64,000 nucleotides of DNA from Halobacteriovorax sp. GTDB lineage: Bacteria; Bdellovibrionota; Bacteriovoracia; Bacteriovoracales; Bacteriovoracaceae. Positions 1-64,000 of this stretch are shown here, in pieces; the first letter of the stretch is position 1, and each line of letters begins with the position of its first letter. Below the pieces are notes generated by a model. That model was not told where the DNA came from. It was given only the letters and a program-made list of their open reading frames with translations, and ran no database searches. The DNA is taken from NCBI GenBank assembly GCA_002720865.1, contig PBIO01000005.1:1-64000 (forward strand), in the 5' to 3' direction. Made by a program: the position numbers and the translations under genes.

Positions 1-27
1 AGTGTAAGAAAGATATTCAAAATCTAG

Positions 28-63
28 CTTGCGAAGCAAGTTGATCCAGGATGGATCAATTTT
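28..63 (+). terminator. Tandem hairpins ending in a short T run
   Basis: Two hairpins abut. CTTGC (28-32) pairs with GCAAG (36-40) around GAA, then TTGATCC (41-47) pairs with GGATCAA (53-59) around a five-base loop and is followed by TTTT. This looks like the intrinsic terminator of a rightward gene lying to the left of the window. The T run is short, so strength is uncertain. Confidence 0.5.
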
Positions 64-71
64 GAATGTCT

Positions 72-95
72 AAAAACTAGGATGGTTTTAGTTTT
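72..95 (-). terminator. Weak AT-rich terminator of the gene at 133-498
   Basis: On the minus strand AAAACTA and TAGTTTT (7 bp) flank a nine-base loop and run into TTTTT, about 40 bases past the stop of the leftward gene. The stem is AT-rich, so this is a weak call. Confidence 0.35.
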
Positions 96-132
96 ATCAC
101 CACCCAAGTAGGTCAGTTTTCATTTTATAAAC

Positions 133-498
133 TTATCTAAAACAAGCTACTTTCGAGTTTTCTCTGTGGTCATATTCAAAGTTTGTTATTAGCTCAACTT
201 CAGAATCAGTTTGGCAACCCTTGAACTTAATACAAAGTTTATAGTGATAATCTTTCTTTTCTAAATCGACTTTTGTAATCTTATAAACTTCAAAGCTTGA
301 ATTGGGACTTACTTTAAAGCAATCACCGACATTGTATTGATTAATTTTTTCTTGTTCAGCTTTTATCTCAGATTTAGTTTTAACATCTTTGACCGCGGGA
401 TTTCCTATCGCTTTATGGACGTCATTAATATCTCTATCTTTCGTAAAATAATATAATCCACCAAAAACCAGGCATGCAATAATAAAGAACTTCTTCAA
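133..498 (-). CDS. Small membrane-anchored or exported hypothetical protein
   Basis: A 121-residue protein of unknown function. Residues 3-18 are hydrophobic after MKK, giving a signal anchor or signal peptide; the rest is polar and charged, with cysteines near residues 59, 89, 95 and 119 that could pair outside the cytoplasm. The start codon is TTG: the minus strand just upstream reads AGAGGGGGAAAC, a strong Shine-Dalgarno at good spacing, which decides this start. It is divergent from the membrane protein at 521, and the starts are only 22 bases apart. No family was recognised. Confidence 0.7.
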   Translation of the reverse strand: MKKFFIIACLVFGGLYYFTKDRDINDVHKAIGNPAVKDVKTKSEIKAEQEKINQYNVGDCFKVSPNSSFEVYKITKVDLEKKDYHYKLCIKFKGCQTDSEVELITNFEYDHRENSKVACFR

Positions 499-520
499 GT
501 TTCCCCCTCTTTTACTATAT

Positions 521-1369
521 ATGTATAATAAACTACGTTTGCAATATTTCCAAAAAAACGAGAGTAGCTTGAGCGAATTTGGCAGGTATTTCCTAGATTA
601 TTTTGAAAAAAGGTTTCCTTTTTTTGATTTTACATTGCCTCTTATTCTTCTACTTTATCCCATTATACCTTCTTTAGTCCCCCTTTACTTCTTACCTAAA
701 TACTATGGGCTACACTTCCTCTATTTGTTTTTAATGCTGTTTAACCTCAGGCTTCATAGAGACTTCTCAGAAGGTCTTCATATTAAATCTTTTAAGAAAT
801 ACTTTATAGGCCTAATTGGGTTATCAGCAATCTTGCTTTTACTGTTTAGTGTTTTATTTACCTATTTAGAAAGAGGTCAATTTGATGCGGACATAAGGTT
901 TAACTGGAGAAGTTTCTTTTTCTTTCTCTCTAGTGCTAGCCTTTTAGTTTTTAATGCTCTTTGGTACTTTATTGGCTCAAAGATGATAACAAAACCACTC
1001 GTATCGTTCTCAATTGCAAGCCTGAGATTCCCTCTCCTACTTGTTCCTCCTTTATTTTTAAACTTACATGAAAGCCAGACGGCTGCAGTCCTTCTCTTGC
1101 TAGGCTTTGTATTTTTCCATTGTTTAGCTTTTGAATTATATAAAGAAAAAAATACTGTCGTAGCATACGTTAGGTACTTTTTTGTAATGCTGTATGGATG
1201 TATGATGGGCCTTTGTGCTCTTGAGGCAGAGCTTGGTTATCTTTTTCTTGGGCTTGTCTTGTTAGGTACCATTGGACTTATAATATTTGATAAAAAAATG
1301 GACCAAAGAATCCTCTTTGGCCCTTCGATAATATTTTCTTGGAGCTATTTAGCCTTAACTATTGTGTAG
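521..1369 (+). CDS. Polytopic inner-membrane protein, unknown function
   Basis: A 282-residue protein, mostly hydrophobic, with about seven or eight predicted transmembrane segments: near residues 38-60, 64-75, 92-113, 130-152, 160-180, 187-205, 215-233 and 238-256. No catalytic motif or transporter signature was recognised. The ATG at 521 has no Shine-Dalgarno, because its upstream bases are the ribosome site of the divergent gene. An in-frame TTG at 569 follows CGAGAG and could be the true start, which would remove 16 residues before the first helix. Its 3' end overlaps the convergent gene at 1359 by 11 bases. Confidence 0.7.
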   Translation: MYNKLRLQYFQKNESSLSEFGRYFLDYFEKRFPFFDFTLPLILLLYPIIPSLVPLYFLPKYYGLHFLYLFLMLFNLRLHRDFSEGLHIKSFKKYFIGLIGLSAILLLLFSVLFTYLERGQFDADIRFNWRSFFFFLSSASLLVFNALWYFIGSKMITKPLVSFSIASLRFPLLLVPPLFLNLHESQTAAVLLLLGFVFFHCLAFELYKEKNTVVAYVRYFFVMLYGCMMGLCALEAELGYLFLGLVLLGTIGLIIFDKKMDQRILFGPSIIFSWSYLALTIV

Positions 1370-1664
1370 TACTCACACCATGCTCATCTTCATCATCAGG
1401 TGCTCTGTTCTCAAGACCTCTTAATACTTTTTCAAATTCTTTGGCGTCTTCTTTGATATATTCTAAATCTTCCACCGTATAGTTATGAAGATAATCTTTT
1501 AAAAGTAAGGCCTGAGTCTCTGAAAGAGAATGCTTTATCGCTTGGATGAGCACTGCTTTTTTCTTCACAGGATCTGGCTCACCGGTGTAATGGTCCTGGG
1601 CTATGCTAGCGTGAACTGTTGTTGAAAATGCCATAATTAGGGCCATGGAAATTAGTCTTTTCAT
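1359..1664 (-). CDS. Small exported acidic protein
   Basis: A 101-residue hypothetical protein. Residues 1-19 form a classic signal peptide (MKR, a hydrophobic core, cleavage near VHAS). The mature part is charged and helical, with a Glu/Asp-rich segment at residues 63-95. The ATG is preceded by GAGGTAATA on the minus strand, a usable Shine-Dalgarno. It is likely periplasmic. No family was recognised; the neighbours give no functional clue. Confidence 0.7.
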   Translation of the reverse strand: MKRLISMALIMAFSTTVHASIAQDHYTGEPDPVKKKAVLIQAIKHSLSETQALLLKDYLHNYTVEDLEYIKEDAKEFEKVLRGLENRAPDDEDEHGVSTTQ

Positions 1665-1815
1665 TATTACCTCGTTTCTAGGTAAATCATTGCAATAATT
1701 AGGCCTAAGTTAATTGCTATATATAGCTGTTTTTAGGAGAGTGTATAGGTATAAGTGTCTAAAATTTAAACAGACCTGACTTAAGCTTTTACGACTAAAA
1801 AGCCGATAAAGACTG

Positions 1816-3693
1816 GTGAGAAAATACTGGGAATTCAATTCAATTATCGCTTTGTTTATCATTAGCTCGTTGTTTATTGAGTTAAATCTCGGGCAACTAG
1901 ATCGAAATCGAAAAATAGCGTCCCTATACAATGGAATGGGAGGATGTAATCAGCATATAAACTTTTTTTTAAGACCATATGAAGATTTAGATGAGTTTAC
2001 GGTCAAAGACTTAAAGAGATTAAAGAATAAGGATAACCTTGATAGCCGCTTTTTAATGCGATTTCATGAAAGGCTAAAAGCTGTCAGTTGGCAATACAAG
2101 CTAAACGCAAATGAACTTGAAAGACTTAAGGCCCTCCCAGCCTATAAAACAAACTCAGCACTAACCACGAGAATTAATCAACTTGAAATTGAAAATGCAG
2201 CGATCTTAAAAGAATTTGAAACAGAAGCACGGCTAGATCAGTATCTAGCAAAATCAGATGAGCTTTTTAATACTTATTATAACGGCAAACTTGAACAAGA
2301 TGAATTGCTCAGTCACTTCAATGAAGAGCAACTTGAAGCACTACTACGTTTCTTTCCGCTTGATCCAACCAAAGGTCAAAAAGTAAGGGCCCAGATCATT
2401 TCAAATTTTTTCACTGTTGCACCGTTAATTTTGGTGCCATTAGCTTCAGTAGCTTTTGACGGGGGGCTTACGGCCGGACTTCTTGCAGGGCTAAAGTTAT
2501 CTGCAGGAATGAAGGGTTTGGATATTGCCTTAGATCTTTTTATGAACAATATGACAAAAGTAGTCTCTCCTCAAAAGCTTGTTCTTTTGACGGCAGCAAC
2601 GACCAATGTCCCTGAACTTGGTGCCTCACAAGTTTCAGCAGTCATAGGAGACCCCTTAGCAGAGGTTGCCTCTACTCCCCTAGGTTCTAATCCGGCCAAC
2701 TTTCTTTTAGCAGGTTTTGCCCTTTTTACGAGTTTAAAATCTCAGGCCGTAACTAAAGGAATTATCAGATCTCACGAAAAGTTTGGACCAAAGGCCATAT
2801 GGAAAACAATTAAGAGCATCGATAGAGTTGCCCTAAGAAAACACTTAGGAATTGCGGGTATTTTTGCTATAGATGCATTGGCCTTCCAGTATATAGTTAA
2901 ACCTTCTCTTGAGAAAGGAAACGTCCTTCCCCTAGCGGCCTGGATGACAGTTAATATTCCACTCTTGTTTCGTTACTTTACAAAAGGCGCAAGAGAGGCA
3001 CAGCTTGAAATGGGTAAATCCATTGCAGACTTTAAAGAGAATGGAGCCAAACAAATTGAATCGCTTTTGATGCAAAATAAATTTGAGTTTGAAGAAACCT
3101 CTAAGGAGCTACTCGCCACGGTTGCTAGCTTAAAAAAAATTAAGACAAAAAGAAAGATTAAACCTTCTGAAGTTGAAGAGCATTTTAAAAACTTAAAGAT
3201 CAAGTTTGAAAGTTCAGAAACTTTTAAACTTGAAATCGAAAGGGCCATGCATTTTATCGACAATAAAGATCTTTATGTTTTTTTAAAGATGGGTGGACTT
3301 ACCGATGAGGCAGCCAAAAAACTTAGTAAAAAAGAAAAGGTAAAGATCGTATCAGGCATAGTGGCTGGCTTCGCTGCCATAATAGGTTTTTCAGTTCTTT
3401 TAGACGACGGTGTTAGCGATCTATCTGAGGCTATCCCAGGTATGGACAAGTCGGCAGGAGGCTTTTTTATTTTAAGCTTTTTCTCTTCTCTTGGAGAATT
3501 CTTGGTGACAAAAAAATTCTTTTCGGTAGGAAACTATAATGCTGGAGCCGAGAATATTGCGTATTCCAACGCCATTAATTTAATGCTAGCTAAAATGGCC
3601 TTAGCCACTAGTTTTTTTAAGCATCACCTTTTTACAGATGAAAATGGGGAGCCTATTGAAGTTGCCGACCCCTCTGAAGAACCCAGCAATTAG
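1816..3693 (+). CDS. Divergent cation/Ca2+ antiporter-like membrane protein
   Basis: A 625-residue protein starting at GTG (weak ribosome site); the N-terminal helix at residues 9-25 supports this start. Residues 60-190 are charged and helical. Two segments resemble the inverted alpha-repeats of the Na+/Ca2+ exchanger (CaCA) superfamily. The first (about 258-300) has TTNVPELGAS with Glu267 and then LGSNPANFL at 289-297; the second (about 552-592) has SSLGEFLV with Glu561 and then YSNAIN at 583-588. In CaCA proteins the Glu in each repeat binds the cation and GSNxxN follows it. A roughly 120-residue charged, helical region (390-510) separates the halves. The motif match and topology support an exchanger fold; ion and direction are unknown. 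Confidence 0.6.
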   Translation: MRKYWEFNSIIALFIISSLFIELNLGQLDRNRKIASLYNGMGGCNQHINFFLRPYEDLDEFTVKDLKRLKNKDNLDSRFLMRFHERLKAVSWQYKLNANELERLKALPAYKTNSALTTRINQLEIENAAILKEFETEARLDQYLAKSDELFNTYYNGKLEQDELLSHFNEEQLEALLRFFPLDPTKGQKVRAQIISNFFTVAPLILVPLASVAFDGGLTAGLLAGLKLSAGMKGLDIALDLFMNNMTKVVSPQKLVLLTAATTNVPELGASQVSAVIGDPLAEVASTPLGSNPANFLLAGFALFTSLKSQAVTKGIIRSHEKFGPKAIWKTIKSIDRVALRKHLGIAGIFAIDALAFQYIVKPSLEKGNVLPLAAWMTVNIPLLFRYFTKGAREAQLEMGKSIADFKENGAKQIESLLMQNKFEFEETSKELLATVASLKKIKTKRKIKPSEVEEHFKNLKIKFESSETFKLEIERAMHFIDNKDLYVFLKMGGLTDEAAKKLSKKEKVKIVSGIVAGFAAIIGFSVLLDDGVSDLSEAIPGMDKSAGGFFILSFFSSLGEFLVTKKFFSVGNYNAGAENIAYSNAINLMLAKMALATSFFKHHLFTDENGEPIEVADPSEEPSN

Positions 3694-3908
3694 TCCATAC
3701 ATTTATTTTGTTCAGCTAACTTCTTAGTTATGTCGATAGCATCTTCATAAATATAATAATGATTACTGATAGGCCTCTTGTTGATATAAACCTGAAATAC
3801 ATTATCTTTATAATGCTTTTTTACTGAGCAGACATCGGTTGTTGGAACTATTTTTCCTGATCCACAACCCAAAATAAATAGTAAACTTAATAGATATATC
3901 TTTTTCAT
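3690..3908 (-). CDS. Small lipoprotein
   Basis: A 72-residue protein with a lipoprotein signal peptide: MKK, a hydrophobic core and the lipobox FILGC, with the acylated Cys at residue 15. The mature part is about 57 residues with two further cysteines (27 and 70). Start ATG with AGGAT upstream. It lies 13 bases downstream of the FecR gene and is probably co-transcribed with it; its stop overlaps the convergent exchanger gene by four bases. Function unknown. Confidence 0.7.
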   Translation of the reverse strand: MKKIYLLSLLFILGCGSGKIVPTTDVCSVKKHYKDNVFQVYINKRPISNHYYIYEDAIDITKKLAEQNKCMD

Positions 3909-3921
3909 TTATCATCCTATT

Positions 3922-4896
3922 TTATAAGTCGTTTTCAAACTCGTCACAATCACGCTCTCTTCTAAAGCGTTCGTATTCACCACTTCCCGGGATAGTCTTG
4001 TAGTAATAATAAAAACACTTATTATCAGCTCTATTTTTATCACTATTCATGACTGCATCTCGAATATCCCAAGGCTCATTTTTTAGGATATAGCGAAATC
4101 CACCGGCAATAACACCTTTAACAGAAGTATTAGCTATCTTTTTAGCAACCTCTTTAACTTTAGGTGCGGGCTGCTCCTTTTTTGGATCTTCCTTAGAGGT
4201 AACTCCGTGAGACTTAGAAATTGAACTATCTAGGTCAACAAAGCTTCCATCAGAATTTTGTAGGGCAGGAAGAAACTCATCACTTGATGCAATCAGCTCT
4301 AAACTCTTAGAACTTATACTCTTAATTGAACCTATCCCATTTTCTCTAATAAGATTTGTATTTAAGGCCTTACCAGGAGTTAGACTATAAGATTTAACCG
4401 CGGTCCCAAGCTTTGAGGTATTAACTTCAACGACACCTTTGGTAAGCATAACATCAGTAGAAGGAGCCCCTTTTACAAGGTAGCTATTGGCCAAAATTTC
4501 AGTACCTCTAACACCTAGAGCGACTTCAGCATTAGAAAAAACGATGGTTTCCCCTTCTTTTCTTTTTTCTTTTACATGGGCCCTAATCTTTCCTCTTAAA
4601 AAATTATAAACGGTCTTTCTTTTTCCGTTTTTAATTTTATAGACGCTTACTTTGAACATACTATTGGGTCCTAAAGAAACCAGAGTATTGTCTAAGAATC
4701 TAACTTTCAAAAGTGTTGAACCTTTGGTTATCAGAACATCTCCTTCATTTACAGGAGATCCAAGAGTTAAAGGAGCTTCTTTACCTTTGATAAAGGCATC
4801 CCCTTTAATGACGAGCACTTTAGCCACTTCCCCATTTTCCTGGGCAAGACCGACGCTAGCGATAAAGAGTAGGATAATAAATAATCCAGATTTCAC
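3922..4896 (-). CDS. Exported FecR-domain protein
   Basis: A 324-residue protein starting at GTG 4896, because the minus strand reads AAGGAGG four bases upstream and this start places a clean signal peptide (KSGLFIILLFIASVGLAQ) at the N-terminus; the in-frame ATG at 4920 lies upstream of that ribosome site. Residues about 25-170 form a FecR domain, with a beta-rich core, LGPNSMFKV, and the hallmark ALGVRGTE. In classical systems FecR senses ligand and controls a sigma factor, but no sigma factor is nearby and the protein lacks a cytoplasmic anti-sigma part, so it is a solo periplasmic FecR protein. The C-terminal half is low-complexity and unassigned. First to second gene of an operon with the lipoprotein at 3690. 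Confidence 0.8.
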   Translation of the reverse strand: MKSGLFIILLFIASVGLAQENGEVAKVLVIKGDAFIKGKEAPLTLGSPVNEGDVLITKGSTLLKVRFLDNTLVSLGPNSMFKVSVYKIKNGKRKTVYNFLRGKIRAHVKEKRKEGETIVFSNAEVALGVRGTEILANSYLVKGAPSTDVMLTKGVVEVNTSKLGTAVKSYSLTPGKALNTNLIRENGIGSIKSISSKSLELIASSDEFLPALQNSDGSFVDLDSSISKSHGVTSKEDPKKEQPAPKVKEVAKKIANTSVKGVIAGGFRYILKNEPWDIRDAVMNSDKNRADNKCFYYYYKTIPGSGEYERFRRERDCDEFENDL

Positions 4897-4943
4897 ACTT
4901 CCTCCTTGAAGCGGGGTCATATAAGAGTCTTTATTATAACGAT

Positions 4944-5654
4944 TTATTTCCAGTCGGAAAGAGGTACATGTGGAACATCATTACAAAGGATAGGAACACC
5001 CTCTGCTTGTAATGACCGCGCTTTTTTATCAATGAAAACAGCTTGTGAAATTCCAAAAATTTGTAGTCTCAAGTATTTTTTGATTAGCTTATCAAGTTCT
5101 TGCTTCTTTCCTTGTGGAGCGACTGCAATATATCTTGGCGCTAGATCAGCTGTCCTTAACAAGCTTTCTAGCAGATGCCTTAACAAACAATCATAAGACT
5201 TATTAAATTTAAGTTTTTCTAATTCTCTGACTATGCTTATTTTAAAAGGTTTATAGCCAATCTTTAGAGAAGCTTTAAGGTTCTTTTTTATGATTTTTGT
5301 TTTGGGTTTATAGATATTCAAATAACCCCTTGGAATCTGCGCAGTTCTTGTTATTATTTCAGGAGTCTCTCTCATATCAATGAAGTCTTCACACATAAAA
5401 GGTATACCTAAGTTCTGAAATTGAGAGGATTTACGATCGTATTTATTGGCCTTTAATAAAATAAGCTTCTCCCAAATGATAAGATATCTGCTTATTTTCT
5501 CTGATGCTCCATTAGTTTCTTTTGAGTAGGCCCCTCTTCTTTCTCTGTTTAGTTCAATAGCGTCCTTTACATGATCGTAAAAACAGCGATTTAGCTCCTC
5601 CCCTAGGGATTGAAAGCTTATTAATGCTAAAAATAAGGTCAGATAAAGCTTCAT
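4944..5654 (-). CDS. Exported hypothetical protein with internal repeat
   Basis: A 236-residue protein with a signal peptide (residues 1-18, cleavage near SLGEE). The mature protein is basic and helical. Two similar motifs appear: FQNLGIPFMCEDF in the middle and LQAEGVPILCNDV near the C-terminus, each preceded by a Lys/Arg-rich helix, suggesting an internal duplication of about 110 residues. No family was recognised. Its stop is 47 bases before the start of the FecR gene on the same strand, so they may form one transcription unit. Confidence 0.65.
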   Translation of the reverse strand: MKLYLTLFLALISFQSLGEELNRCFYDHVKDAIELNRERRGAYSKETNGASEKISRYLIIWEKLILLKANKYDRKSSQFQNLGIPFMCEDFIDMRETPEIITRTAQIPRGYLNIYKPKTKIIKKNLKASLKIGYKPFKISIVRELEKLKFNKSYDCLLRHLLESLLRTADLAPRYIAVAPQGKKQELDKLIKKYLRLQIFGISQAVFIDKKARSLQAEGVPILCNDVPHVPLSDWK

Positions 5655-5705
5655 AGAAGGCTAACTTAACGCATCATGTAGGCCAATTCAAGGGATTTGA
5701 ACTGA

Positions 5706-6818
5706 TTACTCGCTCTCTAGGATTATCCTAAGCATCCTTCTTAAGGGCTCAGCGGCCCCCCAAAGAAGTTGATCACCTACCGTAAAGACATTTAAATATT
5801 CCTCACCAAGATTCATTTTTCTCACTCTTCCCACAGGGATTTCAAGGGTGCCGGTAGCAAAAGTTGGACAAAGATATTTTAAGGTTTCTTCTTTATTGTT
5901 CGGAACAAATTTTACCCAATCATTAGCTTCTTTAATCATGGATTCTATTTCATCGATAGGGATATTTTTATTAAGCTTAATGGTTAAGGCCTGAGAATGG
6001 CATCTCATGGCCCCCATACGAACGCAGGTTCCATCAATAGGGATAAGGTTTTTAGATCCTAAAATTTTATTAGTCTCACTAATCCCTTTCCATTCTTCTT
6101 TTGTTTGGCCGGCCTCTACGGGTACGTCAATCCATGGAATTAAGGAACCTGCCAATGGCGCTCCAAAATTCTCACTAGGAAATGTTTTTGATCTCATGGA
6201 AGCAGTAATGGTTTTATCAACGTCAAGAATTGTTTTTGCTGGATCTGTATACTCATGCTCAGCAACGGTACCAAGAGTTTTCATTTGGTTTAAAAGCTCA
6301 AGCATGTTTTTAGCACCGGCCCCTGAGGCCGCTTGATAAGTCATACTAGTTAGCCATTCAATGGCGTTGTGATTAAAAAGACCACCTACGGCCATTAACA
6401 TTAATGACACTGTACAGTTGGGTCCTATAAAGTCTTTTTTTCCATTATGAAGAGCTGATTTTATTACCTCTAAATTTACTGGATCTAAAATTAAAGTTGA
6501 ATCTTCCTTCATTCTTAAAGCAGAGGCTGCATCGATCCAATAGCCACCCCAACCAGATTTTCTTAACTCGGGATAGATCTCATTCGTATATGAACCACCT
6601 TGGCAGGTGATGATAATATCCATCTTAGAAAGCTCTTCAATAGAAGAAGCATCTTTAAGTTCTCCGTCATGACCACCATGAGCGGGAGCCTTTTGGCCGG
6701 TCTGAGAAGTTGAAAAAAAGCATGGCTCGATAAGATCAAAATCTTTTTCTTCTAGCATTCTGCCCATTAAAACGGAGCCAACCATTCCACGCCAACCAAC
6801 TAATCCAACTTTTTTCAT
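5706..6818 (-). CDS. asd: Aspartate-semialdehyde dehydrogenase
   Basis: A 370-residue enzyme reducing aspartyl phosphate to aspartate semialdehyde with NADPH, the step feeding lysine/DAP, threonine and methionine synthesis. The N-terminus VGLVGWRGMVGSVLM is the NADP-binding motif of the E. coli-type enzyme; the catalytic cysteine lies in GPNCTVSLMLM (Cys135, the same number as in E. coli). Length matches the usual 367-370. The start is ATG 6818, preceded by GAGG and placing the Rossmann motif at the N-terminus; the longer reading to 6860 adds 14 residues with no family match. It faces away from the lysine operon and is outside its riboswitch. Confidence 0.96.
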   Translation of the reverse strand: MKKVGLVGWRGMVGSVLMGRMLEEKDFDLIEPCFFSTSQTGQKAPAHGGHDGELKDASSIEELSKMDIIITCQGGSYTNEIYPELRKSGWGGYWIDAASALRMKEDSTLILDPVNLEVIKSALHNGKKDFIGPNCTVSLMLMAVGGLFNHNAIEWLTSMTYQAASGAGAKNMLELLNQMKTLGTVAEHEYTDPAKTILDVDKTITASMRSKTFPSENFGAPLAGSLIPWIDVPVEAGQTKEEWKGISETNKILGSKNLIPIDGTCVRMGAMRCHSQALTIKLNKNIPIDEIESMIKEANDWVKFVPNNKEETLKYLCPTFATGTLEIPVGRVRKMNLGEEYLNVFTVGDQLLWGAAEPLRRMLRIILESE

Positions 6819-6871
6819 AATGACCTCAATATGTAATTTATCCCCACAATGATTATTCAAAACTGTTGGAC

Positions 6872-6900
6872 TTGTAAACTAGAGCATTTTAGACTATTCT
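6872..6900 (+). promoter_or_regulatory. Probable sigma-70 promoter of the lysine operon
   Basis: TTGTAA at 6872-6877 and TATTCT at 6895-6900 are separated by exactly 17 bases. Transcription would begin near 6907, immediately before the first stem of the lysine riboswitch, which is where the promoter is expected. Confidence 0.55.
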
Positions 6901-6909
6901 GAATTTGCG

Positions 6910-7097
6910 CTGCCGAAGAGGTGCAATTTTCAGGTAGCCGATATCTAGGACAACGGAGTCCATTTGAGGTGTCGGTCAGGGGAAAATTGCCGAAGTTAGC
7001 TGAGTCCGTTGCTCATCTAACTGGTTTGCTCGAGTTGAATCTCGCAGACTGTCATGGACCTAAAATCATTCAAGGACCCATGGAGAGCTTCTGGCCG
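6910..7097 (+). promoter_or_regulatory. Lysine riboswitch (L box) upstream of lysC
   Basis: The leader carries the conserved elements of the lysine aptamer in order: GAAGAGGTGC (6915-6924), CAGGGGAAAATTGCCGAAG (6977-6995), GTTGAATCTCGCAGACTGTC (7034-7053) and GGAGAGCTTCTGG (7082-7094). The P1 helix forms between GCCGAAG (6912-6918) and CTTCTGGC (7088-7095) with one bulge. The same blocks occur in the E. coli lysC leader. A perfect hairpin CGGATA/TATCCG (7096-7110) follows, but no T-run terminator is seen before the lysC start. Control is therefore more likely through translation: CACC at 7120-7123 could pair with the AAGGTG ribosome site. That mechanism is inference; the aptamer call is firm. 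Confidence 0.96.
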
Positions 7098-7194
7098 GAT
7101 AATCTATCCGTTCTAACTCACCGCTTTAGCACGCACAAACTTTTAAAATCATTAATGTTTGAGTAAAATTTGCTCGCATGAAAAGGTGTTAAAT

Positions 7195-8568
7195 ATGAGT
7201 GCTGATAAAACAAAAGTTACTGTTGCTAAATTTGGTGGTTCATCTATGAGCGATGCCACGGCCATTAATCGTTCTGCCAAAGTGGCCTTCGATCATAAAG
7301 CAAATATAGTGGTTGTTTCCGCAACCTATGGAACAACCAATCTCTTGTTAAAATTAGTTGATACGGCAATCACCGACACTTGGAATAAATGCCAAGAAAT
7401 TCTAAGTGATATAGAAGATCGTCATTTAAAAATCGCCGGTGACCTTGAGGCCAGTCCGCAAATTGTTGAAGAGATGAAGACAGTTTTAAGAGAGCTTGAG
7501 ACAATCACTAAAGGGATCAATCTTTTAAAGGACTGCAGCCCTAAGGCAAAAGATGGGATTGTGAGTGCTGGAGAAAGACTGTCTTCACCACTTATGACCG
7601 TGGCCTTAGGAGATTTATACGAAGATAAGAAGGTTGAGCTTTTTGACGTAAGAAAGGTTATTAAAACCGACGATCAATTTGGAAGCGCTGTACCTGACTT
7701 TAATCTTATTAAGACAAATTCAGATAAATATTTAATGGGGGCCAAGTACGGAGAAGTTGTCTTTGTCACTCAAGGCTTTCTAGGTTCAAATGAAGCAGGT
7801 ACTACAACCACTCTTGGTCGTGGGGGCTCAGATTATTCTGCGGCTTTATTAGCGGAAGGAATCAATGCTGACCTTCTAGAAATATGGACTGATGTGGCGG
7901 GCATTGCGACAACTGACCCGAGAGTTTGTGAATCAGCGAGACCGATAAACGAAATTACATTCCAAGAAGCTGCTGAAATGGCCACAATGGGTGCCAAGAT
8001 TCTTCATCCGACAACATTAACTCCGGCTAAAAGGGCCGGCATACCAGTATTTGTGGGATCAAGTTTGGAGCCAGACGCTCCTGGAACTTGGATAAAAGAA
8101 CAGAGTAAGGAAGCGCCCCTTGTTAGGGCCCTGGCTAATCGAAAAGATCAAAGTCTTTTGACTTTATCAACTCCAGACATGCTACATCAGCATGGCTTTT
8201 TATTTAAAATCTTTGAAATTTTTAATCGCCATCAAATCTCTGTAGACAGTATTACAACTTCAGAAATCTCTGTTGCCTTAACAATTGAAGACTCAACCCT
8301 TCTTAACAAGAAGCTTTTAAATGAACTTGAAAACTTTGCCAGTGTAAGTGTAGAAGAAGACCTCTCCTTAGTGAGCGTGATTGGTAATCATATAAATCAC
8401 ACTCCTGGCATAGCTCAAAAACTTTTCAATGCCCTTCAAGAGGGTGATTCGAAAATAAATGTCCGTATGATCTGCCATGGTGCAAGTAAGCATAACTTCT
8501 GCTTCCTGGTGCACGAAGACGATGCCACCATGGCGATCAAACGACTACACAAGGAATTTATCGGATGA
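7195..8568 (+). CDS. lysC: Aspartate kinase, LysC type
   Basis: A 457-residue monofunctional aspartokinase, phosphorylating aspartate to aspartyl phosphate. The kinase domain starts with VAKFGGSSM (residues 10-18); further motifs are TLGRGGSDYSA and EIWTDVAGI. The C-terminal 150 residues form ACT domains, and overall layout and length follow the lysine-sensitive LysC (AK III) type. The start is ATG 7195, six bases after AAGGTG; a TTG-initiated extension to 7159 lacks a ribosome site and family similarity. It is the first gene of the riboswitch-controlled operon and overlaps dapB by ATGA, so lysine probably controls it both at expression and, by family analogy, allosterically. Confidence 0.96.
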   Translation: MSADKTKVTVAKFGGSSMSDATAINRSAKVAFDHKANIVVVSATYGTTNLLLKLVDTAITDTWNKCQEILSDIEDRHLKIAGDLEASPQIVEEMKTVLRELETITKGINLLKDCSPKAKDGIVSAGERLSSPLMTVALGDLYEDKKVELFDVRKVIKTDDQFGSAVPDFNLIKTNSDKYLMGAKYGEVVFVTQGFLGSNEAGTTTTLGRGGSDYSAALLAEGINADLLEIWTDVAGIATTDPRVCESARPINEITFQEAAEMATMGAKILHPTTLTPAKRAGIPVFVGSSLEPDAPGTWIKEQSKEAPLVRALANRKDQSLLTLSTPDMLHQHGFLFKIFEIFNRHQISVDSITTSEISVALTIEDSTLLNKKLLNELENFASVSVEEDLSLVSVIGNHINHTPGIAQKLFNALQEGDSKINVRMICHGASKHNFCFLVHEDDATMAIKRLHKEFIG

Positions 8569-9233
8569 AAGTGGCCGTACTCGGAAAAGGAAAGACAGGA
8601 AAAAAGGTTATTGAAAAACTAGGGGTGCATAATCAGCATACTGTTTTTGATAGCACCAATCCTCCTACTCTAGAAAAATTAAAAGGTCATGATGTGATCA
8701 TAAGCTTTCTTCCAGGAGAGCCATTCCTAAATTATCTTGAAATCCTAGTTGATTCGAAAATACCTGTGGTTACAGGCTCAACTGGTTTTGAATGGCCTTC
8801 ACAAATCGCTTCTAAGCTCGTCAAAAATGGTACCCCTTGGGTTAGAGCACATAATTTTAGTCTAGGAATGAACCTTGTTCACGAAATGATTAAGGTCCTT
8901 TCAAAGGCTGAAAAATTATTTGAAAAGCCAAATTTTAAGATCCACGAGATACATCATATTATGAAAGTTGATGCCCCTTCAGGAACTGCCCTTTCTTGGC
9001 AAGACTGGAGTAAGCAAAAATGTGACATAACATCTGCTAGAACAGGAGATGTTGTCGGGGATCATAAGTTAACAGTAGAAACAGAAACAGAAGATATTAT
9101 AGTTCAACATCAGGCAAAGGATCGCGGCATTTTTGCAGCAGGAGCCTTATGGTCCGCTCAAAAAATTATAGACGGCCAAGTACCTGCTGGACTCAATGAC
9201 TTTAGCGATATCGCTATCAAGGAACTCTTATGA
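8565..9233 (+). CDS. dapB: 4-hydroxy-tetrahydrodipicolinate reductase
   Basis: A 222-residue NAD(P)H-dependent reductase of the DAP pathway. The N-terminal Rossmann motif is VAVLGKGKTGKKV; the C-terminal catalytic segment EIHHIMKVDAPSGTAL holds the family His-His and Lys plus the DAPSGTA substrate loop. GSTGF after the dinucleotide domain is also typical. It is about 45-50 residues shorter than the E. coli enzyme, with trimmed loops but an intact active-site segment. Four-base overlaps with lysC and dapA show translational coupling. Confidence 0.94.
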   Translation: MKVAVLGKGKTGKKVIEKLGVHNQHTVFDSTNPPTLEKLKGHDVIISFLPGEPFLNYLEILVDSKIPVVTGSTGFEWPSQIASKLVKNGTPWVRAHNFSLGMNLVHEMIKVLSKAEKLFEKPNFKIHEIHHIMKVDAPSGTALSWQDWSKQKCDITSARTGDVVGDHKLTVETETEDIIVQHQAKDRGIFAAGALWSAQKIIDGQVPAGLNDFSDIAIKELL

Positions 9234-10111
9234 ATTTAAACGATTACCCTCTTTGGACTGCAGTCATTACACCACTAAAGGAAGACGGAACTGTTGATTA
9301 TGAATCACTTGGCGTGGTTCTCGATCAGCAGGTGGAGGCAAAGAATGGAATATTAATTCTTGGCTCAACTGGCGAGGCCCTAAACTTAGATCTCTATGAA
9401 AGACAAAAGATTCTAGATTTCTTAAAAGAAAGAAAGCCTAATGTCCCCGTGATGTGCGGAGTTGGTGGCTCTAACTTAGAAGAACAAAAACAGTGGATCA
9501 AACATTTAGAAACTCTTCCTATTGATGCTTATCTTTTAGTTGTGCCCCTCTATGCAAAACCAGGGGATGAAGGTCAGTATCAATGGTTTAAAGAGTTAAT
9601 GGACGCTTCAACTAAACCTTGCATGCTTTATAATGTTCCCTCTAGAACAGGGAAGCCTATGAGCTTTTCAGCAGTAAAAAAGCTTAATACTCATAAAAAC
9701 TTTTGGGCCATTAAAGAAGCCTCCGGCTCTGTAGCTGAGTTTAAAAAATATGTTGAAGCCGCTGGACCGAATGGAAGAGTTTACTCTGGCGATGACGGAC
9801 TCTTGCCAGCCTTTGCCCCCCATGGATGCACAGGTCTTGTCAGTGTGGCCGCAAATACCTGGCCTAAAGAAACCCATAAGTATACGGAGCTTACTTTAAG
9901 CGGAGAACTTAAAGAAGCTGCCATGTGGGAAGACTGCGCCAACAGCCTCTTTGTTGCGTCTAATCCAATACCAGCAAAATGGCTTATGCATAAGAATAAA
10001 ACGATCGCTTCAAATAAACTTAGAGCTCCCTTAACACACGAAGATATGTGTGAAGAAGAAAAGGTTTTAGAAGCTGATCAAAAAATTAATAATTGGTTTA
10101 ATAATTTATAA
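9230..10111 (+). CDS. dapA: 4-hydroxy-tetrahydrodipicolinate synthase
   Basis: A 293-residue TIM-barrel aldolase condensing pyruvate with aspartate semialdehyde. Seen motifs: GSTGEALNL (45-53), YNVPSRTG with Tyr134, and AIKEASGS with the Schiff-base Lys162. Length equals the family norm. It overlaps dapB by four bases and is followed after 12 bases by dapD. In many bacteria DapA is lysine-inhibited; this sequence alone does not show whether that holds here. Confidence 0.96.
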   Translation: MNLNDYPLWTAVITPLKEDGTVDYESLGVVLDQQVEAKNGILILGSTGEALNLDLYERQKILDFLKERKPNVPVMCGVGGSNLEEQKQWIKHLETLPIDAYLLVVPLYAKPGDEGQYQWFKELMDASTKPCMLYNVPSRTGKPMSFSAVKKLNTHKNFWAIKEASGSVAEFKKYVEAAGPNGRVYSGDDGLLPAFAPHGCTGLVSVAANTWPKETHKYTELTLSGELKEAAMWEDCANSLFVASNPIPAKWLMHKNKTIASNKLRAPLTHEDMCEEEKVLEADQKINNWFNNL

Positions 10112-10123
10112 AAAGGAAAATAT

Positions 10124-10864
10124 ATGAACTGGGAAGAAGTATTAACAGGACTTGAAAACGGAAGCTTAAGAAGCGCTAATAAGGTTGATGGTGTTTGGCA
10201 GGCAAATACAGAAGTAAAGCAAGCAATTCTTGAAGCCTTTAAGGCCGGTGAGCTTGTTGAGGAAAACGGCTTTGTGGATAAACATAATCTTATGCCGCAA
10301 AAGTTTACTCCTGAAAGAGGAATTAGACTGGTTCCCGGTGGCTCTTCTGTAAGAAGAGGATCATATGTTTCTAAGGGAGTCATTATCATGCCTCCGGCCT
10401 ATATTAATATTGGCGCTTATGTAGACGAAGGGACAATGGTAGATAGCCACGCCCTCGTTGGCTCATGTGCTCAAATTGGTAAAAACGTTCACCTATCTGC
10501 TGGTGTCCAAATTGGCGGCGTACTAGAACCGATTGGTCTTGCCCCAGTTATTATTGAAGATAATGCTTTTATCGGTGCCGGCTCAGTTATTGTAGAAGGC
10601 ATTCAAGTTCTTGAAAGAGCTGTTATCGCTCCAGGTGTAATTTTATCTAAAGGCGTTCCCGTCTTTGATTGTGTAAAAGGAGAAATGCTAGAGCGCGGGG
10701 CCCCTATTCCGGCCGGTGCTGTTGTTGTTCCTGGAACAAGACCAGTTAATGAAAAACTAGCCTGGGCAAAAGAGCAAGGCATACAAATGAACTGCGCTTT
10801 AATTATTAAATATAGAGACGAAAAGTCAGATGCCAGTTTAGAACTTGAAAGCTTTTTAAGATAA
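10124..10864 (+). CDS. dapD: Tetrahydrodipicolinate N-succinyltransferase
   Basis: A 246-residue left-handed beta-helix acyltransferase that puts succinyl-CoA's acyl group on tetrahydrodipicolinate. The core NIGAYVDEGTMVD, VGSCAQIGKNVHLS and IGGVLEP matches E. coli DapD almost word for word, which indicates the succinylase branch rather than the acetylase branch. AAGGAAAATAT precedes the ATG. The N-terminus is about 28 residues shorter than in E. coli. Its stop overlaps the lysA start as TAATG. The presence of DapD means a desuccinylase must act later in the pathway. Confidence 0.96.
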   Translation: MNWEEVLTGLENGSLRSANKVDGVWQANTEVKQAILEAFKAGELVEENGFVDKHNLMPQKFTPERGIRLVPGGSSVRRGSYVSKGVIIMPPAYINIGAYVDEGTMVDSHALVGSCAQIGKNVHLSAGVQIGGVLEPIGLAPVIIEDNAFIGAGSVIVEGIQVLERAVIAPGVILSKGVPVFDCVKGEMLERGAPIPAGAVVVPGTRPVNEKLAWAKEQGIQMNCALIIKYRDEKSDASLELESFLR

Positions 10865-12078
10865 TGAGCTTACCAATACTCAAGCCAGACCATAGAGAGC
10901 TTTTAAAAGGCGCCATGAATCGCCTCGATTCAAGCTTTTATTACTACGATCTCGATGGACTTGAGGAGCATCTTAGCTATATGCGCGAGCATAAAGATGA
11001 AGATCTTAAACTTTGGTACGCCTGTAAAGCCAATCCACTCTCCTCTATTTTAAAACTTTTAAGAAACTTAGATTTTGGTCTTGATGTGGCCTCAAAAGGT
11101 GAACTCGATCAGGTCCTAAGCGCTGGTATTTTGCCCTCTGATATTTTATCAACAGGCCCTAGCAAAAGTCGCCGTTATTTAAAGCAATTAATTATGGCCG
11201 ATGTAGATGTGATCGTTTTAGAAAGCATCAATCAAGCTTACTGGCTTAACTCCATCGCAGAAAATCTACATAAAAGACCCAAGGTACTTTTAAGAGTACA
11301 GCTAGAATGGGAAGAAGGAACCTCTGTTCTAGGTGGGAACGAAATTACTCCTTTTGGAATTGAACCAGATGAATGGAAAAAGCTAGAGCTTTCAAAAGTT
11401 AGTTCACTTGATATTGCAGGTTTTCATGTTTTTCAGTGGGGAAATATTTTAGAAGTTGACCGACTAGCAACCATTTGGAAAAAAATTGCTAGCGAATGCC
11501 AAGAACTATCTAAAAGCCTAGAAGTTACTATGCGTATCTTAGATTTAGGCGGAGGTCTTGGTATTCCTTATACTGAAGATGAAAATAGTATCGATTGGAA
11601 GGAAGTGAACTCAGTTTTAACGGCAGTAAAAAAAGAATTTAGCTTAGAAAATATTTGGATGGAACTTGGGCGCTACGCCGTTGGTGAATATGGAATGTAC
11701 TTTACGCAAGTCATCGACAGGAAATCTGTCAGAGGTAGAGAGCTACTCGTTACCGATGGCGGGATCAATCATATAGCAAGACCCGCTTTAACAGGTCAGC
11801 CATTCCCTTGTGAGCTTTTTAGAAAATCAAAGGCCAAAACCTCAAAATTTTATGTCCACGGTCCCCTATGTACCGGGCTTGATAAGCTTGGAGATTTTGA
11901 ACTACCAGAAGATGTAGGCCCTGGTGATTGGCTCTGTTTCAAACAGGCCGGGGCTTATGGATTTACAGAGAGTATGCCCTATTTTCTTTGCCATAATCTC
12001 CCCGCTGAAGTGGTTATCTATAAAGGACATATGATGGCCCCAAGACCAATCAGACAAAGCGCTGAGTGGCTCTTATGA
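10864..12078 (+). CDS. lysA: Diaminopimelate decarboxylase
   Basis: A 404-residue fold-III PLP enzyme converting meso-DAP to lysine. The PLP lysine lies in YACKANP (about residues 52-58); the phosphate-binding glycine loop is LDLGGGLGIPY; ELGRYAVGEYG and VTDGGINHIARPAL are family motifs; the catalytic cysteine is in GPLCTGLDKL, followed by AGAYGFTESMPYF. The position at the end of the DAP genes supports DapDC over ornithine or carboxynorspermidine decarboxylase, which share the fold. It is translationally coupled to dapD. Confidence 0.9.
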   Translation: MSLPILKPDHRELLKGAMNRLDSSFYYYDLDGLEEHLSYMREHKDEDLKLWYACKANPLSSILKLLRNLDFGLDVASKGELDQVLSAGILPSDILSTGPSKSRRYLKQLIMADVDVIVLESINQAYWLNSIAENLHKRPKVLLRVQLEWEEGTSVLGGNEITPFGIEPDEWKKLELSKVSSLDIAGFHVFQWGNILEVDRLATIWKKIASECQELSKSLEVTMRILDLGGGLGIPYTEDENSIDWKEVNSVLTAVKKEFSLENIWMELGRYAVGEYGMYFTQVIDRKSVRGRELLVTDGGINHIARPALTGQPFPCELFRKSKAKTSKFYVHGPLCTGLDKLGDFELPEDVGPGDWLCFKQAGAYGFTESMPYFLCHNLPAEVVIYKGHMMAPRPIRQSAEWLL

Positions 12079-12097
12079 TTTTAACTGTGGATCAATT

Positions 12098-13252
12098 ATG
12101 AACAAATTAGAAAGAATTAATCATCCCTTAAAACAACAACCAAATGGTGATTGGCTTTGGATTAATATCTTTAGATGCTCCTCTGGTCTTGAGGGACCTA
12201 ATGTTCATATTCAGGCAAATGTTCATGGAGCAGAACTACAAGGAAATGCGGTTATTTTTGAGCTTATGAATTGGTTTAAAACTAATCCCTTCAAAGGCTC
12301 CATTAGTTTTATTCCCTTTGCTAATCCAACGGCCGTAAATCAAAAGTCTGGCATGTACACACAAGGGCGCTATAATCCAGTTTCAGGAAATAATTGGAAT
12401 AGAAATTATATAAACTTCATGGCATTAGACTCAAACAAAACAGGTTTTTCACTTGAAGAATTTGTTAAAGAAAATATAAAAGCTACTGACGAAGAAGTTA
12501 GGAAAAAATTTAAGACCGAACTTTTTAAAATCTGTGACCATTATCAAAACTATGTAGAGCAGCGCGCCCACGGACCTGAAGATGGTCACTTTAATCTTCT
12601 TATGCAAAAAATAGCAAGCCCTTCTGATATCGTGCTTGATCTTCATACGGGACCCATCGCCGCGAGATATCTTTACAGTGCCGATTATCAAATAAGCTCA
12701 GCTGCCCATTTTAAATTTCCCCATGTCTTAGAGATTCCTAGTGAGTTTGATGGGGCCATGGACGAGGCCAGCTTTATGCCTTGGGTTGAGCTCACTAAGG
12801 AATTTAAAAAGCAAGGCAGAGACCTAAAGAATAGCTTTGAAGCCTACACCGTTGAGCTTGGTAGTGAAGAGAGGATTTCTTTTGAAGAAGCAAAGCTAGA
12901 TGCTAAGTGCATTTTAAATTTCCTAAAGCATAAAGGTGTCCACGATATAGAAATAAGCGACCTTCCTAAAGTTGAAGGAAAAAAATCCCTCTTAAAAGAT
13001 TACAGAACTTATTATGCTCCTAAAGGGGGCCTCTATGAATTCTGCTTTTCACCGGGAGAGTCCTTTAAAAAAGGCGATGTTATTGCGCGATCACTTAGCT
13101 TTAAACAAGTAAAAAATGAAGAGAGTTTATCTAAGGCCATCGAGGAAGTAACGGCCCTTGAAGATGGTATTGTCGTAAATCACAATACCAGTGCCTCAAT
13201 TGCAAGCGGACAAACCTTATATCAGGTTATGGAAAACGTTTCGAATATTTAA
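12098..13252 (+). CDS. AstE/AspA-family zinc desuccinylase, possible DapE substitute
   Basis: A 384-residue M14-like zinc hydrolase of the succinylglutamate desuccinylase/aspartoacylase family. The zinc ligands are visible as NVHGAELQGNAV (His and Glu, about residues 43-54) and DLHTG (His, about 177), with VELGSE as the likely catalytic Glu region. The C-terminal 80 residues form a barrel-like domain usual in this family. It follows lysA by 19 bases as the last gene of the lysine operon. Since dapE is absent from the cluster and the pathway needs N-succinyl-DAP cleaved, this enzyme may fill that role; the assignment is inference from context, not from sequence. Confidence 0.8.
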   Translation: MNKLERINHPLKQQPNGDWLWINIFRCSSGLEGPNVHIQANVHGAELQGNAVIFELMNWFKTNPFKGSISFIPFANPTAVNQKSGMYTQGRYNPVSGNNWNRNYINFMALDSNKTGFSLEEFVKENIKATDEEVRKKFKTELFKICDHYQNYVEQRAHGPEDGHFNLLMQKIASPSDIVLDLHTGPIAARYLYSADYQISSAAHFKFPHVLEIPSEFDGAMDEASFMPWVELTKEFKKQGRDLKNSFEAYTVELGSEERISFEEAKLDAKCILNFLKHKGVHDIEISDLPKVEGKKSLLKDYRTYYAPKGGLYEFCFSPGESFKKGDVIARSLSFKQVKNEESLSKAIEEVTALEDGIVVNHNTSASIASGQTLYQVMENVSNI

Positions 13253-13849
13253 CTATTTAAATTTTAGCTGAGAATCAAATTGCTCGATCACGGCCTTTGG
13301 AAGGTCTAAGACTTTTCCAATTTTTTCTCCAAATCGGCCGCCGATTCCGCCCCATTGTCCTTTATTTATTATGGCCGAATCGCCTTCCACGTTTAAGTTT
13401 CCAAACTCTACTGAGCCATCTAAAACGATGATCTCTGTTTCACCTAAGGCCTTATTGGCCACGACTGTAAAGTCAGTACCTCTGACTCCCATGGAGGCGA
13501 CCTTTGTGAAGAGCTTACCTTTGCCAACCCCTTTTTTACCTTCGTAAGTTTTCCAGCGACAACGTCCATGTAAAAAAGAGTATTTCTTTTTTGCCTTTTC
13601 TCCAAAATCAAATTCCATTTCACTTTTGGGTCCAACGGTAATTTTATTTCCCCACTTAGGAATCTCTACTTGTAAAAAACTTCTGCGCTCAGTTTTTAAA
13701 ACACCTTTTTTATTGATCCGATCACCGAGTTTTAATTCTTTCCCGTTAAAGCTAACGACCCCTTTTAATTTAACCACCTCGGCCCATGGCTTATCATTGG
13801 CGAAGATACTTGAGCTAAATAAAATTGAGACTAAAATAAGCCATTTCAT
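13253..13849 (-). CDS. Exported FecR-domain protein (second)
   Basis: A 198-residue protein with a signal peptide (residues 1-17, cleavage at FAND) and a FecR domain: VVKLKGVVSFNGKEL, a VGPKSEMEF strand and the hallmark MGVRGTDF. It is smaller than the FecR protein at 3922 and has no C-terminal extension. No sigma factor or TonB receptor is adjacent, so it is another solo periplasmic FecR protein. The ATG is preceded by AGGATGACC. It converges with the desuccinylase, the two stop codons abutting. Confidence 0.78.
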   Translation of the reverse strand: MKWLILVSILFSSSIFANDKPWAEVVKLKGVVSFNGKELKLGDRINKKGVLKTERRSFLQVEIPKWGNKITVGPKSEMEFDFGEKAKKKYSFLHGRCRWKTYEGKKGVGKGKLFTKVASMGVRGTDFTVVANKALGETEIIVLDGSVEFGNLNVEGDSAIINKGQWGGIGGRFGEKIGKVLDLPKAVIEQFDSQLKFK

Positions 13850-14014
13850 GGGTCATCCTTTGTAAAGTTGCTTACAAAATTATGACCTAACTCATCAATT
13901 CTTGGAACAAATATATATTACTTGATGCATTAGCTCTGTTTGCTTTTACATTTGTATTACAACCGACTTAAAAGCACCGTGATAGCCTTTTCTTATACTT
14001 TTGGAGAGGTATTT

Positions 14015-15100
14015 ATGAAAGGAATGAAAAGACTAAGAATTGATAATCTGGACTGGGTAAACACTAGTTTTCTTATCTTAACCCCAATTGCTACCGTGGC
14101 CCTTATTGCCACCTATGTGGCCAAAGACGGCTTTGACCCCATGATGCTAATTCCAGCAGTCTTCATGTACTTTCTTTCTGGAATGTCTATTACGGCCGGT
14201 TACCACAGACTTCTTAGTCATAAGGCCTATAAGGCCAATAAATTTGTTAAATTCGTACTCCTTCTTTTTGGAGCCGGGGCCTTTCAAAACTCCGCCCTAA
14301 AGTGGTGCACAGATCATAGAAGACATCATACTTTTTGCGACACTGATGAAGATCCATACAATATAAAAGAAGGTTTTTTCTGGGCCCATATGGGCTGGAT
14401 TATGGTGAAGGAAGAAGATAAGTATTTGGATGTTTACGCCAAGGACTTAGCCGCTGATCCACTGGTTATGTGGCAACATAAATACTACCTACCTCTTTGT
14501 GTATTCTCGGGCTTTATTATTCCAGCACTAATTGGCTGGGCCATGGGTTCATGGCTTGGAGGCCTTGCAATCGTTGGCGTTGGTAGAGTTGTCTTTGTTC
14601 ACCATTGTACATTTTTTATAAATAGCTGGGCCCATATGTGGGGTAGCCAACCTTATACTGATACCAATACCGCTCTTGATAATCCCCTACTTGCTTTTTT
14701 TAGCTACGGGGAAGGTTATCATAACTTTCATCACTTCTTTCAAAATGACTACAGAAACGGAGTTAAATGGTGGCAGTATGATCCAACAAAATGGTTAATC
14801 AATATAATGAGCTATTTCGGATGGGCCCACTCTCTTAAAAGAACCAGCGAAGAAGAAATTCTTAAGGCACAGCTTCTTATGCAAGAGAAGAGACTTGCTG
14901 AACATGGAGCTGATCTTTCTGCCCTAGAGCAATTAAAACTTAAAGTTGAAGAGACCTTTAGAAACCTGCAAGAGCTTAGAAGAGAATTTAGAAAGACCCA
15001 TAGTGAAGACCTTGAGATTCGAATTAAAGAAGAATTAAGGGACTTTAAGGCCGCTATGCGCGCCTGGAGCTACTCGGCCACTCAACTAAGCTTTGCTTAG
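14015..15100 (+). CDS. Acyl-CoA delta-9 desaturase-type membrane enzyme
   Basis: A 361-residue di-iron desaturase introducing a double bond into saturated acyl chains at the inner membrane. The three histidine boxes are present: HRLLSH (64-69), HRRHH (101-105) and YHNFHHFF near residue 240, between four hydrophobic segments. The start ATG 14015 follows GGAGAGG; the upstream in-frame ATG at 13940 has no ribosome site. The last 75 residues are a charged coiled coil (Glu/Lys/Arg/Leu heptads), an extension not usual in the minimal enzyme. Probably maintains membrane fluidity. Confidence 0.9.
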   Translation: MKGMKRLRIDNLDWVNTSFLILTPIATVALIATYVAKDGFDPMMLIPAVFMYFLSGMSITAGYHRLLSHKAYKANKFVKFVLLLFGAGAFQNSALKWCTDHRRHHTFCDTDEDPYNIKEGFFWAHMGWIMVKEEDKYLDVYAKDLAADPLVMWQHKYYLPLCVFSGFIIPALIGWAMGSWLGGLAIVGVGRVVFVHHCTFFINSWAHMWGSQPYTDTNTALDNPLLAFFSYGEGYHNFHHFFQNDYRNGVKWWQYDPTKWLINIMSYFGWAHSLKRTSEEEILKAQLLMQEKRLAEHGADLSALEQLKLKVEETFRNLQELRREFRKTHSEDLEIRIKEELRDFKAAMRAWSYSATQLSFA

Positions 15101-15125
15101 GCAAGTTATACCTGACTAAGACTCT

Positions 15126-15152
15126 GGTGTTATTTGAGATTATAATAACACC
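15126..15152 (+). promoter_or_regulatory. Inverted repeat and -10 box abutting the recombinase start
   Basis: GGTGTTATT (15126-15134) and AATAACACC (15144-15152) are perfect nine-base arms with the right arm touching the ATG at 15153. TATAAT at 15141-15146 lies within the repeat, six bases before the ATG, and no Shine-Dalgarno exists. This fits a leaderless transcript whose -10 region is an operator. The -35 position (15118-15123) is poor, so activation or a wrong guess at the start are alternatives. Confidence 0.5.
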
Positions 15153-16124
15153 ATGGGTCAACCAGCTTTAAAAACACATAATTTCGATTTGTACGAGGAG
15201 TTCTTTGATAATTTTACCTCTAAGCATACTCGTAAATCTTATGAAAACGACCTTCGTAAATTCTTTGAATACCTAAATATTAATTTTTCTGAACTATCCA
15301 AATACAATGAAATTGAACGTGGTCAAATTATTGCCTACAGAAATTGGTTAAGCGAAGAAGGAGGCCGCTACGGCAGGCCCTCGGCTCCAAAATCGGTTTG
15401 CAGAAAACTCTCTGCTCTGTCCTCTTATTTTGATTATCTCGTTGAAAAAAAAGAATGCGAGTTCAACCCTGTAACCTCAGTAAAAAGACCAAGGCACGAA
15501 GTCCTAAAGCCCACAAATGCCCTTCAGAAAATACAGGTAGAAGAACTTATCTCCTCAATAGATATTAATAGTGAAAGTGGTCCTCTTCATCGCGCACTTT
15601 TACTAACCTTTTTTACTACGGGTCTTAGAAAATCAGAAGTCATAAAACTTCAATTTCAAGACTATACTCAAATCAATGAGCATCATGTTTTAGAGTTTCG
15701 CGGAAAAGGCGGCAAGACCGGTCAAAAAGTAGTTCATCCAATGGCCGTGGAGGCCATTGAAGATTATCTCTCCTGGATGCGAGCCAAAGGGCGTGGTCAT
15801 AAAATGGGTGACTGGCTTTTTCAGCCCACAAGAAATCCCCATAACCCAAAAAATCTTAACAAGTCCTTAAACCCAAGAACTATTAATGAAATTTTAGATC
15901 ACTATGCAAAAAAAATTGGCCTAAATTTTAAAATTTCCCCCCACTCAGCTAGAGCGACCTTTATTGGCGAGCTCTTAGAAGTCGGCGTGGATATTTATAA
16001 AGTCGCTCAAGAGGTTAATCATAGCTCCGTTAAAACCACTCAGGAGTACGACAAAAGGCGTAAAAAGCTCTCTGACTCCCCTGTTCATCTTCTAAACTTT
16101 GATGTGTCAAAAGAAGAGGACTAG
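15153..16124 (+). CDS. Tyrosine recombinase (XerC/XerD-like)
   Basis: A 323-residue site-specific recombinase. Residues 12-110 form the SAM-like core-binding domain (SKHTRKSYENDLRKFFEYL). The catalytic domain has Arg159 (TTGLRKSE), the beta-hairpin lysine in GKGGK (185-188), His264-Ser-Ala-Arg267, His290 and the nucleophile Tyr299 (TTQEYDKR), so all active-site residues are present. No att-site duplication, phage genes or tRNA target is nearby, so a housekeeping or lineage-specific role is more likely than an active integrative element. Whether it is the chromosome-dimer resolvase cannot be told here. Confidence 0.9.
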   Translation: MGQPALKTHNFDLYEEFFDNFTSKHTRKSYENDLRKFFEYLNINFSELSKYNEIERGQIIAYRNWLSEEGGRYGRPSAPKSVCRKLSALSSYFDYLVEKKECEFNPVTSVKRPRHEVLKPTNALQKIQVEELISSIDINSESGPLHRALLLTFFTTGLRKSEVIKLQFQDYTQINEHHVLEFRGKGGKTGQKVVHPMAVEAIEDYLSWMRAKGRGHKMGDWLFQPTRNPHNPKNLNKSLNPRTINEILDHYAKKIGLNFKISPHSARATFIGELLEVGVDIYKVAQEVNHSSVKTTQEYDKRRKKLSDSPVHLLNFDVSKEED

Positions 16125-16138
16125 GGTAGAATCTCCTT

Positions 16139-16762
16139 ATGAGTTTTAAGCACAGCGAATTATTTGAAAGACATCCAAAACTTGAATCCTGCAAAGACCA
16201 ACTTGAAAAGGCCTTAGAGATTCTAAAAGATTGCTATACAAAAAGTGGCAAACTTCTGGTTATGGGCAACGGTGGCTCTTCCGCTGACGCCGAACATCTC
16301 TGCGGCGAGCTCACAAAAGGCTTTCTTCTAAAAAGACCTCTTAGCGAATCAGATAAAAAGAAATTCTCATCAATTGACCCAAGCATTGCCGACAAACTTC
16401 AAATGGGACTTCCGGCCCTTAGTCTTGGAGTGGCCCATTCAGGCAACTCGGCCTTTCTTAATGACGTCGATCCCATGCTTGTTTATGGTCAACAAATCTG
16501 GGTCCAAGGAAATACCAACGACGTGGTCATGGGCATCTCAACTTCTGGCAATTCAAAAAACGTCATCGAAGGCTACAAAGTCGCCAAGGCAAAAGGTCTT
16601 AAAACCATCGGCCTTACCGGCGCCAAAGATTCTCTTTCAAATGAATGGTGTGACGTCGTCATACAAGTCCCCGAAGAAGAAACTTTTAAGGCCCAAGAAC
16701 TTCATCTTCCCGTCTACCACGCTCTATGTATCGAATTAGAATTTCATTTCTTTCAATCCTAA
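16139..16762 (+). CDS. gmhA: SIS-domain phosphoheptose isomerase-like protein
   Basis: A 207-residue sugar isomerase-fold protein. VMGNGGSSADAEHLCGELT (about residues 40-58) is the GmhA signature, and GISTSGNSKNV (about 130-140) is the phosphate-binding SIS motif. GmhA converts sedoheptulose 7-phosphate to heptose 7-phosphate for LPS core synthesis. An insert of about 30 residues at 65-95 is longer than in E. coli GmhA (192 aa). DiaA is a paralogous alternative. The 3' end overlaps the following exported protein by 37 bases. Confidence 0.85.
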   Translation: MSFKHSELFERHPKLESCKDQLEKALEILKDCYTKSGKLLVMGNGGSSADAEHLCGELTKGFLLKRPLSESDKKKFSSIDPSIADKLQMGLPALSLGVAHSGNSAFLNDVDPMLVYGQQIWVQGNTNDVVMGISTSGNSKNVIEGYKVAKAKGLKTIGLTGAKDSLSNEWCDVVIQVPEEETFKAQELHLPVYHALCIELEFHFFQS

Positions 16763-17118
16763 TACTTTTTAGCCTCACGGCCGAAGCTAAAACCAATAAA
16801 CTAGTAGAATCTAGCTGGCAGATCTGCAAGCAGGATAGTGACTGCACCATGGTTTTTAAAGATTCATGTCGTCCCTGTTGTAATGAGCAGGCCTTGAATA
16901 AAAGCTTTTTGCCGAGCTACAAAGAAAAATTAAAAAAAGAATGTCCTGGAAAGTACCCGGGCATGTGTAAATGCGCACAAATGAACAAACTTGCTAAATG
17001 TGTAAAGAATCGCTGCGAAGTTTATTTTAATCATGTCTGCTGCGGCAAGAATGCCCCAAAAAGATGTGAGACCATGCGAGTAAACTGTAAACCAAGACCT
17101 TTGTCGGAATTTAAATGA
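16726..17118 (+). CDS. Cysteine-rich exported protein A
   Basis: A 130-residue protein with a signal peptide (residues 1-21, cleavage after TAEA). The mature part has about 15 cysteines, including CKQDSDCTMV, CRPCC and VCCGKN, and so is probably disulphide-stabilised outside the cytoplasm. It is paralogous to the next gene: both show W-x-x-C-x-x-D-S-D-C, a central KCxKxxC-type segment and a xHVCC motif. It begins inside the isomerase gene and overlaps the next gene by ATGA. Function unknown. Confidence 0.72.
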   Translation: MYRIRISFLSILILFSLTAEAKTNKLVESSWQICKQDSDCTMVFKDSCRPCCNEQALNKSFLPSYKEKLKKECPGKYPGMCKCAQMNKLAKCVKNRCEVYFNHVCCGKNAPKRCETMRVNCKPRPLSEFK

Positions 17119-17495
17119 AGTTTATTATCGCCTTAATATTTTCCTTTAACCTCTATGGTTCAGACTATCTTCAAAAGGAATGGAAACAATGCCAAAAAGA
17201 TTCTGACTGCATGGTGGTTCAAGATCTAGGTTGTAAAAATCAATGCCAATCGACGTCCATAAATTCAAAATTTCTTAAGAGTTTAAATAATAAAATTAAT
17301 AAGGACTGTGCCGATATTCTAATACCTAATATGGAATGTGCTAAAGATGATAGGATTAAGATACCTCGCTGTATAAAGGGAACCTGTCGACTTATGACTA
17401 AACATGTATGCTGTACGATCAAAGACCCTGCTACGAAACAAGCCTACTTTTGTCATATTAAGGATGTGGACTGTAAAGAAGTGCTCTTTAAGTAG
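17115..17495 (+). CDS. Cysteine-rich exported protein B
   Basis: A 126-residue paralogue of the preceding gene with a signal peptide (residues 1-15). It shares CQKDSDCMVV near the N-terminus, RCIKGTCR in the middle and HVCC towards the C-terminus, with about 11 cysteines. The four-base overlap with its paralogue indicates tandem duplication and joint translation. No catalytic residues or known toxin or inhibitor fold was recognised. Confidence 0.72.
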   Translation: MKFIIALIFSFNLYGSDYLQKEWKQCQKDSDCMVVQDLGCKNQCQSTSINSKFLKSLNNKINKDCADILIPNMECAKDDRIKIPRCIKGTCRLMTKHVCCTIKDPATKQAYFCHIKDVDCKEVLFK

Positions 17496-17571
17496 TCGAA
17501 ATCACTTCATTTTCATATTGTAAAAACTCCAAACAGCTTGAGAAAAATTCTCAGTTTGCTAAGACATTTAC

Positions 17572-18411
17572 ATGATAAAACTAATAATAAGCTCCCTGCT
17601 CTTCGCTCCTCTTCTCTTAACAGCTACTGAAAAGTCGCTAAACGAAGAAACTGTTATTACCCATCTTCATTACCTTTATAAAAGTGTAAAAATTAAAGGC
17701 GATACGGTTCATGTCAAAGGACCCATGCTAAGTAAAAGAGTCCCTGTAAATGAAGAATCTAGTGAAAGGTTTTCTTTTAAAAAGCGCAAATTTACAATCA
17801 GCTTAGATGAATTTAACTTTGAAAAAGCACTGGCCCAAAATACTTTTACGGCCATTAGTAATGATGGCACAGGCAGAGGTACTGCTGTTTATATAGGCGG
17901 AAATTTTATTTTAACCAACTTTCATGTTTATAACCGAGAATATGAAATGACGGCCTGTAAAACATTTAAGGTAAAGCTTAATCCAGACCTTGGCTCTAAA
18001 AGCTTTGCCTGTAAAAAAGCGATTAAATGTAATAAGGAACTTGATTACTGTTTAGTGGAAATGAAGGGAGACTTAGCTAAGTACACCCACGCTCCTAACC
18101 TTAAATTGGAAATTGAAGAAAACCAAATCGTAAGACTGCTAGGTAATGTTGGAAGTAAAGGTCTTCAAGCATCTAAGGCCAGAGGTCTTGTCCTAAAAGG
18201 AAAGAGGTACTTACATCAAGCTCCCCTTTTTAAAGGCGCAAGCGGTGGACCTCTTTTTAATGATTCTGGTGAGCTTATAGGAATTAACTTTGCGGAAACT
18301 AAGATTCTAAGAGGCTCAAAGGCCTATAACTTCGCTACACCTCTTAAGTTCATCAAAGAGGATCTCGAACAAGATACCGATCCTTCAATCATGGGCCAAA
18401 TCGCTCTTTAG
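17572..18411 (+). CDS. Exported trypsin-fold serine protease
   Basis: A 279-residue chymotrypsin-fold protease with a signal peptide (residues 1-18). The triad is visible: His in LTNFHVYN (about 122), Asp in LDYCLVEM (about 163) and Ser in KGASGGPLF (about 225), followed by GINFAET. Residues 20-95 are an N-terminal extension, perhaps a propeptide. The GASGGP motif and lack of a PDZ domain place it near the HtrA/V8-like branch without the regulatory domain. Substrates unknown; probably periplasmic or secreted. Confidence 0.82.
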   Translation: MIKLIISSLLFAPLLLTATEKSLNEETVITHLHYLYKSVKIKGDTVHVKGPMLSKRVPVNEESSERFSFKKRKFTISLDEFNFEKALAQNTFTAISNDGTGRGTAVYIGGNFILTNFHVYNREYEMTACKTFKVKLNPDLGSKSFACKKAIKCNKELDYCLVEMKGDLAKYTHAPNLKLEIEENQIVRLLGNVGSKGLQASKARGLVLKGKRYLHQAPLFKGASGGPLFNDSGELIGINFAETKILRGSKAYNFATPLKFIKEDLEQDTDPSIMGQIAL

Positions 18412-18428
18412 TTGCTAGCATCGGACCC

Positions 18429-19718
18429 ATGTATTCGATAATTGACATTGAAACAACTGGAGTTAAGCCAGGGCACTCAAAGATAATTGAGATTGCTATT
18501 GTAAATCACGACGGCGAAAAGGTTGTTGATCAGTGGTCAACATTAATAAATCCTGAATGCTCAATCCAATATTTTATAACGAAGTTAACTGGCATAAATA
18601 ATCAGATGGTCGAAGATGCGCCAAAGTTTTATGAGGTGGCAAAAAAAATTGTCGAGATGACTGAAGGCAATGTCTTTGTGGCCCATAATGTTGGTTTTGA
18701 TTATGGTTTTATTAAGGCTGAGTTTAAGGAACTAGGCTTTGAGTTTAACAGAAAGAAACTTTGCACCGTTAGACTTGGGCGTAAACTTATTCCTGGGCAT
18801 AAGTCTTATAGTCTTGGAAAAATAACAAAAGAATTAGGGATAAAGCTTAATAATGCACACCGGGCCATGGGAGATACCCTGGCCACGGTTGAGTTATTTG
18901 AGCGCTATTTAGCTGTCGATAAAGGCTTTATTGAAGAGCAGGTTGAAGCTCAAAAGGCAGGCTCCCTGCCCCTTCCGCCCCATATCCCTAAAGAAGAAGT
19001 TGATGCTTTAACTGAAGATGGGGGCCTTTATTATTTTCATGATAAGGATGGAGAGCTTCTTTATGTGGGCAAGGCAAATAATATTAAGAAAAGAGTCTTT
19101 CAGCATTTCGCCACTAAACCCGGTAGAGGAAAAGGATTAAAGCTACATAACCATCTTCATCATATAACAACTGAAGTTTATAACTGGGAGCTTTTAACTT
19201 TATTAATTGAAAATATAGAAATTAAAACCTTTCTGCCCCCTTTGAATCGCGCTGGTGCAAAAACCAAATTTCCTTTTGGAATTTTTTATAGTGAAAAACT
19301 TGGAACTCTTCAGGCGCGAAAGACTCAAGGAAATGAAATTCCCCTATTGGCCTTCGCCTCAAAACCTTCGGCCCTAAGAAAGCTTGAAAAGGTTGCGACC
19401 AACTTAAGTTTAGAATGGGAGTCGGTCCATGAAGTTAAAGTTAAACCCATCCACTTAAAAATTATAAAAAGTTTTTGGGAATACCCAAAAAAGAATTGCT
19501 TACTTGTTAAAGACAAACGTTTTATTCAAATAGAAAACGGAATCTTAATTCGTTATGGAAAAATTGGTGACGACGATCAGCTTTATGACTTCAATCAAAT
19601 AGAAGAAAACCCAGAGCTAAAGGCCCTCGTTTTAAGGTTTTGGGAGAAGCAAACTGTCATTTCTCTAGACGATACGCATAAACAGCACCCCTATATCTTG
19701 GGTCATTCAAGTATTTGA
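18429..19718 (+). CDS. DnaQ-type 3'-5' exonuclease fused to a GIY-YIG domain
   Basis: A 429-residue fusion. Residues 1-165 are a DEDD exonuclease: IIDIETTGV (ExoI, Asp/Glu), HNVGFDYGF (ExoII) and HRAMGDTLAT (ExoIII, the DEDDh type). Residues about 195-280 are a GIY-YIG nuclease, LYYFHDKDGELLYVGKA with the conserved Arg in IKKRVFQHF, as in the N-terminal part of UvrC. The remaining 150 residues are unassigned and no UvrB-binding or HhH part is seen. Such fusions are known in other bacteria and are assumed to act in repair. It starts at ATG 18429, without an obvious ribosome site. Confidence 0.85.
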   Translation: MYSIIDIETTGVKPGHSKIIEIAIVNHDGEKVVDQWSTLINPECSIQYFITKLTGINNQMVEDAPKFYEVAKKIVEMTEGNVFVAHNVGFDYGFIKAEFKELGFEFNRKKLCTVRLGRKLIPGHKSYSLGKITKELGIKLNNAHRAMGDTLATVELFERYLAVDKGFIEEQVEAQKAGSLPLPPHIPKEEVDALTEDGGLYYFHDKDGELLYVGKANNIKKRVFQHFATKPGRGKGLKLHNHLHHITTEVYNWELLTLLIENIEIKTFLPPLNRAGAKTKFPFGIFYSEKLGTLQARKTQGNEIPLLAFASKPSALRKLEKVATNLSLEWESVHEVKVKPIHLKIIKSFWEYPKKNCLLVKDKRFIQIENGILIRYGKIGDDDQLYDFNQIEENPELKALVLRFWEKQTVISLDDTHKQHPYILGHSSI

Positions 19719-20115
19719 CCATAATCCGACCACAATATAGCGGTCACGCGAAACGTTAAGTGCTTGATGACTCATCGATTCGTTTAGATGTAAGAAAAAA
19801 AAAGTTTGAACTGCGCCAATCCATAATCTCCCTCTAATTCGGTCATTAGAAAAAGGGTCAAGTAAAAAAAATGCGTCAATTAAAAGTAAAGTAAATTAGT
19901 CATGAGATTAGGTCTTTCAGATTTTGAACGTCCCATGTATTCTAGTGTTGAAGGTCCAAGGCGCACACACAAAACTTCCGAAAGGAAATTGCCCCGGACG
20001 AGTTCGCTATAACAAAAAGTAATAGGTCTCGTAAAAGTTCAATTTGAACTTAGGTGCATAGCTATGTCTGCTAAGGATTGACTCAAGGATAGAGGCACAA
20101 AATAGGAGACATTTA
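19719..20115 (+). other. 397-base gene-free leader before nrdB
   Basis: No convincing coding frame exists here on either strand. Visible structure: CTAAT/ATTAG (about 19834-19848), the tetraloop hairpin TTCC-GAAA-GGAA (19976-19987), and a palindrome at 20035-20051. CACAATATAG near 19730 faintly resembles half of an NrdR box but has no tandem partner. No cobalamin riboswitch core (GCCACTG) was found. The length suggests a regulated leader for the reductase operon. Confidence 0.45.
20035..20051. promoter_or_regulatory. Palindrome, possible operator upstream of nrdB
   Basis: AAGTTCAA, T, TTGAACTT is a perfect eight-base inverted repeat around one base, 65 bases before the nrdB start. This size and symmetry fit a dimeric repressor site. 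The protein that would bind it is not known. Confidence 0.4.
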
Positions 20116-21111
20116 GTGAGCACAAAAGAAGTTACAGTATCAAAAGACCCCCTACTAGCACCCAATGACGATAGATTCGTTCTTTTCCCCATTCAGTATG
20201 ATTCTGTATATGAAATGTACAAAAAGCATATGGCCGTATTTTGGACTGCTGAAGAAATCGACCTTATGGCCGATCTTAAGGACTGGGACAAACTAAACGG
20301 AAACGAAAAACATTTTATAAGCCATGTATTGGCCTTTTTCGCAGCTTCAGATGGAATCGTTAACGAGAACCTAGCTCTTAGGTTTTACAACGATGTACAG
20401 ATACCTGAGGCCCGCTGTTTCTATGGTTTTCAGATTGCCATGGAAAATATTCATTCAGAAACTTATAGCTTACTTATTGATACCTATATCAAAGATCCCA
20501 AGGAGAAAGATCGTCTGTTTAAAGCAGTTGAAACTCTCCCCTGCGTTGGGAAAAAGGCCAAGTGGGCCATGAAATGGATCAATAGTGACGATAGCTTTGC
20601 TACGAGATTAATAGCTTTTGCTGCTGTGGAAGGAATCTTCTTCAGTGGATCATTCTGTTCAATCTTTTGGCTTAAAAAGCGCGGCTTAATGCCGGGTCTA
20701 TGTAGCAGCAACGAATTTATCAGTAGAGATGAGGGACTTCACTGTGAATTTGCATGCCTAATACATTCACTACTGTCGGAAGAAGAGCAGCTAGATAAGG
20801 AAGTTATCACTCAAATCCTTACGGAAGCTGTAGAAATTGAAAAAGAGTTCATCACTGAGGCTCTGCCGGTTAGCTTAATCGGAATCAATGCTGAGACCAT
20901 GGCATCGTATATAGAATACGTATGTGATTACTGGCTTACTCATCTTGGATGTAAAAAAGTATTTAACACAGAAAACCCATTTGATTGGATGGAGCTTATT
21001 TCTCTAGAAGGAAAAACAAACTTCTTTGAAAAAAGAGTCTCAGAATATCAAAAAGCCGGAGTCCTTGGAGACTCTTCAGATAATGTATTCACGCTAGATG
21101 CGGAATTTTAA
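20116..21111 (+). CDS. nrdB: Ribonucleotide reductase small subunit, class I, eukaryotic type
   Basis: A 331-residue R2 protein supplying the tyrosyl radical for deoxyribonucleotide synthesis. Metal ligands Asp79, Glu110, His113, Glu173, Glu207 and His210 and radical Tyr117 ([11 protein letters not shown]) are all present. Long stretches resemble animal and poxvirus R2 rather than E. coli Nrd[35 protein letters not shown] and the tail FTLDAEF that docks on the large subunit. The start is GTG 20116, eight bases after AGGAG. It is 17 bases upstream of nrdA in one operon behind the long leader. Confidence 0.95.
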
Positions 21112-21128
21112 TATAAGGAAATTATAAA

Positions 21129-23513
21129 ATGTACGTACACACTAGAAGCGGCGAAAAAGAGCCCATTAAATTTGACAAAATTACAGAGAGAATCAATCAG
21201 ATCGCTTTTGATCTAGATGCAGATCATATTGATACCACGATTATCACTCAAAAAGTTATCGAAGGTATTTACGACGGGATCACAACTCGTGAGCTTGACC
21301 AATTAGCTGCCGAAACCGCTGCCTACCTATCAACAAAGCACCCAGACTTTTCAAAACTGGCTGGAAGAATTGCCGTAAGTAATCTTCATAAGGAAACTCG
21401 TGGATGTTTTTCTGAAAACATCAAGGCCATGTATAATTTTGTTAATCCTGCTACCGGTGAGCATGCTCCTCTAGTTTCTAAAGAGTTGTACGAAGCGGTT
21501 ATGGCCAATGCGGAAAAGCTAGATAAAGCAGTTATTGATAAAAGAGATTTTAATTACGATTACTTTGGCTTTAAAACATTAGAGAGAAGTTATCTTCTTA
21601 AGATGGATAGTAAAATCGTTGAGAGACCTGGGCAAATGCTCATGAGAGTTTCTGTTGGTATTCACCAAGACGATATCGATGCGGCCATCAAAACTTATAA
21701 TCTTATGAGTGAGAAATACTTTACTCACGCATCTCCTACTCTATTTAATTCGGGAACATCAAAGCCTCAGCTTTCGAGTTGTTTTCTGCTGACGATGAAG
21801 GACGATAGTATCGAAGGAATCTACGATACACTTCGCCAGACAGCACTCATCTCTCAAAGCGCTGGAGGAATTGGTCTTTCAATTCATAACATCCGTGCCA
21901 CAGGCTCATTTATCAAAGGAACTAATGGCACCTCAAACGGTATTGTTCCCATGCTTAAGGTGTTTAACGACACGGCAAGATATGTGGACCAAGGGGGCGG
22001 CAAAAGAAAAGGCGCCTTTGCTATTTACCTAGAGCCTTGGCATGCGGATGTTTTTGATTTTCTTGATCTAAAGAAAAACACTGGTAAAGATGAGGCTCGT
22101 GCCCGCGATCTTTTCTATGCCATGTGGACTCCTGACCTCTTTATGAAAAGAGTTGAAGAAGATGGAATGTGGTCACTTTTTTGTCCTCATGAATGCCCTG
22201 GTCTAGCTGATTGCTACGGAGCAGAGTTTGAAAAGCTCTACACAAGCTACGAAGAGCAAGGAAAAGCTAAGAAAGTCATTCGTGCTCAGGACCTTTGGTT
22301 TGCGATTTTAGAATCACAAGTGGAGACTGGATCTCCTTATATGCTGTACAAGGATAGTGCTAATGAAAAATCAAACCAAAAAAACCTCGGAACCATTAAA
22401 TCTTCAAATCTTTGCACCGAGATTATGGAATATACCGCGCCTGACGAGGTCGCCGTCTGCAATCTGGCGTCCATCGCCCTCAATCGTTTTGTCGAAAATG
22501 GTGAATACAACCATCAAAAACTTTTTGAAGTCGTCTACCAAGCGACAGTCAACCTAAACAAAATTATTGATATTAACTACTACCCTGTTCCAGAGGCGGA
22601 AAAATCAAATAAAAGACATCGCCCCATTGGACTTGGAGTTCAAGGTCTAGCTGACACCTTCTTTAAAATGCGTATGCCTTACGAATCCAAAGAGGCCCTA
22701 GAGCTAAATAACGATATCTTTGAAACAATTTACTTTGCTGCTATGACAGCATCAAAAGATGCGGCAAAGGAGTTTGGGGCCTACGAGACTTATGAAGGCT
22801 CACCTACTTCTCAAGGAATCTTTCAATTTGATATGTGGGGAGTTAAGCCCTCAGGTAAACACTGGGATTGGTCAGCCTTAAAAGCTGACGTGGCCAAGCA
22901 TGGTATTAGAAACTCTCTTTTAGTTGCTCCAATGCCTACAGCATCGACATCACAGATTCTTGGAAATAACGAATGCTTTGAGCCTATCACTTCAAATATC
23001 TATGTAAGACGTGTTCTTTCAGGTGAATTTGCGGTTGTTAATAAGCATCTTGTTAAAGACCTTATCGAGTTAGGTATTTGGGATGAAGAGATGAGAAATC
23101 AAATCATCGCTAATAATGGCTCAGTTCAAGGAATCAAGAGAATTCCAGAGGACTACCAAGCGCTTTATAAAACAGTATGGGAAATCAAACAAAAGGCTGT
23201 TATTGATCTAGCAAAAGGACGAGCACCTTATATTTGCCAAGGTCAATCTCTAAACGTTCATATGGAAGATCCTAATTTTGGAAAACTCTCCTCGATGCAT
23301 TTTTATGCTTGGAAGGCGGGACTAAAAACTGGAATGTACTACCTAAGAACTAGAGCGACGGTTAGCGCTGTTAAGTTTACAGTAAACAATGATACGGCCC
23401 CTAAAGAAGCTGAAGTTACGGCAGAAATGTTAGCTGCTAAGACCGAAGAAGAAAAAGCGGCCATGATTTGTTCAATCGATAATCCAGACGACTGCGTCGC
23501 CTGCGGATCTTAA
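21129..23513 (+). CDS. nrdA: Ribonucleotide reductase large subunit, class I, eukaryotic type
   Basis: A 794-residue R1 protein reducing ribonucleoside diphosphates. Residues 1-90 are the ATP-cone (allosteric activity site). Active-site cysteines fall at 218 (PQLSSCFLL), 429 (SSNLCTEI) and 444 (AVCNLASIA), the same numbers as in human RRM1 as recalled, so this part is collinear with it. The radical-transfer tyrosine pair is in [26 protein letters not shown] is conserved. The C-terminal tail [14 protein letters not shown] keeps the redox CxxC. Start ATG with AAGGAAATT upstream. Confidence 0.96.
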
Positions 23514-23520
23514 GAAGATT

Positions 23521-23592
23521 GGTTCCTTGCTCATTTTGGGCCCGAAAGCGTCATGCCAATGACGCAGCAGGACCCAAAAGGTGCATGGAACC
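23521..23592. repeat. 72-nt symmetric hairpin after nrdA
   Basis: Two arms of exactly 34 bases flank the loop GCCA (23555-23558). Paired blocks from outside in are GGTTCC/GGAACC, TGC/GCA, TTTTGGG/CCCAAAA, CC/GG and GCGTCAT/ATGACGC, about 25 pairs, separated by symmetric mismatches and one GAAA/AGCA internal loop. There are no bulges. No T run follows on either strand, so it is not a textbook terminator; it may act as a 3' stabilising structure or be a palindromic repeat element. Confidence 0.6.
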
Positions 23593-23660
23593 TAACTCAT
23601 TTTAATAACTTCAACCATTAAGATAAAAAGTGTTGCTGCAAAGGCGATAATTAATTTCAT
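23592..23660 (-). CDS. Possible 22-residue hydrophobic peptide
   Basis: An ATG at 23660 opens 22 codons ending in TAG. The product has the pattern Met-Lys then one hydrophobic stretch (residues 3-16) and a short polar end, that is, a single membrane span or signal peptide. AGGAAAAAG on the minus strand precedes the ATG at good spacing. Its stop touches the 72-nt hairpin. Size alone makes this uncertain; it could be chance, a small membrane protein or a type I toxin-like peptide. Confidence 0.35.
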   Translation of the reverse strand: MKLIIAFAATLFILMVEVIKMS

Positions 23661-23753
23661 TTCTTTTTCCTAGTTAAATATATACGCGCGCCTTATACGC
23701 CCATTTTCAAAAAACACAAAGAAAAAAGAAGTCAATTTTATGTGTGGTAGAAT

Positions 23754-26700
23754 TTACAGACCTGATGAAACATTAAGAACTGGATCCCTATTTACTGGAT
23801 TTAAATCTTTATCGAAAGTACAGATTGTATAATTGTAGCTAGTCCCTGGCGCACCAGGTGTATTGTCAGTGTATTGAATACTTTGACCTTGAGTAAAAGG
23901 GCCATTAAACGTTTGAGCCTTCAATGAACCATCAGATCCATCGCAATTGAATGTTGGTTCACCCGGACCTGTCTTTCTATAAACTTCAATCTTATCGTAA
24001 AAACGTGTTACATCGTTATCCATCGGAAGATTAATTGATAGATCTATCTCTCTAGGGCTTGTGCCGGTGGTTATGCTTAAACTGGTAAACTTCTCAATAT
24101 TTATCTGAGAAATACAAATTAAAGATCTGTTTCCACTACAGGCTGAGTTTCCTTGCGAGACCCAACTATTGCCTGATTGGTCCGCGAGACCAGTGTTTCC
24201 ATTTTGTAAGAAGGATGTACTTGTAAAGTCTGTACAATGATTTGCAGCTAAGGCTCCACCTGTAGTAGTGCCAGTCCATGTCTGCTGAGCTCCAACAGAT
24301 ACATCGAACTCATCAAACTTTATCGCATTTGTTAGAATACCATCCCAAAAATCAAACTTATTAGAAAATAAAGTCTCTCCGCTCATATTATGACCTTGTC
24401 CATTTATAGCGACTTTATTGAAAGCTGTATAATTTGTAGTACTCAGAACTGATATCCATTTATCAGATGATGTGCTTATTCCTGCTAAGTCAGCTTGATA
24501 TTGACATCTGTAATCTGCACCTTCTTGAGAATTTGCAAATGTTTCTGAATTAAAATTTGAATTTAAATCTGCACCATAAGTATCATTTGTTACAAAAACC
24601 TTATGAACTTTTGAAGCTATAATTGAATTAAATGTTTGAGAGCTAGTAAGGTTGCCAAATGAGTCCCAAATACAAAGCCTTCCAGAAAATTGTCCACCAG
24701 GATAACTTGTATCCGCTTCGTAAGTCTCATCAATAAACTGTCCTACAGTATATGATTTAACCAGGAACCCATTCGAGCACCCTGACGGCGGAGTTACCCC
24801 TTCAGCACCTCTTATTTGTACAAGATTATAGTCACTAACATCTACCGGAAAATCTATAGTAATATCAATAGTCCCATTATCAATACCGCTTGTCGTAGCT
24901 GCTGTAAAAGAATCTGTAGCTGGAGGTGGTATATTATCCCAGTTTAAATTAAAGGTATCGCTACTTAAATTACCAGCGGAATCGGTAACATCTAAACGTA
25001 TGACGTAAGCTCCATTCACTGAGACCGAAATATTTGGATCCTGAACAGAACTACTGGGGCTAAAGTTAACAACCCCAGGTCCTGACACCTTAACCCAAGA
25101 ATATAAAGGAGTAGAGTCTTCAGTAATCACAGCATCTTGGGTAAAAGAAGAGCTTGCGGATCTATCACTTCCAGCATTTACAATTGGTAAGATTGTATCA
25201 ACTATGATCTGCTGGTCATCAGAAATCGACCCTGGGAAACCAGGTGTAGGTAAACTTAAGTCCGCAGGGTTTGGAACTGCATCCCCGATTAAACCTCCAT
25301 TTAAAACTAGAGACGAAGTGGAACTATAATCAAGATCTAGGTTTATATCTCCAGACTGAACAGTATATCTGAAAACGAGAGTGTCAGAAGCTGAACCAGA
25401 AATATAGTTTACGACTCTATCGGTGACACCGGTCTCTAATGTTATCTGAGGAGTTCCAGTTACAAAAACAGCCTCGTTGAAAACAACTAAAATATCAATT
25501 TCTTCTGAAGTCCCATATCCTCCATCAACCTTGGATGATTTTACTTCTATAATATTTGGCGTACTACCATCTATTACAATATCTTTATCATCAGAAATAG
25601 AATTCAAAGCCCCTGGTGAGGGTAGTGTTGTTACAACATCATTTCCACCAACGTCTTTTAATGTGCCACCATTTAAACTCAAGGAAGTTGTGCTCTTATA
25701 ATCCAAGTCAGAGCTGATGTTTCCAGTTTTAACTGTATACCTAAAAGTAAGAAGACTACTTCCTGAACCGCTCGAATAAGATACTGCCTCATCAATCGTA
25801 CCGGTCTCTAATTCGATTTGGGGAAATCCAGATACTTCTATTACCTCACTAAACTGAATAACTATATCTATCTCTTCACCAACTCCATAAGCTCCGTCTG
25901 TTTTTAAAGTTAAAACAGAGTTTAAAGTAGGAATGGTAGTATCGATAACGATGGCCTGATCATCAGAAATTGAGTTTGGTGATCCAGGTGATGCTAGATT
26001 TAAGTTGGCGGCATTACCGGCCAAATCATCTATAGCTCCTCCAGCGGTTACAAGGGCAAAGGTAGAATTATAATCAAGGTCTCCGGTTGTATCACCAGAA
26101 GCTACCGTATAGCTAAATGTTAAGGTATCCGTCCCAGCTCCTGCTGAATAAGTTGCTGCCTTGTCAGTGGCCCCCATCTCAAGAGTAATTTCTGGAGTCC
26201 CTGAAACAGTTACGGCCTCGTCAAAAATAACTTTTATACTTAAAGGCGCCCCAATCGTATAACCGCCGTCAGTATTGGTCGCCTCAACGCTACTAACATT
26301 TGGTATCGTATTATCGATTACGATGGCCTGATTATCGGAGATAGACCCAACACCACCAGGAGCGACAAGCAAGATATTGGCATCGTTTCCAAAGCTATCC
26401 CTAATACTTCCCCCTCCCGTATTTAAGGAGCCAGTAGTTTCATAATCTAAATCTAAATTTGAATCAGTGGCACCAACAGTATACTGAAATGTTAAAGTGT
26501 CCGTTCCTGAGCCACTTGAATAATTTACGATGGCGTCTGTTGCCCCAGTTTCTAATGTGATTTGAGGAAGGCCTAGAACATCAACATTTTCGCTAAATTC
26601 AACTAGGACATCAATGACCTCACCAGAATTATAATAGCCATTGGCCTTAGAGGATCTTACTTGGGTGACAGTTGGCACAACTCCATCAATAGCAATGGCC

Positions 26701-29048
26701 TGATTATCTGAAATAGAATTTAAAGCGCCAGGAGCTGCTAGAGTTAAAAACGCATCTTGAAGAGCGCCATTTCTAATTGAACCACCATTGGTGCTTAATG
26801 AATTGGTTGCCACATAATCAAGATCAGAGCTTATATCACCGGCAGTGACCGTATAAGTAAAGGTTAAGGTTTGGGTTCCAGTTCCAGCTGAGTAGCTTAC
26901 AACAGAGTCGGCCGCTCCTGTCTCTAATGTAATCTGCGGGGTACCGGACACATTAACAACTTCACTCCATTCAACAAGTATGTCTATATTCTCAGAGATA
27001 GCATAATTGCCATCGGCCTTAGAACTTCTTACTTGAGTCACTGAAGGACCAGAGGTGTCGACATCAATATTTTGATCATCCGAAATAGAACCGCTAAGAC
27101 CTGGGATTGAAAGTGTTAGAAGCGCTGGATTAACTCCATCGTCGATCGATCCTCCGTTCAGACTAAGAGCACCCGTATTTAAATAATCTAAATCCGAGTT
27201 CATCTCACCGTTAGAAATGGAATAATCAAAGGTTAAAGTGTCCGTCCCAGAGCCACTTGAATAATTAACAACAGCATCAGTTACACCGGTTTCTAAAGTT
27301 ATCTGAGGAGTACCTCCAACAATTACGACCTCACTAAAAACAACCTCAATAGGAACAGTCGTTCCAACTCCATAGGTTCCATTTCCAAGTGGGGTCTTAA
27401 CTTCAGAAACAAAAGGCTGAACGGTATCAATAACTATGGCCTTATCATCAGAGATTGAATTAGCTAACCCTGGAGTGGCAAGAGCGATGCCGGCATTATT
27501 ATTGGCAGAGTCGCGAATACTTCCCCCATTCAAATTAAGTGCTGAAGCACTTTGATAATCTAAATCTGAGCTTGAATCACCTGAACCAACCGAATAATTA
27601 AAAACAAGAGTTTGAGTTCCTGACCCCGTACTATAATTAACTACTCTATCAACGCCGCCAGTTTCTAAAGTCAACTGGGGAGTACCAATAATATTTACGG
27701 TTTCGTTATAGATGACTTCAATTGCAATATTTTCTGATACTCCGTAGGTTCCGTCTGCCTTACTCGTTGTTACTTCAGTTAGTACAGGCGAAGTCGTATC
27801 GACAACTACGGCCTGGTCATCGGAAATAGAATTTACTGCACCTGGGGTCGCCAAGGTCAAGTTTGCATTATTTCCAATAGCATCTTGAATCGTGGCCCCA
27901 TTTAAAACTAAGGACCCTGTTCCCACATAGTCTAAGTCTGCTGCATCATCACCAGCCACTATTGTATAAGAAAAATTTAAAGTATCAGAACCTGAGCCTG
28001 TCATGTAGTTGGCCGTCCTGTCGGTCACGTCCATGTCAAGCGTGAGCTGAGGGGTTCCTGCGGCCACTGTAACTGGTTCACTAAAAATGACCTGTACATT
28101 TATACTGGATCCAATTCCATAGGAAGCATCAATATTAGTTAGCTTTACTTCATTAACTGTTGGAATGGTAGTATCCCATCTCCAATTAATTGTATCCGTA
28201 CTAGAGTTTCCAAAACTATCAGTCCCTTGAAGCCTAATAATATAATCACCGTCAGTATCCGCGCTAATATTTGTATCCTCAGCGGCTGGTGTACCAAAGG
28301 TTACAATTCCTGGTCCTGAAACTTTAGTCCAGCTATAGGTTAAGGGATTGGCGTCTGTAACAGTAGCGTCCTGAAAGGTGACGGTAGAGACAATATTATC
28401 TGCTCCTGCATTTACGCTTGGGCTAGTTGCATCCCAATCTAATGTGAAAGTATCAAAAGCAGAATTTCCTGCTACATCCGTTGCCGTAAGCCTAATCGTA
28501 TAAGAGCCATCTGCCGTTACACTTAAAGAGGGGTCCTCAACATTGGCAGCAACGACTGAGCCAGGCCCACTATCGACACTCCATAAATAGGAAACAGAAT
28601 TAGTATCAGTAACTGTAGCGTTTTGAGTATAAGCTGAGTTTTTTAATGTGGCCGCGGTACCAGCATCAACAATTGGCGCCGTAGCATCGTATAAAAAACT
28701 AACCGTGTCTGAGGCCGTATCACCCGAGCCGGCCGTTACTGTTATTGATAAAACATACTCTCCCTCTACGGAGACTGTTGCGGTTGTATCTTCACTTGAG
28801 CTATTGCCAAAAACAACGGCGCCAGGACCTGAGACTTTTGACCAAGAAAATGTTTTATTGCTGGCCGAAGAAGATGTTGCATCTAGGTTAGCTGTACCAG
28901 AGTTTTGAGCAATATCAACCCCCGCATCCATGGTTAAATTAATACCTTGAATCGTAGGCTCAAAAACACTTTTACCCGCTTGTCCTTGCTTTTTACAAGA
29001 TGTAAAAAAAAGCAAAACGGAAAATATGATTAAAAGCAGCTTATTTAT
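23754..29048 (-). CDS. Giant repeat-rich surface lipoprotein with C-terminal lectin-like domain
   Basis: About 1764 residues. A lipoprotein signal peptide INKLLLIIFSVLLFFTSC with acylated Cys18 is complete only if translation begins at ATA 29048, behind GGGGGA; the nearest standard codon, TTG 29015, would leave only six residues before the Cys and has no ribosome site. Order: three PKD-like Ig repeats (about 35-290, each with W-x-K-V-S-G-P-G), eight repeats of about 122 residues (about 293-1273, TPQITLETG and SGSGTDTLTF types), a fourth PKD-like repeat, then a Cys-containing domain (about 1490-1640) resembling DUF1554/endostatin-like lectin folds, and a final beta domain. Likely an outer-membrane adhesin; binding partner unknown. 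Leftward, monocistronic. Confidence 0.85.
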   Translation of the reverse strand: MNKLLLIIFSVLLFFTSCKKQGQAGKSVFEPTIQGINLTMDAGVDIAQNSGTANLDATSSSASNKTFSWSKVSGPGAVVFGNSSSEDTTATVSVEGEYVLSITVTAGSGDTASDTVSFLYDATAPIVDAGTAATLKNSAYTQNATVTDTNSVSYLWSVDSGPGSVVAANVEDPSLSVTADGSYTIRLTATDVAGNSAFDTFTLDWDATSPSVNAGADNIVSTVTFQDATVTDANPLTYSWTKVSGPGIVTFGTPAAEDTNISADTDGDYIIRLQGTDSFGNSSTDTINWRWDTTIPTVNEVKLTNIDASYGIGSSINVQVIFSEPVTVAAGTPQLTLDMDVTDRTANYMTGSGSDTLNFSYTIVAGDDAADLDYVGTGSLVLNGATIQDAIGNNANLTLATPGAVNSISDDQAVVVDTTSPVLTEVTTSKADGTYGVSENIAIEVIYNETVNIIGTPQLTLETGGVDRVVNYSTGSGTQTLVFNYSVGSGDSSSDLDYQSASALNLNGGSIRDSANNNAGIALATPGLANSISDDKAIVIDTVQPFVSEVKTPLGNGTYGVGTTVPIEVVFSEVVIVGGTPQITLETGVTDAVVNYSSGSGTDTLTFDYSISNGEMNSDLDYLNTGALSLNGGSIDDGVNPALLTLSIPGLSGSISDDQNIDVDTSGPSVTQVRSSKADGNYAISENIDILVEWSEVVNVSGTPQITLETGAADSVVSYSAGTGTQTLTFTYTVTAGDISSDLDYVATNSLSTNGGSIRNGALQDAFLTLAAPGALNSISDNQAIAIDGVVPTVTQVRSSKANGYYNSGEVIDVLVEFSENVDVLGLPQITLETGATDAIVNYSSGSGTDTLTFQYTVGATDSNLDLDYETTGSLNTGGGSIRDSFGNDANILLVAPGGVGSISDNQAIVIDNTIPNVSSVEATNTDGGYTIGAPLSIKVIFDEAVTVSGTPEITLEMGATDKAATYSAGAGTDTLTFSYTVASGDTTGDLDYNSTFALVTAGGAIDDLAGNAANLNLASPGSPNSISDDQAIVIDTTIPTLNSVLTLKTDGAYGVGEEIDIVIQFSEVIEVSGFPQIELETGTIDEAVSYSSGSGSSLLTFRYTVKTGNISSDLDYKSTTSLSLNGGTLKDVGGNDVVTTLPSPGALNSISDDKDIVIDGSTPNIIEVKSSKVDGGYGTSEEIDILVVFNEAVFVTGTPQITLETGVTDRVVNYISGSASDTLVFRYTVQSGDINLDLDYSSTSSLVLNGGLIGDAVPNPADLSLPTPGFPGSISDDQQIIVDTILPIVNAGSDRSASSSFTQDAVITEDSTPLYSWVKVSGPGVVNFSPSSSVQDPNISVSVNGAYVIRLDVTDSAGNLSSDTFNLNWDNIPPPATDSFTAATTSGIDNGTIDITIDFPVDVSDYNLVQIRGAEGVTPPSGCSNGFLVKSYTVGQFIDETYEADTSYPGGQFSGRLCIWDSFGNLTSSQTFNSIIASKVHKVFVTNDTYGADLNSNFNSETFANSQEGADYRCQYQADLAGISTSSDKWISVLSTTNYTAFNKVAINGQGHNMSGETLFSNKFDFWDGILTNAIKFDEFDVSVGAQQTWTGTTTGGALAANHCTDFTSTSFLQNGNTGLADQSGNSWVSQGNSACSGNRSLICISQINIEKFTSLSITTGTSPREIDLSINLPMDNDVTRFYDKIEVYRKTGPGEPTFNCDGSDGSLKAQTFNGPFTQGQSIQYTDNTPGAPGTSYNYTICTFDKDLNPVNRDPVLNVSSGL
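25195..28170 (-). repeat. Eight tandem ~366-base coding repeats
   Basis: These encode eight consecutive copies of a module ending in SISDDQAIVIDT or a close variant. Each copy carries GTYGVGE-type, FSE-V, TPQITLETG, LDY-ST and LNGG-I-D-GN motifs. The copies are diverged at DNA level, so this is an old array rather than a recent expansion. The module is common in bacterial surface proteins. Confidence 0.85.
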
Positions 29049-29100
29049 AGATCCCCCAATAAGAAAACCCTTCTTTATAGTAATTCTTATCGGATTTTTG

Positions 29101-29148
29101 GCCTAGAATTAGAGGAAGAATTAGTGAAGAAGACTAAGTATTCTAGGC
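29101..29148. repeat. Nine-base inverted repeat between leftward genes
   Basis: GCCTAGAAT (29101-29109) and ATTCTAGGC (29140-29148) are perfect complements around 30 bases, in which TTAGT and ACTAA can form a second stem. It lies between the stop of the 29242 gene and the start of the giant lipoprotein gene. It could terminate the upstream transcript or bind a regulator; no long T run follows. Confidence 0.45.
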
Positions 29149-29241
29149 ACTTACTTCTAAAATAGATTTTATAGATTCCCATAATTTTAGGTAGTTATAA
29201 ATACCTGATTAAAGGTGTACTGGCATAGTTTTATGGCAATC

Positions 29242-29811
29242 TTATTTTTTAGCGCCGGAGGCATTAAAAGGAATATCAAAGCCTATGATCAAGGCCTTTG
29301 TTTCAAGCTCTTGCCCATTGGATAAATCTGTCACTATTCCTTGGGAGTCTTCTCTTGTTCTGAATTGAAGAAGCTGAATTTTAGCAAAAAAGTTAATCAT
29401 ATTTTGAGGGCCTAAGCTTACACCTAACTCAAAACCTGTACCTTTATATTTTTCTAAATTTATATCACCTGTTTGAGTAGCGGCAATTACCCAGCTAAAC
29501 CACCCTCTAACCCAACTATAGCGTGCACCCATAAAGAGTCCATATTGAAATCCGCTATAAGACTCTGTGGTCTGAGTTGAGTCTTGTGCCTTATAAGTTG
29601 GATATAAAAGTGAAAAGTCTAAACCAAATTGAGTATAACCGCTGTGCCAACCAATTTTTGAACCAAACTCAAGCTGGGTATGATCGAAAGTTCTACCGGC
29701 CAGCTTAGCATCTCCAAAAGCATTAATTCCCACATGTGGATCTAAGTAAAAACCTGATAATGCTGTTTTTGCAAACATAAAAAATAACAGAAAATAAAAG
29801 AGCTTTTTCAC
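29242..29811 (-). CDS. Probable outer-membrane beta-barrel protein
   Basis: A 189-residue protein with a signal peptide (residues 1-19, cleavage near ALSG). The mature part is a run of alternating hydrophobic strands rich in Gly, Tyr, Phe and Trp (for example YSGFQYGLFMGARYSW and GTGFELGVSLGP), about eight strands, typical of small OmpW/OmpA-like barrels. The last strand ends IIGFDIPF before a short polar tail rather than at a terminal Phe. Function unknown. Confidence 0.7.
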   Translation of the reverse strand: MKKLFYFLLFFMFAKTALSGFYLDPHVGINAFGDAKLAGRTFDHTQLEFGSKIGWHSGYTQFGLDFSLLYPTYKAQDSTQTTESYSGFQYGLFMGARYSWVRGWFSWVIAATQTGDINLEKYKGTGFELGVSLGPQNMINFFAKIQLLQFRTREDSQGIVTDLSNGQELETKALIIGFDIPFNASGAKK

Positions 29812-29872
29812 AGCTCTATTTTATCAATTTAGAGAATTATTAAAAACCGGCAAAAAGGTTCAAGAATAGGGT

Positions 29873-30733
29873 CTAAGGCCTAGATATTCCTACATCTTTA
29901 TTTCTTTCACAGCTACCAGTATGCCTATGATCTACCGATCTACTTCTCGGGAAGCTTTTAAGACTTCTTACGATCATCTTAATATCATCCCCATAGTTCG
30001 GACTGTCCTCAAGCTCTACTAACAAGCTCCAAATTCCGTGTTCAAAATAGGCCCAGTCCTCAAAGGCTCCACCGGCGGGATACAAAATATCTGCATGCGT
30101 TCCTACAATATAATTATTTTCAAGAACTGCGTCCTTAGCTTTCTTATGAAATACTTTGTGATCTAAAGTTTCATAGTTGTCAGTGTAAATCCCCCAGGGG
30201 TAAGTTAAAGATCCATAGTAACCATGAATAGTTATAGCACCAATGATATCTTTAGATTTAACAAAGTTAGCTAAATGGGACGTACTTTTTAATTTGAAAT
30301 TCTTTTTAGAAATACAAGGATCGGGATAGTCTCTATTGGGGTCATGGGATCTATTATTCGAATCTCTTTCATGACGGTCTTCCTTATTAAAACCTCCAAT
30401 ATTTAAGACCGGAATAATATAGAGGTCCATATCCTTAAATTCTCCACCACCAGTTCTATCTAAATACTCTACAAACCTAGCGGCGAGCTCTGCACTTTTT
30501 GTCTCATTTCCGTGATGGGCCGCTACAACTAAATGGGAGACCCTATTCTTTGAGTTTCCAATAAATTTGACACCTAGGATGTCCTGTCCATGATCATTTT
30601 TACCAAGAACAAACCCTTCTAGGGAAGGATTACTATTTATAGACTTTTTTATACGCTTACTAATTTTTGAATAATTGCTAGAGGCAAAAGAATTAAAGCT
30701 AATAAAGAGTGATAAAAAGAATAATGTTTTCAT
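29873..30733 (-). CDS. Exported M14 zinc carboxypeptidase
   Basis: A 286-residue zinc peptidase with a signal peptide (residues 1-17). Zinc ligands: VAAHHGNETKSAE (HxxE, about residues 72-84) and AITIHGYYG (His about 166). DPNRDYP holds the substrate-binding Asn-Arg pair; LLVELEDSP holds the catalytic Glu. The size and the DPNRDYP motif resemble MpaA/Csd4-like enzymes that trim peptidoglycan peptides, so action on the wall of this cell or, if predatory, of prey is plausible, but the substrate is not shown by sequence. Confidence 0.85.
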   Translation of the reverse strand: MKTLFFLSLFISFNSFASSNYSKISKRIKKSINSNPSLEGFVLGKNDHGQDILGVKFIGNSKNRVSHLVVAAHHGNETKSAELAARFVEYLDRTGGGEFKDMDLYIIPVLNIGGFNKEDRHERDSNNRSHDPNRDYPDPCISKKNFKLKSTSHLANFVKSKDIIGAITIHGYYGSLTYPWGIYTDNYETLDHKVFHKKAKDAVLENNYIVGTHADILYPAGGAFEDWAYFEHGIWSLLVELEDSPNYGDDIKMIVRSLKSFPRSRSVDHRHTGSCERNKDVGISRP

Positions 30734-30784
30734 ACTCCTAGTTTAAAGATGCCTTTCAACATTGATAGATAGAATTAACTGCCG

Positions 30785-32215
30785 TTAGAGATCCTGGAAA
30801 AAGCTTTCATGAAAGAGTCTTTGAATTGGCCTTGAGTAACCTGTTAATTTTTCAGGGAAGCTGGCTATTTCCTCCTCCTTAATTTTAAATTTTGAAATTT
30901 GGAATAGTAACCGAGAATATTCATCGGCAATTGCTAAAATTTGGGCAAGGGGGTTAAAGTCAGATGCTTTAACTGGGGCTCCAAAGCCAGAGCTATCAAT
31001 TCGTAGATGATGCTGTCTAATAATCTGTGGAACGACTTCCTTAATCCCGGGAAGATCTGCCACTAAGTCTGCGCCAATTTCTGGATGAAAGTTATATATT
31101 CTTTGAAGTTCTTTTTTTCTTTTTTGCGCGAGCCCCTCTTTTTTAAGTTCGTCTTGAATAAACTGTTCGTCTAAATATTTGTACTCTTCTTTTTCATCAT
31201 AGGGGTTTTGAATTTGAAACAGGCCTATATCATGTAAGGTACAAGCAAGCCCCAAAGTTTCCACCGACTCAACTGCATCTAGACCAAACTTTTTTCCCAT
31301 TATACAGGCCAGCATGGCAGTAGAAGCACAGTGATCATATAGGGCCGCATTTTTCATAAGCGATTTAACGGCGCCGCTTTCTTGAGAGATATTTTCTAAA
31401 AGAGTATGAATATTTCCAGCATATGATTTAGCAAAAAGAATACTTTCTTCATTTATTCCCTGGCCTTTAAGGGCAGAGATAACTTGCTCTCCATGGCCAA
31501 AAGTTTGAGAAATCTTAACTTCCGAAGAAATATGTTTTGAGCTAAGAATCTTTTTGGTTAATTGATCACAAAAATTGATATAAAGATTTTCCGCTCCTTT
31601 TCTTATATAGAGAAACTCTAAACCTTTTGATAAATATTTATTTAATCTTTCAGGCTCAAACTCCTCTCCTATATTTAAAAGTTTAACAAATTTATCGTCA
31701 CGAATCTTTACGAAGACATCAAATAAACAAGTAGAGCCAGATAAAAAATTCGCCGCCCTTATGGCAATATAGTCTTCAAAGTTCTCAGGTTCACTTTTTG
31801 CTAGCTCCTTACCTTCTTTAATCGCTTTTTGTATATCGAACTGTTTAAGTTTATGGTCAATAATATTCGCCATTTCTTCAAATTCTTCGTTAGTCTTTAA
31901 AAAACCTTGAACTCCAATTTGCTCACTTGTAATCTCTTTAGCTAGCTCTACAAGCTTAGCCCCAATTAAATAAATAGGTACTGAGGTTTGGTTTTGATGA
32001 CTATGGCGAACAAGCTTTAGTCCGGCATCCCCTAATGAGGGATCAATAAAGACTCCATTAAAACTATACTTAGCTTCTAAAAACTCTACCGCATCAGAGA
32101 AATTATCAGCGAATTTGAGCTCAAACTTATCCTTTGAAAGCTTTGTTTTTGCAGTAGTTAATATTGATTCATCATCCGTGGCGATTAGAATGATCGTTTT
32201 CGACTCGCTTGCCAT
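30785..32215 (-). CDS. Receiver-like plus degenerate HD-GYP regulator
   Basis: A 476-residue cytoplasmic protein. Residues 5-115 have a response-regulator fold with the phospho-acceptor region VFIDPSLGDAG, though the acidic cluster reads DDES and the final Lys is in GFLKT. Residues about 290-470 are an HD-domain phosphohydrolase: CTLHDIGLF (metal-binding His-Asp), YNFHPEIGADL, IRQHHLRIDSSGFGAP and ADEYSRLL. The family motif HHERxDGxGYP is altered to HHLRIDSSGFG, so the loop that defines c-di-GMP phosphodiesterases is changed. It may hydrolyse c-di-GMP weakly or serve as a sensor or scaffold. Confidence 0.8.
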   Translation of the reverse strand: MASESKTIILIATDDESILTTAKTKLSKDKFELKFADNFSDAVEFLEAKYSFNGVFIDPSLGDAGLKLVRHSHQNQTSVPIYLIGAKLVELAKEITSEQIGVQGFLKTNEEFEEMANIIDHKLKQFDIQKAIKEGKELAKSEPENFEDYIAIRAANFLSGSTCLFDVFVKIRDDKFVKLLNIGEEFEPERLNKYLSKGLEFLYIRKGAENLYINFCDQLTKKILSSKHISSEVKISQTFGHGEQVISALKGQGINEESILFAKSYAGNIHTLLENISQESGAVKSLMKNAALYDHCASTAMLACIMGKKFGLDAVESVETLGLACTLHDIGLFQIQNPYDEKEEYKYLDEQFIQDELKKEGLAQKRKKELQRIYNFHPEIGADLVADLPGIKEVVPQIIRQHHLRIDSSGFGAPVKASDFNPLAQILAIADEYSRLLFQISKFKIKEEEIASFPEKLTGYSRPIQRLFHESFFQDL

Positions 32216-32338
32216 ATATTAATATTATCGCAAACTTAGGAATTATCCTCATAAGAAATTGAAGACCTACAGGGTCTATATCATAAGTGTTTAAAATCAG
32301 GCTAAAGTAAAATAAACCTTATATAAAAATAATGAAAA

Positions 32339-33442
32339 TTACATGCCTACTTTTTGAAAGATTTTAACTTTATACATTTGAACCCTCTCTGATCTGATCT
32401 CATCAGAAAACTTGGGGGTGATTTCCTCATAACCTGAAACATCCACCTCAGGCTCACGTAAGTAGTTCCTTAAGACAACAACTCCACCTTCACTCATCAT
32501 ACCCCGAACTTCTTGCATGAAGTTCTTTTCAAGGTCGCCACTAAAATATGAAGGAACATCACTTAAGCTAGCATAGTCAAAACCATTTCCTGCTAAATCC
32601 GAAGCGGCCGAGCTTAGATCCTTATCTAATATATTCACTTTTGAACCAGACGTTAGGGCCTGCTGACAGGCATGAAAATTCTCCTCCTGCGCTTCAATTG
32701 TATTTCCATTTTCATTAATAATTCTTCCTTGAAAACAAAGATGCATAAAAAAGCTTTGGCTCGCTAAACCCTGGGTAAATAACCGCTCATAGGCCTCTCG
32801 GTAGTAATCAAAATGAGATTCTGGTACATTCTTTTTTATAAAGTCCCCTTTATATAATAGAGCGTTGAAGACACTTTTATTTCCAAGCGCAAAGAGAATT
32901 AGCTTCCACTTATTTTTAGGGAATTCATTATTATAGTAATGGATCTGTTTTTCTAAATCATCAAATTCTAAAACTTTTCTAGCATGCTTTCCAAGAACTA
33001 ACCTTACGACTTTAGACATTACAGAAAAGGTTTTTTCCCATTTTCCTTCGTATAGAAGTGCTCCCCACTTGACCCTTGAAAAATACTCAACAAAATACTC
33101 TCTTGCCTCCGGATCTAAATCTAATCTTTGAAATAACTCTTTTCTTCTGTCAGAAAAATCAGTTTTATCATAGGGTGAAAAACCCCAGAAAGTCATAAAC
33201 TCTTGATAGCTAAAGACTTCAAGGCTTTTTAACCTCAATTGAGTAATAAGAAGTTGCGGCTTTGCAACATCTATACAAGTTAACTCTGAGGGCGAGCAAG
33301 AAAGCAGAGGCAATGCCCTTGAGCCACACCCTGCAATGGTAAATATTTTTTTAGGCTTTAATTTATTTACAAGCTCGACTTCCATTCTTGTATCTTCATT
33401 ACCTAGACTATAATTTAAATTACTAAAATACTCTTGAGTCAT
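32339..33442 (-). CDS. BtaA-like 3-amino-3-carboxypropyl transferase (DUF3419)
   Basis: A 367-residue protein of the BtaA family, which moves the aminocarboxypropyl group of S-adenosylmethionine to diacylglycerol to make betaine-lipid precursors. Seen are IFTIAGCGSRALPLL (SAM loop), CIDVAKPQLLITQLRL and the family YQEFMTFWGFSP segment; a C-terminal methyltransferase-like half has FDYASLSDVPSY and GGVVVLRNYLREP. The start is ATG 33442, overlapping the upstream stop as ATGA. No BtaB methyltransferase lies nearby, so the acceptor may not be the classical one. Last gene of the leftward arm of the 32-44 kb cluster. Confidence 0.75.
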   Translation of the reverse strand: MTQEYFSNLNYSLGNEDTRMEVELVNKLKPKKIFTIAGCGSRALPLLSCSPSELTCIDVAKPQLLITQLRLKSLEVFSYQEFMTFWGFSPYDKTDFSDRRKELFQRLDLDPEAREYFVEYFSRVKWGALLYEGKWEKTFSVMSKVVRLVLGKHARKVLEFDDLEKQIHYYNNEFPKNKWKLILFALGNKSVFNALLYKGDFIKKNVPESHFDYYREAYERLFTQGLASQSFFMHLCFQGRIINENGNTIEAQEENFHACQQALTSGSKVNILDKDLSSAASDLAGNGFDYASLSDVPSYFSGDLEKNFMQEVRGMMSEGGVVVLRNYLREPEVDVSGYEEITPKFSDEIRSERVQMYKVKIFQKVGM

Positions 33443-35499
33443 TCCTTGCCCCAATCCTTTATCGTTTCTGTGGCATGACCTCGACAAAGATCAAACTCTT
33501 CATCTGTAATAAAACCATTATGCCCCATAATACTGGCCAGCCTCACTCCGTGCTCTTTGGCCAATTTATCTATTTCTAAAACTTTTTCGTAACTTATATT
33601 TCTACTTAAAGTAAAACTTTCAAACTTCGAGGCCATGGCAAGCAAGGCTGTTTCCGCTAAACAGGCATAAACAATATTGCCTTCTAATCCTATATCTACA
33701 TTAGAATCGACTTCGCCAGGAAGCTGGACTTCACCGCTGGCAATAACCATGACATCTGGTCTTTGTAATGCATCTTCTTCTTTAATATCAAAAGGTCTAC
33801 TTACATCACAGATAACACAGCCAGGCTTAACATCCATAATATCCATTATTTTCTTACCTCTTGCACTAGTGGTCGTAATTATAAGATCACAATCTTTTGA
33901 AAAAGTATCTGGAGAGGTGCCCACCTGGATATTGCATTCAGGGGCGATCGTTTGAATTTCTTCTTTTAGTTCTAAAAGCTTATAGGCCCTCGGCGCAACC
34001 AGGACTAAATCACTCCATGTTTGTGCTAAAATTTTTGCACTAACCGCTCCTATACTACCTGTTGCACCTACCACCATTACTTTACCGCGGTAAATATCCT
34101 CTTCTTTTTTGACAAAAGCGAGTTTATCGATAGCAAACTTGGCGGCCCAAAGTGTTGAGCAGGCAGATAATGAGTTACCAGTTGTTACTGGTATGGGAGA
34201 CTGATTGGCCACTGTTATTCCGGCGTCTCCTACAATTTTAGTATAAGCACCCAAACCAATAATGGCAGCTCCTCTTCTGTCGGCATTATGACAAAGAGTT
34301 GTTAGCTTGTTATAGATAGTATTTGGATCACTCTCCATAAGCTTTTTAGGAGTTTCTGTTACCGTGTAAATTAGCCCCTCAACTTCTTTTCCAGTCTTTT
34401 CTGATACAATCCCTTTAATTCTTCCATAATAAAATCCAGGAGAAAGACTCATTAACTCTTCCGCGGCACGTTCCAATGGCTTTGAATAAGGCTTTAAAAA
34501 CTTAAGAAGTGGATGCTTAAAAACCATGCTTGCCGAGAGTGGATGAATTATAAAAGCGAATTTATTTTCCGTGTCCTCCTGGGAATGATTCAGCTCCTTT
34601 AATTCACTTGAAAGCTTTAAAAGATCAATCCAATTTAAGACATCATCAGCATTCAATGGAGGTTCAATTCCTAGCTCTTTTCCAAAACTTAAAAATAATG
34701 CCTCTAATACGCCGAAGCTAATATTAGGATTATCGACTACCTGAGGCATACAAACAATGACATCACCTACACCAACCTGCTTAAATCTTCTTTCAAGTCC
34801 AGGACTTAAAAAGTCCACAATAACGGTCTTGCCTCTTAAATGCTCTAAACTAACTAAATTAAAAGTTGATTCATTCCCGACAAAAATATCAGCGTCGAAA
34901 AACTCTTTTAAATTATTGGTCAAATCCATATTTGAAATATCAAACTTCGACAAATTGGATCTTTTAATTTTCATCCTTTTAAGAACTGGTGTTAGAAACT
35001 TTACAAAATTTTCTAATTGCTTTGGCGTATTCAAATTAAATGGTAGCCCGGCAAAAAAATAAGGGTCCGCTAGTACAAGCTTACAACCAAATTCAATCAT
35101 CACATCCATTAAACTTTTCTGAAGAGCTCCAGAATAGAAGGCAACTTTCTTATTTCCCATTAATGATTTATTTTTTAAATAAAATTGTCTAATCGCCCAA
35201 GGAATATATACATCTTTAACAACTTGACCATCAACTGTCGGGGTCTGTCTTGCCAAGGCCCTGATCTTTTCGGCCTGGGGGTGAGTAAAGACATTACCTT
35301 TTATACTTATCTTTGGTGGAATCCCCGTCACGACTATGACGTCGCATTGTCCATCATACTTATGAATAATATTTTTAGTTAGATTGAAATTAAAATTAGT
35401 TGAAAACTGAGTTAGCCTAACCTCTTCCCCTCTAAAGTTTAAAACTTCATCGAAATTTGTATTATCTAGAGAATAAGCAATGCTAAGAATATGCTTCAT
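33439..35499 (-). CDS. Tandem acyl-ACP reductase-like protein, first copy degenerate
   Basis: A 686-residue protein. Residues about 314-680 resemble cyanobacterial long-chain acyl-ACP reductase (AAR), which makes fatty aldehydes: GLGAYTKIV, VTTGNSLSA (438-446), VMVVGATGSIGA (474-485) and VYACLAETALL with Cys613 at the place of the AAR catalytic cysteine. Residues 1-300 appear to be a second, decayed copy: KKVAFYSGALQKS aligns with the glycine-rich loop but lacks it, and ISFGVLEALFLSF aligns with the Cys region but has Val. It overlaps both neighbours by ATGA. Role inferred: aldehyde formation from an acyl thioester. Confidence 0.72.
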   Translation of the reverse strand: MKHILSIAYSLDNTNFDEVLNFRGEEVRLTQFSTNFNFNLTKNIIHKYDGQCDVIVVTGIPPKISIKGNVFTHPQAEKIRALARQTPTVDGQVVKDVYIPWAIRQFYLKNKSLMGNKKVAFYSGALQKSLMDVMIEFGCKLVLADPYFFAGLPFNLNTPKQLENFVKFLTPVLKRMKIKRSNLSKFDISNMDLTNNLKEFFDADIFVGNESTFNLVSLEHLRGKTVIVDFLSPGLERRFKQVGVGDVIVCMPQVVDNPNISFGVLEALFLSFGKELGIEPPLNADDVLNWIDLLKLSSELKELNHSQEDTENKFAFIIHPLSASMVFKHPLLKFLKPYSKPLERAAEELMSLSPGFYYGRIKGIVSEKTGKEVEGLIYTVTETPKKLMESDPNTIYNKLTTLCHNADRRGAAIIGLGAYTKIVGDAGITVANQSPIPVTTGNSLSACSTLWAAKFAIDKLAFVKKEEDIYRGKVMVVGATGSIGAVSAKILAQTWSDLVLVAPRAYKLLELKEEIQTIAPECNIQVGTSPDTFSKDCDLIITTTSARGKKIMDIMDVKPGCVICDVSRPFDIKEEDALQRPDVMVIASGEVQLPGEVDSNVDIGLEGNIVYACLAETALLAMASKFESFTLSRNISYEKVLEIDKLAKEHGVRLASIMGHNGFITDEEFDLCRGHATETIKDWGKE

Positions 35500-36527
35500 T
35501 CAAACATTCTCCGCCCATAAGAGTAAAAATTTTCAGAATATTCACTATAGGAGGCTATTTTATTTTTTTCAAAATCACGCTCTAGAGAACTTGTATCGTA
35601 AACACAGCTTCCGTACATATATAAAAGAAGCTCTGATGGCAGACCAATTTTAGGTAGAATAAATTTATAAAGCGGTGATTTTGGAAGTGCTATTAAAGAT
35701 AGATTAAGACCAAAAGTTTTAAGGGACTTTTCAACAAAAACCCTAACAAGGGGCGGATCTTTAGCGATCACATGATAGCAACTAACACCTTCATCCTTTG
35801 GATTAAGAACACCCTCTTTTAAGATTTCAGCAGCATTATCGACTGGCATTAATGGCATTGTGGCTTTTTCATCATATGGAAGAGGTAAATATTTTAAGAG
35901 ATTGATTTTAGCTTTTTCTTTATAAACCTTATTCAGTAACTTAAAGAAATAATAAGGTCCATCAACCTTACTCATTTTTCCAGTAACTGAATCACCAATT
36001 AATATTCCAAGTCTATAAATCTGGACACTACCGCTAAAACGATAATTCCTGATCATTAACTCAGCATCATATTTAGTTTTAGCATAATGATTATTAAACT
36101 TCTGTCCCTCACTCAATTGCTCTTCATTGAATATTCCAGAATAACTTCCTGCCACCGCAATTGTGCTTACATAATGAATATGTTTTAACTTTTCACAATT
36201 GTTAGCTAAATAGAGAACATTCTGTGTCCCAACCACGTTGTACATAAAGCAGCTGCTGTATGGTCCTTCAATATCGTAGTAGGCAGCACCATGAAAGATT
36301 GTATCAACAGACTCACGAATTTCTTTAGATAGGCCAGCATCTTCGATAATATCCGGCGATGAAATATCACCTTTTACTAAAACAACTGAAGAGAATTTTG
36401 AGTACTCAGCCTCTAGCCTTCGAGAAGGTCTTCTACATAGGAGAAATAATTTTTCGCAGTGGGGTGCCAAGATCTCAACAAGCTCTTTTCCTAAAAAGCC
36501 AGTTCCACCGGTCATTAAAATTTTCAT
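35496..36527 (-). CDS. Fatty-acyl-reductase-like extended SDR
   Basis: A 343-residue NAD(P)-dependent extended short-chain dehydrogenase. MTGGTGFLGKELVE is the dinucleotide loop; VDTIFHGAAYYDI, HYVSTIAVAG and YAKTKYDAE (Tyr-x-x-x-Lys) are catalytic motifs, and RLGILIGDSVTGKM is the motif following them in fatty acyl-CoA reductases and thioester reductase domains (NAD_binding_4). OleD-type 3-oxoacyl reductases are related alternatives. It lies between the lipid kinase (9-base gap) and the AAR-like gene (ATGA overlap). Confidence 0.78.
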   Translation of the reverse strand: MKILMTGGTGFLGKELVEILAPHCEKLFLLCRRPSRRLEAEYSKFSSVVLVKGDISSPDIIEDAGLSKEIRESVDTIFHGAAYYDIEGPYSSCFMYNVVGTQNVLYLANNCEKLKHIHYVSTIAVAGSYSGIFNEEQLSEGQKFNNHYAKTKYDAELMIRNYRFSGSVQIYRLGILIGDSVTGKMSKVDGPYYFFKLLNKVYKEKAKINLLKYLPLPYDEKATMPLMPVDNAAEILKEGVLNPKDEGVSCYHVIAKDPPLVRVFVEKSLKTFGLNLSLIALPKSPLYKFILPKIGLPSELLLYMYGSCVYDTSSLERDFEKNKIASYSEYSENFYSYGRRMFE

Positions 36528-36536
36528 TACTCTATT

Positions 36537-37508
36537 CTAAGATAGGCTGACGTCGTTGACTAGGTCTACTAAATCAGTGCCGATATGAGCCGAGTAAACT
36601 TTAAGAGCATCTTTTTCAACTTCAATATCAAAAACCTCAGACTCTTCTGAGTGTAAGATTTCACCATCTCCAAAGAACTCTAGCTTTTTATTTGGTGTTA
36701 GATTCTTAATGCTTATTTTCTCTGACTCAAAGCTAATAAAGTTTGGATCATCGATTGGAAGGTTACCTTTAGCTACTTGTAAGATACATTGGATCAATTT
36801 TTGTCTTGAATCATGAGTCAAAATACTTACATTAAATTTGCCATCGTTATTGTTAGTTTTTGGAGCAATATTAAAAGTACCGGCCAACATCGGTTGGTTA
36901 TTAACTAAAATACAGGAGCTTTTTACATTTCCAGAAAACTCTTTAGACTCAATTTCTAAATTATACTCTTCAAAATTAACGCCTAAAAGCTCTTGGGCCA
37001 CGAAAAAACTATAGATAGACTTACCTGAAAATTTCATAATTTTCTTAAAGACTGGGTATTTTCTTCTAATTGTATTTATCTTTTTGGCAACTTCTCCACC
37101 TAGCCCAATTCCACCATTGGTGGCCATGAGTCTATTATTAATTCTTATCAGGTCAATATTTGTAATTTGCTGATTTCTAATACACTGACAAATCTTCTTT
37201 ATATTTTCATTCATTCCTAATTCACTGGCTAAATCATTAGCCGTTCCACCAGGTATAACAAGAAGACCTATATCTTTGTTGGCCAAGTTTTGTATTAACG
37301 TATTAACAGTACCATCCCCGCCAACACTAACTACGGCATCGACATTATTTTGAATATCTTCTTTTAAATTCTCATGTAATTCAGCTAGGCCATTAGGAGT
37401 TCTAAAATTTAAGTTTGACCTAAAAAGACTACGGGTAATCTTTCCTTTCCAGAAATCATAGTCCGTATTGGCGGCCCTTTGATTTAGATAAACACTAATG
37501 TTTTGCAT
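36537..37508 (-). CDS. Diacylglycerol kinase-family lipid kinase
   Basis: A 323-residue DAGK_cat/YegS-type kinase that phosphorylates diacylglycerol or sphingoid-like lipids with ATP. VVSVGGDGTVNTLI (nucleotide-binding GGDGT) and VIPGGTANDLASEL are diagnostic; the C-terminal beta domain carries IEVEKDALKVYSA. The start is ATG 37508 after GAGGAAATAACC; the upstream 28-codon extension has no family match. First gene of the leftward arm; the lipid substrate is probably a product of this cluster. Confidence 0.88.
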   Translation of the reverse strand: MQNISVYLNQRAANTDYDFWKGKITRSLFRSNLNFRTPNGLAELHENLKEDIQNNVDAVVSVGGDGTVNTLIQNLANKDIGLLVIPGGTANDLASELGMNENIKKICQCIRNQQITNIDLIRINNRLMATNGGIGLGGEVAKKINTIRRKYPVFKKIMKFSGKSIYSFFVAQELLGVNFEEYNLEIESKEFSGNVKSSCILVNNQPMLAGTFNIAPKTNNNDGKFNVSILTHDSRQKLIQCILQVAKGNLPIDDPNFISFESEKISIKNLTPNKKLEFFGDGEILHSEESEVFDIEVEKDALKVYSAHIGTDLVDLVNDVSLS

Positions 37509-37672
37509 GGTTATTTCCTCTCTCAATACCCCATCATATCTTTTATAAGTACCCGAATCCACGCAAAATGACGCGTCGTGTAATAAGTGCATACTATGTC
37601 GGGATTTTTGACAGGTTTTCCTGTATTATTAGGGCTTTGAGATATGTAAATACGAGGCCAAGGAGGGCCAAG

Positions 37673-38446
37673 TTGTCGAAACTAAGAATTCTGCTTGTTA
37701 CTAGCCGAATAACTTATATGCCCGAAAATTATCTGGCCCTGTTTGAAAGCTTTTTAAATAAAAGAGCTGACTGGGTTAAAGGCCTTGTCCTTCTTGATAA
37801 TCTAGATAAGAAAACCCTGCTCCAGTCACTAGGTCTTCCCCTTCTAGGCGTTAGAAAATTAGGCCTACAACTTATTAAAAATATTTTAGAGACACCTTTA
37901 AAAAAAAGAGAAATTCTTTTTGAAAAGTATAATATTCCCACTATGACCTGGGATACGATGAACTCTGAGTCTGCCTTAGATTTTGTAGACCGTCATTCAA
38001 TAGACCTTATTATTAATTTAAGAACTAGGTGCATCTATAAGTCTGAAATATTAAATGCTCCAAAGATTGGTTGCCTAAATATTCATCACGGACTCTTACC
38101 AAACTACAAAGGAACGTTCTGTGATCTTTACGCTTTAACGGAAAACCGTGATGCGGGATTTTCAATACATGAAATGAATGAAAAAATTGATGCTGGAAAA
38201 ATACATAAAATCATTCCAGTAGCAAAAAAAGAAGACATAAGAGTTAAAAATAAATTTTGTTACCTAAAGTATCTTTCTCTCACATCTGAAAAAGAAGCCG
38301 CGGCTCTATTTGAACTTTGCCAAGAAATTGAAAAGCTCAACAAATTCCCTGAAGGGCTGCCCAATAACCCCACGAAAAAAGTATTTACTAAAAACCCTGA
38401 TCGAAAAAAAATTAAAACATTTTTAAATAAAGGTTTTCTTTTATGA
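37673..38446 (+). CDS. Formyltransferase-fold enzyme
   Basis: A 257-residue protein of the formyl_trans_N family (Fmt, PurN, ArnA-N). LNIHHGLLPNYKGTFCDLYA (about 140-159) holds the catalytic Asn/His and the LLPxYKG loop, and a later GFSIHEMNEKIDAGKI matches the family ending. The start is TTG 37673, six bases after AAGGAGG, which gives MSKLRILLVTSR; the upstream ATG 37568 would place 35 unmatched residues in front. Substrate unknown; in such clusters formyltransferases usually modify an amino sugar or amine. First gene of the rightward arm. Confidence 0.78.
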   Translation: MSKLRILLVTSRITYMPENYLALFESFLNKRADWVKGLVLLDNLDKKTLLQSLGLPLLGVRKLGLQLIKNILETPLKKREILFEKYNIPTMTWDTMNSESALDFVDRHSIDLIINLRTRCIYKSEILNAPKIGCLNIHHGLLPNYKGTFCDLYALTENRDAGFSIHEMNEKIDAGKIHKIIPVAKKEDIRVKNKFCYLKYLSLTSEKEAAALFELCQEIEKLNKFPEGLPNNPTKKVFTKNPDRKKIKTFLNKGFLL

Positions 38447-39144
38447 GTGTTATTCACGAATTTACATTTGTTTGCCACCATGGCTCTCCGGGCACACCGG
38501 AAGATTTTAAATTTATCTCAGAAGGACTTAGTCAATATAATTGGCATCCTGTTGACAGGTATTCAGGCGATAAAGGTCCTAGCGAAGGAGCGCATATTCA
38601 GATTGGCTACAGTTGGGGTTCAGTAAGTGCTATCAATGCAGCTGTAAAAAATCCGGAGCATACGAAGGCCGTTATTTTAATTAGTCCGTATATGTTTGTT
38701 GACAAGAAAATGTCTCCGGCCATTAAAACAATCCTAAGCTTACCCATCCTCGGGAATATTCTTCTTTCAAAAATGGCACCGAAAAGCATAGGAAAAATGA
38801 TTAAAGATTCTTCCTCCCCAAAAGAAATTCCTGAAAATTATAAGCCATGTGAAAAGCTTTTCTCTAACCCAAAAATCTTAAAACCCGCTTTATTTGAGAA
38901 AGATATTCCAACCACTAATATTATTGAGAATCTTAAGTCTTTAAAGAAATTAGCTATACCTGTCCTACTCCTAAGAGGGGATTCCGATAAGACATCGGGA
39001 GAAAATAAACAATTTAGCGAGCTAGCAAAGCACTTAGATGTTGCAGAAGTCATATTTACTGAAGGTGGACACGCTCTTCCATGGACCCATACACAAGGAG
39101 TTATTGATGAAATTAAAAAATTTCTATCTAACTTTAATCAGTAA
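38443..39144 (+). CDS. Alpha/beta-hydrolase
   Basis: A 233-residue hydrolase. CHHGSPGTPEDF is the oxyanion His-Gly region, GYSWGS the nucleophile elbow (Ser about 66), RGDSDKTSG the acid, and EGGHALPW the catalytic His (about 215). It is small, with a modest cap. It is coupled by ATGA to the formyltransferase and overlaps the ligase start by 38 bases. OleB-like (beta-lactone decarboxylase) and thioesterase roles are both possible; OleB is larger, so thioesterase or lipase is more likely. Confidence 0.82.
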   Translation: MSVIHEFTFVCHHGSPGTPEDFKFISEGLSQYNWHPVDRYSGDKGPSEGAHIQIGYSWGSVSAINAAVKNPEHTKAVILISPYMFVDKKMSPAIKTILSLPILGNILLSKMAPKSIGKMIKDSSSPKEIPENYKPCEKLFSNPKILKPALFEKDIPTTNIIENLKSLKKLAIPVLLLRGDSDKTSGENKQFSELAKHLDVAEVIFTEGGHALPWTHTQGVIDEIKKFLSNFNQ

Positions 39145-40903
39145 ACTTTCGGCAAGCGAAAAGGGTTTTCCACTAAATCTAAATGGAAATAAGATTTCCC
39201 AGGAAAAACCTTTTGGTTATCATGAAGGAGAACAAAGTCTTAACAATGTGGCTTCATTCTTAACCCAACATGTAAAAACAATTCCCGATAAACCAATTCT
39301 TAGTTGGGTTCACCCCGACAAGTTAAAGGAATGGAGCTATAACTTAGACGACCCACTTCCTCACGACTCCGTTACCGTCAGAGAGCTTGATCATGTCGTA
39401 GCGGTTATTGCCACTGGCTTTAAAAAACTTGGTATTAAAAAAGGTGATCGGGTCATCATCTTTGTTCCAATGTGTCTTTATTTGTATGCTGCCATGTTTG
39501 CCCTTCAAAAAATTGGAGCGATTGCAACCTTCTTAGATGGTTGGGCAAGACGAGATCAAATGGATGTAGCTGCCAAAGTTGTTGGGGCCAAGGCCTTTAT
39601 CTCTGTTGAAAAAGCATTTGATTATATGGGAGATCTTCCCGAGATTGGAAAAATCCCTTTAAAAATATCGATAGGCCCCACCACAAAAAAATATAGCGCT
39701 AGTATTGAATCCCTAATGAAGGGCATTAAAAGATCAACCACTGAGCCTGTTGAAAAAGAGCATACGGCCTTAATTACCTTTACGACTGGGTCTTCTGGAA
39801 CTCCAAAAGGTGCTGATCGAACTCATAGATTCCTTGCAGCTCAACATTATGCCCTAGATAAACATTTACCCTTTAACGATACAGATTTTGATTTACCTGT
39901 GTTTCCTATATTTTCTCTAAATAATTTAGCAGCTGGTGTTACCACTGTACTACCGGCCATCGATGTAGGACAGGCCGGTGACAAAGATGCTCTTGTTCTT
40001 ATTGCCCAAATGAAGTCAGCAGGGGTAACAACGACGACTCTGTCCCCTAGTTTATTAAGGCATGTTTATGCTTACTGCTTAGACAATGATATCACTATTC
40101 CCTTTATTAGAAGAATAATCACGGGTGGGGCACCAATCTCTAGAGATGACTTAGTTAAAACGACTAAGATCGCTCCAAACGCTGAAGTACTAGTACTCTA
40201 TGGCTCCACTGAAGTCGAACCAATGGCCCATATAGAAGCCAAAGATATGATTGCTCGAAAAGACAATCCCGATCCTGAATGGGAAGATGAGGGCGTTAAT
40301 GTTGGAAAATTCGATGATGGTCTTGCTGTTAAATATTTAAAGATTAATAAAAATCCTATTACAGTTAGTTCCGATATGGATTGGAAAGATCTTGAAGTTG
40401 AAGATGGCAAGCCTGGGGAAATAATCGTAAGCGGTGAGCATGTTTGCCAAAACTATTACAATAATGAAGAAGCCTTTTTTAAGAGCAAAATAAAAGATCA
40501 TAACGGTATTGTCTGGCACCGTACTGGAGATATAGGCCGAGTCGACGAACAAGGCGATCTTTGGTTCATGGGAAGGATTCATAATGCCATCAACCGAAAT
40601 GGAGAATACTTTTTTCCTGTAAGAGCGGAAGTAATAATGAAAAAACTCCCCTTTGTTGAGTATGCTGCTTACCTTGGCATGCCCGACCCAGAGCTTGGAG
40701 AGAAGACCTATGCAGTCTACTCTGTCTGGGAAAATGCGCACGGAGATAAAGAGTCCTGGGAAAAGGAAATAAAAAGAGTTATGGACAAAAACGGTGTCAC
40801 TGTAGACAAAATCGTTTTAACTGACAAAATACCGCTAGATGCTAGACACCAAAGTAAAGTTGAATACGAAGTTTTAAGAAAACAACTTCAGGAGCAAGCA
40901 TGA
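39107..40903 (+). CDS. AMP-forming ligase, OleC/acyl-CoA synthetase-like
   Basis: A 598-residue adenylate-forming enzyme. Motifs: TFTTGSSGTPKGADRTH (P-loop), LPVFPIFSLNNLAAG, VLYGSTEVEP (A5), WHRTGDIGRVDEQGDLWFMG (A7-A8) and HQSKVEYEVL with the catalytic Lys. The segments around LPVFPIF and YGSTEVEP resemble OleC (beta-lactone synthetase) more than ordinary FadD, but no OleA thiolase is present. The start is ATG 39107, six bases after AAGGAG and inside the hydrolase gene. Residues 1-30 are a basic amphipathic helix that may touch the membrane. Presumed to activate a carboxylic acid in this pathway. Confidence 0.85.
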   Translation: MKLKNFYLTLISKLSASEKGFPLNLNGNKISQEKPFGYHEGEQSLNNVASFLTQHVKTIPDKPILSWVHPDKLKEWSYNLDDPLPHDSVTVRELDHVVAVIATGFKKLGIKKGDRVIIFVPMCLYLYAAMFALQKIGAIATFLDGWARRDQMDVAAKVVGAKAFISVEKAFDYMGDLPEIGKIPLKISIGPTTKKYSASIESLMKGIKRSTTEPVEKEHTALITFTTGSSGTPKGADRTHRFLAAQHYALDKHLPFNDTDFDLPVFPIFSLNNLAAGVTTVLPAIDVGQAGDKDALVLIAQMKSAGVTTTTLSPSLLRHVYAYCLDNDITIPFIRRIITGGAPISRDDLVKTTKIAPNAEVLVLYGSTEVEPMAHIEAKDMIARKDNPDPEWEDEGVNVGKFDDGLAVKYLKINKNPITVSSDMDWKDLEVEDGKPGEIIVSGEHVCQNYYNNEEAFFKSKIKDHNGIVWHRTGDIGRVDEQGDLWFMGRIHNAINRNGEYFFPVRAEVIMKKLPFVEYAAYLGMPDPELGEKTYAVYSVWENAHGDKESWEKEIKRVMDKNGVTVDKIVLTDKIPLDARHQSKVEYEVLRKQLQEQA

Positions 40904-41832
40904 GCCAATATGTTCAAGAAAGAGTAGAACATCTCGCGAAGTGGTGGGAGTTTACTTCAGAAAGATTTGAGCCCGTAAGTCACTTTATGATGATTGCTCT
41001 ATTCTTCAGTGCTCACTACCTTGTGGCCGATGCCTCTAAGTACGTCATCTTGGAGCCTATTCACCTGGCCTGGGTCACATTTGGAACAGCTGCATTTTTT
41101 TTAAAACTTAGATTTTATGATGAAATTAAAGACTTTGAAACAGATGTAGCTTTTAATCCTACCCGACCACTTCCTAGAGGTCTCCTAAAGCATTTTGATA
41201 TGAAAAAGGGAATTGAGCATTGTATTGTTCTAGAAATAATCTTTTTCACCTCTTGTGGAATGCCAGGCTTTGTGGCCATCCTCTTGGCCATTGGCTACTC
41301 ACTCTTAATGTATAGAGAGTTTTTTATTGGCGAGAAAATAAGACCACATCTGACAACCTATGCCACCAGTCATACCATAGTAACTATCTTTCTATCCTTG
41401 GCCATATTCTCGGCCCTAAGTCGTTACTACCCTTGGAATCATGAAGCGGATTTCTACTACTTTGCTCTCTTAAGCTGGCTCCTCTTTAATATCTTTGAAC
41501 TTGGTAGAAAGATATATCAGCCATGTGAAGAAAGAGAAGGTGTGGATACATACTCAAGCATCTGGGGAAAGTTTGGGGCCGTGATGCTTATCTTTGTCCA
41601 TGCAGTGGCAGCGGCTGTACTTACGCTGCTAATCTCAACTGTTGATTTTTTCTTTATGCAAGCCTATCAAGCAGTTTCAATTGGGATACTTATTATTATA
41701 AGCGCTATTTACCTAGTAGGGAAAAGACCAATTTCTGGACTAATGTTTAGAAAGTTTAGTGAGGTTTATATCGTTTTAATTTATGCAGGAATAATCACAA
41801 ATTATATTTTAAGAAAATACTACTGGGAATAA
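40900..41832 (+). CDS. UbiA-family prenyltransferase-like membrane protein
   Basis: A 310-residue protein with about eight transmembrane helices. The first Asp-rich motif is RFYDEIKDFETD, followed by FNPTRPLPRG (about 70-93), exactly the UbiA pattern for binding prenyl diphosphate with Mg2+. The second motif is weaker: ELGRKIYQPCEEREGVDTYS has acidic residues in altered spacing. It overlaps the ligase by ATGA. It presumably joins a prenyl group to a product of the cluster; acceptor unknown. Confidence 0.8.
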   Translation: MSQYVQERVEHLAKWWEFTSERFEPVSHFMMIALFFSAHYLVADASKYVILEPIHLAWVTFGTAAFFLKLRFYDEIKDFETDVAFNPTRPLPRGLLKHFDMKKGIEHCIVLEIIFFTSCGMPGFVAILLAIGYSLLMYREFFIGEKIRPHLTTYATSHTIVTIFLSLAIFSALSRYYPWNHEADFYYFALLSWLLFNIFELGRKIYQPCEEREGVDTYSSIWGKFGAVMLIFVHAVAAAVLTLLISTVDFFFMQAYQAVSIGILIIISAIYLVGKRPISGLMFRKFSEVYIVLIYAGIITNYILRKYYWE

Positions 41833-41835
41833 TAT

Positions 41836-44517
41836 ATGCTTTACATAGATGAAAACTCTACACAAAATTATGCGGCTCGGATGGCAGGAGGAAAAGGCTT
41901 TAACCTCTACCTCATGACCAAGGCCGGACTAAAAGTTCCTTCTTGGATCGTCCTTGGCCCAGACTGCTTTGAAGAGTTTAAGTCCTTGTCCAATATTAAT
42001 GAAAAGTTTACTGAACTTGAAAGCACAATTTCAGACCCAAAGGAGCTTTGTGAAAAAATTGAAGCTCTTATCTTAGAAACTGAATACCCTTTAAAAGTAA
42101 AAGAGTTCATTAAAAAAACTTTCGATAAATTGGGAAAGGAGCTTATCTCAGTTAGGTCTTCCGCCTTAGATGAAGATGGAAGCTCGCACTCTTTCGCTGG
42201 ACAGCTATCAAGTTACCTTTATATTAGCAGTTTTGATGCTGTTCTAGAGTCTGTAAAGAAATGCTGGGCCAGTGCTTACAGTGAAAGAGGGCTGGTCTAC
42301 CGAAGGGAAAATAAGCTTTCATCAGAAAATATTCAAGTTGCTGTCGTCCTACAAGAGATGATTTGCCCAGAAAAGGCCGGGGTGCTCTTTACTTGTGACC
42401 CTATAAATGAAGATCCCGATCACCTTTTGATAAACTCTGTTTATGGAGTTGGCGAAGGCTTGGTTTCAGGCCTCTATGATGCCGACAACTTTAAAATTGA
42501 AAAAGAATCGGGAAAGATCATCGAGCAGGAAATTACAGACAAACCAAAAATGCTTATTCAAGATACTCAAAAGCAAGAACCTAAAGAAGTCGAGGTAGCT
42601 GAAGATAAAATTAATATCTCTTCACTAAATGATGAAGAAATTGCTTCACTACACAAGATGGCAAAAGACATTGAGAAGCTCTACAGGTTCCCCCAGGATG
42701 TCGAGTGGGCCATTCAGGACAATACTGTCTACCTACTCCAGTCAAGACCTGTAACCACTAACGTAAGGGCAGGAACAGGAAACCTTTTTGTATGGGATAA
42801 TTCAAATATCGTAGAATCCTATGGCGGAATTACAATGCCATTAACCTTCGGATTCGCTCACTATGTTTATCATCAAGTCTATGTACAGTTTTGTGAGATT
42901 CTTCTAGTCCCTGCTAAGCAAATCAGACAAATGGATCATTTTCTTAAAGACATGCTGGGGCTATTTTACGGGCGAGTCTATTATAATCTTTTAAACTGGT
43001 ACAAGCTTACCTCAATCCTACCTGGCTATAAATACAACCGTGGCTTTATGGAGACCATGATGGGAACTGACGAGGCTTTGCAGGATGAGATTGCAGAAAG
43101 AGTTAAACCTCCAAGCTTTCATCACACTTTTGGAGCAACCGTCAGAAGAATAATAGTTGGTTTTAAATTTTTATATTTCCACTATAGAATTCAAACTGTC
43201 GTTGATGATTTTCTTAGCTATTTTTATAAAAAATATAATAAGTTTCGAAAAATTAATTTTGACCATATGCCGGCAGATGAAATTTATGATTATTATAAGC
43301 AGATGGAAAAAGAAATGCTTTGGAAGTGGCATGCTCCTATTATCAATGATTTTTTAACAATGGTGCATTATGGAATTTTTAAAAAACTTACTGAGAAGTG
43401 GCTATCTCACTTAGGGGATGCTTTTCATAACGACCTTCTGGCAGGAAATGGAAATCTAGAAAGCGCAGAGCCCACTAAAAGATTAATTATAATGGCCGGG
43501 AAAATTGATAAAATTGAAGGGTTGAAAAATCTAATACTCAATACCCCAAATGCAGATTGTCTAGAGTCATTAAACCAGAGTGAATATAAAGATTTCTATG
43601 AAGAGGTCAAAGAATATATCGATCTCTTTGGTTTTAGATGTATGAGTGAAATGAAGCTAGAGCAAAAAGACTTACATCAAGACCCATCCCTACTTTTTGT
43701 TTTTTTAAAAAACCTCATTAATGCTGGGCAAACGGACTTAGAGGTATTTGAGAAAAGAGAAAAAGAAATAAGAGAGAACGCAGAAAATTTATTAAGGCAA
43801 AATATTGGTGGCATAAGAGGTCTAATTTATAGTTGGTCACTTAAGCACGCGAGAAAGGCCGTAATGAACCGCGAGAATACAAGATTTTGCCGTACTAGAG
43901 TTTATGGAATAGTTAGAAGTATGTTCTATGGAATTGGTAAAGACTATACTGCTAAGAAAATTATTGATGTTAAAGAAGATATCTTCTACTTAAATTTGCA
44001 AGAACTTAAAGGATCCCTAGAAGGAACTTTAACCACTCAAGACCTAAAAGGCATAATCAATGAGAGAAGAAGACAGTATGATGCCTATGCCGAAGGCGAG
44101 GAACCAGCTCCACGTTTTTTCACAAGGGGGCCATGTTATTGGCAAAATCAACATTTTCCCATCGAAGAAGTCGTTCTAGATGATTCACCACTTGAAGAAA
44201 ACCAGATGAGAGGAATTCCCTGCTGTCCTGGAGAAATTGAAGGAGAAGTTAAACTCATTCTTGATCCCGGGGATGATATGGTGTTAAACGGTGAGATTCT
44301 AGTCACAAAAAGAACAGATCCGGGCTGGATTCCCCTATACCCTTCGGCTAAAGCTCTTCTTGTTGAAAGAGGTGGCCTCCTTTCCCATTCGGCCATTGTG
44401 GCAAGAGAGATGGGTCTACCGACCATTGTTTCGATAAAAGGACTAACATCAAAACTAGAAACTGGTATGCGTATTAAGATGAACGGTGAAACGGGGCTTA
44501 TTGAAATTCTAGAATAA
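41836..44517 (+). CDS. PEP synthase/rifampicin phosphotransferase-like enzyme
   Basis: An 893-residue three-part enzyme. Residues 1-320 are the ATP-grasp pyruvate/PEP-binding domain (GGKGFNL, SVRSSALDEDG, FAGQLSSYLY, DVEWAIQDNTVYLLQSRP). The centre (about 330-800) is unlike PpsA and resembles the substrate domain of rifampicin phosphotransferase-type enzymes. The C-terminus has the swivelling phosphohistidine domain GGLLSHSAIVAREMGLP with His851. It lacks the PEP-binding TIM barrel of PpsA, so it probably transfers a phosphate from ATP to a small molecule. Three bases separate it from the UbiA gene. Last gene, followed by a strong terminator. Confidence 0.82.
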   Translation: MLYIDENSTQNYAARMAGGKGFNLYLMTKAGLKVPSWIVLGPDCFEEFKSLSNINEKFTELESTISDPKELCEKIEALILETEYPLKVKEFIKKTFDKLGKELISVRSSALDEDGSSHSFAGQLSSYLYISSFDAVLESVKKCWASAYSERGLVYRRENKLSSENIQVAVVLQEMICPEKAGVLFTCDPINEDPDHLLINSVYGVGEGLVSGLYDADNFKIEKESGKIIEQEITDKPKMLIQDTQKQEPKEVEVAEDKINISSLNDEEIASLHKMAKDIEKLYRFPQDVEWAIQDNTVYLLQSRPVTTNVRAGTGNLFVWDNSNIVESYGGITMPLTFGFAHYVYHQVYVQFCEILLVPAKQIRQMDHFLKDMLGLFYGRVYYNLLNWYKLTSILPGYKYNRGFMETMMGTDEALQDEIAERVKPPSFHHTFGATVRRIIVGFKFLYFHYRIQTVVDDFLSYFYKKYNKFRKINFDHMPADEIYDYYKQMEKEMLWKWHAPIINDFLTMVHYGIFKKLTEKWLSHLGDAFHNDLLAGNGNLESAEPTKRLIIMAGKIDKIEGLKNLILNTPNADCLESLNQSEYKDFYEEVKEYIDLFGFRCMSEMKLEQKDLHQDPSLLFVFLKNLINAGQTDLEVFEKREKEIRENAENLLRQNIGGIRGLIYSWSLKHARKAVMNRENTRFCRTRVYGIVRSMFYGIGKDYTAKKIIDVKEDIFYLNLQELKGSLEGTLTTQDLKGIINERRRQYDAYAEGEEPAPRFFTRGPCYWQNQHFPIEEVVLDDSPLEENQMRGIPCCPGEIEGEVKLILDPGDDMVLNGEILVTKRTDPGWIPLYPSAKALLVERGGLLSHSAIVAREMGLPTIVSIKGLTSKLETGMRIKMNGETGLIEILE

Positions 44518-44541
44518 TACTTGTCTAAAATTTTGACATAT

Positions 44542-44567
44542 AAAAAGGGACCCACTGAGGTCCTTTT
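44542..44567 (+). terminator. Terminator of the rightward cluster operon
   Basis: AAAAAGGGACC and GGTCCTTTTTTT form a strong stem around a short loop, with a seven-base T run, 25 bases after the last gene of the cluster. It closes the rightward operon. Confidence 0.9.
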
Positions 44568-44633
44568 TTTAATTTTGAGACTACTCCTATGGAATAATTT
44601 GAAAAAACAAATCAAACACCCTTAGGAGGGTAT

Positions 44634-45191
44634 ATGAAAAAGATTATCGCTTCAGCACTTATCCTTTTATCTTTCAATGCCTTGGCCATTGATAGCATGA
44701 CAATGAATATAGAACTTTTAGGTTCAGATATTTTTAGGTCAGAGGGTAAAGAACTTCTAGGTGATTTTAGTAAAATCAGTGGAAATGTTGCTATTAAGGT
44801 AAAGCAAGACGGACAAACACAATCTCTAAATATGCCAATTCCTCTAACTCAAGCTCCTAATAATACCAGAATGGAAGTTGTTGAGAAAAACAGAGTAAGA
44901 ATCATTGAGGCAGAACACGGTATCGATGCTACTGTTCCAGCAAAGATCAAAAAGAAACTCGGAGGTAAAATTAAATCAATCAAAATCACCTCTGAAAACT
45001 ACCTTATGGCCATGCGCCCAGTTTTAGAGAAGCAGGGTCTAGACATGCTTCAAAGTTTAAATGTATCAAGTGATGAATTGTCTTTTTCAGTAGGCCTTGA
45101 GATGTCTGATGTAGAGTGTTCACTTAATGAGGAAAAAGACCTTCAATGTGATAGCAGCATCAAAATGAATATAGACGTAGAAACAGAATAA
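44634..45191 (+). CDS. Exported hypothetical protein
   Basis: A 185-residue protein with a signal peptide (residues 1-18, cleavage after ALA). The mature part is mostly beta, with alternating polar/hydrophobic strands, Lys/Glu-rich, and one Cys pair near the C-terminus (CSLNEEKDLQC). TTAGGAGGG before the ATG is an excellent ribosome site, suggesting high expression. It stands alone between two terminators. No family recognised; likely periplasmic. Confidence 0.75.
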   Translation: MKKIIASALILLSFNALAIDSMTMNIELLGSDIFRSEGKELLGDFSKISGNVAIKVKQDGQTQSLNMPIPLTQAPNNTRMEVVEKNRVRIIEAEHGIDATVPAKIKKKLGGKIKSIKITSENYLMAMRPVLEKQGLDMLQSLNVSSDELSFSVGLEMSDVECSLNEEKDLQCDSSIKMNIDVETE

Positions 45192-45198
45192 TTAAATA

Positions 45199-45240
45199 GT
45201 CGGACAAGGTTAACTCTCCCCTCTCTCTACCTTGTCCGGC
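45199..45240. terminator. Bidirectional hairpin between convergent genes
   Basis: GTCGGACAAGGT (45199-45210) pairs with ACCTTGTCCGGC (45229-45240), twelve pairs including one T-G wobble, around an 18-base C/T-rich loop. It sits between convergent stops. T runs on either side are weak. Confidence 0.65.
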
Positions 45241-45244
45241 TCTC

Positions 45245-46918
45245 TTATAAAGCGATACTTAAATCAGTTTCAAGTGCTTCTAACTCTTCTTTTTTAGCAG
45301 ACTTATCAATAACCCCATTATCATGATAAGTTGCTCCGTGAGCGGCATTGGCCCTACCTGAAGGGTCTATATCATAGTCTTGCCAACGAGGAATCCATCT
45401 TTTGACTAACTTCTCTGAAGACTTATGAGGGAACTTCTTTTCAAAAATTCTTCGGTATAAGAAGGCCTCTTTAGTTAATGGTGTATTATGAGGGTAGAGC
45501 TCTTCCCTTTTCGCAAACTCAATATCACTTACGGCCTGCTCAGCAAAATCCTTTAGACCGTCAACCCATGAATAACCTACTCCGTCTGAGAATTGCTCTT
45601 TTTGTCTCCATAAAACGGAATCTGGTAAGTATGGATCATCAGGCGTATCGAAGGCTTTTCTTAAAACATATTTTTCCATTTTCTCGCCTTGAACAATCAT
45701 TTTAAGTTCTGGATCTAGGCTCATGACTTCATCTAAAAATTTTAAATCTAAAAACGGAACTCTGGCCTCGACACCAGCGCCCATTGTGGATCGGTCTGCT
45801 CTTTGCACGTCAGAAGTATGAAGCCTTTTTACTCGTCTTAAGGCCTCTTCATGAAATTCTTTAGCACTTGGGGCATGACCAAAATAAAGGTAACCTCCAA
45901 ACATCTCATCTGCCCCCTCCCCAGAAAGTACGACTTTTACACCCTGATCTCTGATATATTTTGTCATAATATACATTGGTGTGGAGGCCCTTACAGTGGT
46001 CACATCATAGGTTTCAACTTTTTCTATTAATTCTTCTACTAAGCTAATACCTTCTTCAACTGTATAAGTGATTTCGTGATGCTCAGTACCTAAGAACTCG
46101 GCCACTTCTCTGGCCTTTACTAAATCTTTTGAGTCCTTATCCAATCCAATTGAAAAACTTTTTATTGTCTTTCCTTGTTTTTTCATTTCTCTAGCTACAA
46201 TAGATGAAACTAATGAAGAATCTAAGCCACCTGAGAGGAGTACCCCTACCGGAACGTCGCTCATTAATCTTTTTTTACAGGCTTCAGTTAAAAGTTCTCT
46301 TATTCTTTCAGGTCCTCTAGTTGGCAACTGCTCTTCAGTCCACCACGTTGGTTTAAAGTATCTTACAAAGCCCTCATCAGTGGTGTAATAATGACCTACA
46401 GGAAATGCTTCAATAGTTTCACAAACATCCTGCAAGGACTTTGACTCACTTGCAAACCACATGGCCCCAGCTGAGTCAGTTCCATAAAATAGAGGTTTAA
46501 TACCTATAGGATCTCTAGCAACAAAAAGTTTATCTTTATCTGCGATGATAAACGAAAAGACCCCATCTAATTTTTTAACTATATCTACGCCCCATTCTTC
46601 ATAACCATGAAGGATGATTTCGCTATCGGACTTTGTTCTTCTTGTATGTGGTTTTTTTAGTTCGGATCTCAGCACTTCGTGATTATAAATCTCACCATTA
46701 TGAACAAGATAAGCACCGTCAGTTCCCTCAATTGGTTGCCTGCCAGAATGAAGATCGACAATGGAAAGCCTTTCGTGACAAAGAATGGTACCCCCTGAAG
46801 TAACCACATGACCGCCCTCATCTGGACCTCTATGCACTAAACGCCTTGAGCACTCAATGGCCTTTTCTAGAGTTTTTGTTACTTCTTTCGCTTTATAGAC
46901 TGCCAAAATACCACACAT
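45245..46918 (-). CDS. asnB: Asparagine synthetase, glutamine-hydrolysing
   Basis: A 557-residue enzyme amidating aspartate with glutamine and ATP. Cys2 (MCGILAV) is the N-terminal glutaminase nucleophile after Met removal; RLVHRGPDEGG, HNGEIYNHE and ARDPIGIKPL complete that domain. The synthetase half has VLLSGGLDSSLV (PP-loop), SGEGADEMFGGY and EARVPFLD. Length matches E. coli AsnB (554). TAGGAG precedes the ATG. Monocistronic; about 190 AT-rich bases upstream hold no gene. Confidence 0.96.
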   Translation of the reverse strand: MCGILAVYKAKEVTKTLEKAIECSRRLVHRGPDEGGHVVTSGGTILCHERLSIVDLHSGRQPIEGTDGAYLVHNGEIYNHEVLRSELKKPHTRRTKSDSEIILHGYEEWGVDIVKKLDGVFSFIIADKDKLFVARDPIGIKPLFYGTDSAGAMWFASESKSLQDVCETIEAFPVGHYYTTDEGFVRYFKPTWWTEEQLPTRGPERIRELLTEACKKRLMSDVPVGVLLSGGLDSSLVSSIVAREMKKQGKTIKSFSIGLDKDSKDLVKAREVAEFLGTEHHEITYTVEEGISLVEELIEKVETYDVTTVRASTPMYIMTKYIRDQGVKVVLSGEGADEMFGGYLYFGHAPSAKEFHEEALRRVKRLHTSDVQRADRSTMGAGVEARVPFLDLKFLDEVMSLDPELKMIVQGEKMEKYVLRKAFDTPDDPYLPDSVLWRQKEQFSDGVGYSWVDGLKDFAEQAVSDIEFAKREELYPHNTPLTKEAFLYRRIFEKKFPHKSSEKLVKRWIPRWQDYDIDPSGRANAAHGATYHDNGVIDKSAKKEELEALETDLSIAL

Positions 46919-47109
46919 TTTTAATCTCCTATTATTACGAAAACTTTAAAGATTTTCGTATTATTTTAAGAATCCTACCTCTAAAACGGCTTTTTATTAA
47001 CATATATTTATACTATTGATTGATTTTTTGAATAGTTTCAAATTAAAGACTAATTAATTTAAGAACTCTTAAATAAGCCCTCTCTAGAAAGGTGTATTTT
47101 AGTGAACCC

Positions 47110-48666
47110 TTAAGCCGCTAAGGCGATGACTCTTGGAAATCTGATGATAAATCTTGTGTTTTTACATTTTTCGTCGATAAACAGCTCTCCTCCGAGCTGT
47201 TCTATAATTCCATGACTAATAGATAGTCCTAGGCCAGTGCCTTTTCCCATCTCTTTTGTGGTGAAAAATGGCTGCATCACTTTATCTACCACCTCATTTG
47301 GAATGCCCGAACCTGAGTCAGTAATTACTATATCCACGACATCACTAAGGGCCCGAACTTCGATTTTGGTCCAAGGTTTTTCATCTTTTTCTATGGCATC
47401 TATTGAGTTGTTTAATAGATTTAAAATGACTTGGCCCATTAGGGTTTTTTGGCATTCTATATAAAATTTTGCCTCAGGTTTTATAAAATCTAATCGAATA
47501 GATTTTTCAGCAAACCTTCCTCTGCAAAAAACAAGAGTACTTTCGATAATTTCATCAATATCGTACACATTAACGTCATCCACAAGGCCATCACGGGAAA
47601 AGCTCTTTAAACCTTTAATAATTTCACTTATACGTTTAACGGTGTCGTCAATATTTTGAATTTTATTTAAAATTTTCTCTTTATCCAGCTCTTCATAAGA
47701 CTTATTAATATTTTTTCTAAGAAACCAATTATTCCCGGCAATGATCTGTAGTGGATTATTTATTTCATGTGCAATGCCAGCGGCCATTTCACCAAGAGCA
47801 CTTAACTTAGAAGCTTCTATATTACTGGCCTCAAGTTGTTTTATTTCATCAGTTTTCTCTTCTACTTTTTGCTCTAGATTATGGGCATAGTCTTGAATTT
47901 CTTTATTTTTGGCATCTACCGTAAAAAGTAAATTATCAAAAACTCTAGCTAAGTTATGAAATTCTGCCACATCCGAAAGTTTTTCAGGGTGATCCATTGT
48001 CCTAATTTTATAATCATCATATTCCTTAACAACCTCCATAGCGTCTAAAATATAATAAATTGGATCGGAGATAAGTGCCCTAACTCTTCTAGTAAACATC
48101 CAAACCATGGCCAAGGAAATACAGCCAATAAATAAACAAAGTATAATCTGAGCTATATAAAATTCTTTTAATCTTTGGGGTACTGATTTGATTACAAGGT
48201 ATCCGTACGACTTGTCATCATCCTTTATTTCAAAAAGACCGGTTAAAGAAAAAGATCCAAAACGCATTTTATCATCTTTTTTTCTTAAAGAGTTTAATTC
48301 ACTAATACTGATTTTCTTCCCAAAGCTACCCAGCGTATTGCCGTTCAAATCTATTATCGAAATAGACTTATACTGATTAGTTTTTTGAATTGATTTTAAC
48401 TGTCTTTTAATTTCTTCTTGGTCTGAAAAAATCACGGCGGGTAAAACGGAATGGGTCATAATTTGACCGTCATTAGAAATAACAGTTTTATAGTCAGAGC
48501 GAATAAGGCCTACCTGAAAGGAAAAAAAGATGATTAGAACAATTCCCATTAAAAGAGAAATACTCCCTAAATACATAAAGGCTAGCTTCTTTCTTAAACC
48601 AATGGGTCGCTTGGGGTAACTAATCACATATACTTTTCGACAACTAAATGAACAATCTTTATACAA
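47110..48666 (-). CDS. Membrane sensor histidine kinase, CHASE8 type
   Basis: A 518-residue kinase: TM1 (28-50), an extracytoplasmic sensor domain of about 120 residues (LPAVIFSDQEEIKRQL, a CHASE8-like opening), TM2 (170-192), a HAMP-like linker, a coiled coil (250-285), the dimerisation box with His300 (GEMAAGIAHEINNPL) and an ATPase domain with N-box NLLNNSIDAI, DSGSGI and KGTGLGLSIS. No response regulator is adjacent, so it is an orphan. The ORF starts at TTG 48666; an in-frame GTG at codon 14 is an alternative, and neither has a strong ribosome site. Confidence 0.87.
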   Translation of the reverse strand: MYKDCSFSCRKVYVISYPKRPIGLRKKLAFMYLGSISLLMGIVLIIFFSFQVGLIRSDYKTVISNDGQIMTHSVLPAVIFSDQEEIKRQLKSIQKTNQYKSISIIDLNGNTLGSFGKKISISELNSLRKKDDKMRFGSFSLTGLFEIKDDDKSYGYLVIKSVPQRLKEFYIAQIILCLFIGCISLAMVWMFTRRVRALISDPIYYILDAMEVVKEYDDYKIRTMDHPEKLSDVAEFHNLARVFDNLLFTVDAKNKEIQDYAHNLEQKVEEKTDEIKQLEASNIEASKLSALGEMAAGIAHEINNPLQIIAGNNWFLRKNINKSYEELDKEKILNKIQNIDDTVKRISEIIKGLKSFSRDGLVDDVNVYDIDEIIESTLVFCRGRFAEKSIRLDFIKPEAKFYIECQKTLMGQVILNLLNNSIDAIEKDEKPWTKIEVRALSDVVDIVITDSGSGIPNEVVDKVMQPFFTTKEMGKGTGLGLSISHGIIEQLGGELFIDEKCKNTRFIIRFPRVIALAA

Positions 48667-48751
48667 AAATCAAGTAGATGACCTTTAAAACACTTCTAAG
48701 TGCGCTAAATCTCATGAATATTTTGGAGAGTTTTTTGCTTTATTACTTCTT

Positions 48752-49462
48752 ATGAAACTTATACTAAAGACCATCTTTATTACGGCCCTTTGTCTTACTC
48801 TGCCAACTCTCCTTTTTGCCGGGAAGAAAAAAGAGTTAACAAAAGAGCAAATTGAAAAAATAAGACAGATGACGGAAACGATTATAAAGAAAACGCATCA
48901 TAGTCTTGATAATGAGAGAAATAATAGAAGAAGAAAGTTTAAACTTAAATTTCATAGCATCAAAAACCCACAATATTTTTTGGAGTCAAACTTCACAATT
49001 GGTCGTTTTCTCTTTGGTAAACCTAATTACAAGATAGGTGTCAATCCTATCGTTTTTGATCATCATATTTCAGACATAGCCCTTGAAGGAATCCTGGCCC
49101 ATGAGCTAGTTCATTCAGAGGATTATTATAATGGATCGACTATCAGAACAATTATTCCCATCGGTTTTAAAGTAAGTAGAAAGAAAAAGAGAATACAATA
49201 CGAAAGAAAAACAGATCTTAAAACTGTGCTCTATGGATATTCAAAAGGTTTAATTGCCTATAAAAAATTCCAGTACCCACTCCTTTCTCCAAAGGAGTTA
49301 AAAAAGAAAAAAGAGGAATATTTAACTCCAGAAGAAATTGAGTTAATTGACAGTATAAAAGAAGATCATCCTAAACTTATACAAAAGTGGCTAAAAGGAA
49401 AAATCCCCGTTGACTTAAAGCAATTTAAAGCTGAAATTAAGGCCCATTTAGAAAATTCGTAA
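48752..49462 (+). CDS. Exported HExxH zincin-like protein
   Basis: A 236-residue protein with a signal peptide (residues 1-23, cleavage near LFAG). The motif AHELVHSEDYY (about 117-127) is a HExxH zinc site within a helix, preceded by DHHISDIALEGIL; the third ligand is not obvious but may be the Glu/Asp after it. The rest is Lys-rich. A metallopeptidase is likely, of no family I can name. It is followed after 10 bases by tpm. Confidence 0.7.
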   Translation: MKLILKTIFITALCLTLPTLLFAGKKKELTKEQIEKIRQMTETIIKKTHHSLDNERNNRRRKFKLKFHSIKNPQYFLESNFTIGRFLFGKPNYKIGVNPIVFDHHISDIALEGILAHELVHSEDYYNGSTIRTIIPIGFKVSRKKKRIQYERKTDLKTVLYGYSKGLIAYKKFQYPLLSPKELKKKKEEYLTPEEIELIDSIKEDHPKLIQKWLKGKIPVDLKQFKAEIKAHLENS

Positions 49463-49472
49463 GAGGGATTAA

Positions 49473-50120
49473 ATGGAAAAAGAATTTTGGCTAAACAAAT
49501 GGAACCAAAACTCTATTGGGTTTCATAGAAGTGAGTATCACCCAGAGCTCTTAAAATATATTACTAAATTTGAAGAACTTGAAAAATCTGTGCTAGTTCC
49601 TCTTTGTGGAAAGTCCTTAGACTTAATTTATTTAAAAGATCAGGGCTTTAATGTGGTTGGCATTGAATTTTCTAAAAAAGCTTGTGAAGAGTTTTTTAAT
49701 GAAAATAATATCGAATATCAAATTATAACCGAAGACGGGTTTGAGATCTTTGAAAGTGATAAAATTCATTTGTACTGCGGAGATTATTTTAAATTTGTTC
49801 CAAGAGAAAAACTAAACTTTGCCTATGACCGAGCCGCCATCGTGGCCCTCGACCCAAACAATCGAAAAGCATATGCTGATCAATACGCCAAAAATATAAA
49901 CGCAGGTGGAAAGCTTCTTATGCTTACTTTTGAATACGATCAATCAAAATGCCAAGGACCACCCTGGTCTACTGAGGAATATTTTATCTACGAATACTTT
50001 GAAAAAGAATTTGATATAGATATTTTAGAAAACTCGCAAATCAAAGTTGGAAACCCTCGCATGCAAGAGGCCGGTGTATCTACGGCACTTCAAAAAACTT
50101 TTCTTCTTACAAAGAAATAA
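49473..50120 (+). CDS. tpm: Thiopurine S-methyltransferase
   Basis: A 215-residue SAM-dependent methyltransferase. FWLNKWNQNSIGFHRSEYHP is the family opening; SVLVPLCGKSLDLIYLKDQG and VVGIEFSKKACEEFF bind SAM; YDRAAIVALDPNNRKAYA is the family core. Bacterial Tpm methylates thiols and some metalloids; the natural substrate here is unknown. AGAGGG precedes the ATG. Confidence 0.92.
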   Translation: MEKEFWLNKWNQNSIGFHRSEYHPELLKYITKFEELEKSVLVPLCGKSLDLIYLKDQGFNVVGIEFSKKACEEFFNENNIEYQIITEDGFEIFESDKIHLYCGDYFKFVPREKLNFAYDRAAIVALDPNNRKAYADQYAKNINAGGKLLMLTFEYDQSKCQGPPWSTEEYFIYEYFEKEFDIDILENSQIKVGNPRMQEAGVSTALQKTFLLTKK

Positions 50121-50122
50121 AA

Positions 50123-50144
50123 AAACCACCCCGAAGGGTGGTTT
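50123..50144. terminator. Bidirectional terminator after tpm
   Basis: AAACCACCC and GGGTGGTTT, nine perfect pairs, enclose CGAA. The minus strand has a long T run after it, so it serves the leftward protease at least as well as tpm. Confidence 0.88.
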
Positions 50145-50182
50145 CTATATGATCTTTCGATCTGCGCGATAGACTTAAAGGA

Positions 50183-51532
50183 CTACTTTAAAACAAATGG
50201 GCTAGGCATCGGCAATACATACCCTTCGCGAAGATTTCCATCCTTGGAAAGACCCTTTTCCAAATCCTTGGTCGTAATTTGATTGTGAGATAATTCAATG
50301 GCCTTATCCAGGTCCATCTTTAGTGAATTTTCCGCAGCATTAATTGCACGAAGCATATTCACGTCACCACCAGCTTTAACTTTTGAAGCATAGCTTCTAC
50401 GCTTATCAACAGTTTTCATGATGATCTTCTTAATTTGAACTGGAAGTAGCTCAGCATTGATTTCAGATACTCTAGCAGCAATATTTGAAACATAAGGAGC
50501 AGCTTGAGATGTACCAGAAACTTCTAGGTACATATTATCTGGAACTGTAGAGTTAATAGCAACTCCAGGAGCGGCAACATCTACAGTTTTCTTACCGTAG
50601 TTAGAAAAACTAGCTAGTTTTCCAGCATCAATAGTAGCAGCAACAGAAATCACGTTATCCGCATCAATATTAGTTGGAAAAGAACCAAATTCATCATTTG
50701 ATAAACCGTCATTACCAGCAGCAAATACAAATAATGTGTTTCTAGCTTCGCTTACAAAGTGAAGACCTTCTTTATTAAGAGTTGTAAGAAAATGCTTAGC
50801 AACTTCAACAATTTCCTCTTCTGTTAGCTTAAAAGGCTTACCGATTAATTCAGCAATCATTCTAGCCTGAGGATATCCAGTTCCAAAAGATCCGTTAGCA
50901 ACTTTTGCTCCGTGTGAATTAACATAAGCTGCAATCTCAATCATTGTCGTAAGTTGAGCTTTAGCAAGCTGTCCCATTGCTAATTTAGCAAGAGTAAGTC
51001 CTAAACCTTTCTCAGCGGCCATATCAATTTCTTTTTGACCGGGAAGCGCAACTTCAGTTGGAATAAGTTTTACAGATAAAATCTTAGCCGTAGGGTTTTT
51101 AGCAACGGAAATACCAGCTACGTGAGTTCCGTGCATAAAGTTTCCGTAAACCTGAATTGATTTTAAAAACTCTTGATCTGAAAGCTTAGTTTTGATCCAT
51201 TCTCTTTCTTCTTCAGTAATTGTTCCGTGAAAAGATTTTGCCTGAAGAGCAAAAAACTTACGAATATCCATAGTTAATGAATTTCTGTATTTCGGGTCAA
51301 TAACAAGATTGTTACCTTCAGCAAAGTTCCATCCATAGATGTCGTCTTGATAACCGTTTCTATCTTCATCACGATCATTTGAGATCTCACCTTCAGCTGG
51401 GTTGATCCAAAGACTTGCTAATAGGTCTTTATGAAGAGTATCCGTTCCTGAGTCTATAACCGCTAGTGTCGTTGCTCCGGCCGTGGCGCCTAGGAAAAGC
51501 GAAAGGGCCAATAGGGATTTGATTAATTGCAT
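50183..51532 (-). CDS. Exported subtilisin-like protease (S8)
   Basis: A 449-residue subtilase with a signal peptide (residues 1-20). Asp in LAVIDSGTD (about 26-28), His in HGTHVAGIS (about 138) and Ser in SGTSQAAPY (about 339) form the triad, with oxyanion Asn in FAAGNDG. No propeptide precedes the first catalytic Asp, unusual for secreted S8 enzymes, and there is an insert of about 100 residues before the His motif. The start is ATG 51532 with GGAGG just upstream; the ATG at 51547 lies before that site. Confidence 0.88.
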   Translation of the reverse strand: MQLIKSLLALSLFLGATAGATTLAVIDSGTDTLHKDLLASLWINPAEGEISNDRDEDRNGYQDDIYGWNFAEGNNLVIDPKYRNSLTMDIRKFFALQAKSFHGTITEEEREWIKTKLSDQEFLKSIQVYGNFMHGTHVAGISVAKNPTAKILSVKLIPTEVALPGQKEIDMAAEKGLGLTLAKLAMGQLAKAQLTTMIEIAAYVNSHGAKVANGSFGTGYPQARMIAELIGKPFKLTEEEIVEVAKHFLTTLNKEGLHFVSEARNTLFVFAAGNDGLSNDEFGSFPTNIDADNVISVAATIDAGKLASFSNYGKKTVDVAAPGVAINSTVPDNMYLEVSGTSQAAPYVSNIAARVSEINAELLPVQIKKIIMKTVDKRRSYASKVKAGGDVNMLRAINAAENSLKMDLDKAIELSHNQITTKDLEKGLSKDGNLREGYVLPMPSPFVLK

Positions 51533-51671
51533 TTTGCCTCCGTGCAAATATGGTCTGTAAAAGACCGAGTGTTTTCATAATAAATAAGTTGTAAAATTAA
51601 ACTTCCCTATAGAGACGTCGTCCATGTTCAATTCCTTTCTTTTTCTGTCATCAAAGGCCTATAATCCTTCT

Positions 51672-52637
51672 ATGGAAAAACAAAAGATACTTGTTACGCA
51701 GAGCATACTTAATAATGGCATCGAAATTTTAGAGAATGCAGGTCTAGAGGTGGAAATTTGGCAGGAAAAGGGCCCAATTTCTTACGAGAAGCTTTTAAAT
51801 ATGGCTTCGGATAAAGTAGGTATCATTTCTATGCTTAGTGACAGAATCGATTCTAAGCTCTTAGAGAATGCTCCTCATCTTAAGGTTGTAAGCAATTACG
51901 CGGTGGGCTTTAATAATATTGATGTTCAAGCGGCCTCTAAACTTAAAATTGCCGTTGGAAATACACCGGGAGTTTTAACGGATGCCACTGCCGACCTGGC
52001 CATGGCCCTTCTTTTAAACCTATCTAGAAAAATTAGACCCGCAAGTGAAAATGTAAAAAACGGAGAATGGATCAACTGGGAGCCCATGGGCTTTCTCGGA
52101 AAATCCCTTAAAGGAAAAACTTTAGGGATCTATGGACTTGGAAGAATCGGTCAGGCCTTGGCCAAAAGATGCACCCACGGTTTTGGTATGGATCTTATTC
52201 ACCATACTAGAAGTGAAAAACTAATGGGAACTAAAGTAGATTTTGAAACGCTTTTAAAAACAAGTGACGTACTCTCAATACATTGTCCATTAACTGAAGA
52301 GACCAATGGTTTATTTGATTACGAAAATTTAAGTAAAATGAAAAAAGATAGTATCCTAATCAATACGGCCAGAGGTGAGGTCATCGTAGAAAAAGATTTA
52401 GAAAAGAAAGTAAATGAGGGTCATTTCTTCGGCGTGGGTCTAGATGTTACGGCGCCAGAACCAATGAGCGCAAACTCTTCCCTATTAAAAAATGAAAGGG
52501 TCTTAGTTACTCCCCATATAGGAAGTGCTGATTATGAAACAAGAGCGGCTATGAGTGAGCTCGTTGCAAGAAATATTATTTCAGCTTTAAACAAAGCGGA
52601 ACTACCAGGCTTTGTTAACCCTGATGTTTGGAATTAG
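51672..52637 (+). CDS. D-isomer 2-hydroxyacid dehydrogenase
   Basis: A 321-residue NAD(P)-dependent oxidoreductase of the glyoxylate/hydroxypyruvate reductase type. TLGIYGLGRIGQALA is the dinucleotide loop; the active-site Arg is in INTARGEV, Glu in DVTAPEPM, His in TPHIGSADYE. ATG 51672 was chosen because MEKQKILVTQ matches the family start; an upstream ATG 51624 adds 16 unmatched residues. The 3' end overlaps the convergent subtilase by 36 bases. Confidence 0.88.
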   Translation: MEKQKILVTQSILNNGIEILENAGLEVEIWQEKGPISYEKLLNMASDKVGIISMLSDRIDSKLLENAPHLKVVSNYAVGFNNIDVQAASKLKIAVGNTPGVLTDATADLAMALLLNLSRKIRPASENVKNGEWINWEPMGFLGKSLKGKTLGIYGLGRIGQALAKRCTHGFGMDLIHHTRSEKLMGTKVDFETLLKTSDVLSIHCPLTEETNGLFDYENLSKMKKDSILINTARGEVIVEKDLEKKVNEGHFFGVGLDVTAPEPMSANSSLLKNERVLVTPHIGSADYETRAAMSELVARNIISALNKAELPGFVNPDVWN

Positions 52638-54131
52638 TAAGGCCATTAGTAATCCCAGCAATAAACTAAGATTAAAAGGTCCTCCCCCTCCACCATTTTG
52701 TAGGTCAACGGTTCCACAGGCTCCGCCAGTTTCTTCATCCTGACCATTAAACCAAGTGATCGTGACCGGTTCAGAGGTAGCCGATAAGGCCGGTTCATCA
52801 AATACAAAGTCAGGGTCTGCTTCCATACTTTGCGCCATCATCACGGCCGCTTCAGCATCTAAAAGTCCCGAACCGCAAATAGAATCATCGCAGCTACTTG
52901 AAGCGCTAAAGCTTGCTGCAGAATCAACAATGGCCTGTCTTATCTGCGCAGGCGAGAGGGCCGGATTAACTCCAACCATTAGTGCCGCCACTCCGGCCAC
53001 GTGGGGAGCTGCCATACTTGTACCTTTCATTTGAATATAGTCACTATTGCCAGGGCCTCTAGTGCCATCATTATGGGTAGACATAACCCCAACTTCCCCA
53101 CCGCCAGGGGCAGAGATATCAATAAACTCTCCATAGTTAGAAAAGAAACTTTTATCCATATTTTCATCAGTGGAGGCCACTGTAATAACTCCCTTGCAGT
53201 TGGCCGGAGAATAATGAATAAAATCTATATTTTGATTACTATTACCTGAGGCCACAACCACTACGGCTCCTGCAGCATTGGCCGCATCAACTGCTTCTTG
53301 CATCATGGCCGAACAACTTCCACGGCCTCCGAGACTTAAATTAATTACTCTAGCAGGGTTAGCATTAGGAGCAACACCACTAACAGGAACACCGGCGGCC
53401 CATTTAATTCCATCAGCAATATCGCTGGCCCAGCCACCGCATTTTCCAAGCACTCTAACCGGAACCACCTTTGCCCCAAAGCTTACTCCTGCAACTCCAA
53501 AAGCATTACCGGTCTTAGCAGCGATAGTTCCTGCCACATGGGTTCCATGCCAGCTAGAATCTATGGTCTGCCCATTAAAACAAGGATCCCCAGATGAAAT
53601 CCAATCACCTGGATCGCTTGGGTCATTATCCCTACCATCACCATCATTTCCCATAAAAGGATCTGAAACAAGATCAGCTCCCGCAAGAATTTTAGAGTTT
53701 AAATCCACATGAGAAGTAATCCCCGTATCAACAACGGCCACAACAACTTCTTCCCCAAAAGTAATATCCCATGCTGCTGGAAGATTTATTCCGGCCACCT
53801 GATCATGATAATGCCATTGTAAAAACCATAATTGATCTTCCTCTGTTCCATCATCCCCTGGCTCAAAAAAATGGGACATAACTTTATCTTCTACAACCCA
53901 TTCAACCCCCGCATCTAACTTGAAGTTCTCTTTGGCCTCTTTTAATTCTTTTTCTGAATTAAATTGATGAACCTCTTTAGAAGTAACTCTAAAGGCTTCG
54001 CGCATAATACCTCTGGCAGGATTTTTTCTTTTGACGATTAGACGGGACTTCATTTTCCCATGGGCTTCAGAAACTATAGCGATGGCCCATATAAAGAGAC
54101 CAAGCCATAGATAATAGCTTATTTTTTTCAT
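52602..54131 (-). CDS. Secreted subtilase with GlyGly-CTERM-like tail
   Basis: A 509-residue S8 protease: signal peptide (1-24), propeptide-like region (25-110), catalytic Asp in VVDTGIT (about 134), His in HGTHVAGTIA (about 195), Asn in VASGNSNQ and Ser in GTSMAAPHVAG (about 376). The final 35 residues are a run of five glycines (GGGGG), then a hydrophobic helix (LSLLLGLLMALLI) and a short tail, the layout of GlyGly-CTERM sorting signals cut by rhombosortase. The protein is thus probably anchored before release. The related S8 gene at 50183 lacks this tail. Confidence 0.88.
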   Translation of the reverse strand: MKKISYYLWLGLFIWAIAIVSEAHGKMKSRLIVKRKNPARGIMREAFRVTSKEVHQFNSEKELKEAKENFKLDAGVEWVVEDKVMSHFFEPGDDGTEEDQLWFLQWHYHDQVAGINLPAAWDITFGEEVVVAVVDTGITSHVDLNSKILAGADLVSDPFMGNDGDGRDNDPSDPGDWISSGDPCFNGQTIDSSWHGTHVAGTIAAKTGNAFGVAGVSFGAKVVPVRVLGKCGGWASDIADGIKWAAGVPVSGVAPNANPARVINLSLGGRGSCSAMMQEAVDAANAAGAVVVVASGNSNQNIDFIHYSPANCKGVITVASTDENMDKSFFSNYGEFIDISAPGGGEVGVMSTHNDGTRGPGNSDYIQMKGTSMAAPHVAGVAALMVGVNPALSPAQIRQAIVDSAASFSASSSCDDSICGSGLLDAEAAVMMAQSMEADPDFVFDEPALSATSEPVTITWFNGQDEETGGACGTVDLQNGGGGGPFNLSLLLGLLMALLIPNIRVNKAW

Positions 54132-54260
54132 AACTCATCCTTGAGCGACCCTGAAGCATCCTTGCTTCATTACTAATATAAAAAGCAATCTTTGTGCCGA
54201 AAATTTGTACTTAATTTTCAAGAGCTTATAAGAAAATAAGATGACCCTAGTGGGAAAAAG

Positions 54261-55754
54261 TCACCGACCCTTTTGGTTAGACCCTAGTGACATTTCAGTG
54301 AGATAGAGTCCTTGATGGGCACGACTCCACCATCCCTTTTCCCCTGACTTGGTAAAGGTATAGAGATAATACTGGGCCCTAATGGCCTTTGGTTTTTTAT
54401 CATCAAAAGGGGCTGATTCTAATAACTTTAAGACACTAGGTTCCGCCATCAAGAGGGCCAAGGAAAACTCTTGTAGCCAAGGTGATCTCGATGGACTGCC
54501 CATGGCCGCAAACCAAATCTGCCAATCAAGCCTATAGTGGGATGGGCTCATAAAACAAGGGGCCCGATCAAGAGGTCCTGGTTTACATTTAAAAATATAA
54601 GGCTTCCAAGTTACTCCATCCATGGTGGCCTCAAATTCAATCTCGTATCTTTTTTTAGTTACTCCTCCAAACATCCCGTAGGTGTTCACTAAATGATAAG
54701 GATCATAACTTTTATTCATTACCTGAGATGGATTAATTAAATTACTTACGGGCTTGATACTCAAAAGAGCTACTTGAAGACAAACAAAATAACGGGCCCA
54801 GTGTATTGGACCTGCACTTGGTTTTCTATGTTTATATAGCTCATATTTTTCTATAAGAAATAATGGAGAAAATTTTCTTAAAAGAGAATCATCAAATAAT
54901 ACAAGGGCATTAACGATAGCAAGAATATTTATCCAGCCAAGATTTCCACTAGCAATTAAGACGAACTGAAATAGTAGCCAAGTATAACCTGCCCCATGCC
55001 TAAGTCTTTTATTGGGGTATAAAATAAAAAGAGGGATTATAAGTTCAACAAAATGATTAAATAAAACTCCTGCCTTTAAAGACCACAGGGGCATTTGGTG
55101 AAAAAACCAACTAAGGGGACTGGGCACCGGTTGGGTTTCAAAATGATAAACAAGACATGTTAAATCGCTCCAACAAGGATCCCCTCTTAGCTTTATAAGC
55201 CCGGCCCCAAGCACTAACCTAAAGAGACACCAGCGAATTAGATAAATAATAACAAGCGGCGGTGGATCCTGTTTATCAAAGCTATCAAATTTTAAAAATG
55301 GAACGAGAAAAATGCTTAAAAACCCAAGTTCAAGAAGATTCATCTCCCAACCAAAGGCGTACCATAACTGGCCCGCATAGCTAAAGCTTAGCTGCAAAAG
55401 CCAAAGAACAAAGAGCAAAAGTCCTGAGGCCCTACCGGCCAAAACCAATAAGCTTAGGATAATCCCAAGCCACACCATAGACATAATAAAAATATCTGAC
55501 TGACCGATCCAAAAAACCGTTGGGAATTGATAAATATAGGTAAGAGGTCCTTCTCCAAAATGCTCTAGAACCCGCGGCATAAAGCGCTCTAGCGGGGTAA
55601 TCCCCCGACTACCAATTAGCCCAGGAAGCTGCCAAAGCATGGGAACAAAAGCACATAGATAAACAATAGAAAGTCCCTTTAAAAACCAATACCGCGTAAG
55701 CCAGTAGGTAGACTCTCCCTCGTCAATTTTAAACCAAGCTTTAAGACTATCCAT
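54261..55754 (-). CDS. Lipase maturation factor (LMF1) family membrane protein
   Basis: A 497-residue polytopic protein with about ten transmembrane segments. LGAGLIKLRGDPCWSDLTCL (about 180-199) and YHFETQPVPSPLSWFFH are the hallmark of the LMF1/LMF2 family, which in animals helps lipases fold in the ER. Bacterial members exist but their job is unknown. The C-terminal soluble part (about 370-497) is also family-like (YRLDWQIWFAAMG). It overlaps the start region of the following small membrane gene by eight bases on the same strand. Confidence 0.88.
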   Translation of the reverse strand: MDSLKAWFKIDEGESTYWLTRYWFLKGLSIVYLCAFVPMLWQLPGLIGSRGITPLERFMPRVLEHFGEGPLTYIYQFPTVFWIGQSDIFIMSMVWLGIILSLLVLAGRASGLLLFVLWLLQLSFSYAGQLWYAFGWEMNLLELGFLSIFLVPFLKFDSFDKQDPPPLVIIYLIRWCLFRLVLGAGLIKLRGDPCWSDLTCLVYHFETQPVPSPLSWFFHQMPLWSLKAGVLFNHFVELIIPLFILYPNKRLRHGAGYTWLLFQFVLIASGNLGWINILAIVNALVLFDDSLLRKFSPLFLIEKYELYKHRKPSAGPIHWARYFVCLQVALLSIKPVSNLINPSQVMNKSYDPYHLVNTYGMFGGVTKKRYEIEFEATMDGVTWKPYIFKCKPGPLDRAPCFMSPSHYRLDWQIWFAAMGSPSRSPWLQEFSLALLMAEPSVLKLLESAPFDDKKPKAIRAQYYLYTFTKSGEKGWWSRAHQGLYLTEMSLGSNQKGR

Positions 55755-56094
55755 TTTTGTCTTTCTTTTTTCCGCCTAAAAAAAACAAAAAGACGATAAA
55801 AATGATTCCGATATTAATATAAACTGGGATCGACATAGAGAGTGCATCCAACGGACCTAAACAGACTTCCTCTGTCTTTTCATACAAAGGAGGCACACTC
55901 TTCAAAAGATACTCTAAAGGTGGAACGATCAAAAAGTTCCATGGAAAACCAGCAACAACATAATAAAGAATTAATAAGTATGAGGCATCACAAACTCCAG
56001 CAAGTCCAAAAAGGACTCCAGGGGTTGTAACTGCACAACAAAATAAAAGATAAATCTTGAAATGTTCCTTATTGCCTACAAACTCGTCACTCAT
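55747..56094 (-). CDS. Small membrane protein linked to the LMF homologue
   Basis: A 115-residue protein with three hydrophobic segments (about 14-34, 37-58 and 86-108) and a Lys-rich end GGKKKDKNG. Its stop overlaps the LMF start by eight bases, so the pair is co-translated. No family recognised; it may be a partner of the LMF protein. Confidence 0.65.
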   Translation of the reverse strand: MSDEFVGNKEHFKIYLLFCCAVTTPGVLFGLAGVCDASYLLILYYVVAGFPWNFLIVPPLEYLLKSVPPLYEKTEEVCLGPLDALSMSIPVYINIGIIFIVFLFFLGGKKKDKNG

Positions 56095-56180
56095 AAGAAA
56101 ATTATATCATACATAAAGCACGACTTTCTTAAGCTCTGGTCTAAAGTTTGAAGAATTCTTTAGATACTAGGAAGAGATTT

Positions 56181-56264
56181 GTGAAAAGCCGAGGCGTATT
56201 CATATACGCCGAGTGGTTTGAGCAAATGGATGACGAAGTAGATGAAGAATTATCCAAGCTTTAG
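56181..56264 (+). CDS. Possible 27-residue acidic peptide or small RNA with terminator
   Basis: GTG 56181, with AGGAAGAG at the right distance, opens 27 codons ending in TAG; the peptide is acidic in its second half (about residues 16-25). A perfect hairpin GGCGTAT/ATACGCC (56193-56210) sits inside it, and an intrinsic terminator begins eight bases after the stop. The unit therefore looks real, but it could be a small RNA rather than a protein gene. Confidence 0.45.
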   Translation: MKSRGVFIYAEWFEQMDDEVDEELSKL

Positions 56265-56272
56265 ACGCAAAA

Positions 56273-56299
56273 AGGCCCGCAATCCTAGCGGGCCTATTT
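56273..56299 (+). terminator. Terminator after the small ORF
   Basis: AGGCCCGC and GCGGGCCT, eight perfect GC-rich pairs, enclose AATCCTA and are followed by ATTTA on the plus strand; an A-rich stretch precedes it, so it may also work leftward. Confidence 0.8.
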
Positions 56300-56317
56300 A
56301 TGCATTCTCTGCAATAT

Positions 56318-56348
56318 AAAAAAAGAGGCGCTCTTATCGTCGCCTCTT
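56318..56348 (-). terminator. Terminator of the leftward trypsin-like protease gene
   Basis: On the minus strand AAGAGGCG and CGCCTCTT pair around ten bases and run into seven Ts, 12 bases after the protease stop. Confidence 0.88.
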
Positions 56349-56359
56349 GATTTAACTAA

Positions 56360-57232
56360 TTACTTATTGTTACCAAGCGCTTTGATGTTAGTGATACGAG
56401 TAACGTCTTCACCTCTACATCCTTCGTTAGTACATACTTTTGGAACTCTACAACCTTGAGTGCTGTCATAAACATAATCAGTCTCACCTCTAACTAGGAT
56501 CCCTTCGATTACACCAGTTTCAGAGTTAAATACCGCTGAACCTGAGTTTCCACCAAAAGTGTCTAGGTTTGATTGAAAATAAGTTCCTCTAGTGTTCTCT
56601 CTTACGATGGCACCAGCAGCGATCTTAGTAGGAAGTCCAGTAGGATGTCCGATTACAACTAGTGGAGTACCAACTTCAACTTTACCTTCAGTTCTAAAAG
56701 TAAGTGGCTCACGGTCAGTAACTTCTCTTTCTAGTCTGATTAGAGCGTAGTCATCTTGAGTTCCACGGTTAAGGTCTCTTTCGATGATCTCAACACACTT
56801 ATATACTGATGTAGTAGGAACTGAAGCAGCATTGTCGTCTGCATTTTCAACTGCGAAGTCAAAAACCCAAGCGCTTGCCTGACAGTCTCTTTTTGAACGA
56901 ATACAGTGACCAGCAGTTACTAGAAGGTCTTTACCTACTAGGAAACCTGAACAGTTAGCTGAAGTTAATTGCTCTGAAAACTTTGCAGTCTTACAGATAC
57001 CACGGCTTTCTAGGCTTGAACCAGTTACAGTAGTTGTTCCGTCGTCATTCGAGATTAATTTTGAATGAGAGATCATAGCAGCTGTTGATTTAGCTAGTTC
57101 TAGGTGAAGTCCGTTAGAAGCTTCGAAAATATCCAATCTGTCATCGTCTCCGTAGATCACTTTATCAACTGCGAAAGTTGCAAAGCTTAGTGTCATAGAA
57201 ACGAATAATGCTGAAATCGTCCTTAATGTCAT
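56360..57232 (-). CDS. Exported trypsin-like serine protease A
   Basis: A 290-residue S1-fold protease with a signal peptide (residues 1-20, cleavage after TFA). His in LLVTAGHCI, Asp in QDDYALIRL and Ser in TFGGNSGSAVF form the triad. CSGFLVGKDLLVTAGHC and VVIGHPTGLPTKIAAG are typical of V8/Glu-endopeptidase relatives. Residues 20-95 may be a propeptide. ATG 57232 was chosen for AAGGA before it and the signal peptide after it; 20 upstream codons are unsupported. Close paralogue of the protein at 57825. Confidence 0.87.
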   Translation of the reverse strand: MTLRTISALFVSMTLSFATFAVDKVIYGDDDRLDIFEASNGLHLELAKSTAAMISHSKLISNDDGTTTVTGSSLESRGICKTAKFSEQLTSANCSGFLVGKDLLVTAGHCIRSKRDCQASAWVFDFAVENADDNAASVPTTSVYKCVEIIERDLNRGTQDDYALIRLEREVTDREPLTFRTEGKVEVGTPLVVIGHPTGLPTKIAAGAIVRENTRGTYFQSNLDTFGGNSGSAVFNSETGVIEGILVRGETDYVYDSTQGCRVPKVCTNEGCRGEDVTRITNIKALGNNK

Positions 57233-57406
57233 GTTTGTTGTCCTTGTTAGTTTTTCGTATTGCCGTTTTTTTTCGTTGAGGCATAAAACCAAACCGCCTT
57301 TATTATGCCAACTTACAACTTCTTACAGTTGTTGTGTTATTTCGTCGGCCAAATACGGGGTGCATTAAGTGAATTAAATTGGAAACTTACATCTGACTAA
57401 GTGCAG

Positions 57407-57766
57407 CTATTGAAGGGTGCAAAATCTCCATCGTCGACCATCTGGGTCAGTAAGCTCGAGCTCTTTTAAGAGATTATCTTGCTTTGACTCTAACATGGAG
57501 CATTTCTCACCATACCTATAATGAAGGAACTGAGCTTTTTGGCAAAGCTCATCAAGCTCCCTTCTTTCCTCTACAACAAGATCAAAGATAATATTTCCTT
57601 TGTTCTTACTCTTGCCACCAGGAATAACCTTAAACTCGACTGAGTCGCTCTTTAGGAGGATTTCATCTTGGTCTAAAGGAACTATCTCCAAGTCGAGAAG
57701 CTCAGAGAGATAACTAACTGTGGAAGGCACATCCTTTGCCTCCAATGTCACTGTAGACAGTTGCAT
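57407..57766 (-). CDS. VOC-superfamily (glyoxalase-like) protein
   Basis: A 119-residue single VOC domain: LSTVTLEAKDVPSTVSYLSE at the start and ELTDPDGRRWRF at the end mark the two beta-alpha-beta modules. Most glyoxalase metal ligands are not recognisable (a Glu in ELTDPDG is the only clear one), so binding rather than catalysis is possible. It lies between the two paralogous proteases on the same strand. Confidence 0.7.
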   Translation of the reverse strand: MQLSTVTLEAKDVPSTVSYLSELLDLEIVPLDQDEILLKSDSVEFKVIPGGKSKNKGNIIFDLVVEERRELDELCQKAQFLHYRYGEKCSMLESKQDNLLKELELTDPDGRRWRFCTLQ

Positions 57767-57790
57767 AATTTAAGTATGACAGATTTTGAG

Positions 57791-57818
57791 AAAAAAAAAA
57801 AGGGCCTTCAAGGCCCTT
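57791..57818 (-). terminator. Strong terminator of protease B
   Basis: On the minus strand AAGGGCC and GGCCCTT pair around TTGAA and are followed by at least ten Ts, seven bases after the stop of the protease at 57825. Confidence 0.95.
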
Positions 57819-57824
57819 AGAGTA

Positions 57825-58829
57825 TTAGTTAAAAAGTGAGTCTGGACAAGAGCCCGGTATAAACGGGTTGCAGTCCTCAGTTGGAAAAAGACCAGGTATC
57901 GCAAATGGATTATCCAGCTCTTCTTCTTCGATAACTGGCTCCTCAGGAGTCATACCTGGAGCAAGTTCTGGAATAACTGTTATTCTTGTAACATCTTCCC
58001 CGCGGCACTCATCATCTTTACATTTAAAAACTCTATTACAACCAGACTGTGGATCAAAGGCATAATCTCTCTCGCCTCTTACTAAAATTCCTTCAACAGT
58101 ATTTGTCTTTGCATTAAAAACAGCTGAACCAGAATTTCCACCAAAAGTATCTAAGTTAGCTTGAAAGAAAAAATCATTATCATTAGTTCTAACGTTTGCT
58201 CCGTCAGCAATAATGGTTGGTAGACCTGAAGGATGACCAATCACAACGAGAGGATCATTCGTTTCAATTTTACCTTCACTTCTAAATTTAAGTGGCTCTC
58301 TATCTGTTACGTCTCTGTCTAACTCAATAAGGGCATAGTCATTTTTACTGACGCGGCTAAGGCTTTGAGAAATGATTTTTTTACAACCATAAACATTATC
58401 TGAATTTACATAAAGTTCTGTCTCACCTTCCTTGAGAAGGTCTTGCCTAAAATCAAATACCCATTGGTTATTCTTACAGGCAGCTTCACTTGTTATACAG
58501 TGACCGGCCGTGACTAATAGATTTTTACCAACGAGAAAACCACTGCAATTTGCGGCCGTCATCACCTGGCTAAACTTCTCGTCTTTACAAACTCGCATAG
58601 CTTTTTCTAAGGTTTCACCTTTTACTAAAGTAAGAAGTCCATCAAATTTCTTTTCTAGCTTAGTATTTGGAATCATCCCGGCAGTTGCTCTTGCCAATTC
58701 TTTAAAGATAGCAAGCTCACTATCGTTTAGATGAGTTCTATCATCTTCACCATAAATTACCTTATTTACGGATGCCCCTGCGCTGGCGCAGGTTAATATT
58801 GTCATTAATACGGTTAATTTCTTCTTCAT
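57825..58829 (-). CDS. Exported trypsin-like serine protease B
   Basis: A 334-residue paralogue of the protease at 56360, with signal peptide (1-18), His in LLVTAGHCI, Asp in KNDYALIEL and Ser in TFGGNSGSAVF. CSGFLVGKNLL and VVIGHPSGLPTII are shared. It has an extra 40-residue C-terminal tail rich in Pro, Glu and Asp (EEPVIEEEELDNPF) with two cysteines. ATG 58829 follows GAGGG. Duplicated protease genes with diverged tails suggest separate targets or localisation. Confidence 0.88.
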   Translation of the reverse strand: MKKKLTVLMTILTCASAGASVNKVIYGEDDRTHLNDSELAIFKELARATAGMIPNTKLEKKFDGLLTLVKGETLEKAMRVCKDEKFSQVMTAANCSGFLVGKNLLVTAGHCITSEAACKNNQWVFDFRQDLLKEGETELYVNSDNVYGCKKIISQSLSRVSKNDYALIELDRDVTDREPLKFRSEGKIETNDPLVVIGHPSGLPTIIADGANVRTNDNDFFFQANLDTFGGNSGSAVFNAKTNTVEGILVRGERDYAFDPQSGCNRVFKCKDDECRGEDVTRITVIPELAPGMTPEEPVIEEEELDNPFAIPGLFPTEDCNPFIPGSCPDSLFN

Positions 58830-58929
58830 TTTGCCCTCTCTCAGCTTCTCGTAAGTCACCCTAGCTGAAGAGAAATAAAATGCCAGTAGATTTCGCGCTG
58901 CGTGAGTAATGAATACCCGAAATAACGCC

Positions 58930-59781
58930 TCATGTAAGAAATTGTTGGCCCTGAAGGGCTATTTGACCCACCGCAACGTCATGAAGTCTAATAAAATAAG
59001 ACCCTTGAGGCAGGTTTTCGGCCCAGTAAGAAATGACCAAAGAATGAAGGTTTTCCCTGTAAGAAAGGTCATTTTCTGGCCCAAAATCGCTTGTTATGGC
59101 CTTAAAAAAGCTCTTTCTAGAGACCCCAAGGACTAAAGGCCGCTTAAGATAGGAGGCCAGGTCAGGCATATACTTTATAAGCTCCCAATTCTGCTCAAAG
59201 TTCTTTGAAAAACCAAAACATGGATCTAAAAGAATATTTTCATGAAAACTTAGCTCTTTTAAGTTTGTTTTAAAAAACTCCTCTAAATCAAGTCTCGGTG
59301 ACTGGTACTCCATATGCCGAGAAGTTAATGATCTTTTTGGGGCCAAGTTATGGGATAAAACATACTTAACATGAGGAAAGACTTCTAAGGTTTCAATTAA
59401 ACTTTGATCAACAGAGCCACTAACATCATTCCAAATAAGTTCAGCGCTGGAGTCAACTGAATAAATCTTTTCGGCCACAGCTTTAAAAACTTCAGGCTTA
59501 TAGGTATCAATGCTGATTGGTTTTCTTAAGTTCGTAATGTCTTCAAGAACTGGGAACAATAATTCTTCAAATCTTTTTAATTCTTCTTCACCGCTGATGG
59601 CCGGATTCATAGGTGCAGTAGATTCAGCCCCAAAATCAAAGGCACTTGCACCTTTTTTATAATGCTCACGTGTTTTTTCTAGGACAAGCTCTGGACAATT
59701 GACTTGCCCACCATCCGAAAAGGAATCGGGGGTGATATTAACCACCCCCATAAACTTAAGCTTTGAATTTTTAGTTTTCAT
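58930..59781 (-). CDS. folP: Dihydropteroate synthase
   Basis: A 283-residue folate enzyme joining p-aminobenzoate to the pterin diphosphate. MGVVNITPDSFSDGG opens the barrel; FDFGAESTAP, ISIDTYKPEV, NDVSG, LLDPCFGFSKN and LGVSRKSFF are the other conserved loops. It is the last gene of tilS-ftsH-folP; its ATG shares one base with the ftsH stop (TGATG). Confidence 0.95.
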   Translation of the reverse strand: MKTKNSKLKFMGVVNITPDSFSDGGQVNCPELVLEKTREHYKKGASAFDFGAESTAPMNPAISGEEELKRFEELLFPVLEDITNLRKPISIDTYKPEVFKAVAEKIYSVDSSAELIWNDVSGSVDQSLIETLEVFPHVKYVLSHNLAPKRSLTSRHMEYQSPRLDLEEFFKTNLKELSFHENILLDPCFGFSKNFEQNWELIKYMPDLASYLKRPLVLGVSRKSFFKAITSDFGPENDLSYRENLHSLVISYWAENLPQGSYFIRLHDVAVGQIALQGQQFLT

Positions 59782-61712
59782 CAGGCCAAAACAGGATCAT
59801 CAGACGGATCGCTCCCTGATGGTTCTTCTTTTTTAGTAACCTTCTCTTCTTTTGCTTCTGGCTTAGGAGTTCCGCCGCCATTTTCTTCGCTAAGACTTGG
59901 TTTGCCTATATCTCGGCCTTCAACAACGTCGATTACTTGCTGCTTATCTAAGGTCTCCCAAACAATTAGCGCTTCAGATAATCTATCTAAAGTCTCTCTA
60001 TGTTCAGTAAGAATTTTTTTAGCGACTTCGTAGTTTTCATCAATAATTCGCTTAACTTCCGAATCGATGGCCTCGGCAGTCTCTTCGGAATAATTCATTC
60101 CTTCATTGCCTGGATTTGAAAAAGCAGTTTGGCTTGATCTATGAAACTTAAGCGGCCCAAGGCGACTCATTCCCCACTCACAAACCATCTTATGGGCCAT
60201 GGAAGTTGCCACTTGAATATCATTGGAAGCCCCTGAAGTGACATCGTCAAAAACGATTTCTTCGGCCACTCGTCCACCCATTAAAATAGCAATTCTATTT
60301 AAGGCGTAATTTGTCGTCATAGAAAGACGGTCTTCCGCCGGCAATTGCATTGTAATTCCTAGAGCACCTCCACGGGGCATAATAGAGACTTTATGTATCG
60401 GATCTGCTTCAGGAAGAAAATGTCCGACCAGTGTATGTCCAGCTTCATGAAAAGCAGTAAGTCGCTTTTCTTTATCGCTGATTACAAGTGACTTTCTTTC
60501 AGGTCCCATAAGAACCTTGTCCTTGGCCGTCTCAAAATCATCCATCTCAACTGTTTTCTTATTATAGCGAGCAGCATTTAAGGCCGCTTCATTAACAAGG
60601 TTTGCTAAATCAGCACCAGTAAATCCAGGTGTTCCCTTAGCAATAGTTTCTAGGTCTACATTTTCGGCAGTAGGAGTCTTTTTTGTATGAACAGTTAAAA
60701 TACCTAGACGCCCTCTAACATCGGGAGGTCCAACAGTAACCCTTCTATCAAATCGACCTGGCCTTAAGAGGGCCGGATCAAGAACATCTATTCTGTTTGT
60801 GGCCGCAATTAAAATAACGCCTTCATTTGACTCAAAACCATCCATCTCAACAAGAAGCTGGTTTAAGGTTTGCTCTCTCTCATCGTGACCACCGCCCATT
60901 CCAGCACCACGGTGCCTACCGACTGCATCGATTTCATCAATAAAGATAATACAAGGAGCATGCTTCTTACCTTGCTCAAAAAGGTCTCTCACTCTTGAAG
61001 CACCAACACCAACGAACATTTCAACAAAGTCAGAACCTGAGATTGAAAAGAAAGGCACGTCAGCTTCACCAGCAACAGCTCTAGCAAGAAGCGTTTTACC
61101 AGTACCAGGAGGACCTACAAGAATAACCCCTTTTGGGATCTTGCCTCCGAGGGCCGTATATTTTTTAGGATCTTTTAAAAAGTCGACGACCTCAACCAAT
61201 TCTTCTTTAGCTTCTTCAACACCACTTACGTCTGAGAATGTTACTTTTTTCTCATGGGCAGAAAGCATCTTAGCTTTAGATTTTCCAAAGCTCATGGCCT
61301 TTCCGCCACCTGCTTGAATTTGTCTTAGGAAGAAATAGAAAATAACGATGAGAAGAATCATCGGTCCCCAGTTAATAAGCAGACTGGCAAAGAAGGTTTG
61401 CTTTTCTTCCTCAGCGTACTCCGGGGTTATATTATTTTCTCTTAAGATTTTAAAAGTTTCACTACCCGTATTACCTGTTAACTTGAAAGTCGCTCCATTA
61501 TCGTAACCCTGAATATAGTTACCAATAATTTGATCCTTCCCTTTGAATACGACGGTCTCTACTCTTTTTTCTTCAACCGCTTTTATGAATTCAGGATAGG
61601 TTATAGATTTAGATCTCTTATCTTGTTGGGTAGCAACTTTAGCTACTAAGGCCATCATTAAAAAGACGACAATCCAAAGAGTAAGAGTTTTTGTTTGTTG
61701 GGGTTTCATAGG
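59781..61712 (-). CDS. ftsH: ATP-dependent zinc metalloprotease FtsH
   Basis: A 643-residue hexameric AAA+ membrane protease degrading misfolded and regulatory proteins. TM1 (8-26), an extracytoplasmic loop, TM2 (about 108-128), Walker A GPPGTGKT, Walker B IIFIDEID, second region of homology [18 protein letters not shown], zinc motif HEAGH, and an acidic/Lys-rich C-terminal tail of about 45 residues. ATG 61712 follows AAGGA at eight bases; 12 further upstream codons are not supported. It is followed directly by folP and preceded by tilS, a frequent bacterial order. Confidence 0.97.
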
Positions 61713-61765
61713 CTTTTCCTTAAGCTTTAAAAAATTCCGATAGGGCAAAATTCCATTGGCCCAAA

Positions 61766-61795
61766 ACAGTTCCCCTATTTTAAAACTAGGGGCCT
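61766..61795 (-). terminator. Hairpin between tilS and ftsH
   Basis: On the minus strand CCCCTA and TAGGGG, with outer CAG/CTG, form a stem around an A/T loop and are followed by TTTT. It may partly end tilS transcription before ftsH. Confidence 0.55.
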
Positions 61796-61828
61796 GTCTT
61801 TACAAGAATACGTATTGTTTTCCAGTAT

Positions 61829-63187
61829 TTATTCCTTAAATGACGATGCGTCCGGCCATTTCTCGATTGAGACCATTGGAAGTTCTGGCTTTAATCTTCC
61901 CTTACCAGAAGGCCCCATTATTCGCGGTAACTCCCCAATATACATCCCTACTTTCAAAGCGAAGGCCGTACTCTGCGGCAGGAGGGGGTGTGGGCGCTTA
62001 CGACTTGGAGGAAGACCTAGTGATTTATCTTCTCCTTTTTTTAAACGGGAGAAGAATAGAAAAGGAAAAGGCTCTTTTTGCCAAAGCTCCGGAAGCTTTT
62101 TACTAGAAAAGCTAGGAATCTGCGAAGTTGAAGATTTTTTCAATTCGTGAAGAAGCACCTTGTCAATTTTCTTATACTGCTTCACTTTGTCTCTACTAAT
62201 AAAATACAGTGTGCCCGGGCCCATATAACCATGAACCCCGCCAGAGAAAATAAATGGACCTTGTTTTCCTCGGTATTGGGCCTTGATCATTTTGTCAGCT
62301 TGGGATTGAAGAACACCTCTTGGCTCGCTCGATAATTCTTTAACAATATTTAGAATATCAGATTTAGCTCCTCTAAAATCATTTCTATAGTCAGCTCGGT
62401 AAAGAACTTTTCCGCCAAGCTCATCGGACTTAACTTTAAAATTAACTTCCTTTCTTTTGCCTAGACGGGCCAACCTAAGTTTATAAGCAAGGGCATTCTG
62501 TCTAGAAACATAATGACGAATATAACCCGGGAAGCGTTTCTTAAGTTTTGGCAGTACTTCATGGCGGATAAAATTTCTTTCAAATCTTAATTCTAAATTT
62601 GTAGGATCTTCTGCAAAAGGAACATCTAAGTCACGACATAAACCAGTAATTTGCGTCCTAGCAAGACACATAAAAGGTCTAACATAGGGTTTATTAATAA
62701 GAGGAATTCCAAGACTAGGCTTTAGATCTCCAGACTTAGACTGCATAAGAAGTGACCATTCAATTGAATCATCGATATGATGACCTAAATATAAAAAGTC
62801 GCCTTTAGATAAGTGAGACTTAAAAATATCGTAACGCTCTTTTCTAGCGGTGAACTCAAAATTACTTTGAATATGGGATAGATCTAAAATTTCTATTTTT
62901 AATGGGACTTTAAGACGAAAACAAAATTCGGCCACCAAGTCTTCTTCCATATAGTTTTCTTCACGAGTTCCGTGATTAATATGAACGGCCTTAACGCCTT
63001 TGAGTTTTCCGTCTAGGACAAACCTGGCCATAACAAGCAAAAGAAGCATGCTATCGGCCCCTCCAGATACGGCCACCACGGCCTGACCAGTCTTAGGCCA
63101 TAGCTTTCTATCGTCCATAAACTCCCCCACATAACGGCAAAGGGTTTTAAGTCTGGGGTGGTTGTAAATACGATCTAAATCTTCCAT
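61829..63187 (-). CDS. tilS: tRNA(Ile)-lysidine synthetase
   Basis: A 452-residue enzyme that makes lysidine at C34 of tRNA-Ile(CAU), letting it read AUA. AVSGGADSMLLLL (about 39-51) is the PP-loop; HINHGTREENY (about 70-80) and LGHHIDDSIEW are further conserved motifs; PFAEDPTNLELRFERN contacts tRNA. The C-terminal half is poorly conserved and long. First gene of the tilS-ftsH-folP unit. Confidence 0.93.
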   Translation of the reverse strand: MEDLDRIYNHPRLKTLCRYVGEFMDDRKLWPKTGQAVVAVSGGADSMLLLLVMARFVLDGKLKGVKAVHINHGTREENYMEEDLVAEFCFRLKVPLKIEILDLSHIQSNFEFTARKERYDIFKSHLSKGDFLYLGHHIDDSIEWSLLMQSKSGDLKPSLGIPLINKPYVRPFMCLARTQITGLCRDLDVPFAEDPTNLELRFERNFIRHEVLPKLKKRFPGYIRHYVSRQNALAYKLRLARLGKRKEVNFKVKSDELGGKVLYRADYRNDFRGAKSDILNIVKELSSEPRGVLQSQADKMIKAQYRGKQGPFIFSGGVHGYMGPGTLYFISRDKVKQYKKIDKVLLHELKKSSTSQIPSFSSKKLPELWQKEPFPFLFFSRLKKGEDKSLGLPPSRKRPHPLLPQSTAFALKVGMYIGELPRIMGPSGKGRLKPELPMVSIEKWPDASSFKE

Positions 63188-63215
63188 AAGTCATTAATAT
63201 CTTTTAAGAGACTTG

Positions 63216-63244
63216 TTGACAGTCCCCTAGGTTATCTCTACACT
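63216..63244 (+). promoter_or_regulatory. Consensus-like sigma-70 promoter of the tRNA gene
   Basis: TTGACA (63216-63221) and TACACT (63239-63244) are 17 bases apart; transcription would start near 63251, fourteen bases before the tRNA. Confidence 0.85.
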
Positions 63245-63264
63245 GCGTTCATAAAATTTGGTAC

Positions 63265-63341
63265 GGCTTCGTAGCTCAGTTGGTTAGAGCGTCGGATTCA
63301 TAACCCGAAGGTCGGCAGTTCAACTCTGCCCGAAGCCACCA
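63265..63341 (+). tRNA. tRNA with CAU anticodon, probably elongator Met
   Basis: A 77-base cloverleaf with encoded CCA. The acceptor GGCTTCG/CGAAGCC pairs fully, the D-arm is GCTC-AGTTGGTTA-GAGC, the anticodon loop is TTCATAA (anticodon CAT) and the T-arm is GGCAG-TTCAACT-CTGCC. The acceptor stem is like elongator Met, not initiator (no 1-72 mismatch). The anticodon stem has an A31-C39 mismatch next to the loop. Ile2, the TilS substrate, has the same anticodon and cannot be excluded by eye, but bases 4-5 (TT) are unlike E. coli Ile2. Confidence 0.93.
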
Positions 63342-63379
63342 TTTTTTATCAGTTTCCATCCCGAATATTAAGGAAAAAA

Positions 63380-63595
63380 ATGAAACTCCTGTTATTTTTA
63401 TCGACTCTTATGTTGTTAAGTTTTTCTTGTAAAAAAGAAGAGGCTCCTTCTGGGATCGTAGAAGAAAATAATATGTGTATTTGTACCGAAGACTACACTC
63501 CAGTATGTGGTGAAGATGGAAAGACCTATTCAAACGCCTGTCAGGCCGGTTGTGAGAAAGTAAAAATAAAATCAAAGGGTGAATGCTCTAAATAA
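63380..63595 (+). CDS. Kazal-type protease inhibitor lipoprotein
   Basis: A 71-residue lipoprotein: signal peptide with lipobox LSFSC (acylated Cys about 17), a short linker, then one Kazal domain (about 33-69) with CICTEDYTPVCGEDGKTYSN and three disulphide pairs ending CEKVKIKSKGEC. Kazal domains block trypsin/subtilisin-type enzymes; several such proteases are encoded in this window, so self-protection is plausible. AAGGAAAAAA precedes the ATG. Confidence 0.88.
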   Translation: MKLLLFLSTLMLLSFSCKKEEAPSGIVEENNMCICTEDYTPVCGEDGKTYSNACQAGCEKVKIKSKGECSK

Positions 63596-64000
63596 TTTTT
63601 TCGATAAGTTTTGCAGAGCCATAAAAAGCTTGGGACCAACCAGTCTTATAAGCGGCCCCTAAAACAAAAACGTCTTTTTTCAGTTCTTCAAAGAGGGGCA
63701 GTCTCCTAGGCCCCTTAACTCTTATTCCACTAAAAACTTCAGCTTCATCTGTTGGTGGTAAGAATGACGAGGCAATTTTTTTAGCAGATAAATAAAAGCT
63801 GTTAAGCTCTTCGCCATCATGGGCAACAATCTCATCTTTTTGTGTTGTTCCCCCAAGCATTAAACAATTATCACTAGCGCGGTAAACAAGATTTGATTTT
63901 CCTAGTCCAAGAGCAAAACTATCTGGGCCCAAATCTTTATCCCATCGATAAAAAGAACCTGCTACTTCAATAATAGGCCTTTCATCATTAACTCCTAACG
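63588..64000 (-). CDS. FAD-dependent oxidoreductase, C-terminal part (runs off window)
   Basis: The frame is open from the window edge (first full codon at 63998) to the stop at 63588, about 137 residues, so only the C-terminus is seen. FSGIRVKGPRRLPLFEE and VFVLGAAYKTGWSQAFYGSA resemble the end of FAD-dependent oxidoreductases of the DAO or amine/protoporphyrinogen oxidase kind, where this segment contacts FAD. The family cannot be fixed without the N-terminus. It overlaps the Kazal gene's end by eight bases. Confidence 0.6.
   Translation of the reverse strand, partial: LGVNDERPIIEVAGSFYRWDKDLGPDSFALGLGKSNLVYRASDNCLMLGGTTQKDEIVAHDGEELNSFYLSAKKIASSFLPPTDEAEVFSGIRVKGPRRLPLFEELKKDVFVLGAAYKTGWSQAFYGSAKLIEKII

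Follow-up and report, generated by a model that had tools for sequence, protein, structure and literature searches.

A conserved divergent nine-gene cluster in a relative of Halobacteriovorax as a candidate pathway for a membrane lipid

Introduction

Individual enzymes of several characterised systems resemble those of the divergent nine-gene cluster described here, which lies at positions 32339-44517 of contig PBIO01000005.1; the source bacterium is related to the predator Halobacteriovorax and falls in the family Bacteriovoracaceae. The cluster is similar to betaine lipid (DGTS) synthesis by BtaA and BtaB in that a DUF3419 enzyme is predicted to place a SAM-derived homoserine moiety on a lipid, but it lacks BtaB, contains a formyltransferase, and includes eight further enzymes, among them reductases, a UbiA transferase and a dikinase. 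With the prodigiosin and tambjamine pathways (PigE/TamH and PigC/TamQ) it shares an AAR-type thioester reductase domain and an ATP-grasp/His-domain dikinase, as well as the acyl ligase of the tambjamine route, whereas an aminotransferase domain and the pyrrole pathway are absent and the matches score far below the family cut-offs. The UbiA fold is nearest to archaeal DGGGP synthase, and related clusters pair this UbiA subfamily with a CarS-like protein. In contrast to archaeal ether lipid synthesis, GGGP synthase was not found (59 relatives), fatty-acyl reductases are present, and the window variant has BtaA instead of CarS.

A fatty-alcohol-forming reductase tied to membrane lipid genes is also a feature of the myxobacterial ElbD/FcrA-type alkyl ether lipid systems, in which fatty alcohols are the products of HMGR-like FcrA reductases (PMC11948995). 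The window enzymes are, however, separate proteins of other families, with UbiA and a dikinase rather than a PlsC-type fusion. Rifampin phosphotransferase (Rph) matches the dikinase of the cluster in its domain order (ATP-grasp, central, C-terminal phosphohistidine), but the start of the central region does not align in sequence, the setting is that of a lipid cluster, and there is no sign of an antibiotic-resistance role. A preliminary description, made from this DNA without database searches, had recognised no known pathway with such a set of genes. This agrees with our search of the open-access literature (DUF3419/UbiA/PEPS, PigE/PigC, Bacteriovorax lipids, BtaA, bacterial CarS/UbiA, the Ebo cluster, Bdellovibrio lipids and betaine lipids), in which no described pathway or cluster with this gene set was found.

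Organisation of the locus

The window, i.e. the whole stretch of 64,000 nucleotides that was analysed, carries the nine genes as two operons (Table 1). An open reading frame check and Pfam/NCBIfam searches found all nine at the coordinates, on the strands and in the families expected from the preliminary description, confirming its BtaA, SDR, lipid kinase, formyltransferase, hydrolase, AMP-ligase and UbiA assignments. The close packing that it had noted was also evident, with ATGA overlaps joining AAR/BtaA, FAR/AAR, FMT/ABH and OleC/UbiA, and spacers of 9 bp between DGK and FAR and 3 bp between UbiA and PEPS. Start codons were corrected using Shine-Dalgarno sites and relatives. The DGK start is placed at 37508, replacing 37592, and that of FMT at a TTG (37673) behind AAGGAGG, replacing 37568, so that the two operons diverge from 37509-37672 without overlapping. 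Divergence from about 37.5-37.7 kb was therefore correctly called, although not with the DGK and FMT starts first listed. The OleC start is an ATG at 39107 behind AAGGAG, and that of BtaA (33442) is set by the ATGA overlap. Catalytic residues are intact across the cluster, and the strong terminator proposed after the last gene is present.

Table 1. Features of the nine-gene cluster and its boundaries in the window.
Feature	Position	Strand	Basis or detail
BtaA-like DUF3419 protein	32339..33442	-	Pfam PF11899, 115.9 bits (cut-off 28.2); family alignment A3
Two-domain acyl-thioester reductase (AAR)	33439..35499	-	N-half 1-305; AAR/PigE-type C-half 313-676
FAR-like extended SDR, NAD_binding_4	35496..36527	-	Pfam PF07993, 1.6e-37; alignment A4
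Lipid kinase (DGK), DAGK_cat + YegS_C	36537..37508	-	Pfam; alignment A5; Shine-Dalgarno at start
Intergenic (promoter) region from which the operons diverge, 164 bp	37509..37672	.	Sequence and corrected starts
Formyltransferase (FMT), Formyl_trans_N	37673..38446	+	PF00551; TTG start
Alpha/beta hydrolase (ABH)	38443..39144	+	PF12146
OleC/PRK09274-like AMP-forming acyl ligase	39107..40903	+	PF00501, 4e-39; NF006754, 1.6e-105
UbiA-superfamily transferase	40900..41832	+	Alignment A2; AF2 model; PDB relatives
Rph/PigC-type phosphohistidine dikinase (PEPS), PPDK_N + PEP-utilizers	41836..44517	+	5fbs (Listeria Rph), 2e-81
Intrinsic terminator, strong, 11 pairs + T tract	44542..44569	+	3' of the last gene of the rightward operon

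Enzymes of the two operons

In the leftward operon, the DUF3419 domain spans the full length of the BtaA-like protein, which is predicted from its family to be an S-adenosylmethionine 3-amino-3-carboxypropyl transferase for a homoserine head group. No PDB relative was found for it by sequence, and a BtaB N-methyltransferase partner is found neither among the nine genes nor in the class-A gene order. The next protein had been described as a tandem AAR, and this holds for its C-half, which matches the AAR structure 6jzq with a VIA Z of 34.7. Profile matches in the PDB are to 4ppm (6.9e-38; the alignment spans the PigE reductase domain) and 6jzq (1.1e-10), and both the NAD(P) motif GATGSIG and the active-site Cys613 of the C-half are invariant (alignment A1). 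The NCBIfam scores are below the curated cut-offs, at 53/449.7 bits for AcACP_reductase and 162/850 for PigE, the best match. The N-half was rejected as a second AAR domain, as hhalign detected no profile similarity between it and the C-half (probability 0.4%); no PDB sequence match was found for it, and structural matches fell mainly on the C-half. Ser121, Tyr148 and Lys152 of the FAR-like SDR are conserved (alignment A4), and the lipid kinase motifs GGDGT, PGGTANDLA and FFGDGE are invariant or almost so (alignment A5).

The rightward operon begins with a formyltransferase whose catalytic Asn/His/Asp motif is conserved (14 sequences checked) and a hydrolase with conserved GYSxG and His. In most other genera the hydrolase is fused to the OleC-like ligase as a single protein of ~800 aa, while in L051 and L055 it is UbiA to which the AMP-ligase is fused. 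The ligase scores 353 bits against NF006754, under the cut-off of 478, and 203/900 bits against OleC models. The UbiA protein, modelled by AF2 with a pLDDT of 90.7, has the fold of the superfamily and its first Asp-rich motif (D74xxxD78xxxD82), in which all three Asp are invariant (alignment A2). The second Asp-rich motif is missing, with E200xxRK204...Y218 in its place in both class A and class D. Foldseek and VIA searches with the model identified archaeal DGGGP synthase and ApUbiA as the closest PDB relatives (Z 17.6-19.3), although the likeness to DGGGPS is modest at 16% identity and ApUbiA ties in structure.

The last protein comprises an ATP-grasp domain, a middle domain and a C-terminal His domain, in which the His motif is invariant and alignment to 5fbs identifies His851. 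It passes NCBIfam PRK06241.2-2 (1071 vs 883 bits), a model named PEP synthase, yet the chain stops after the His domain and is without the PEP-binding TIM barrel or PEP-utilizers_C. The preliminary label of PEP-synthase-like was accordingly replaced by Rph/PigC-type; the score against NCBIfam PigC is 378 bits (cut-off 1300).

Conservation of the cluster and related loci

The complete cluster is found, with its nine genes in the same divergent order, in 9 sampled Bacteriovoracaceae genera and is for this reason far beyond a chance arrangement; in another family (L048) the nine genes are co-directional. FMT and UbiA have identical profiles, occurring in the same 19/97 genomes of relatives, all 19 of which also have AAR and BtaA and 18 of which have class-A PEPS. 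AAR is always accompanied by BtaA (28/28), and where the two operons are unlinked, in G004 and G050, both are retained. Rather than being scattered, as the preliminary description had allowed that they might be, the homologues therefore co-occur. The nine genes are well shown to be a conserved, co-inherited unit, and they almost certainly work as a single functional one.

In relatives whose cluster is rearranged, additional genes encode a Lol/MacB-type ABC exporter together with a LolA-like carrier, or else a P450, a GNAT or a protein resembling CDP-archaeol synthase. Genes for LolA_like and MacB/FtsX-type ABC proteins flank some of these copies; the window locus is without them. In L057, L058 and L086 the UbiA subfamily is paired with PEPS and with a CarS-like CDP-archaeol synthase, and more distant CarS loci carry phosphatidylserine decarboxylase (PSD), a PlsC-type acyltransferase and a desaturase. 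The neighbours in the rearranged relatives suggest that a lipid is delivered to the outer membrane, and together with those in the distant CarS loci they favour the membrane-lipid idea already put forward in the preliminary description. In Desulfobacterales the AAR family adjoins a wax-ester synthase (WS/DGAT) and an alcohol dehydrogenase, which places it in a fatty-alcohol context. That the product of the cluster is a lipid is very probable.

Proposed pathway and alternatives

We tentatively propose that the product of the cluster is a specialised glycerolipid, probably of the ether type and most likely destined for the outer membrane, which carries a head group of the homoserine type; the related loci with LolA/ABC genes are what point to export. 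The specific chemistry, which we hold a little more loosely, might run as follows. The OleC-like ligase would activate a fatty acid, with the fused or adjacent ABH editing or releasing it. The AAR C-domain would reduce an acyl thioester to an aldehyde via Cys613 and the FAR-like SDR would reduce the aldehyde to an alcohol; for this step the fold, family and catalytic residues are seen directly, whereas we infer the substrate. The dikinase would phosphorylate an alcohol via His851 so as to make or prime the UbiA substrate, and UbiA would attach either a prenyl group or a long-chain allylic/alkyl one to an acceptor of the glycerol type; here fold and motifs are in evidence, and we infer the reaction. 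The polar end may be shaped by phosphorylation through the lipid kinase and by 3-amino-3-carboxypropyl transfer from SAM through the BtaA-like enzyme, and the formyltransferase would cap the BtaA-derived amine, replacing the N-methylation of betaine lipids. Formylation and acylation would be add-ons specific to the variant in the window, while rearranged relatives may exchange the head-group step for a CDP-archaeol-synthase-like enzyme and add a dedicated Lol-type exporter. The roles given to FMT, hydrolase and ligase are guesses. UbiA enzymes normally require allylic donors, and the absence of a prenyl-donor gene from the nine-gene cluster counts against the proposed model.

A bolder version, which we regard as doubtful, is that of a new bacterial lipid class: a fatty-alcohol-derived glycerol ether, made with a dikinase-primed UbiA, with N-formyl-homoserine as its head group and with export to the outer membrane, within a modular PEPS-UbiA-core family across Bdellovibrionota that has interchangeable reductase and head-group modules. 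If the lipid assignment is true, relatives of Halobacteriovorax would make a dedicated membrane lipid via chemistry undescribed as a pathway, in which acyl reduction feeds a UbiA transferase working with a phosphohistidine dikinase and the head-group module (BtaA or CarS-like) can be swapped. It would also represent a non-archaeal use of the ether-lipid-synthase fold and offer a marker lipid by which a predatory lineage could be recognised. Because the cluster is conserved, lipidomics of cultured relatives would test the proposal directly.

Less probable again is a lipidic natural product such as a prodiginine/tambjamine-like alkaloid, for which the ligase and AAR/PigE-type reductase would give a fatty aldehyde and a PigC/TamQ-like dikinase would condense it with an amine or other nucleophile. 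PigE and 4ppm are indeed the best matches of the AAR C-half in NCBIfam and the PDB, and PEPS matches PigC, but the scores fall far under the curated cut-offs, the AAR here has no aminotransferase domain, and pyrrole genes are absent. An AAR-like reductase carrying a fused class III aminotransferase adjoins GNAT-P450-PEPS-UbiA-CarS in L058; this would suit an amine product and counts against the proposed lipid model, whereas BtaA and the lipid kinase, together with the CarS, LolA and PSD neighbours, indicate lipids.

The nearest UbiA structures and the CarS-like neighbours in class D would fit a true DGGGP synthase making an archaeal-type isoprenoid glycerol ether phospholipid in bacteria. This is improbable, as fatty-acid reductases are central to the cluster, a CarS-like gene was not found in G000, and GGGP synthase (PcrB) gave 0/59 relatives above the cut-off in a search whose controls gave matches. 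From the PcrB result, the acceptor of the proposed glycerolipid would differ from the archaeal one. The plasmalogen desaturase CarF family (PF10520) has no member in the window genome and is present in 2/59 relatives, neither of them class-A.

We consider olefin or wax-ester synthesis very improbable, whether by OleB/OleC-like proteins with an OleD-like SDR or through fatty alcohol for wax: the ABH-OleC fusion resembles OleBC, the ligase is OleC-like and AAR adjoins WS/DGAT in Desulfobacterales, but the cluster has no OleA thiolase, the OleC models score low, BtaA and FMT are left unexplained, and WS/DGAT matched 0/59 relatives (a weak point, the control genomes also being without a match). 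Least probable of all is a prenylated cofactor or quinone-like pathway with UbiA acting on a ligase-activated aromatic acid, which the UbiA and AMP-ligase fusion would suit but to which the lipid kinase, BtaA, acyl reductase and LolA-like neighbours are ill-suited, aromatic or methylation genes being absent from class A.

FcrA is of HMGR type (PMC11948995) and belongs to a different family from the AAR of the cluster. An HMGR-like protein does occur in a related locus, L154, a CarS-PEPS locus that also encodes a PlsC-type acyltransferase and a desaturase. A small UbiA-like protein in L152-L154 shows weak N-terminal similarity (73%).

Conservation of the nine-gene cluster

The nine open reading frames of the preliminary description were recovered by ORF reading and by domain and family profiles, on the strands and in the families originally assigned. 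Four starts were moved on the basis of Shine-Dalgarno sites and comparison with relatives (see table), after which the two operons diverge across 164 bp. Junctions are as tight as described, with ATGA overlaps at four and gaps of 9 and 3 bp at two others; the ABH (hydrolase)/OleC (AMP-ligase) overlap is 38 bases. An 11-pair terminator was found 3' of the last rightward gene, and a search for cluster promoters gave no convincing sigma-70 candidate above shuffled-sequence controls.

The co-occurrence of these families elsewhere was borne out. Complete divergent copies with identical gene order occur in nine sampled genera (g1, g20, g45, g16, g27, g14, g23, g6 and g10), and all nine genes are co-directional at L048 (another family) and L105. 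Among 97 relatives, the specific formyltransferase (FMT) and UbiA families share an identical set of 19 genomes and occur nowhere else (Fisher P = 1.4e-20, which is optimistic since the genomes are related). The phosphotransferase (PEPS) of the window-type, or class-A, cluster is present in 18 of these 19, the contig of the remaining one ending ahead of the PEPS position, and the thioester reductase AAR and the transferase BtaA, full-length or fragmented, are present in all 19. BtaA accompanies AAR in every one of the 28 genomes that encode the latter. In G004 and G050 the cluster halves lie far apart or on separate contigs, yet both are retained. Protein distance matrices correlate (r 0.95 for AAR–PEPS, 0.92 for AAR–OleC), a pattern that co-inherited genes would give, although shared species history yields the same signal.

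Domain architecture and catalytic residues

The C-terminal half of AAR matches the PigE reductase domain (4ppm, 6.9e-38) and cyanobacterial acyl-ACP reductase in a PDB profile search, and the AlphaFold model (pLDDT 85) aligns over this half with an AAR structure (VIA Z 34.7); the whole family alignment keeps GATGSIG and Cys613 without exception. The protein had been called a tandem AAR, but profile-profile comparison finds the N-half unrelated in sequence to the C-half. Stand-alone N-half paralogues, in the window's genome and in G001, G002, G021 and G046, suggest that this half is a separate domain with a role of its own. Family alignments also show conserved Ser-Tyr-Lys in the SDR reductase FAR and conserved kinase motifs in the lipid kinase DGK. 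Motif checks found conserved Asn-His-Asp in FMT, GYSxG and His in ABH, and P-loop and C-terminal motifs in the OleC-like ligase; ABH and OleC form a single protein in most genera. BtaA scores well over the DUF3419 cut-off. The "PEP-synthase-like" label is misleading, because PEPS has no PEP-binding barrel and is laid out like Listeria Rph (5fbs, 2e-81), with His851. The UbiA model (pLDDT 90.7) is nearest to archaeal digeranylgeranylglyceryl phosphate synthase and ApUbiA. Its first Asp motif is intact and the second is replaced by E-RK-Y, a subfamily signature; class-A and class-D UbiA belong to the same subfamily (hhalign 99.8%).

Related loci and proposed pathway

Class B–D loci, which are rearranged, add GNAT, cytochrome P450, a MacB/FtsX-type ABC transporter and a LolA_like carrier; class B fuses AMP-ligase to UbiA (L051, L055). 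A CDP-archaeol-synthase-like (CarS-like) protein adjoins PEPS-UbiA or the DGK-FAR-AAR trio in L057, L058, L083 and L086, and L157 is a CarS locus with phosphatidylserine decarboxylase and no PEPS. G046 carries two related lipid clusters, one of them class A. In Desulfobacterales, outside the phylum, members of the AAR family neighbour a wax-ester synthase and an alcohol dehydrogenase. HMGR-like FcrA enzymes produce fatty alcohols, a proposed supply for ether lipids (PMC11948995). From these contexts, modules for acyl reduction and for the head group repeatedly meet a PEPS-UbiA core.

Set on the observed families, folds, catalytic residues, co-inheritance and neighbours, a pathway can be proposed in which all substrates, step order, ether bond, N-formyl cap and outer membrane destination are predicted. 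AAR and FAR would convert a fatty thioester to aldehyde and then alcohol, PEPS and UbiA would attach a chain to a glycerol-type acceptor, and DGK and BtaA would complete the polar end. Chain supply or variant-specific decorations may fall to FMT, ABH and the ligase. LolA/ABC genes are absent from the window's own locus and present in related loci only.

PigE/PigC-type condensation is a possible alternative chemistry, favoured by the aminotransferase-reductase fusion in L058. Wax esters are disfavoured by the lack of WS/DGAT matches in 59 relatives, a weak negative, and true archaeal lipids by the lack of a GGGP synthase above cut-off in the 59 relatives. Ole olefins are disfavoured because the cluster has no OleA and the scores are low.

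The cluster is best grouped with bacterial specialised lipid pathways, with a real chance that its product is a new class of lipid. Every enzyme family is already known but their assembly is not: to our knowledge no pathway combining these nine genes has been described, and none was found in the open-access literature searched.

Genomic setting

The window is part of contig C5 of a 4.9-Mb genome, and genus-mate G001 has the same locus (L062). The labels on most of the close loci read Bacteriovoracaceae, Bacteriovorax or Halobacteriovorax; this lineage includes known bacterial predators. Several genera keep an adjoining AsnB-type gene in synteny, which suggests vertical inheritance of the locus. 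No tandem array at the DNA level was found in the repeat-protein gene, and two protease genes lie further along.

Coordinates of features in the window and in related loci
Feature	Position	Strand	Remarks
BtaA start	33442	-	moved
DGK start	37508	-	moved
Intergenic gap	37509-37672		
FMT start	37673	+	moved; TTG
OleC start	39107	+	moved
AsnB-type asparagine synthetase	45245-46918 and flanks	-	adjoins cluster
Repeat protein	23754-29015	-	1753 aa; numerous imperfect repeats of ~110 aa; resembles an adhesin by eye
Trypsin-like secreted proteases	56360-57292, 57825-58859	-	similar tandem pair
AAR N-half paralogue	L161:2995-3951 (G000:C17:2995-3951)		window's genome; N-half only; 45% identity
Fusion gene	L058:1987-4917		class III aminotransferase fused to AAR-like reductase (TamH/PigE-like); beside GNAT-P450-PEPS-UbiA-CarS set
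CarS-PEPS loci	L154:6254-16133, L153:9333-15437		methyltransferase, PlsC-type acyltransferase, desaturase, small UbiA-like protein; L154 also HMGR-like reductase fused to APH kinase, and thioesterase
CarS-methyltransferase-desaturase-PEPS-P450 set	L152 (G046:C92:120500-140499)		~20 kb from class-A cluster, same contig
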